From positions 1-33,041 of the forward strand of contig PGXR01000002.1 in NCBI GenBank assembly GCA_002839245.1: a stretch of DNA of 33,041 nt, given 5' to 3'. The notes beneath the pieces were generated by a model. That model ran no database searches and had not been told where the DNA came from. It saw nothing but the letters and a program-made list of their open reading frames with translations. Positions 1-33,041 of the stretch are shown here, piece by piece. Origin of the DNA: Spirochaetae bacterium HGW-Spirochaetae-7 (lineage in GTDB: Bacteria; Spirochaetota; Spirochaetia; Treponematales; UBA12059). Numbering within the stretch: the stretch's first letter is position 1; each line of letters opens with the position of its first letter. Made by a program: the position numbers and the translations under genes.

Positions 1-1
1 C

Positions 2-793
2 CCGACCAATAGCGCCCACTACGATTCGACCTATCCCATCCTCGAGATCCTGCGGCACCTGGATTTCCTGAGCCACCTCGACATCGCCAAGGCCCAGGAA
101 TTCCTGCTCATGGCCAGGGAGGAGCGCTTCAAGGCGGGTGACCGCATAATCGAACGCGGTACGGCCGGCGACAAGTTTTATGTCATCTACCTGGGCAATG
201 TTTCGGTACGCAGCGGTGAGCTGCGCCACGAGAAGATCTACGGATCGTATGAGTACTTCGGGGAGGTGGCACTCCTCAGCGGGGGAGCGCGGATGGCCGA
301 CGTGGTAGCCGAGACCGAGGTCATCGCCTATAGCCTGGGCCGGGATGAATTCCTCTCCTTCATCGCAGGTACCGAGTTCGAGCAGACCCTGATACGCGTG
401 GCCAAGCACAGGAGCCCCGAGACCTGGAACCTCCTGTCCACCAGCCGATTCTTCAATCTCTGCTCCTCGTACCAGAAGACCTGGCTCGAATCGATTCTCG
501 TCCCCGAGCGGCGCGAAAAGACGGGCGTGATACTCGCGCAAGGGCAGGTGGTCGACCGCATCTACCTCATCGGCGAGGGATACGTCCAGGTATTCAAGGA
601 CGGGGTGGAGGCGGCAACGCTCGGGTCGGGCGATTTTATCGGCGCTATGCACAAGGTAGCGGGGAACGAACCCGCCGAGTTCGAATTCAGGAACGACGGT
701 CCGGTGAGCCTGTTCGCCATGATCAAGGCGGACCTGGAACCCTTCATTAAAAACAACCCCGGCATCGTCATGAAACTGGCCTACGAGTTCTAG
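2..793 (+). CDS. Tandem cyclic nucleotide-binding-domain protein (5' end lies outside window)
   Basis: Frame is open from base 2 (PTNSAHYDSTYPILEILRHLDFLSHLDIAKAQEFLLMAREERFKAGDRIIERGTAGDKFYVIYLG...). FGEVALLSGGARMADVVAET resembles a cNMP phosphate-binding cassette; a second CNB-like repeat follows (REKTGVILAQGQVVDRIYLIGEGYVQVF). No HTH seen. Confidence 0.8.
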   Translation, partial: PTNSAHYDSTYPILEILRHLDFLSHLDIAKAQEFLLMAREERFKAGDRIIERGTAGDKFYVIYLGNVSVRSGELRHEKIYGSYEYFGEVALLSGGARMADVVAETEVIAYSLGRDEFLSFIAGTEFEQTLIRVAKHRSPETWNLLSTSRFFNLCSSYQKTWLESILVPERREKTGVILAQGQVVDRIYLIGEGYVQVFKDGVEAATLGSGDFIGAMHKVAGNEPAEFEFRNDGPVSLFAMIKADLEPFIKNNPGIVMKLAYEF

Positions 794-800
794 GGCAGCG

Positions 801-1682
801 ATGAGCATCAATAGCGGCGTCATCATAGCCATGGCCGTCGGCGTAGCGGGCTCCTCGGTCGTCCACCTGTCAAAGGCGCTGATGCGCATGGGCATCTCGG
901 GTATCGCGCGCAAGCAGAAGGCGGCCAGGATCGTCTACGGCTTGGGGATCCTGCTCAATTTTACCAATCCCCTGTGGGTGATCGTCGCGAACCGCTTCGC
1001 CCCGGTCGTGTACTACACGTCGATGTATGGGCTGGGCCTAGTCGCCCTGGTTCTCTTTTCGGCTAGATTCATGGGGGAGAAGCTCGAGCGCAAGCAGGTC
1101 TACGGCATCGTGGTCGTCTGCGCGGCGACGCTGGTCATCGGCGCCGGGAATATCATCCGCCCGATCCACTCGCTTTTTTCGGTCGATCAGTCACTTGTGC
1201 TGGTCGCCGCGACAGTATGGCTCGTAGGCGGACCGCTCTGCGCCATCGCCATCCGCCGCGCGCGGATCGTGGTCCAGGAACTGGCGTTCGGCCTCATCGC
1301 CGGCGGCTTCGGCGCCTTCGACTCGATCCTGAAGGGCATAGCCCAGGCGGGTCCGTACGGCAGCGCGTTCCTGCCTTCGGACGCGGCCCGATGGATGATA
1401 TTCGCGGCCAGCTTCCTCGGTGCCGCGGGCGCCTTCGGCATGGTCCAGTGGTCGTATCTGCGCGGTTGCAGGGCTTCCACGCTCGGCGCCAGCTTCAATG
1501 TGACGTATGTCGCGCTTCCTCTGGTTATCAGTACCTTTGCAGTTAAGGGAGCAGGACTGGGCCTCCCGTCGATGATCGGCTTGGCCCTGCTAGCGCTTGG
1601 CGTGTACCTGATCAGGACCCGGGCGACGACGACTATAACAAGATACAACGAAACCGACGCGCCACATGGAAGGAAACCATGA
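801..1682 (+). CDS. DMT-superfamily / EamA-like integral membrane permease
   Basis: 293 aa, about 9-10 hydrophobic segments, DMT-like organisation. Confidence 0.65.
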   Translation: MSINSGVIIAMAVGVAGSSVVHLSKALMRMGISGIARKQKAARIVYGLGILLNFTNPLWVIVANRFAPVVYYTSMYGLGLVALVLFSARFMGEKLERKQVYGIVVVCAATLVIGAGNIIRPIHSLFSVDQSLVLVAATVWLVGGPLCAIAIRRARIVVQELAFGLIAGGFGAFDSILKGIAQAGPYGSAFLPSDAARWMIFAASFLGAAGAFGMVQWSYLRGCRASTLGASFNVTYVALPLVISTFAVKGAGLGLPSMIGLALLALGVYLIRTRATTTITRYNETDAPHGRKP

Positions 1683-2128
1683 AACCAACAAAGCTATCGA
1701 TAGTGGCTATCGCTATCTGCCTGTTAGCCATCGCCGCGCTTGCAATGCCTGCTGATGAACCCGTGCGGAAGAACGGCTATTTCAATATCGACGCGGCGTA
1801 TCTGGCCCGCTTGCTTGCAGCAAAGGACTCGAAATCGGGCGCTGCAGGTAATTTTTTCCTTGTAAATACGCACGTTCCGTATGAAGGCCATATCCAGGGC
1901 ACTGACGCCTTCATCCCCTACAACAGGACATGGGAGATGGCCGGCCGGTATCCGGCAGACAAGACCGCGAGGATAGTCGTCTATTGCATGACGGGGCCTA
2001 TGTCAGATTCGGCCTCCCGTGCCCTGGTCCGATTGGGTTACACCAACGTTTACAACCTGATTGGCGGCATGCAGGCCTGGAAACGCGCCGGGCATGCGCT
2101 GGATTACAGCGGGGTGGTCAAGCCATGA
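1679..2128 (+). CDS. Secreted rhodanese-like domain protein
   Basis: N-terminal signal peptide; C-terminal rhodanese pattern VYCMTGPMSDSASRALVRLGYTNVYNLIGGMQAWKRAGH with candidate catalytic Cys; ATGA overlap with upstream ORF. Confidence 0.85.
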   Translation: MKPTKLSIVAIAICLLAIAALAMPADEPVRKNGYFNIDAAYLARLLAAKDSKSGAAGNFFLVNTHVPYEGHIQGTDAFIPYNRTWEMAGRYPADKTARIVVYCMTGPMSDSASRALVRLGYTNVYNLIGGMQAWKRAGHALDYSGVVKP

Positions 2129-2129
2129 T

Positions 2130-4153
<2,024 letters not shown>

Positions 4154-4172
4154 TCATGCCATCGATATAACA

Positions 4173-4203
4173 AGCTTACTACCGTAGTTGAGTACGGAGT
4201 CAA
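4173..4203 (-). promoter_or_regulatory. mer operator/promoter: TTGACT-19 bp-TAAGCT
   Basis: Minus strand reads TTGACTCCGTACTCAACTACGGTAGTAAGCT. The 19-bp spacer and CCGTA...TACGG dyad are hallmarks of MerR-controlled promoters, close to the Tn501-type mer operator. Confidence 0.9.
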
Positions 4204-4208
4204 ATGAG

Positions 4209-4619
4209 ATGGACAGAAATTCCGGAAATCTGACAATCAGCATGGTGGCCGAAGTATCGGGGGTGGGCGTCGAAACGATACGCTATTACCAGCGCAGAGG
4301 GTTGCTCAGAGAACCGCCACGCATCGATGGAAGCATACGACGGTATGGAACGAGCGATATAGACAGGCTACGCTTCATCAAAGCAGCCAAGCGCTTGAGC
4401 TTCAGCCTCGATGAGATCGCCCAGCTGCTGCGGCTTGAAGACGGTCTACATTGCGATGAAGCCGCCAGTATTGCGACCGCCAGGCTTGAGGATGTGCGTT
4501 CCCGCCTGAGTGATCTACAGAAGATAGAACAGTCACTGACGGGTCTCCTCAACGCGTGCGGAGCCCGTACCGCCACGATACGCTGTCCACTCATCGCGGC
4601 GCTGTGCGATGAGAGTTAG
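4209..4619 (+). CDS. merR: MerR-type Hg(II)-responsive regulator
   Basis: MerR HTH (VETIRYYQRRGLL); three Hg-ligand cysteines in expected contexts: GLHCDEA, LLNACGA, RCPLIAAL. ATG 4209 preferred over the tracked non-ATG start at 4188. Confidence 0.92.
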   Translation: MDRNSGNLTISMVAEVSGVGVETIRYYQRRGLLREPPRIDGSIRRYGTSDIDRLRFIKAAKRLSFSLDEIAQLLRLEDGLHCDEAASIATARLEDVRSRLSDLQKIEQSLTGLLNACGARTATIRCPLIAALCDES

Positions 4620-4620
4620 A

Positions 4621-5178
4621 TCATGGAAGGTGCGCCAGGATTTCTTCTATTGAAGATCGCTTTTTGTAATCCGGGTCAAAATGCCTCCAGGCAACCATCC
4701 TGTCCGTACCGATGATATACGTCGCGGGGATGGGCAAGCGCTCGCTGTCGTCGGTGTTCGCGGTTTTAAGCTTTGCTCCGAGTACCGTGTTATACATGAA
4801 CCTGGCCTTCGAGTCCGGCATGAACGTCAGGTCGAACAGATCCGATATCCGGTAACCCTCGTCGTACAGCAGGGCGAATTCGGCTCCGGTCTTCTCCTGG
4901 GTACGCTTGAGGAATTCAGATCGCTCCGGTGAAACCGCGACGACCATCGCGCCTTTGGCCTGGATAGAGGCGAGCCCGTCCTGCAGCTTCTTGAGATGCG
5001 CGTTGCAGACGGGGCACCACTGGCCGCGGTAGAAAATGACGGCCACCGGGCCTTTCTCCAGCGCGGCGTACAGGCTCCAGCTTTGGCCATACAGATCCAC
5101 CGCGCTGAAGTCGGTGACCATCGAGCCCACTGACAGCCCCGTTGCCTCTTCTGCTTTTCGATTCGCTGATGCGTTCAT
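4621..5178 (-). CDS. Peroxiredoxin-like / AhpC-TSA thioredoxin-fold protein
   Basis: VIFYRGQWCPVCNAHLKKLQ thioredoxin-fold active-site region; start at ATG 5178 after GGAGGAT-like RBS. Confidence 0.85.
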   Translation of the reverse strand: MNASANRKAEEATGLSVGSMVTDFSAVDLYGQSWSLYAALEKGPVAVIFYRGQWCPVCNAHLKKLQDGLASIQAKGAMVVAVSPERSEFLKRTQEKTGAEFALLYDEGYRISDLFDLTFMPDSKARFMYNTVLGAKLKTANTDDSERLPIPATYIIGTDRMVAWRHFDPDYKKRSSIEEILAHLP

Positions 5179-5199
5179 GATATCCTCCCTGCAATAGTC

Positions 5200-5228
5200 T
5201 TGACTGATCGTTCCAAATACACTATACC
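5200..5228 (+). promoter_or_regulatory. Candidate sigma70 promoter TTGACT-17-TATACC for FMN reductase gene
   Basis: Read directly in the divergent intergenic region. Confidence 0.5.
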
Positions 5229-5251
5229 AAGGCAACCGGTCAATGTATATC

Positions 5252-5275
5252 CCATGGCAAGCGGTCTTGCCATGG
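5252..5275 (+). repeat. Perfect inverted repeat CCATGGCAAG-CGGT-CTTGCCATGG
   Basis: 10-bp arms, 4-bp loop, no mismatches; lies in the predicted 5' UTR just upstream of the GGAGGT RBS. Confidence 0.9.
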
Positions 5276-5293
5276 AGCTTTGGAGGTAACGAG

Positions 5294-5935
5294 ATGATAC
5301 TGGGAATCAGCGCCAGCGGGCGGGCGCGGGGCATCACGGAAGAGGCTGTCAGGGCGACCCTGGACGCTACCGGAGAAGAAACGAGTTTCGTGTCACTCGC
5401 GGGCCTGAGGATCAATGGTTGCACCGGTTGCCTGGGCTGCTCCGGCGACAATGTATGCAAACAGGAGGATGACTGGAACCAGATCGGCAGGGCCATGTTG
5501 ACGGCGGATGCCATTGTGTTCGGCGCTCCTGATTATTATGGTACCATCAACGGGCTCGGACACGCCTGCCTCGAACGAACCTTCTCGTTCAGGCACCGGG
5601 AACGGTACCTGCTGGCCGGGAAGCTGGGTGTATCCATACAAGTCGACGGAAGGACGGGCAGTACGGTACGCTCCTTCATTGAAATGTTGATGGGCTCGAA
5701 CAAGATGGCCGTGGTCGGGAGCCTCGGGGCTGCAGGGTTCTCGCAGTGTTATACCTGTGGCTATGGGGGGAACTGCGCGATCGGCAATGTTGTCGCCAGA
5801 CACGGGTTTCTTGAGAAGATAGAAGAGAGCCATCTTCCGCCGCGCTTCTGCGCCCAGGAAGAGGCTCGCGACAAAGCACGTATGACGGGCAGGATTCTGG
5901 GATCCATGTTGCGCGCCCGCCGTGGACAGGAGTGA
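5294..5935 (+). CDS. NADPH-dependent FMN reductase / flavodoxin-like protein
   Basis: MILGISASGRARG, NGCTGCLGCSGDNVCKQEDD, VFGAPDYYGTINGLGHACLERTF; RBS GGAGGT upstream of ATG 5294. Confidence 0.85.
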   Translation: MILGISASGRARGITEEAVRATLDATGEETSFVSLAGLRINGCTGCLGCSGDNVCKQEDDWNQIGRAMLTADAIVFGAPDYYGTINGLGHACLERTFSFRHRERYLLAGKLGVSIQVDGRTGSTVRSFIEMLMGSNKMAVVGSLGAAGFSQCYTCGYGGNCAIGNVVARHGFLEKIEESHLPPRFCAQEEARDKARMTGRILGSMLRARRGQE

Positions 5936-5937
5936 TC

Positions 5938-6495
5938 ATGGCTTTTATAAAGGTTATCGAGCCGGAGCAGGCAACGGGTCTTCTCAAGGAAATCTATGAC
6001 GGACTGGTGCAGTCACGCGGCAAGGTTGCCGATGTGCACAAGATCCAGAGTCTGCACCCCGAGACCATAACGGCCCACATGGACCTGTACATGTCCGTCA
6101 TGTTCTCCGCCTCGCCCTTGTCCAGGGCGGAGCGCGAGATGATGGCCGTCGTGGTTTCCATGCAGAATGGCTGCCCCTATTGCCAGGAGCACCATGGGCA
6201 AGCCCTCAATCATTACTGGAAGGACGAGGCGCGATTGTCCAGGCTCAGGACGGATCCCGCCACCGCCGGATTGTCTACGCGGGAAGCGGCGCTCTGCACC
6301 TTCGCCAAACTAGTTACCACAGCTCCCGCGGTCGGTGCCGACGGCTCCGCCGTGGCTGAGCTTAAGAAGGCTGGATTGGATGATCGGGGGATACTGGACG
6401 CCACGCTCGTCATCGGCTATTTCAACTTCGTCAACCGCATTGTACTGACACTCGGAGTAGAACTGGAAAACAATCCAGGCGGATACAAGTACTAG
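5938..6495 (+). CDS. Carboxymuconolactone decarboxylase / AhpD-like peroxidase-related protein
   Basis: NGCPYCQEHHGQAL CxxC-H motif and AhpD-like length. Confidence 0.88.
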   Translation: MAFIKVIEPEQATGLLKEIYDGLVQSRGKVADVHKIQSLHPETITAHMDLYMSVMFSASPLSRAEREMMAVVVSMQNGCPYCQEHHGQALNHYWKDEARLSRLRTDPATAGLSTREAALCTFAKLVTTAPAVGADGSAVAELKKAGLDDRGILDATLVIGYFNFVNRIVLTLGVELENNPGGYKY

Positions 6496-6535
6496 CCGTC
6501 GCCATATTGCACAAGCTTACAATGAGGTACCGCAT

Positions 6536-7117
6536 ATGCCCTGGGAAAAGCAATTTGACGTGGACGAGGTGCTTGGCAAGGCCATCGATGCCTTCTGGTG
6601 CCGGGGCTTTGCGGCGACCTCCATGCAGGATCTGGTCGAGCGCACCGGCGTCAACCGCGCCAGCCTGTACGCCACCTATGGGGACAAGCGTACGTTGTTC
6701 ATAACGGCCCTCAAGTCATATGACGAGTCGCGCCGCCGGGCCCTCTTTGCAGACCTGGAGGCACGGTGCGAGCCCAAGGAAGCAATCCGCCAGCTCTTTT
6801 TTGCAAACACGGCCCAGGCTTCACGGCCTGGCGAGCAGCGCGGTTGCTTCATGGCCAACACTGCGCTCGAACTGGCACAGCACGACAAAGAAATCGGAGC
6901 CATCGTGGCAGAGGCCCAGGAGGAGATGGAAGCCTTCCTCTTCCGCATGATAGAGCGAGGCAAAGCCGACGGAAAAATACCCGAGCTCCTCGATGCGACG
7001 ACAGCCTCAAGGAGCCTCCTCGCCTCGCTCCTGGGAATTCTCGTGCTCGTCCGCAGCCGCCCCGAAAAAAAGCTTCTGGACGACGTGGTAGCCGAGGCGA
7101 TGCGGAAACTGAACTGA
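6536..7117 (+). CDS. TetR-family transcriptional regulator
   Basis: N-terminal HTH: DAFWCRGFAATSMQDLVERTGVNRASLYATYGDKRTLF. Confidence 0.92.
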   Translation: MPWEKQFDVDEVLGKAIDAFWCRGFAATSMQDLVERTGVNRASLYATYGDKRTLFITALKSYDESRRRALFADLEARCEPKEAIRQLFFANTAQASRPGEQRGCFMANTALELAQHDKEIGAIVAEAQEEMEAFLFRMIERGKADGKIPELLDATTASRSLLASLLGILVLVRSRPEKKLLDDVVAEAMRKLN

Positions 7118-7150
7118 TGACGTACCCCAAACAACACTAAGGAGAACTAC

Positions 7151-7702
7151 ATGAACTTCGACGTACACACCATCGAGACGTCTCCGGAGTCCGCCAAGCT
7201 TCCGCTGGCCGAGGCCGTCAAAGGTTACGGCTTCCTGCCCAATATGATAGGCGTCATGTCCGAGGCGCCGGCCCTGCTCAAGGCCTACCGGGCGCTTTCG
7301 GAGCTGTTCGGTCAGACTTCGCTATCCCGCGACGAGAGAAACGTGGTCATGCTGACGGTTAGCCGCGAGAACGGCTGCGAATACTGCGTCGCGGCGCATA
7401 CCGGCATCGCGACGATGCAGAGGGTACCTGCCGAGGTCGTCAACGCCATCAGGGACGGCAAGCCAATCAGCGACGCGCGGCTGGAGGCTATACGAGCCTT
7501 TACGGCCGCCCTCGTCCATTCGCGCGGGTTCGCGACCGAATCCCAGCTCGAGGCTTTCATAGGGGCCGGGTATACCAAGGCCCAGGTCCTCGAAGTGGTG
7601 CTCGGCATCGGGTTCAAGACCCTGTCCAACTACACCAACCACCTGGCCCACACGCCGCTGGATCCCAAATTCGCCGCGGCCGCGTGGAAGAAGGAAGACT
7701 GA
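7151..7702 (+). CDS. Carboxymuconolactone decarboxylase / AhpD-like protein (second copy)
   Basis: NGCEYCVAAHTGIA CxxC-H motif. Confidence 0.88.
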   Translation: MNFDVHTIETSPESAKLPLAEAVKGYGFLPNMIGVMSEAPALLKAYRALSELFGQTSLSRDERNVVMLTVSRENGCEYCVAAHTGIATMQRVPAEVVNAIRDGKPISDARLEAIRAFTAALVHSRGFATESQLEAFIGAGYTKAQVLEVVLGIGFKTLSNYTNHLAHTPLDPKFAAAAWKKED

Positions 7703-7716
7703 CCTTGGAAAAGCGG

Positions 7717-7742
7717 GGGCGGCGGGAAATGACCCGTCGCCC
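7717..7742. terminator. Stem-loop between convergent genes, candidate bidirectional terminator
   Basis: GGGCGGCGGG-AAATGA-CCCGTCGCCC, 10-bp arms with one G.U-compatible mismatch; no clear U tract. Confidence 0.5.
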
Positions 7743-7751
7743 TGAATCGAG

Positions 7752-8231
7752 TTAGTCTACCTGGTGGCACTCGATGCACATAGCAACGGTACCCTGGGTG
7801 GTGATCTTACCCGTACTGTTGAGTCGGATGTATTCCCAGTTGTTGTTTTCTGGATTGTAATTGGCGTCCCGTTTGACCATGACGAATATATCAGTCAGCT
7901 TGCCCTTCTTGCCATCAACATCCTTGAAGGTCTCCTTCAGCAGCACCGTACCTTCAGGGTATGGAAGGGGATCCTCTCCTCCGGCTATGGATACCGCCTC
8001 GCCAACGGGATTTACATAAATCTCCCGAAGTCCATTGCGGGCCAGGTGTACGCCACGTAACGAACCGGTGGGATCGCCGGACAGAGTTACCGCGTTGACC
8101 TTGTGCCAGTTCTGGTAGCCTGATATCACGGAGATATCCGAAAATGGCGTTCCTCCGGTCGTCGCGCAGGCGATGACAACGAGTACCGTAGCCAGGGCCA
8201 CCAGGCCCGATAGCTCAAACCTGTTCTTCAT
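7752..8231 (-). CDS. Cytochrome P460-like c-type haem lipoprotein
   Basis: Lipobox-like VVIACATT; YQNWHKVN; FVMVKRDANYNPENNNWEYIRL; near-C-terminal CIECH haem motif. Confidence 0.8.
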   Translation of the reverse strand: MKNRFELSGLVALATVLVVIACATTGGTPFSDISVISGYQNWHKVNAVTLSGDPTGSLRGVHLARNGLREIYVNPVGEAVSIAGGEDPLPYPEGTVLLKETFKDVDGKKGKLTDIFVMVKRDANYNPENNNWEYIRLNSTGKITTQGTVAMCIECHQVD

Positions 8232-8255
8232 CCTGTTACCTCTTCCTTCATTGGA

Positions 8256-9674
8256 TTATATAATTCCAGGCTCGTGAGCCTGGAAATCGGGCTCGAATAC
8301 CTTCACGGGCAGCTCTTTTCCCTTGACGGGCGCGGTGTATCCCTTCTGCCACGAGAAATGCTCCTTGACCAGCAGGTAGGTAGCTTCCGATACCAAAACA
8401 GTCGTGCCTGCCAACTTGTTGAGCGATTCGATCCGGGACGCGGTGTTGACGGTATCGCCTATCGCCGTAAACTCGGTCTTCTTGCGGAACCCCAGTTCCC
8501 CGACGATCGCCGGCCCCGTATGGATGCCTATGCCTATCCTGAACTCATGGGCATAGCGCTTCTTCAAGTACACGTTGAATTCCGCTACCGCCTCGAGCAT
8601 GGCCTTGGCCGAGCGCATGGCCAGCATGGCGTGATGCTCTTGGTGTCCGTGCTCAAGGCCGAAGATGGCCATGATGCCGTCGCCCATGTACTTGTCGATG
8701 TAGCCGCCGTTGCCGTCTATCGCTCCGCCTATCACGTCGAAATACCGGTTGAGGATATGGACGATATCGTAGGGCAGCGATTTTTCAGAGAACGCGGTGA
8801 AGGACCGTATATCGGCGAACAGGATGGTGGCGTCGATCTCCCTGCCTACGACGTTGAGGCCGGTCCGACCCTCGTGGATGGCCTGGGAAATATCGTCGTC
8901 GTCCAGGACGAGGCGTTTCAGCTTGACGTCGCCCGTGGCGGTGCTCTGGCAGGCCAGCCTGACCTCCGGCGAGAATCCCTTGATCGCGGCAAGGCGCGCC
9001 TCCCTGGCGTTGCGGGGCTTGACGTTGTCCAGTCCTTCAGACACGAGGCAGCGGCAGGTCGAGCAGCGGGCCCGTCCTCCGCAGATATGCGTGTGGTTGA
9101 TGCCCGCCGAGAGCGAAGCCTGCAGGAACGGCGTGTCCGAATCGGTTTTGACCGGTTTGTCCTCGATGAAATCAAGGACTATATCGACTCGCTCTCCAGG
9201 GTGTCTGGTGTGTTCCGACGCACCGGCAGGGCTGGTGTCAAGTGTGGCTGCGCTCGGGCCATCATCGAAATGGACGAAGCGCTCCAGATATTTTCCGGAC
9301 AGGTCGCTCAGGTCCTTGGCGCTGACTCCCTTGTCCTTGGTTCCGCAGGCTCCGTTGACGCAGAAGTAGGCCGAGTTGTAGCCGCTGCACAGGTCGTAGA
9401 TGGGGCACGAAACGCAGTTGCAGCCCTTTCGTTTTACGACGGCACTGCTTTTGCCTCCGGCGCAGAACAAGGCCTCGCCCTTGACCCCTGGAAAACTCGG
9501 GCAAGTGCCGCAGTTCCTGTTGCATACAAGGAGGTTGGCCATGTTCATCTTGATGGTCGGATGCAGCGAGCCGGTTTCCATCCTTTCCTTGCGCAGCATC
9601 GGAGCCGGGAGCCGTTCTTTCATGCCGCGGGGCAGGAGATTCATCATTCCGATCATGAGCTTCATCATACGCAA
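8256..9674 (-). CDS. DUF2769-like Cys cluster + [2Fe-2S] ferredoxin domain + class III adenylate/guanylate cyclase fusion
   Basis: N-term 10-Cys region (CNRNCGTCPSFPGVKGEALFCAGGKSSAVVKRKGCNCVSCPIYDLC...YFCVNGACG); ferredoxin CGGRARCSTCRC...LACQ; cyclase ATILFADIRSFTAFSE...NGGYIDKYMGDGIMAIFG...FTAIGDTVNTASRIE. Confidence 0.9.
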   Translation of the reverse strand: MRMMKLMIGMMNLLPRGMKERLPAPMLRKERMETGSLHPTIKMNMANLLVCNRNCGTCPSFPGVKGEALFCAGGKSSAVVKRKGCNCVSCPIYDLCSGYNSAYFCVNGACGTKDKGVSAKDLSDLSGKYLERFVHFDDGPSAATLDTSPAGASEHTRHPGERVDIVLDFIEDKPVKTDSDTPFLQASLSAGINHTHICGGRARCSTCRCLVSEGLDNVKPRNAREARLAAIKGFSPEVRLACQSTATGDVKLKRLVLDDDDISQAIHEGRTGLNVVGREIDATILFADIRSFTAFSEKSLPYDIVHILNRYFDVIGGAIDGNGGYIDKYMGDGIMAIFGLEHGHQEHHAMLAMRSAKAMLEAVAEFNVYLKKRYAHEFRIGIGIHTGPAIVGELGFRKKTEFTAIGDTVNTASRIESLNKLAGTTVLVSEATYLLVKEHFSWQKGYTAPVKGKELPVKVFEPDFQAHEPGII

Positions 9675-9860
9675 GGACTCCCTTTGCTTTCATTAATCCA
9701 GGTAACGAGTACGTCCACTTGATATGGTACGCTGATTTAGGGTAGAGCGCAAGTCATCGAATCGTACAGTCAGAGAAGCGTACAGTGCGGTGTAAGAATC
9801 TCCCGATACAACCCGTCTGTCCTGTAGCAGGGCATGATACCATCCGGAGGAACCGCCATC

Positions 9861-10457
9861 ATGAAGCCGTCCGTAACCGTGGTGGCGGTCATCGCAGCGT
9901 TAGCCGTTTCCTGCGCGTCAGTCGATTCAGATGCTTCTGAATCGGCAGGCCAGCATACACAGAAGGAGTCAACTATGAACTACAGAGGTTTGAAGGTTTA
10001 TCCAGACCGCGCACTCTCGGTGGTGAACCAGGATTCGCAGGGAGTCGCCGCCAAGGGTTACGACATGGTAGCCCTGTTTGACAGGAAGCAGCTCGTTACC
10101 GGAAGCCCTGATTTTTCCGTCAGGCGCCTTGATGCCACCTGGTATTTTGCCAACGAGGCAAACCGTGCCCAATTCAGCGCGTCACCGGATCGGTTCATGC
10201 CCCAGTATGGCGGATACTGCTCGTGGTCCGTAGCCAATGATTCTGAACTGCCGCCTTCGCCGGGTGATCCCAGTGCCTATGATTTCGTCGCTGGCAAGCT
10301 CTACTTCAAGTACAACAAAATGGTGAGGTTCCTGTGGCGCCTCGCGAGCGCTAAGTACATACATAAAGCCGATGCGCGCTGGCCGATGTTCCAGGATACC
10401 ATCAAGGCGTATGTCGCGGATGCAGATGTCCAGCCAACACGAGGAGCACCGAAATGA
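9861..10457 (+). CDS. YHS-domain lipoprotein
   Basis: Lipobox-like LAVSCAS; AAKGYDMVALFDRKQ...WYFANEANRAQFSASPDRFMPQYGGYCSWSVA is the YHS pattern. Confidence 0.85.
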   Translation: MKPSVTVVAVIAALAVSCASVDSDASESAGQHTQKESTMNYRGLKVYPDRALSVVNQDSQGVAAKGYDMVALFDRKQLVTGSPDFSVRRLDATWYFANEANRAQFSASPDRFMPQYGGYCSWSVANDSELPPSPGDPSAYDFVAGKLYFKYNKMVRFLWRLASAKYIHKADARWPMFQDTIKAYVADADVQPTRGAPK

Positions 10458-10960
10458 CTTCACTCGATACTTTCAGAAAAGAAAAGGATGAGGCCTTTGC
10501 CCTCAGTGCTGAATCGCCGTTGGCGGAAAAACAGAAAAAAGGATTCACGGGGCTCAAATATTTTCCGGAGAATTCGGCATTACGATTCGTCGCCAAGCTT
10601 GAAGAGAGCCAGGACCATGCTGTGGCGGTGCTCAGGACGTCCACGGCAGGGACCGAGGAATACGTGCATGCCGGGCAATTCCGTTTTACCGTGGACGATG
10701 TCGAGGTAGTGCTCCAGGCATACCAGGATGACCACGGATACTTCATCCCGTTCATCGATGCCACCTCCCCTTCGGAAAGCTATGGCGCGGGCCGCTACCT
10801 GAACGCCCATGGACACGGCGATGGGACCATCCATGTCGACTTCAACTATGCCTACAACCCGTTCTGCGCCTACAACGAGTCCTGGTCGTGCCCGCTGCCG
10901 CCGAACCAGAACCGCATACTGGTCCGGATCGAAGCCGGCGAGAAGAAATTCCACGATTGA
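10454..10960 (+). CDS. DUF1684-family protein
   Basis: GLKYFPENSALRFVAKLEE ... DATSPSESYGAGRYL ... DFNYAYNPFCAYNESWSCPLPPNQNRILVRIEAGEK; ATGA overlap with YHS gene. Confidence 0.85.
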   Translation: MTSLDTFRKEKDEAFALSAESPLAEKQKKGFTGLKYFPENSALRFVAKLEESQDHAVAVLRTSTAGTEEYVHAGQFRFTVDDVEVVLQAYQDDHGYFIPFIDATSPSESYGAGRYLNAHGHGDGTIHVDFNYAYNPFCAYNESWSCPLPPNQNRILVRIEAGEKKFHD

Positions 10961-10979
10961 GCTTGGGGAGGGTGTGGCC

Positions 10980-11837
10980 ATGACGTTTGAATACTGGTTC
11001 ATGTTTCCCGTAGCGGCGCTGATCGCGACCGTGGCGATGGCCTCGGGCGTTGAAGGCGCAACCTTCTTTGTGCCGGTTTTCATGCTGGGGCTCAAGCTGC
11101 CGCCGTCGGTGGCCATCGGTACCGGATTGATAACCGAGGTGTTCGGCTTTGCCAGCGGCCTGTTCGCCTACGCCAGGAAGCGCCTGATAGACTACAAGCT
11201 CGGCTTGGCATTGCTGGTTGTGACGGTACCGATGGCGGTCGTCGGCACGGTTCTGTCGGGAGTCGTTCCGCCCTTGCTGCTCAAGGTCATCTTTGCTGTG
11301 GGCCTCGTTGTTGTAGCCCTCAGCTTCCTCAAGAACCTCGATGAGAAGGACGTAGCCCTGCTTGATGACCGGATACAGGTAGAATACAGTGGACCCAGGG
11401 CCTCGACCACCCTGGTTTCGGCAAATGGCGAAAGCATTTCATACACCGTGTGCAACAAGAAGGAAGGTCGGCTGATTGCGGGGATCGGCGGCCTGTTCAT
11501 GGGGATGATCTCCACCGGCCTTGGTGAGATGAATGGCTACTTCCTCCTGCAGCGCTGCAAGGTTCCCAGCAAGGTATCGGTTGCCACGAGCGTGTTCGTC
11601 ATTTCGATCACTGCCTTGTTGTCATCGGCCGGGCATTTTGTACGCTTCGCGACAGGCGGCGGGAATGAACTATCCACCGTGCTCAGCATCGTGATGTTCA
11701 CCGCTCCGGGTGTGGTCATTGGCGGCCAGATCGGTGCCCGTATAGCCAGCCGCATCCCGCAACGTACGCTGGAACTGACGCTGGCCGTGCTCTTCCTCAT
11801 CGTAGCCGGCCTGACTTTGTACCAGAGCCTGGCATAA
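10980..11837 (+). CDS. TauE/SafE-family (sulfite exporter) membrane permease
   Basis: About 8 hydrophobic segments; GVEGATFFVPVFMLGLKLPPSVAIGTGLITEVFG and duplicated organisation typical of TauE/SafE. Confidence 0.8.
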   Translation: MTFEYWFMFPVAALIATVAMASGVEGATFFVPVFMLGLKLPPSVAIGTGLITEVFGFASGLFAYARKRLIDYKLGLALLVVTVPMAVVGTVLSGVVPPLLLKVIFAVGLVVVALSFLKNLDEKDVALLDDRIQVEYSGPRASTTLVSANGESISYTVCNKKEGRLIAGIGGLFMGMISTGLGEMNGYFLLQRCKVPSKVSVATSVFVISITALLSSAGHFVRFATGGGNELSTVLSIVMFTAPGVVIGGQIGARIASRIPQRTLELTLAVLFLIVAGLTLYQSLA

Positions 11838-11850
11838 GGAGCGCCCTGAT

Positions 11851-12654
11851 ATGGAAAAAGTGATTGCCGTCGCCGCAAGCCTTTCGGTATTCATCACCTG
11901 GGAGGCCCTGCGGCCGTTTTTCGCGTTCGGCAGGGGACATTGGTACCGGGCGGCATCGAACGCCTTCGTGGGCGTCACCAATACGGTGCTCGGCAGGCTG
12001 CTGTTCGCCTGGGTATACGCCCGGGTGTTTGCCGCCTTTACGACGGGCCGCGTTGGCCTCCTTGGCCTGTTCGACATGCCGCCATGGGCGGGGATAGCCC
12101 TGACGCTGCTGCTGCTCGACCTCTGGTCGTACTGGTGGCACCGATTCAACCATACCGTGCCCTTCCTCTGGCGCTTCCACCGGGCCCACCACACGGACAC
12201 CGAGATGGGAGCCACCTCAGCGTACCGTTTCCACCCCGTTGAGATAATCTTCTCGTCGGTACTGCGCCTTCCCCTCATCCTGCTTCTGGGGCTGAAACCC
12301 GAGGGACTGGTGCTGTACGAAACGATACTGACCGTGTCGGTGGCGTTCCACCATGCCAACATCGGTCTTGGACCCAGGGCCGATGCGATGGTTCGCTCGA
12401 TCATCGTTTCACCGGTCATGCACAAACTGCACCATAGCGACAAACCTGGCGAATTCTCGTCGAACTACTCGTCGATACTGTCGGTCTGGGATCGGATTTT
12501 CGGTACCTGGACCGAGACGGAACATCCCGAAGGCATACGCCTGGGTCTTGCTATCTACAGGGACAACTGGTGGCAGGGCTATCGCGGCATCATGCTGACG
12601 CCGTTCAGGGGCAGCGCATCCCTACCGGCCAAGGCAAACAAGGCCGATTCCTGA
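11851..12654 (+). CDS. Sterol desaturase / fatty acid hydroxylase family membrane protein
   Basis: Histidine boxes HRFNH, HRAHHTD, HHANIG, HKLHHSD. Confidence 0.9.
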   Translation: MEKVIAVAASLSVFITWEALRPFFAFGRGHWYRAASNAFVGVTNTVLGRLLFAWVYARVFAAFTTGRVGLLGLFDMPPWAGIALTLLLLDLWSYWWHRFNHTVPFLWRFHRAHHTDTEMGATSAYRFHPVEIIFSSVLRLPLILLLGLKPEGLVLYETILTVSVAFHHANIGLGPRADAMVRSIIVSPVMHKLHHSDKPGEFSSNYSSILSVWDRIFGTWTETEHPEGIRLGLAIYRDNWWQGYRGIMLTPFRGSASLPAKANKADS

Positions 12655-12664
12655 GCAAGCAGTC

Positions 12665-13366
12665 CTACTTGTTCTTCTTGTCCTTCTTCTCCTTCTTGTC
12701 TTTGAGCATGGCTTTGACAAGGACGACGAGGACGCTCGCCGCGAAAAGGAGCATCAGAGCCGTCACCAGAGCCTTTGTTCCGCCTGTGAGCGAGCCGCCT
12801 ACATACGAATAGACCAGGGTGGCCGGTAACATGCCCAAGGCCGTCGCAAACAGGAAGTGCGGGAAGCGCAGCGACGTCAGACCGGCCGCGTAGCTGACGA
12901 TATCGAATGAAATGAAGGGGAGCAAGCGCGCGAACAAGACAGCGTGCTTCCCGTATTTGATGAAGAACGTATCGATGGAGTCCAGCGCCATTGCCGATAT
13001 CAGCCGCACGACCGCCGCCCGGCCATACAGGCGGGCTATGCCGAAGCATAGCACCGCGCCGGTCAGCGAACTGGTCCACGTAAGCAGGGCGCCCCACGCC
13101 CAGCCAAAGACTGCCGCATTGGCAAAGGCCAGCACGAACGCCGGCAACGGCGCTATGACCGACTGCAGGAGCATCAGCGCGAATGAAATGGCCGGTCCCC
13201 AGAAGCCCAGTGAATGGATGTAGTCCTGAAGTCGGGCTATGTCCAGGTCGGTAAACAACGCGATCATCGCAAAGAGCCACTCTCTGCTGGCTGGAACAAG
13301 CAGGACCGCGATTACGATGCTTGCCGGTATGGAGATGGAAAGTATCCACCTCATTCTGGATTTCAT
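12665..13366 (-). CDS. TVP38/TMEM64 (DedA-like) membrane protein
   Basis: SLGFWGPAISFALMLLQSVIAPLPAFVLAFANAAVFGWAWGALLTWTSSLTGAVLCFGIARLYGR; Lys-rich C-terminal tail. Confidence 0.88.
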   Translation of the reverse strand: MKSRMRWILSISIPASIVIAVLLVPASREWLFAMIALFTDLDIARLQDYIHSLGFWGPAISFALMLLQSVIAPLPAFVLAFANAAVFGWAWGALLTWTSSLTGAVLCFGIARLYGRAAVVRLISAMALDSIDTFFIKYGKHAVLFARLLPFISFDIVSYAAGLTSLRFPHFLFATALGMLPATLVYSYVGGSLTGGTKALVTALMLLFAASVLVVLVKAMLKDKKEKKDKKNK

Positions 13367-13448
13367 GCAGAAACCTCCAATGGTTCTACAAAACAGCGCA
13401 GGCTTGCGAGGATAATCTATGGCTTTTATGATGGGAAAGGAACTGCCG

Positions 13449-13751
13449 TTAATCGCCTGCGTGGATGGCCAGGAGCAGGGCTTCTAGTTCCTGCCGGCAG
13501 TCTTTGCAGATTTCTATATGCTTGCGCACCGTGGGCAGCAGCGCCGCGGCATCCTGTCCTGAATCGACCAGATCAGCGTACTGGTGCATCAGTTCGAAGG
13601 CCTGGCCGCAGTCTATCTCGTCCTCGGTCGTAGCGGCTATCATGCCCATCATCTGTTCGGGGGACGGCATACCCGGAGACATCGGATCGTGCCGTCGTGC
13701 TGTATCCAAGGATGCGCGCAAACTCTTGAAAAGGGATTGTAGCCACATCAT
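13449..13751 (-). CDS. Putative zinc-finger anti-sigma factor
   Basis: Short protein with HIEICKDCRQEL (HxxxCxxC) directly downstream of a sigma-factor gene. Confidence 0.65.
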   Translation of the reverse strand: MMWLQSLFKSLRASLDTARRHDPMSPGMPSPEQMMGMIAATTEDEIDCGQAFELMHQYADLVDSGQDAAALLPTVRKHIEICKDCRQELEALLLAIHAGD

Positions 13752-13832
13752 GCGGGTTCACGTTCTCCTTGTCGTTCGTCTCTGACGACATGAAGGCGGC
13801 GGTTCTTACGTGTAAAACGCACGATACTGAGG

Positions 13833-14456
13833 TCAACCATGACCAAGGTCACCCATCGTCATGCCATCCCTGGCCATGCGCGCCTTGAGCCTGAGCCGGG
13901 CATCGTGGATGAGCTTGTAGAGCGCGTTGCGGTTGGTACCCAGGCGCTCCGCCGCGACTTCCAGCGGTACGCCCTTGAGGGCAACCAGGGTCAGCGCCGC
14001 CATCTGCTTTTCAGACAGCTCTTCTTGCATGGCTGTCATGAGCCATGTCATGCTCATGGATGACTGCATGCCGGCGTCCGGCTCTGGTGTCTTCGTATCA
14101 GGCATGGTGTCGCCCTGTTCCATGTGCTCATCAAGGGAGCTGTCCTGCCAGCGTTTGCGACGTAGCTCAGAAAGCGCTATCCTGATGCATATCTTGTGGG
14201 CCCAGGTGGTGAAGCGGGAAAGCCCCTTGAAGGTTTCAAGCTTGTCCAGGATCTGTACGAGCGCTTCCTGCACAAAATCCTCGCACAGTTCGCCGAATTC
14301 CCGACCGCTCGCGTGTACCCAGCCGCGCAACGCTGCCCTAAGGCCCGAGAGGAGTATGGCTCTAAGCTCCACCAAGGCACGGTCCCGCTGGATTCCGGAG
14401 GCAGACAGGTCCAGAAGCCATGTGTCGTTGTCACGATACTGCGATTGCTTAATCAT
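13833..14456 (-). CDS. ECF-type RNA polymerase sigma factor
   Basis: Region 2-like FVQEALVQILDKLETFKGLSRFTTWAHKICIRIALSELRRKRW; region 4-like LSEKQMAALTLVALKGVPLEVAAERLGTNRNALYKLIHDARLRLK. Start uncertain (14456 or 14489). Confidence 0.88.
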   Translation of the reverse strand: MIKQSQYRDNDTWLLDLSASGIQRDRALVELRAILLSGLRAALRGWVHASGREFGELCEDFVQEALVQILDKLETFKGLSRFTTWAHKICIRIALSELRRKRWQDSSLDEHMEQGDTMPDTKTPEPDAGMQSSMSMTWLMTAMQEELSEKQMAALTLVALKGVPLEVAAERLGTNRNALYKLIHDARLRLKARMARDGMTMGDLGHG

Positions 14457-14656
14457 GGTTCGGGTTGATGATAATCGCAAGCCACACATGAAGCAAGGGC
14501 GGAATAGGTAAGACGAAGCCGACTTGCAGCGTCAACGATACAACTGCGCTGGAATGGAGTCTTGAGGATGGGCATTGGTGGGCGGTTTGTAAAGTTCGAT
14601 CCGGTTCATGGCGGTTTCCGCGCGGAGACCCTATGCCCCCGCATGAGAAAGGACCC

Positions 14657-15694
14657 ATGAACGCGGCCGAGGTCATCCGCCTGGTTGGCACGAGACTGCC
14701 GTCTTCCCGCATTACCGGTGACGCCTGGATCTTGGGCGGCGGCTATCTTAACCTGGTCTGGCGGGTTCCAGCCAAGCCGCGCTCCGTCATCTTCAAGTAT
14801 GCTCCTCCGCATCTGGTCTCCGATCCCTCCATCTCGATCGACCAGCGAAGGCTTGATATCGAGGCGCGCGCGCTCGAGGCCCTCGGTCCGGGAGGCGATC
14901 TCTCCCCGGTCGCCAGTCAGGCCATCCGTGCTCCGGCTCTCCTCGACCATGACGCAGCTCGGCATTTCATCATCATGGAAGACATCGGAGAGTACCCATA
15001 CCTCGGGCAGTGGCTCTTCCGTGGAGCCGACGAGGTGGCCGCGCGCGACGCGGGCAGGTCCATCGGGGCGTTCATAGGTGGACTTCACCGGATGACCTAC
15101 CAGGTCGAACGTTTCGCCTCCAGCTTCGACAACGCGGCCATCCAAGGGGTGCGTTCAGGGTCGCTGTATCGGATGGTACCGGCAGTCCTCGCTTCCTGGA
15201 CGATACCCGACTCGACCGCCCTCGGCCGGAATGCCATCGAGCTTGGCGAGTCACTCGAGAAGCCCGGCCGATGCCTGACCATGGGTGACCTGTGGCCGAA
15301 CTCCATCATTATATCCGTCAGTGGGATACGCGTGATCGATTGGGAACTGGCGCATTTCGGTCGCCCGCTCCAGGATATCGGACATCTCGCCGCCCATCTT
15401 TGGATGCTCGGACAGCGCGCCCCCGAGGCTCAGGCGGCCGTACGGGTCTCAGCTTGCCTCGAGGCCTTTGTCACCGCATACAGGGAAAGCCTGGGCCACG
15501 ACTCGTCCCGCATTTTCGGACTGGAGGAGGCACGTCTGGCCATGGTCCATGCCGGCTGCGAGATACTGCAGCGTTCGGTCGGCAACTTCACCGAGCAGTA
15601 TCTCTATGCTGGTCTTGGCCGTGCTTCGCCGATCGTCCAGGAGGCCGTCCGCATGGCGGTCTCGTTGCTGAGGGGCGAGAGGGATTTGCTGTAA
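14657..15694 (+). CDS. Aminoglycoside phosphotransferase-like / MTR-kinase-like small-molecule kinase
   Basis: LGGGYLNLVWRV, FKYAPP, IIMEDIGE, GDLWPNSIIIS, VIDWELAHFGRPLQDIGHLAAHLWML. RBS GAAAGGA before ATG 14657. Confidence 0.75.
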   Translation: MNAAEVIRLVGTRLPSSRITGDAWILGGGYLNLVWRVPAKPRSVIFKYAPPHLVSDPSISIDQRRLDIEARALEALGPGGDLSPVASQAIRAPALLDHDAARHFIIMEDIGEYPYLGQWLFRGADEVAARDAGRSIGAFIGGLHRMTYQVERFASSFDNAAIQGVRSGSLYRMVPAVLASWTIPDSTALGRNAIELGESLEKPGRCLTMGDLWPNSIIISVSGIRVIDWELAHFGRPLQDIGHLAAHLWMLGQRAPEAQAAVRVSACLEAFVTAYRESLGHDSSRIFGLEEARLAMVHAGCEILQRSVGNFTEQYLYAGLGRASPIVQEAVRMAVSLLRGERDLL

Positions 15695-15707
15695 TTCAAT
15701 AAAAAGA

Positions 15708-15737
15708 TTGACAGCATTTAAAAGTCGACTTTATACT
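15708..15737 (+). promoter_or_regulatory. Strong sigma70-like promoter TTGACA-18-TATACT with internal palindromic operator AAAGTCGACTTT (15721-15732)
   Basis: Direct reading; perfect 12-bp palindrome lies between -35 and -10, upstream of the catabolic cluster. Confidence 0.75.
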
Positions 15738-15763
15738 ATTTGAAATTGTTGCGAGGAGTTGTG

Positions 15764-16693
15764 ATGCGCAAGAAGGTGATCGTTGACTGCGACAACACCA
15801 TGGGAATGCCGTACGGTGAGATCGATGACGGCCTGACCCTGTTGTACCTGCTGGGACGCGATGACATCGACTTGGTGGGCATCACCAACTGCTACGCGAA
15901 CTCGTCCCTCAAGAGCGTGGAGTATTGGACCGAACGCTTTCTCTGCGAAATCGACAGGACCGACATCCCGAGGTTTTCAGGCAAGCCGTTCTGCGGCCAA
16001 AATTGTACCGAATGGTTCGAGAAGACGTGGGGGCACCATTTCAACGATGAAAAACCGGACGGGAGCAGTCCGAGCGATGCCGCCATCTTCCTGGCGGAGC
16101 AGGCGGACAAGTACCCTGGCCAGATTCACGTGCTGGCTCTCGGTTCGATGACCAACCTGTACGAGGCGGCCGAACTCGACGAGCGGTTTTTCTCGAATCT
16201 TGCCGAGATCGTCCTCATGGGCGGCGTCCACGGGGACCTGCTTCTGAATGAGTGCGCATGCGTCGAGCTCAATCTCGCCTGCAATCCAGCTGGCGCTTAC
16301 CGGGTCTTGAACAACGGCGCTTGTCCCGTCGTAATCATGAACGCCAACATTTGCCTGCAGGCCCCATTCACCGAAAAGGACATGGGCAGGATCTCGTTCT
16401 GGCCGGAAGGCCGCCGGAGAATGGTCCGCGAATGGCTTGGAGTTTTCGGCGGAACATTCTACCTTTGGGATCTTCTTCCTGCCGTATACCTGTCCCATCC
16501 CGAGCTCTTCGATCTCAAGAGCGCACGCATCGCTTCAAGCCTTTCCGATCTTGAGCGGGGAATTCTCGTCACCGGGGATTATGGCGCTGAAGTGACCATG
16601 CCCGACAACATCCTCGATACCGGCCGCTTCATGGACATCATACAGTCGGCTTGGTACGCGGCATGGCAGAAGGAGAAAAACGGTTCCGAATAG
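15764..16693 (+). CDS. Nucleoside-hydrolase (IunH)-family protein, divergent
   Basis: VDCDNTMGMPYGEIDDGLTLLYLLGRDDIDLVGIT, LALGSMTNLYEA, LMGGV, NLACNPAGA, WDLLPAVYLSHPELF. Confidence 0.88.
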   Translation: MRKKVIVDCDNTMGMPYGEIDDGLTLLYLLGRDDIDLVGITNCYANSSLKSVEYWTERFLCEIDRTDIPRFSGKPFCGQNCTEWFEKTWGHHFNDEKPDGSSPSDAAIFLAEQADKYPGQIHVLALGSMTNLYEAAELDERFFSNLAEIVLMGGVHGDLLLNECACVELNLACNPAGAYRVLNNGACPVVIMNANICLQAPFTEKDMGRISFWPEGRRRMVREWLGVFGGTFYLWDLLPAVYLSHPELFDLKSARIASSLSDLERGILVTGDYGAEVTMPDNILDTGRFMDIIQSAWYAAWQKEKNGSE

Positions 16694-16774
16694 AGTCGCT
16701 TTATGATGACAGGTTTCGTTCCGGCCGCTGCTTCTGCAGCAGGCTAAGTCATTATCGATGGCAAGGAGGCTTCA

Positions 16775-18007
16775 ATGCATCGGAAAATCGGTATCGCATT
16801 GTTCTCGCTATTGTTCCTCGTTTCCTTCACGGGAGCTCAGGCGCAGTTCGAGAAGAGCTACATGCAGATGTCATGGGACCAGATCGTGGCCGAAGCCAAG
16901 GGGCAAACCGTCTATTACTACGCCTGGGGTGGCAGCGAGACCATCAACAGTTTCATCAACGGCTACTTCAAGGATCGCCTCGCGCAGAAGTACGGAGTGA
17001 CCCTCAAGCTCGTTCCCGTTACCGACGCTACCACGTACGTGAACAAGGTACTGGGCGAAAAGCAGGCCGGGAAGACGTCCGGGGGCTCCGTGGACCTCGT
17101 CTGGACGAACGGCGAGAACTTCAGGACGATGAAGCAGGGCAACCTGCTCTTCGGACCGTACCTGGACAAGCTCCCGAACGCCAGGTACTACAACGAAGGC
17201 AGCACCGCGTATGATTTCGGCTATCCTGTGGAGGGATTCGAATCACCCTTCGGGTCCGCGCAGGTGGTGATGGAATACAATTCCAAGTACGTGCCGAACC
17301 CGCCCAGGACCATTGCTGAACTCGTAGCCTGGGTCAAGAAGAATCCCGGCAAGTTCACCTACGCGGCGCCGCCCGATTTCACGGGTAGCGTGATCGTCCG
17401 CCATTTCTTCTACGCCAACGCCAACAATCTCGGCGAGTTGATGGGACCCCTCAACGCCTCGGTCTACTCGAGGGTAGCCGCGAAGACCTGGACAATGCTG
17501 AACGACATCGAGCCGTACCTCTGGATGGGCGGCAAGACCTATCCTGAAAACAGCATCAAGTCGCAGGAACTGATCGGCAACGGCGAGATCTGGATCAGCT
17601 TCGAATACGGCCCGAAAGGCGCCGAGTCGAGGATCACCAAGGGAACGTATCCTTCGACCATCAAGACCGCGGTCCTCGATACGGGCACCATAGGAAACAC
17701 CAACTTCCTCGCGATTCCGTTCAATTCCGGAGTCAAGGCGGCGGCGATGCTGGCGTGCAACGAGATGCTCGATCCCGAGGTGCAATACAAAGCGAGCCTC
17801 TCCTCCGACCAGGGAGGAATGTCCTGGATGTCGCCCCTCGACATCACGAAGGTACCACGCGACTGGGCGGTGAAATTCGACGCCCTGCCAAGGCACCCCT
17901 CGACCCTGTCCGGCGAAGTCCTGAATTCCCACAAGGTGTCAGAGTTGATGGCAGATTGGCTCGTCAAGATCGAAAAGGACTGGCAAGCGGAAGTGCTGAA
18001 GAAATAG
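16775..18007 (+). CDS. ABC transporter substrate-binding protein, YnjB-like
   Basis: Signal peptide; VYYYAWGGSETINSFINGYF, GGSVDLVWTNGENFRTMKQGNLLFGPY typical of YnjB-like SBPs. Confidence 0.85.
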   Translation: MHRKIGIALFSLLFLVSFTGAQAQFEKSYMQMSWDQIVAEAKGQTVYYYAWGGSETINSFINGYFKDRLAQKYGVTLKLVPVTDATTYVNKVLGEKQAGKTSGGSVDLVWTNGENFRTMKQGNLLFGPYLDKLPNARYYNEGSTAYDFGYPVEGFESPFGSAQVVMEYNSKYVPNPPRTIAELVAWVKKNPGKFTYAAPPDFTGSVIVRHFFYANANNLGELMGPLNASVYSRVAAKTWTMLNDIEPYLWMGGKTYPENSIKSQELIGNGEIWISFEYGPKGAESRITKGTYPSTIKTAVLDTGTIGNTNFLAIPFNSGVKAAAMLACNEMLDPEVQYKASLSSDQGGMSWMSPLDITKVPRDWAVKFDALPRHPSTLSGEVLNSHKVSELMADWLVKIEKDWQAEVLKK

Positions 18008-18028
18008 CCCGCTTGGCATAAAATCGCG

Positions 18029-18065
18029 CCGCCCGTATAGTCGACAGGATATGCTATGCGGGCGG
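18029..18065 (+). terminator. Intergenic stem-loop between SBP and permease genes (attenuator/mRNA stabiliser candidate)
   Basis: CCGCCCGTATAG-13 nt-CTATGCGGGCGG; 12-bp arms with one G.U-compatible position, followed by TTCTTCATTTT. Confidence 0.75.
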
Positions 18066-18090
18066 TTCTTCATTTTCGACAGGAACACCG

Positions 18091-18951
18091 ATGACCAAGA
18101 GAACCACCATCGTACTCCTCCTCTTTCCGACCATCTCCGTGCTCGTGCTGCTGTTCCTCGGCGGCCTGGCGATGGGCCTGATGCAGAGCTTCGGGTACAT
18201 GCCGCTGATCGGCATGAACGATTTCAACATCGACGCGTACGGCAGCCTGTTCGGTGACCAGGAATTCCTCCTGAGCCTCGCCCTCACGCTCTGGATTTCG
18301 ATCAGCTCAACTCTGCTGACGATGGTCCTCGCGATCATCACCGCGCTGGCCTTCAGGAAGACCTTCTCCGGCAAGCGGATAGCGAATTTCCTGTATCAGT
18401 TCCCGATCACCATACCGCATATCGTGATCGCCGTGGGAACATTGCTCGTCTTCTCGCAGAGCGGCATGGCGGCGAGGTTCGCGCACCAGGCAGGATTGAT
18501 CGCCGACCAGAACCAGTTTCCGGTCGTAGTCTCGGACAAGCTCGGGCTGGGCATCATCTACGTATACCTGTGGAAGCAGATCCCCTTCGTCGGCGTCATC
18601 GTACTTTCGATACTTCAAGCAATGGGAAACAATTACGAGGAGCTTGCCAGGTCCCTGGGAGCCAGCAAGTGGCAGGCCTTCCGCCATGTGCTCCTGCCGA
18701 CCATCATACCGGGCATCCTTCCGGCGAGTATCATATGCTTCTCGTTCACCTTCGGGTCGTACGAGGTTCCCTTCCTGCTGGGAAGACCGTATCCGACTGT
18801 CATTTCAGTACTCGCCATGCGCCTGTACCAGGACGTGGACCTGAACGCCAGGCCCCAGGCGATGGCGACCGCCGTCTTCATGGCCGCCTTCATCAGCATC
18901 ATGGTCGTACTCTACAAGCGGCTGCTCGGCAAGATGTCGGGAAGAAGGTAA
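18091..18951 (+). CDS. ABC transporter permease (YnjC/PotB-like)
   Basis: Binding-protein-dependent permease EAA-like loop: NNYEELARSLGASKWQAFRHVLLPTIIPG. Confidence 0.9.
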   Translation: MTKRTTIVLLLFPTISVLVLLFLGGLAMGLMQSFGYMPLIGMNDFNIDAYGSLFGDQEFLLSLALTLWISISSTLLTMVLAIITALAFRKTFSGKRIANFLYQFPITIPHIVIAVGTLLVFSQSGMAARFAHQAGLIADQNQFPVVVSDKLGLGIIYVYLWKQIPFVGVIVLSILQAMGNNYEELARSLGASKWQAFRHVLLPTIIPGILPASIICFSFTFGSYEVPFLLGRPYPTVISVLAMRLYQDVDLNARPQAMATAVFMAAFISIMVVLYKRLLGKMSGRR

Positions 18952-18954
18952 AGA

Positions 18955-19776
18955 ATGGATATCGAGGATACGAAGGCAAGTCCGCTTCATTGGATAGTCT
19001 ACATCGGCGTGATAGTCTCGGTCCTGGGGCCGTTGATACCGCAATTCATCTGGCCATTCGCCAAGAGCTGGTTCTTTCCCGACCTTCTGCCATCGGTCTG
19101 GAGTGTGCGGGCCTGGGAGTATATCGCCAATCCCAACAGCCAGGTCCTTGAGGCCGTATGGAACAGCCTCGTGATAGCGGTGCTAGTCACGTGCATCTCG
19201 GTACTGCTCGGCGTACCCGCGGGAAAAGCCCTGGGGATGTACCGTTTCAGAGGGAAGGGCCTGGTCGAGCTATTCATACTGGCTCCGTCCATCATCCCTG
19301 GCCTGGCGGTGACGATGGGTATCCATGTCGTCTTCATACGGCTCGGACTGTCGGATACCCTACTGGGAGTCGTGCTCGTGCATCTCATACCTACCATCCC
19401 GTACATGACGATCAGCATGAGCGGCATCTTCGCGAATTACGACCCGGATTTCGAGGAACAGGCCAGGAGCCTCGGGGCTTCGACCTTCAAGACCTTCTTC
19501 ATAATCACGCTACCGGCGATATTCCCCGGGATCGTAACCGGAGCGATGTTCGCGTTCCTCATTTCATGGGGCCAGTACCTGCTCACGGTATTGATCGGGG
19601 GCGGGCGCGTGATAACCCTGCCACTGCTGCTCTTTTCCTTCGCCGCCAGCAGGGACAACGCCTTCATGAGCGCGTTGAGCATCATCTTCCTGCTTCCCGC
19701 GATCATCATCCTCTTCTTCACGAGCAAATTCCTGTCCGGCAAATCCAGCAGCATGGGGGGCTTCGGTACCATATGA
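18955..19776 (+). CDS. ABC transporter permease (YnjC/PotC-like)
   Basis: EAA-like loop DPDFEEQARSLGASTFKTFFIITLPAIFPG. Confidence 0.9.
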   Translation: MDIEDTKASPLHWIVYIGVIVSVLGPLIPQFIWPFAKSWFFPDLLPSVWSVRAWEYIANPNSQVLEAVWNSLVIAVLVTCISVLLGVPAGKALGMYRFRGKGLVELFILAPSIIPGLAVTMGIHVVFIRLGLSDTLLGVVLVHLIPTIPYMTISMSGIFANYDPDFEEQARSLGASTFKTFFIITLPAIFPGIVTGAMFAFLISWGQYLLTVLIGGGRVITLPLLLFSFAASRDNAFMSALSIIFLLPAIIILFFTSKFLSGKSSSMGGFGTI

Positions 19777-20816
19777 CCTCGATAACGTTAAGGAAGCTCT
19801 GCAAGACCTACGAAGGCAGCAAGCACCCCGCCGTCGAGAACTTCGATCTCGAGATAGAACCCGGGGAACTGGTGGCCTTTCTCGGGCCGTCGGGCTGCGG
19901 CAAGACCACGACACTCAAAATGATAGCCGGACTCCATTCGGTGACCAGGGGCGACGTCCTGTTCAACGGCGTACGCGTGAACGACATCAAGCCGGAGAGG
20001 CGCGAGGTCGTGATGGTCTACCAGAATTACCTCCTGTTCCCTTATATGAACGTCGCGGAGAACGTCGGTTTCGGACTGCGGATGCGGAAGACCCCGAAAG
20101 ATGAAACCGACCGACGGGTCGCCGAGATCCTGAAGCTGGTACAGCTCGAAGGCTACGGGCATCGTAGCTCCGCGCAGCTTTCCGGCGGGCAGAAACAGCG
20201 GGTGGCCCTGGCCCGTGCACTGGTGATACGCCCGAAAATCCTCCTCCTAGACGAGCCTCTGGCAAACCTCGACGCACACCTGCGCGATGAGATGCGCGAC
20301 CTGATCCTCGACATACACAAGAAATTCGAGGTGACCACGGTCTTCGTCACCCACGACCAGGAGGAGGCTGTTCTCCTCGCCGACCGCATCGCTCTGATCT
20401 TCGACGGCAAACTCGTCCAGTACAGCCACTCGAAGGATTTCTACGAGAAGCCGGCCAGCGAGAGGATTTCCAGGTTTTTCGGCAACGGCAACATCATCGA
20501 GGGTACGAAGGCGGGAACCACGGTCACGACTGGTTCCGGCGCCTTCCAGGTAAGGCCCGGCCTTCCCGCCGCCGACGGCCCCGTGCAGCTGGTGATCAGG
20601 CCGGAGTCGATCAGGTTGTCGCGCGAGGAATCCAACAGCTTCAAGGCGTTGATACTGAAGAAGATATACATGGGAACCTATACCCGATATTGTTTCGAAG
20701 CGGATGGACATATATGGGATACGACCACGGAGTCGAACGAGATACCGGGCTACGAAGCCGGAGATTCCGCGTGGTTCACGCTGCCGCAGGACAAGATATG
20801 GCTGATAGAACGCTAG
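19773..20816 (+). CDS. ABC transporter ATP-binding protein
   Basis: Walker A GPSGCGKTTT, signature LSGGQKQRVALARAL, Walker B ILLLDEPLANLD, TOBE-like C-terminus. ATGA overlap shows the true start is 19773, not 19158. Confidence 0.95.
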   Translation: MTSITLRKLCKTYEGSKHPAVENFDLEIEPGELVAFLGPSGCGKTTTLKMIAGLHSVTRGDVLFNGVRVNDIKPERREVVMVYQNYLLFPYMNVAENVGFGLRMRKTPKDETDRRVAEILKLVQLEGYGHRSSAQLSGGQKQRVALARALVIRPKILLLDEPLANLDAHLRDEMRDLILDIHKKFEVTTVFVTHDQEEAVLLADRIALIFDGKLVQYSHSKDFYEKPASERISRFFGNGNIIEGTKAGTTVTTGSGAFQVRPGLPAADGPVQLVIRPESIRLSREESNSFKALILKKIYMGTYTRYCFEADGHIWDTTTESNEIPGYEAGDSAWFTLPQDKIWLIER

Positions 20817-22237
20817 GTCCGGCTTCCGCCGGCCCGCTTACTATCGGCCTCGCGGGATTGCATTTTCCCGTGATGGGAGCAAGGGAACATGGCATCTTCG
20901 AGACGGCCGTCGCCCTCGTCGAACGGACCGGGCAAGCGGAACGCTGCGGGGTGGTTTCGTGGCCGGAGCTGCTGTCTACGACCGAAGACGCGGTAAAGGC
21001 GGCGCGCTACTTCGGGGAGCAGGGCATCGACTTCCTCCTGGTCCAGGCCTCGTCGCTGGCGATGGGCGACACGATCGCCCCCCTCGTGGAAAACTTCGAC
21101 AGGCTTGGCGTTTGGGTAGTCGACGAGCCGACGTACGACGGCGAACTGCCCCTGAACTCCCTGACCGGTTACAACCTCTGCGTCTCGAAGATCCGCAACC
21201 TGTATGGGGAGCGGAAAAAGCTCAAGTGGTTCTGGGGCGCGGGAACCGATTTCGAGGCGCGGCTTGCCGCGACAATCCGGTCGCTGGCCGCGCTCAAGTC
21301 GCTGCGCGGGAGCAGGATAGCCTCCATCGGCGGCGTCGTCCCGACCTTCGACAACCTTGAATACCGGCGGGGTTCGTTCGAGAAATCGCTCGGGGTCCAG
21401 ATCGTCGAGGTGCCCCTCGGCAGACTGTTCGAAGCCGCTGAGAAGGCACCGCCTGCCGCGCTCGAGCCGATTCGCGCGACGCTCGTTTCCCAGGCACGAT
21501 GCATCCGGGTCGGAACCGACCTCGTCGACGATACCGCCAGGATATGCTATGGACTGCAATCCATTCGATACGAAGAAAACCTCGATGCCTGCGCCCTCCG
21601 CTGCTGGCCTGAATTCCAGGAGTGGAAGGGCATCGCGCCATGCGCCGCCGTCGCCTGGTCGAACGACCATTGCATGCCAGCGGCCTGCGAGGGCGATACG
21701 CCGGGCGCGGTGGCCATGTTGCTGGGGTCCATCCTCTCCGGCACGGCCGCGACCATGAACGATCCGGTAGCGCTCGACCGCAAGACGGCGACGGTCCAGA
21801 TGTGGCACTGCGGCCCGGGTCCGGCCTCGTGGGCCGATGCCGAAGGCCAATGCCTCGACTATCACCACACCCTCAACAGGAGGTCGGAACCCGGTTCGCC
21901 GCGCGCGGGCGTCTCCTCCGACATCCGTTTCGCGAACGGACCGGTAACCATGCTGAGAATTCGTGCGGGCGGCGACAGTCACTTCGTCCTCGAGGGAGAG
22001 GTCGTGTCGGGACCGTCCGCACCGTATCCCGGAAGCGGCGGGTGGATCGGCAATCTTCGGATGAGCGACAAGCCGGTGTCGCTTGAGGACCTGCTGCAGA
22101 TGATGGCCGAGTATGGACTGGAACACCACTACCCCGTCATGCGGGGGCATCACGGATCCGTACTTACCGAAATGGCGGCATGGGCCGGCTGGAAAATCCT
22201 GCCGCGCATCGATTCGACCGAACACGTGCTCGCATGA
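20798..22237 (+). CDS. L-fucose/L-arabinose isomerase-like protein
   Basis: GLHFPVMGAREHGIFETAVALVERTG..., EQGIDFLLVQASSLAMGDTIAPLVE, AAVAWSNDHCMPAACEGDTPGAVAMLLGSILSG. Confidence 0.75.
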   Translation: MADRTLGPASAGPLTIGLAGLHFPVMGAREHGIFETAVALVERTGQAERCGVVSWPELLSTTEDAVKAARYFGEQGIDFLLVQASSLAMGDTIAPLVENFDRLGVWVVDEPTYDGELPLNSLTGYNLCVSKIRNLYGERKKLKWFWGAGTDFEARLAATIRSLAALKSLRGSRIASIGGVVPTFDNLEYRRGSFEKSLGVQIVEVPLGRLFEAAEKAPPAALEPIRATLVSQARCIRVGTDLVDDTARICYGLQSIRYEENLDACALRCWPEFQEWKGIAPCAAVAWSNDHCMPAACEGDTPGAVAMLLGSILSGTAATMNDPVALDRKTATVQMWHCGPGPASWADAEGQCLDYHHTLNRRSEPGSPRAGVSSDIRFANGPVTMLRIRAGGDSHFVLEGEVVSGPSAPYPGSGGWIGNLRMSDKPVSLEDLLQMMAEYGLEHHYPVMRGHHGSVLTEMAAWAGWKILPRIDSTEHVLA

Positions 22238-22250
22238 GAGAAGGAACGGT

Positions 22251-23942
22251 ATGGAAATGACCCATCGCGCATTGCATGACGGAATCCTCGGTTGCCTGCT
22301 GGGCTCGGCGACCGGGGACGCGATGGGAGGACCGGTCGAGGGCCTTCACTTCTCCGACATACAAGCGCGGCTCGGGGTCGTGGACCGCATGCTGCCTTAC
22401 CCCGAATCGATTCCGCCCTCCTTCCATGGCCCCTTCGGATCGCGGGCCGGAGACTATACCGACGACACCCGGCTGGCCAAGTTGATTTGCGCCGGCCTCA
22501 TCCCAAGCGGCGGATCACCCAGGGCAGGCGACATCAACAGTGCCATCTGCGGCGCCTATTTCAGGACAGGATCCGTGCTCGAGCGGGGCTTCCTGGAGGA
22601 ATACGCGCTCAAGGGCCTGTACGGCCACGGCAAGGAAGCCTTCGGGGGCAAGCCGACCAATGGCGCGATCATGGCGATAGCACCGGTCGGCGTCCTCTTC
22701 CCGGGCGATCCGGGCAGGACCTTCGATACGGCTTTCGATATCCTCCCGATGGCGACCGGATCGGCGCGAACGAGCGCGGCCATCGCGGCGGCCTGCATCA
22801 GCGTAGCGCTTGCCGGGAAGGGGACGGCACTCGACGTGGTGATGCGGGGCGTTGAAGCAGCCGAGGGCAGGATGCACCGGACCGAAGGACCGTACTGGCA
22901 CCACGGGAGGATGTATCCGCGAGTAGGCGCCTGGGTTTCCGACTTGGCCAGGAAGGCCGTCGCGATAGCAGCGGAATGCATGGATCCCCTGGACGATGCA
23001 TTCAGGAAACGCCTGCATGCCGAAGTGGGACAGCCGTTCTTCGCGGATGGGGATGAGACCCTCGCCATCGCCCTGGCTATGTTCGTTGCCGCGAAAGGCG
23101 ATTTCAGGGCCTCGGTCATCGGTGCCGTCAATTACGGCAAGGATTGCGACAGCTACGCGGCCGTCGCGGGCGCCCTTGCTGGCGCGTTCAACGGTCTTCA
23201 GGTGATTCCGCATGACTGGATCGCTTCGGTCGAGGCCTGCGAGTCCCGTCCGACCCTTCGTTACCTCGGCGAGGGGCTGTGTTCCATGATCGCCTCGCGG
23301 CTGAGGCGGGAACGGGACGCGGTGGCCATCATCGGCTTCCCGGATTCGCCCGCGCCGGGGAAAAGCGGGTTGCTTGAGGCCGTGCGATCGAAGGATCATG
23401 AATCCGTTGAAAGGCTCCTCGATGAGGGAGCCGACATGTACGAGACCGGCGAGCACGGCAGGAACAGCCTGCACGTCGCGTGCGCCGCAGGCTCCTTAGG
23501 GATCGCCAGGACACTCCTGCTGTACGGCGCCGATATCAACGCCAAGGACGACAACAGGACGACCGCCCTGCATTTCGCCGCCTGGGAAAACCACCTCCCG
23601 ATCGTCGACCTCCTCCTGGATTGGGGCATCTTCGCCGAGGAGACCGAAGGCGCCGGCTGGACGGCTCTCCATGACGCCGTACGGAAGGAATTCGCCGATA
23701 TTCCGCTGCGTATCCTGGCCAAGTCCCGAGGACTTGCCGGTGAGGCCGAGCTGGCCGCTAAACTGCAGTCGTTGCACGGCGAAGAGCGGTTCCTGGAATT
23801 GCTCCGCATCCTCGCCGAGTATCACATCGATCTGGGGGCCATCGGCATCTGTGGCCATGGACTGCTGCACGACGCGAAAAGCAGGGGCTATCCGCGAGCG
23901 ACAGAATATCTGCTCTCCAAGGGCGTTGCCGATGAAGAATAG
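22251..23942 (+). CDS. ADP-ribosylglycohydrolase (DraG/ADPRH) family domain fused to C-terminal ankyrin repeats
   Basis: GCLLGSATGDAMGGPVEG, YTDDTRLAKLI, NYGKDCDSYAAVAGALAGAFNG; ankyrin repeats GRNSLHVACAAGSLGIARTLLLYGADINAKDDNRTTALHFAAWENHLPIVDLLLDWG. Confidence 0.9.
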   Translation: MEMTHRALHDGILGCLLGSATGDAMGGPVEGLHFSDIQARLGVVDRMLPYPESIPPSFHGPFGSRAGDYTDDTRLAKLICAGLIPSGGSPRAGDINSAICGAYFRTGSVLERGFLEEYALKGLYGHGKEAFGGKPTNGAIMAIAPVGVLFPGDPGRTFDTAFDILPMATGSARTSAAIAAACISVALAGKGTALDVVMRGVEAAEGRMHRTEGPYWHHGRMYPRVGAWVSDLARKAVAIAAECMDPLDDAFRKRLHAEVGQPFFADGDETLAIALAMFVAAKGDFRASVIGAVNYGKDCDSYAAVAGALAGAFNGLQVIPHDWIASVEACESRPTLRYLGEGLCSMIASRLRRERDAVAIIGFPDSPAPGKSGLLEAVRSKDHESVERLLDEGADMYETGEHGRNSLHVACAAGSLGIARTLLLYGADINAKDDNRTTALHFAAWENHLPIVDLLLDWGIFAEETEGAGWTALHDAVRKEFADIPLRILAKSRGLAGEAELAAKLQSLHGEERFLELLRILAEYHIDLGAIGICGHGLLHDAKSRGYPRATEYLLSKGVADEE

Positions 23943-24804
23943 ACGCAGGGTGATCGTGGATTGCGACAATACCTACGGCCTTCCCGGGCTTCCGATCGAT
24001 GATGGCCAGACAATCATGTACCTGGCAGGACGCGACGACATTGAAATTGTCGGCATCACCTGCACCCACGGGAATGGGCAGGTTTCAGAGGTATACGACG
24101 CGACTCGGTGGCTTCTCGGGGCACTCGGTCTAGGAGACATTCCCGTGCTTAAGGGGGCCTCGGGGCCGGGAGACTTCGAAACCGAAGCCGCGGACTGGCT
24201 TGCCCGGATAATCGATGCCGAGCCCGGCAACCTGGATCTCCTCGCGATCGGCACCATGACCAACCTGCTGGCCGCGCAGCGGAAGAATCCCTCGTGCCTC
24301 TCCATGCTGCGGAGCATCACGGCGATGGGTGGCTACCTGTACCCCCTTCCGGTCCGCGGCTGGAACAGGATAGGCGAGGTCAATCTGTCCCGCGATCCGG
24401 AGGCCACCGCGGCGCTCCTCCACGCAAGCTGCCCGGTGACCGTGATGAGCGCCCAGATCTGCTTGCAGGCGCCGTTCGGCATAGACGAGCTCGCCCCTAT
24501 AGCCGAAAGCGACAGGGCTTCGTATCAATATATGCTGAGCTACCTCCTGGGCATGATACGCCGGCACGGAGGCGCCCAGGAATACCTCTGGGACTTGCTG
24601 CCTGCGGTATACCTGTCACACCCCGAATTGTTCCATCGGAATGAGGTTCGCATATCCACCGATCCAGCCACCCTCTCGGGAGGCTACCTGCTGAAGAGCG
24701 AAACGGGAACCCGGATCAACCTGCCGGATTACATTGTCGACATCGACGCGCTGTACGCCTATCTCTACGCGGCCTGGAAACGGGCTCCTCTCAAACCAAT
24801 CTAA
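23932..24804 (+). CDS. Second divergent nucleoside-hydrolase (IunH)-family protein
   Basis: VDCDNTYGLPGLPIDDGQTIMYLAGRDDIEIVGIT, LAIGTMTNL, AMGGYLYP, WDLLPAVYLSHPELF. Overlaps preceding stop. Confidence 0.88.
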   Translation: MKNRRRVIVDCDNTYGLPGLPIDDGQTIMYLAGRDDIEIVGITCTHGNGQVSEVYDATRWLLGALGLGDIPVLKGASGPGDFETEAADWLARIIDAEPGNLDLLAIGTMTNLLAAQRKNPSCLSMLRSITAMGGYLYPLPVRGWNRIGEVNLSRDPEATAALLHASCPVTVMSAQICLQAPFGIDELAPIAESDRASYQYMLSYLLGMIRRHGGAQEYLWDLLPAVYLSHPELFHRNEVRISTDPATLSGGYLLKSETGTRINLPDYIVDIDALYAYLYAAWKRAPLKPI

Positions 24805-24810
24805 GGCGGC

Positions 24811-26040
24811 ATGAAGATGAAGCATGGATTGCCTTATGGGGACGGAGAAATCGAGGTCGAACTTCCGGATGACCGTCTGGATTGGATTGTCGCCGAGCGA
24901 GTCCCCGAACGCGACGAGCTGCCCATCGTTCTGGCCGCCATCGATGGCGCCGAACCCGGACTGCTGGAATTCCTCGGGCGGAGCGCCTCGGTGGCGGTCG
25001 TCGTCTCCGACCACACCCGCAACACCGGCAGCCGGACATACATGCCGATCCTCCTCGACCGGATCCGGATGCCGGGGCGCAGGATCACGGTCGTCGTGGC
25101 GCTGGGCCTGCACAGGCCGTCAACCGACTCGGAGATCGCCACGATACTCGGCTGTATTCCGGACAAGGACGTGGATATAATCAACCACGATCCCGACGGG
25201 AACCTCGAGGCATGCGGACAAGGCACCTTCTGCAAGGCGGTGGTAGAAGCGGACAAGGTGATACTCACCGGTTCGGTTTCCTTCCACCCCATGGCTGGAT
25301 ACTCAGGCGGATGGAAGAGTCTGCTGCCGGGAATCGCGTCCAGGGCCTGCGTGCTCGACAATCACCGGCTGTTCTTCTCCGGCGACAAGCGGCACCCGGG
25401 CGTCGGACCGGCCCGCGTCGAGCTCAATCCCGTGAGCATGGACATTCGGTCGCGAACGCGCGGCTTCGCCGGGAAGACCTGGTGCCTGAATGTCGTCCAG
25501 AGCGAATCCAAGGCGATAGTGTTCGCCACCGCGGGCGGCGTCGACGATGCGTGGACCGCCTGCTGTGGCTACCTCGAACGCATGAACTCTCCCTCCATCC
25601 GTCGCCTGTATCCGGTTGTCGTGGCGTCGTCGGGGGGGTATCCATCCGATTTCAGCTTTTATCAAAGTATGAAGACTCTGACGAACGCATCCCGCGCCTG
25701 CGTCAAGGGAGGGAGCATCTATCTGGCGATGGAGTGCCGGAACGGCTGGGAGCTCGACGAATCCGTGCTCTCGTGGAGCCGAGACAGTCTCGATACCATC
25801 GCGACTCGCCTGCGGAAGGAATTTTCGATGAGCGGGCTCGCGATGCACATGGCCCTGTCGGTCATAAGGGATCATTCGATCGCATGCCTCTCCTCCCTGC
25901 CGGAACAGGAAGTGTGCGGGATGGGTATGCGATACCTGGCCTCGGCGGCCGATCTCGGGAAGGCCGTGGCTGCCGAGGATGCCGATCGCATCGCCGTCAT
26001 TCCCGCGGCGGCGGCGACGCTTCCCGCGCTCCGTAGATGA
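24811..26040 (+). CDS. LarA-like nickel-pincer-nucleotide-dependent 2-hydroxyacid racemase/epimerase homolog (DUF2088)
   Basis: SDHTRNTGSR, ALGLHRPST, SFHPMAGYSGGWKSLLPGIASR, DNHRLF, GGYPSDFSFYQSMKTL; the His/Lys positions expected for LarA are present. Confidence 0.88.
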   Translation: MKMKHGLPYGDGEIEVELPDDRLDWIVAERVPERDELPIVLAAIDGAEPGLLEFLGRSASVAVVVSDHTRNTGSRTYMPILLDRIRMPGRRITVVVALGLHRPSTDSEIATILGCIPDKDVDIINHDPDGNLEACGQGTFCKAVVEADKVILTGSVSFHPMAGYSGGWKSLLPGIASRACVLDNHRLFFSGDKRHPGVGPARVELNPVSMDIRSRTRGFAGKTWCLNVVQSESKAIVFATAGGVDDAWTACCGYLERMNSPSIRRLYPVVVASSGGYPSDFSFYQSMKTLTNASRACVKGGSIYLAMECRNGWELDESVLSWSRDSLDTIATRLRKEFSMSGLAMHMALSVIRDHSIACLSSLPEQEVCGMGMRYLASAADLGKAVAAEDADRIAVIPAAAATLPALRR

Positions 26041-27071
26041 CGAGTGAAAGGAGCAACAAGGATATGGGCCATGGAGGCGATGGATTGCATGCGCGTGGAT
26101 TCTCGGTACTGGGAATGAGGATAAGGCTCGATTCCAACAATTACGAACTTCTTTCCGATGATGAATATTTCCAGGGGAAAGGAGCCCAGCTTCATTCCTT
26201 GCTGTCGAATTTCGGCAGGCTTGACGAGCTCCCGGACGAGGGGGAATTCGACCTGCGCGTGTCCCTCGTCGACGACCCACGATACCCGCCCATGCTGTAC
26301 CGTGAATGCACCGGCGCATACAGCATCACTGGATCCCTCGTGGATTGCGAACGCGCCGCGATTGACAAAAGGGCGAGCGTATTCGGCAACATGGGCCTCT
26401 TCTCGAAACTGCTGGTCAGGGAACTGGAATTCCGGGGCATCTATTCGATCCACTCGACCTCGTTCTACGAGCGCGCCCGGAACAGGCTGTACGTGGTGAT
26501 GGGCGGATCGGGCTCCGGCAAGAGCACGGTCCTCTTGAACGCGCTCTCGGTCGGGGGGATCGAAGTCTTCGGCACTGAACTCACGCACTTCTCGTTCGGG
26601 AATGGCGCGACGAGGATGCTCAAGGGGTCGCTGTGGCAGAATTGCAGGATGGGGAACCTTATGTTCGATTTTCCCTGGCTCATGGAACGCTTCGGCCTGA
26701 AGCCGCCCACAGGTGATCCGTGGCACAGCTATCGATCGATTCCGCTGCTCGAGCAGCAGGTTCCCGAGGAGCACCTCGACGACGCCTCGATCGTGCTCGT
26801 CATGCCACGGATCGAGGGAGAACGTCATACCTCGATCCGCCGCGGACTCCTGCCTGGCTCGTTGCGGTTCCCGCTGTTTCAGAACCTGTCGGACAAGGTG
26901 ACGCCACCCACGCTCCTGTGGGGCAAGCACTTCATTCCGTCCGTCGATACGCCCGACAGGCAGACGGCCAGGATGGAAGCCGCGACCAGGTTCATCGAGG
27001 AGGCCCCGATAGTCGAATGCTGGGACGTTCTGTCATCGCCCAATGATTGCCTGACCGGAATTTTCCCGTGA
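26037..27071 (+). CDS. HPr kinase-like (HprK C-terminal-like) P-loop protein, putative small-molecule kinase
   Basis: SIHSTSFYERARNRLYVVMGGSGSGKSTVLLNALSVGGIEVFGTELTHF has HprK-like fold context and Walker A; no HPr/PTS gene nearby. Confidence 0.65.
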   Translation: MTSERSNKDMGHGGDGLHARGFSVLGMRIRLDSNNYELLSDDEYFQGKGAQLHSLLSNFGRLDELPDEGEFDLRVSLVDDPRYPPMLYRECTGAYSITGSLVDCERAAIDKRASVFGNMGLFSKLLVRELEFRGIYSIHSTSFYERARNRLYVVMGGSGSGKSTVLLNALSVGGIEVFGTELTHFSFGNGATRMLKGSLWQNCRMGNLMFDFPWLMERFGLKPPTGDPWHSYRSIPLLEQQVPEEHLDDASIVLVMPRIEGERHTSIRRGLLPGSLRFPLFQNLSDKVTPPTLLWGKHFIPSVDTPDRQTARMEAATRFIEEAPIVECWDVLSSPNDCLTGIFP

Positions 27072-27135
27072 GACCCTTGATGGACCTCGCGCCTGGAACC
27101 CTTGGACCATGTTCGATCATCGTAGGAGGAATTCA

Positions 27136-27957
27136 ATGAACGAGACAGTGAAGAAGGGAATGGACGGCGTGTATCCATTCCCCGTTTCCGGCAGGGCCGG
27201 CCAGCCCCGCTCCACGGGGCTGACCATGGTCATCGACATGGGCAGCGGCCTGGCCGCGACTCAGGACCTCTTGGACTATGCCGGCTATTGCATCGACATG
27301 TTCAAGCTATCATCCGGAACGATGGCCTTGTATCCCGACCCGATACTCCGGCGGAAGGTGGAGTTGATCCGGTCCCGGGGCATCGAGGTGGAGGCGGGCG
27401 GTTCGCATTTCGAGGTCGCGAACTGGAAAGGCGCGAGCACGAAGTATTTCAGGAAGCTGGTCGAACTCGGCGTGGATGTCGTGGAGATCGCCGACGGTCA
27501 TTTGCCCCTCGCGGACAGCGTCCGTATCGACCGGATCAAGGAAGCGAAGGACCTGGGCCTGAAGGTGGCAACCGAGGTAGGCAAGAAGGAACCGTCGAAG
27601 AACCTAAAGGCACAGACCATCCTGGAACAGTACCGCGAGAACATCGACGCCGGCAGCGATTACATCATCATCGAAGGCAAGGCTTCCGGCATGGACGTCG
27701 GAATATTCGATGAAAAGGGCAACATCGACGAATCGGAGCTGGCCGAGATAACCTGTGGAATTTCCGATATGGGCAGGGTGATATGGGAAGCGCCGCTACG
27801 GCCCCAGCAGCAGGCGCTGATCCTGCGATTCGGCCCCAATGTGAACCTCGGGAACATTTTTCCACAGGAGGTCTACCCCCTCGAACTGCTTCGCAACGGG
27901 CTCATGCTGTCACCGCTCATCGAAGCGTACAAGCGCGAACGGGGGGAGTCAAAATGA
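27136..27957 (+). CDS. Phosphosulfolactate synthase (ComA) family protein
   Basis: GLTMVIDMGSGL, DMFKLSSGTMALYPDPILRRKVELIRSRGIEVEAGGSHFEVA, VVEIADGHLPL, KVATEVGKKEPSK, YIIIEGKASGMDVGIFDEKGNI, IWEAPLRPQQQALILRFGPNVNLGNI. Confidence 0.92.
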   Translation: MNETVKKGMDGVYPFPVSGRAGQPRSTGLTMVIDMGSGLAATQDLLDYAGYCIDMFKLSSGTMALYPDPILRRKVELIRSRGIEVEAGGSHFEVANWKGASTKYFRKLVELGVDVVEIADGHLPLADSVRIDRIKEAKDLGLKVATEVGKKEPSKNLKAQTILEQYRENIDAGSDYIIIEGKASGMDVGIFDEKGNIDESELAEITCGISDMGRVIWEAPLRPQQQALILRFGPNVNLGNIFPQEVYPLELLRNGLMLSPLIEAYKRERGESK

Positions 27958-28781
27958 AACTGACGGTTTCCGAACTGGAATGCAAGGCCCGGGAACTGAG
28001 ACTGGACTCCATCGAGATGATAGCGCAGGCGGGAGGCGGCCATCTCGGGGGCTCGCTGAGCGCCATGGACATCATGACCGCGCTGTATTTCAACGTCATG
28101 CGAATCGATCCGGAACATCCGATGAAGGCCGACCGGGACAGGTTCATCCTGTCGGCGGGCCACAAGGCCGCAGGCTACGTGCCCGTGCTCGCCGCGCGGG
28201 GGTATTTCTCAAGGGACCTGCTGCCGACGTTCAACAAGCTCGACAGCCGGTTCGGTATGCATCCCGACATGCACAAGATTCCCGGCTGCGACGCGTCCAC
28301 GGGCAGCCTGGGCCACGGCTTGCCGGTCGGGCTGGGCATGGCGCTGGCGCTCCGGCTCGACGGATTCGACAGCAAGGTGTTCGTGCTCCTGGGCGACGGC
28401 GAGCTGCACGAGGGCACCAACTGGGAGGCCGCGATGGGGGCGGCCCAGCACAAGACCTCGAGCCTGGTCGCCATCGTCGACTACAACAAGTGTTCCATGG
28501 ACGGCCCGATAGACCAGGTCGTCTCGCTCGAACCGCTGGTCGACAAGTGGAAATCATTCGGGTGGGAGACCATCCGCATCGACGGCAACGACATGGCGCA
28601 GGTGCTCGGGGCGCTCAAGGAGGCGGCCGATCGAGGCAATCGAGGCAACCCGGTGGTCATCGTCGCCGATACGGTCAAGGGCAAGGGCGCGGCCTTCGCC
28701 GAGGGCGACTACCGCTGGCATTACGGCTGCCCGAGCGAAGATCAGCTGGCTGAAGCCAGAACGGCGCTGGGAGGCGAGTGA
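27954..28781 (+). CDS. Transketolase N-terminal (TPP-binding) subunit
   Basis: GGGHLGGSLSAMDIMTALYF, LSAGHKAAGYVPVLAARGYF, STGSLGHGLPVGLGMALALR, GDGELHEGTNWEAAMGAAQHK; ATGA overlap with ComA-family gene. Confidence 0.95.
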   Translation: MKLTVSELECKARELRLDSIEMIAQAGGGHLGGSLSAMDIMTALYFNVMRIDPEHPMKADRDRFILSAGHKAAGYVPVLAARGYFSRDLLPTFNKLDSRFGMHPDMHKIPGCDASTGSLGHGLPVGLGMALALRLDGFDSKVFVLLGDGELHEGTNWEAAMGAAQHKTSSLVAIVDYNKCSMDGPIDQVVSLEPLVDKWKSFGWETIRIDGNDMAQVLGALKEAADRGNRGNPVVIVADTVKGKGAAFAEGDYRWHYGCPSEDQLAEARTALGGE

Positions 28782-28782
28782 C

Positions 28783-29748
28783 ATGGCTGGATTGAGCATG
28801 GCCGACATCGAGAAGATGTCCGCCCGGGACGCCTTCGGGCTGGCATTGTCTGAAATCGGCGCGGAAAACGTAAACGTCGTCCTTCTGGGAGCGGATGCCA
28901 TCGGGTCTACGCGGGCAGCGGGATTCGCGAAGCGATTTCCCGACCGGACCTTCAATTTCGGGATCGCGGAACAGGAGATGATCTCGGCCGCCGCCGGGTT
29001 CGCCGCTTGCGGCAAGATACCCGTGGCGACCGCCTACGGCTTCCTCATCTCGCTCCGGGCCTGCGAACAGGTCCGGTCGGACATCTGTTACCCGAACCTC
29101 AACGTCAAGCTGATGTCGACGCATACCGGTCTCACCATGGCGGAGGCGGGAACGACCCATCACTCCACCGAGGACATCGCCATAATGCGCAGCTTCGCGA
29201 ACATGACGATAGTCGCTCCGTCGGATTCCGTGGAGACGGTCAAGGCGGTCAGGGCCGTCATCGACTACCCGGGTCCGGTCTACCTACGGATGGGACGGGG
29301 CGAGACCGAATCCGTCAACCGCGGGGATTACGAGTTCGTCATCGGAAAGGCGATCACGCTGCGCGAAGGCACAGCGGTCACCATCATCGCCTGCGGCATC
29401 ATGGTAGCGGAGGCCCTGAAGGCGGCCGCGAAGTTGTCGTCGGAAGGCGTTTCCGCGCGCGTGATCAACATGCACACGATCAAACCCCTTGACGTCGAAG
29501 CAGTACTGCGCGCGGCCAGGGAGACAGGAGCCATCGTGACGGCGGAAGAACATACCGTGATAGGCGGATTGGGCGAGGCCGTCGCCGGGGTCGTCTGCGA
29601 GAACTCGCCGGTTCCAGTGGTGAAGGTCGGCTTGAATGATTGCTACGGAATCATCGGACCGGAAGACATGGTCAAGCAGAGGCTCGGCCTCGACGCTGAA
29701 TCGATTTTCAAGGCGGCGAAGAAGGCGATCCTGCATAAAGTCGATTGA
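28783..29748 (+). CDS. Transketolase C-terminal subunit
   Basis: PDRTFNFGIAEQEMISAAAGFAACGKIPVATAYGFL, MSTHTGLTMAEAGTTHHSTEDIAIMRSFANMTIVAPSD, VTAEEHTVIGGLGEAVAGV. Confidence 0.95.
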   Translation: MAGLSMADIEKMSARDAFGLALSEIGAENVNVVLLGADAIGSTRAAGFAKRFPDRTFNFGIAEQEMISAAAGFAACGKIPVATAYGFLISLRACEQVRSDICYPNLNVKLMSTHTGLTMAEAGTTHHSTEDIAIMRSFANMTIVAPSDSVETVKAVRAVIDYPGPVYLRMGRGETESVNRGDYEFVIGKAITLREGTAVTIIACGIMVAEALKAAAKLSSEGVSARVINMHTIKPLDVEAVLRAARETGAIVTAEEHTVIGGLGEAVAGVVCENSPVPVVKVGLNDCYGIIGPEDMVKQRLGLDAESIFKAAKKAILHKVD

Positions 29749-29762
29749 TCGGGAGGTACGCG

Positions 29763-31601
29763 ATGGTTGGCGGATATTGGCTCAAGGCGCTGAGGGTCGA
29801 GCTTGATACTGGAATCGTTCGTGACGAGGCCCTGGACGAGGGCCTGGCCAGAGCCTGCATCGGCGGCGCGGGTTTTGCAGCCCACTTCCTCTCGCGAGAG
29901 GTCGGCCGGGACGTCGCGGCCAGGTCTCCGGAGAATCTGCTGATATTCGCGACCGGCCCCTTCCAGGCGATGAAGATGCCTGGCGCCGCGAAGTTTTCTA
30001 TCTGCACGCGATCCCCGCTGACCGGGACATTCACCGACTCCGCGGCCGGGGGCGATTTCGGCTTCGCCTTGAAGCATAGCGGCTATGACCTCGTCATCGT
30101 CTCCGGGCGGAGCGGGACGCCTGTCTATGTCCACGTATCCGACGGGACCGCCAGGATACTACCCGCGGTCGACCTGTGGGGCAAGGATACGATCGACACC
30201 TACGGGATACTCGCAGCAAGGCATGGCGGAGCCTCCGTTGCCGCCATCGGCTCGGCGGGCGAGAACGGCGTGGCCATGTCATGTGTCTATGTCGACGGGT
30301 ACTCGGCCGCCGGCCGCGGCGGGACCGGCTGCGTGATGGGCTCCAAGAACCTGAAGGCCCTGGTCGTCTCCGGAACCCTCGAAGTGCCGCTAGCGGACAG
30401 GACGAGGGTCGAGGACCTCGAGAAACGTTACAGGAAGTCGATCGCCGGGACGGCGGCGGGTTTAAGGGAAGGCGGGACCGTCGGCGGACTCGTCCCCGGC
30501 GAGGAATCCGGCAACCTTCCGCTACGGAACTGGAGCCAGACGGGGTGGAAGGAAGGGGCCGGCAAGATAGGATACCCCGGGTATTCCTCGCTCAACAACA
30601 AGCTCCATCCATGCACGTATTGCACGATTTCGTGCCACCGGCGATCGGACGTTTCCTTCCCCGACGGTTATTCGTACAAGGGGCCGGCTCCGGAATACGA
30701 GACACTGGCGATGCTCGGCGCCTGTTGCCTCGTCGACGACCTTGAGTCGCTGGTGAAGGCGAACGATCTGTGCAACCGAGCCGGCCTCGATACCATGAGT
30801 TCAGGCGGATGCGCCGCCTTTGCCATGGAAGCCCTGGAGAAGGTTCATACGAACGGGCATCTTCCCGCGTATCCGCTGACCTGGGGCGATGGCGACGGTC
30901 TGCTGAAATTCATCGGCGAGCTGGCGGGTCGAACGGGATTCGGGGGCCTGTTCTCGGAGGGAATAGTCCCGGCCGCCAGTCGCTTCGCGCCGGAAGCCGC
31001 CGCCTACGCGCATCATGTCAAGGGCCAGGACATTCCGGCTCATGATCCGCGGGTCTATTTCAACCTCGGCTTGTCCTACGCGACGGGCAATCGGGGCGCC
31101 TGCCACATGAGGGCGTATTCCCAGATCGCGACGATGGGAGCCTTGTTGCCGGAGGTCGGCATCGACGTCGCCCCGGCGCCGGACACGCTCGAGGGAGCCG
31201 CCCATGTCGTCAAGACCTACCAAGACTTTACGTCATTCTACAATTCCTGCGTGCTGTGCCAGTTCATGATCTGGGGCGGGCTGAGCCTGGGTGACATGAC
31301 CGACTGCCTGAACGCCATTACCGGCTGGCGGATGGAACCCCGGGACGTCATGGAATGCGGGGAGAGGGTCTTCACCATCCAGCGGGCGTTGAATACCAGG
31401 TGGGGAATTTCACGGAAGGACGACACCCTTCCAGAACGGTTCTTTACGGCCGCTTCGGCGGGACCCCGGGCCGGCAAGGCTCCCGACAGGGATCGATTCG
31501 CCGCCGAGCTTTCCGAGCTGTACCGGCTCCGCGGCTGGGACCAGGATGGCCTCGTCACCGCGGAGACCAGCGACCGCCTCGGGTTGGCGTCATGGATGTA
31601 G
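29763..31601 (+). CDS. Aldehyde:ferredoxin oxidoreductase (tungsten AOR family)
   Basis: FATGPFQAMKMPGAAKFSICTRSPLTGTFTDSAAGGDFGFALKHSGYD, AAGRGGTGCVMGSKNLKALVV, Fe-S ligand region CTYCTISC plus distal NSCVLC. Confidence 0.93.
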   Translation: MVGGYWLKALRVELDTGIVRDEALDEGLARACIGGAGFAAHFLSREVGRDVAARSPENLLIFATGPFQAMKMPGAAKFSICTRSPLTGTFTDSAAGGDFGFALKHSGYDLVIVSGRSGTPVYVHVSDGTARILPAVDLWGKDTIDTYGILAARHGGASVAAIGSAGENGVAMSCVYVDGYSAAGRGGTGCVMGSKNLKALVVSGTLEVPLADRTRVEDLEKRYRKSIAGTAAGLREGGTVGGLVPGEESGNLPLRNWSQTGWKEGAGKIGYPGYSSLNNKLHPCTYCTISCHRRSDVSFPDGYSYKGPAPEYETLAMLGACCLVDDLESLVKANDLCNRAGLDTMSSGGCAAFAMEALEKVHTNGHLPAYPLTWGDGDGLLKFIGELAGRTGFGGLFSEGIVPAASRFAPEAAAYAHHVKGQDIPAHDPRVYFNLGLSYATGNRGACHMRAYSQIATMGALLPEVGIDVAPAPDTLEGAAHVVKTYQDFTSFYNSCVLCQFMIWGGLSLGDMTDCLNAITGWRMEPRDVMECGERVFTIQRALNTRWGISRKDDTLPERFFTAASAGPRAGKAPDRDRFAAELSELYRLRGWDQDGLVTAETSDRLGLASWM

Positions 31602-32431
31602 GCGTTCATGTTTCGCTGTGGACCCCGGAATGGACCAGCCCCTTTCTCGACGGGATCGACAAGGCGGCAGACCTGGGATGTAGTTGCGTGGAGATACCGC
31701 TGATGGATCCGGCCAATTTCCCGCTCGATGACACAAGGCGGCGTCTCGCCGCGAACGGGCTCAGTGTCTACTGCGGCACCGGCCTGAGCAAGGAAACCGA
31801 TATCGGCAGCTCAACCGAATCGATACGCGAAAACGGCATCCGCCACCTGAGCGAATGCCTCCGGCTCTGCGCCGAGCTCGGCAGCGATTCACTCGGGGGG
31901 GTCATCCATTCACCTTGGGGCCTGAAGGGGCGCGCCGATCCAGGATATTCCCGGCGCGTCGCCTCGTCGCTCGCCCGGCTCGCGGACTTGGCAGCGAAAA
32001 ATGGCACGTCGCTGGCGCTGGAGTGCATCAACCGCTACGAGAACTCCTTCCTGAACACCGTGGACCAGTGCCTGGCTCTTCTCGGGATCATCGGCAGGGA
32101 AAACGTCGGCCTGCATCTTGATACCTATCATATGAACATCGAGGAGAGCGGGATGGTCGCGGCCATGACGAGGGCCGGCGCCAGGCTCCTCAGGTTGCAC
32201 TTGAGCGAGAACACGAGGGGATATCCGGGATCGGGGGCACTTGCCTGGGACGAGATCATCGCCGCCGCTAAGGCCTCCGGCTATAAGGGGCCTTGGATAC
32301 TGGAAAGTTATGTGCAGCCGGATTTCCCGGCTTCATCGGATGTCTGCGTCTGGAGACCCATCGAGCCTGACAGTTCCGAAAGCCTGCGTCGTTCTATCGA
32401 TTTCATCAGGGAGCTTGTTTCGGCCGATTGA
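31592..32431 (+). CDS. TIM-barrel sugar isomerase/epimerase (DTE / xylose-isomerase-like family)
   Basis: SLALECINRYENSFLNT, VGLHLDTYHMNIEESG, LRLHLSENTRGYPGSG, WILESYV; these match the metal-ligand pattern of D-tagatose/psicose 3-epimerase-like proteins. Confidence 0.88.
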   Translation: MDVGVHVSLWTPEWTSPFLDGIDKAADLGCSCVEIPLMDPANFPLDDTRRRLAANGLSVYCGTGLSKETDIGSSTESIRENGIRHLSECLRLCAELGSDSLGGVIHSPWGLKGRADPGYSRRVASSLARLADLAAKNGTSLALECINRYENSFLNTVDQCLALLGIIGRENVGLHLDTYHMNIEESGMVAAMTRAGARLLRLHLSENTRGYPGSGALAWDEIIAAAKASGYKGPWILESYVQPDFPASSDVCVWRPIEPDSSESLRRSIDFIRELVSAD

Positions 32432-32519
32432 GCAGCGTTTGAAGTATGGAATATGATGCATCGTAACCACCGGAATTCGCGGACTGATCATCGTGCGAGA
32501 AGCCATTCGGAGTATAGCC

Positions 32520-33041
32520 ATGCGTAGTGATGTCAAGATGACGGAATCGGAAAACTCGCCCCTGTACAAAATAGCGTACCACAACCTCCGGGAAGCCATC
32601 CTGAACGGCCAGCTTCCGCCGGGAACCAAACTGGTCGAGCAAGCCATCTCTACCCAGATGGCGATAAGCAAGACTCCAATCCGCGAGGCGATACGCGAAC
32701 TCGCCCAGGAAGGGCTCATCCTTTTCAAGGCCAGGCGTGGCATCACTGTCATCGATTTTACGGAGAAGGATATCAACGAGCTGGTCACCCTGCGATCCAG
32801 CCTCGAGGTACTCGGAGTACGCCTGGCGCACGAAAACCTGGTCGAGGACGATTTCTTCACGTTGCGCGCCATCCTGGACAGGATCGTCGCCGCCGAGAAG
32901 GCCCACGACTATGCGGGACTTTCGGATCTCGATATCGAGTTCCACCAGTTCATCATCGAGAAGTCAGGCAACAAGCGGCTGGTCAAGGCATGGAAGGATA
33001 TCGCGTCCCAGATGAACGTTCTTTTTCGCATGATCCGCTAC
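32520..33041 (+). CDS. GntR-family (FCD/FadR subfamily) regulator, 3' end outside window
   Basis: ATG 32520 then MRSDVKMTESENSPLYKIAYHNLREAILNGQLPPGTKLVEQAISTQMAISKTPIREAIRELAQEGLILFKARRGITVIDF, open to window end. Absent from the ORF track because it has no stop in the window. Confidence 0.92.
   Translation, partial: MRSDVKMTESENSPLYKIAYHNLREAILNGQLPPGTKLVEQAISTQMAISKTPIREAIRELAQEGLILFKARRGITVIDFTEKDINELVTLRSSLEVLGVRLAHENLVEDDFFTLRAILDRIVAAEKAHDYAGLSDLDIEFHQFIIEKSGNKRLVKAWKDIASQMNVLFRMIRY

Follow-up and report, generated by a model that had tools for sequence, protein, structure and literature searches.

A ComA-family enzyme in a conserved spirochaetal operon: a candidate PEP-forming lyase in a proposed route for 5-substituted ribosides

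The open reading frame at 27136-27957 (+) of the window, the whole 33,041-nucleotide stretch of Spirochaetae bacterium HGW-Spirochaetae-7 DNA analysed here, is a genuine ComA-family TIM barrel within a tight one-strand operon. With somewhat less than even confidence, we read this operon as a transketolase-based, mostly non-phosphorylated route for the catabolism of an imported riboside bearing a substituent X on carbon 5 of its pentose, with ComA as a PEP-forming lyase and X most likely a neutral sulfur group. The wider proposal is more tentative still: a new anaerobic pathway for 5-substituted ribosides via transketolase, in which ComA, after neofunctionalisation, would cleave a C-S bond to form PEP and free methanethiol or another non-sulfite group, and a PEPCK-fold gene would encode a new 2-hydroxyacid 2-kinase. 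If true, this would be a complete route in which a C-S (or C-X) bond is cleaved without oxygen or radicals and the phosphorylation energy is banked as PEP. The ComA family would acquire a catabolic role, the PEPCK fold a new small-acid kinase and a LarA racemase a place in a defined pathway, and a source of methanethiol or sulfite would be defined for anoxic habitats.

The ComA-family gene and its operon

The ComA-family gene encodes 273 amino acids and is open throughout. A good Shine-Dalgarno-like sequence, GTAGGAGG, lies directly 5' of 27136, the start codon is backed by homologous starts in three related loci (L003-L005), and the gene overlaps the next one downstream by 4 bases. An earlier note had assigned it to the ComA family on its signature blocks; the blocks EVGKK, IIEG...GIFDEKGNI, EAPL..QQ and FGPNVNLGNI are literally present, and the match to Pfam ComA (PF02679, E 7e-74; 248.8 bits, cut-off 25.2) bears the assignment out. 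The four quoted blocks are intact, but further strand-end blocks are altered, and the score against TIGR03849 (arch_ComA) is 266.5 bits, below the equivalog cut-off of 280. The predicted barrel found 1QWG as its best PDB match (Foldseek E 1.2e-20, TMt 0.79; model mean pLDDT only 70.7). This is the sole ComA in its own genome.

Fifteen genes on the forward strand, never more than 83 bases apart, extend from 15764 to 32431, and a GntR/FadR-type regulator gene then follows (32493-33041, +, running off the window, start at 32493 or 32538), with an orthologue beside the operon in L003 and L004. The first gene encodes an IUNH-family ribosyl (nucleoside) hydrolase (15764-16693; PF01156, E 1.2e-32), which is also the operon's first gene in L043. 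Next come the importer genes, for a YnjB-like ABC substrate-binding protein (16775-18007; NF008633, 443 bits, cut-off 203), permease A (18091-18951; 65-66% identity to its L003/L004 counterparts), the PotC/WtpB-like permease B (18955-19776; 70% identity to its counterparts there) and an ATPase (19773-20816; PF00005 and TOBE_2). The gene neighbourhood that the earlier note described was partly as stated: a kinase-like gene (26037-27071) lies directly upstream of ComA and the two transketolase subunits, N-terminal (27954-28781; PF00456, E 2.4e-44) and C-terminal (28783-29748; PF02779/PF02780), directly downstream, but ComA is separated by 6.3 kb from the importer upstream and by about 4.5 kb from the GntR gene downstream, all within the same gene run. 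An APH-fold kinase gene at 14633-15694 (+), 69 bases 5' of the operon, has a weak match to S-methyl-5-thioribose kinase (48.5 bits). It was dropped as an operon member, being absent from three related genomes, and the L003 operon begins at the first IUNH gene.

When the window ComA was scanned against 85,462 species genomes, three relatives were found, all spirochaetal. Searches of its own order and phylum, including a 395-genome sample of the phylum, gave no further copy, and the clade therefore rests on four genomes. From its absence in that sample, we consider this ComA rare and probably acquired horizontally. The gene set is common to the four spirochaete genomes in differing orders, with one known from a short contig alone: L003 has the window order, in L004/L042 the genes recur in another arrangement and the GntR gene is divergent, and the short contig L005 carries LarA-AFOR-epimerase-kinase-ComA. 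The kinase gene is directly upstream of ComA in all four loci. That gene content is kept despite the shuffled order is strong evidence for a single pathway.

Several local variations were also observed. In L003, the isomerase gene (3827-4423) is shortened to 198 amino acids, and a third, degenerate IUNH paralogue (6870-7763) has no DxD metal motif. Ankyrin repeats are part of the ADP-ribosylglycohydrolase in the window (22251-23942) and in L003 (4389-6011), but are missing from its counterpart in Sphaerochaeta UBA6084 (L042, 11402-12478). A ThiF/MoeB-like gene, perhaps serving the pterin cofactor of AFOR, adjoins the LarA/AFOR end of the operon in L005 (173-883) and L042 (6289-6984).

Proposed route from a 5-substituted riboside to PEP

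We infer the reactions, their directions and the identity of X as follows. The importer would bring in a riboside whose pentose bears X on carbon 5, and the ribosyl hydrolases would release free 5-X-ribose; these are the two PF01156 proteins, the second encoded at 23932-24804 (E 2.1e-34), and an ADP-ribosylglycohydrolase with C-terminal ankyrin repeats (22251-23942; PF03747, E 6.9e-39, and Ank). An aldose isomerase of the L-fucose-isomerase/SftI kind (20798-22237; weak PF02952) would give the 5-X-ribulose form, and a ketose 3-epimerase of the D-tagatose/D-psicose 3-epimerase family (31592-32431; 7dz5, E 3.9e-46; NF051856, 182 bits) would convert it to 5-X-xylulose. Transketolase would then shift C1-C2 onto an aldose phosphate and leave 3-X-lactaldehyde, which a tungsten-type aldehyde:ferredoxin oxidoreductase (AFOR; 29763-31601; PF01314, E 2.2e-104, and PF02730) would turn into 3-X-lactate. 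A LarA-like Ni-pincer 2-hydroxyacid racemase/epimerase (24811-26040; PF09861/PF21113) would invert the 3-X-lactate at C2, and the PEPCK-fold kinase would phosphorylate its 2-hydroxyl to 2-phospho-3-X-lactate. Finally, the ComA homologue, working in the PEP-forming direction, would release X- by beta-elimination and yield PEP. With methylthio as X, the substrate would be a methylthioadenosine-like nucleoside, and methanethiol would be released.

A C5 ketose fits because its cleavage by transketolase leaves a C3 aldehyde, matching PEP. As the C3 acid arises in this way from a C5 sugar, sulfoquinovose (C6) is unsuitable; it was rejected as a substrate, since it would give C4 and C2 products, leave LarA, the kinase and ComA unused and give the ribosyl hydrolases no role. 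Inversion at C2 is needed because transketolase leaves a D-glycero product and ComA works on an R-configured phospho-acid, and a LarA with the full residue set would explain that inversion. Sulfolactate metabolism likewise needs an S-to-R inversion (PMC12421959). Two other substituents were discarded: a hydroxyl (plain ribose via glycerate) makes the route needless, as an ordinary glycerate kinase and enolase suffice without racemase or ComA, and with hydrogen (5'-deoxyadenosine) ComA would have no group to expel.

The epimerase conserves the ketose 3-epimerase block DTYHMNIEE in the alignment to 7dz5, which would explain how the ribulo-sugar attains the xylulo-configuration needed by transketolase. 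The E-x-N motif, which makes contact with the 5'-OH in characterised members, is retained in the IUNH proteins, and a 5-substituted ribose is therefore not favoured on this point. These proteins also have Trp at the usual site of the general-acid His.

The kinase gene gave no Pfam or NCBIfam family match. Its product contains the P-loop GGSGSGKST, and the AlphaFold model (four sequences, pLDDT 74) matched ATP-dependent PEPCK in Foldseek (E 2e-8, TMq about 0.5), with HPr kinase lower in the list. A 2-hydroxyacid 2-kinase could be expected to have such a PEPCK/HPrK fold and to adjoin an enzyme that consumes 2-phospho-3-X-lactate, here ComA, and the protein may thus be a 3-X-lactate 2-kinase.

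The earlier note had proposed that ComA here runs in reverse as a desulfonating enzyme. Reverse, catabolic operation is likely, judging from the importer, ribosyl hydrolases, transketolase, AFOR, racemase, adjoining kinase and four-genome gene set, all of which suit PEP-forming use. The desulfonating part gained no support and is in part contradicted, given the residues of ComA and LarA described below and the lack of a siroheme sulfite reductase match in the four genomes.

Active-face residues and the leaving group

The window clade was set against eight ComAs from sulfite contexts, chosen by a coenzyme M or sulfolactate synthesis context or record (M. jannaschii, B. subtilis, Xanthobacter, Methylocystis, Legionella with its ComB neighbour, two Mycolicibacterium and Nocardioides). 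Active-face positions were taken as those where the barrel strands end C-terminally in the ComA model. Five changes occur in every one of the four clade members: W/F60S, T90S, S119A, R182K and E183A. The eight sulfite-context ComAs share T90, S119, R182 and E183 without exception and have an aromatic residue (W/F) at position 60; S119 recurs in each of the 14 other ComAs compared. In the window protein, the strand-end blocks G[WF]GT, GGT, EIS and RESG read SSGT, GGSH, EIA and KASG. The clade retains the core residues K57, E93, E117, D120, E147, K151, E180, E218 and N240, and it shares SG184-185, G121, P220 and EVGKK with the sulfite-type lineage. In the tree, it has 100/100 support and a long stem branch (1.73), is sister to XcbB1, and groups with the sulfite-type lineage, apart from ComA sequences of other contexts. 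Judged from its residues, the window ComA has the pattern of a sulfite-type ComA with a changed specificity rim. The earlier note had named loss of PEP- and sulfite-binding residues in a structure-based alignment as evidence against its reading; such a loss is seen in part, as rim residues that may contact sulfite are replaced and the core is kept.

The LarA-like protein has a complete set of NPN-binding and catalytic residues (R75, K184, H200, D72, H108, H174 and K298). Its specificity positions, defined from published sets (PMC7583248, PMC11770544), form a wholly hydrophobic side-chain pocket in each of the four operons: P-M follows the catalytic His, M precedes K298, and L-A/G occupies 358/359. 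For a dianion, polar or cationic residues would be expected here. Malate racemases hold the second carboxylate with H/Q-K at 358/359, and in Mar2 the catalytic His is followed by Y-K (PMC7583248, PMC11770544). The malate-racemase lysine is missing from all four operon LarAs, which have L-A or L-G at these positions. Within the LarA superfamily, the set P-M-M-L-A/G resembles hydrophobic-hydroxyacid racemases rather than malate racemases, and it matches neither the malate nor the lactate signature as published (PMC7583248, PMC11770544). Such a pocket does not predict a dianion such as sulfolactate; it does predict a thioether side chain. Of the four genomes, G578 was the one in which larC and larE, for NPN biosynthesis, were found; the window's own genome is 87.7% complete.

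These two independent residue tests, the ComA face and the LarA pocket, point away from sulfite, and as X we favour a sulfur group without charge, methylthio being the simplest, over a sulfonate. With a sulfonate, 5-deoxy-5-sulfopentose would pass through sulfolactaldehyde, sulfolactate and (R)-phosphosulfolactate to sulfite and PEP by reverse ComA action, a reading that we consider unlikely, though it survives best among the alternatives. To our knowledge, all characterised ComAs use sulfite, and XcbB1, the sister of the window clade, belongs to the bacterial coenzyme M operon; anion binding by K182 is also still conceivable. The sole curated match of the isomerase is to sulfoquinovose isomerase SftI (NF048012), at 121 bits against a cut-off of 700, and this nearest family keeps the sulfonate reading alive. 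Against it, however, stand the five active-face positions that are conserved in the sulfite-context ComAs and differ in the clade, and the hydrophobic LarA pocket without the malate-racemase lysine. Siroheme sulfite/nitrite reductase gave no match in the four, possibly incomplete, genomes, which counts weakly against a sulfonate, and we know of no abundant 5-sulfo-riboside. A TauE/SafE-family permease gene (10809-11837, +; 117 bits) upstream of the operon could fit sulfite release, but it lies outside the operon and the family, which is near-universal and has no firm link to sulfite export, was matched in 14 of 14 control genomes, for which reason the gene was given no weight. There is precedent for a split transketolase acting on sulfosugars in the sulfo-TK pathway (PMC12890257), and the stereochemistry agrees, as S-sulfolactate must become R (PMC12421959). 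O-acetylhomoserine sulfhydrylase, which could use methanethiol, was strongly matched in all four genomes, a weak point in favour of methylthio, as such matches are common and the genomes may be incomplete.

ComA homologues in five other loci (L012, L023, L024, L025 and L026), all annotated as phosphosulfolactate synthase, adjoin PrpF/PrpD, tricarballylate dehydrogenase, amidohydrolases or a CocE hydrolase and differ in rim residues. They are likely further subfamilies with a non-coenzyme-M function.

Next in probability, and also unlikely, is that the window ComA has drifted to another reaction of a phosphorylated C3/C4 acid, with an arsinoyl, phosphonate or halide leaving group or a hydratase/aldolase-type step, and that the kinase may act on another substrate. 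Relatives in unrelated contexts with other rim residues indicate that the family changes function, and the long stem branch agrees with this. On the other hand, SG184-185, G121, P220 and EVGKK are kept, the clade groups with the sulfite-type lineage and not with the other-context sequences, and the kinase-ComA adjacency and C3 logic suit PEP formation. It is very improbable that ComA runs forward, from PEP and a nucleophile, in an operon that builds a sulfonated or thio sugar: the known direction of ComA is synthetic and the transketolase, racemase and epimerase are reversible, but the importer with its binding protein, the ribosyl hydrolases, the GntR regulator and AFOR indicate uptake and oxidation, and the operon has no ComB-like phosphatase, unlike the Legionella pair. 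Partners of coenzyme M or sulfolactate biosynthesis (ComB, AspFum lyases) were found in none of the four operons and are present beside L007-L010, L021 and L022.

Comparison with known systems and nearby observations

The preferred reading, a PEP-forming ComA acting on a 2-phospho-3-X-lactate, shares parts with several known systems. The window protein shares the TIM barrel and core residues with the phosphosulfolactate synthases of M. jannaschii (1QWG, 37% identity), B. subtilis (YitD, 1U83) and Xanthobacter (XcbB1), but differs in its five active-face changes, its catabolic operon and a kinase in place of the ComB phosphatase. The sulfo-TK pathway (SqwGH) likewise uses transketolase on a non-phosphorylated substituted sugar after an aldose isomerase (PMC12890257), and the two-subunit transketolase is present in the window operon. 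Whereas sulfo-TK cuts a C6 sugar into C4 and C2 sulfonates and yields isethionate (PMC12890257), the window route would take a C5 sugar to a C3 acid and on through racemase, kinase and ComA.

The (R)-sulfolactate sulfolyase route of SlcC/ComC and SuyAB also leads from an aldehyde to a C3 acid, with C2 inversion and C-S cleavage (PMC12421959). SuyAB acts without phosphorylation and yields pyruvate (PMC12421959), whereas LarA, kinase and ComA would save the phosphoryl group as PEP. The DHAP shunts for methylthioadenosine and 5'-deoxyadenosine similarly handle 5-substituted ribosides, with methanethiol as a possible sulfur product, but use MtnP, MtnA and Ald2 to form DHAP and a C2 aldehyde (PMC5893883, PMC10986504); the window operon has none of the three. 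Our literature search found no phosphosulfolactate lyase, sulfolactate kinase or transketolase route for methylthioadenosine.

Two further features of the window lie outside the operon. ARAGORN called a tRNA-Asp with an odd anticodon, ATC, at 1656-1738 (-); it overlaps ORFs and is probably a false positive. The gene at 8256-9674 (-) encodes an unusual fusion of DUF2769, a 2Fe-2S ferredoxin domain and the catalytic domain of an adenylate/guanylate cyclase, and its product may be a cyclase that senses redox state.
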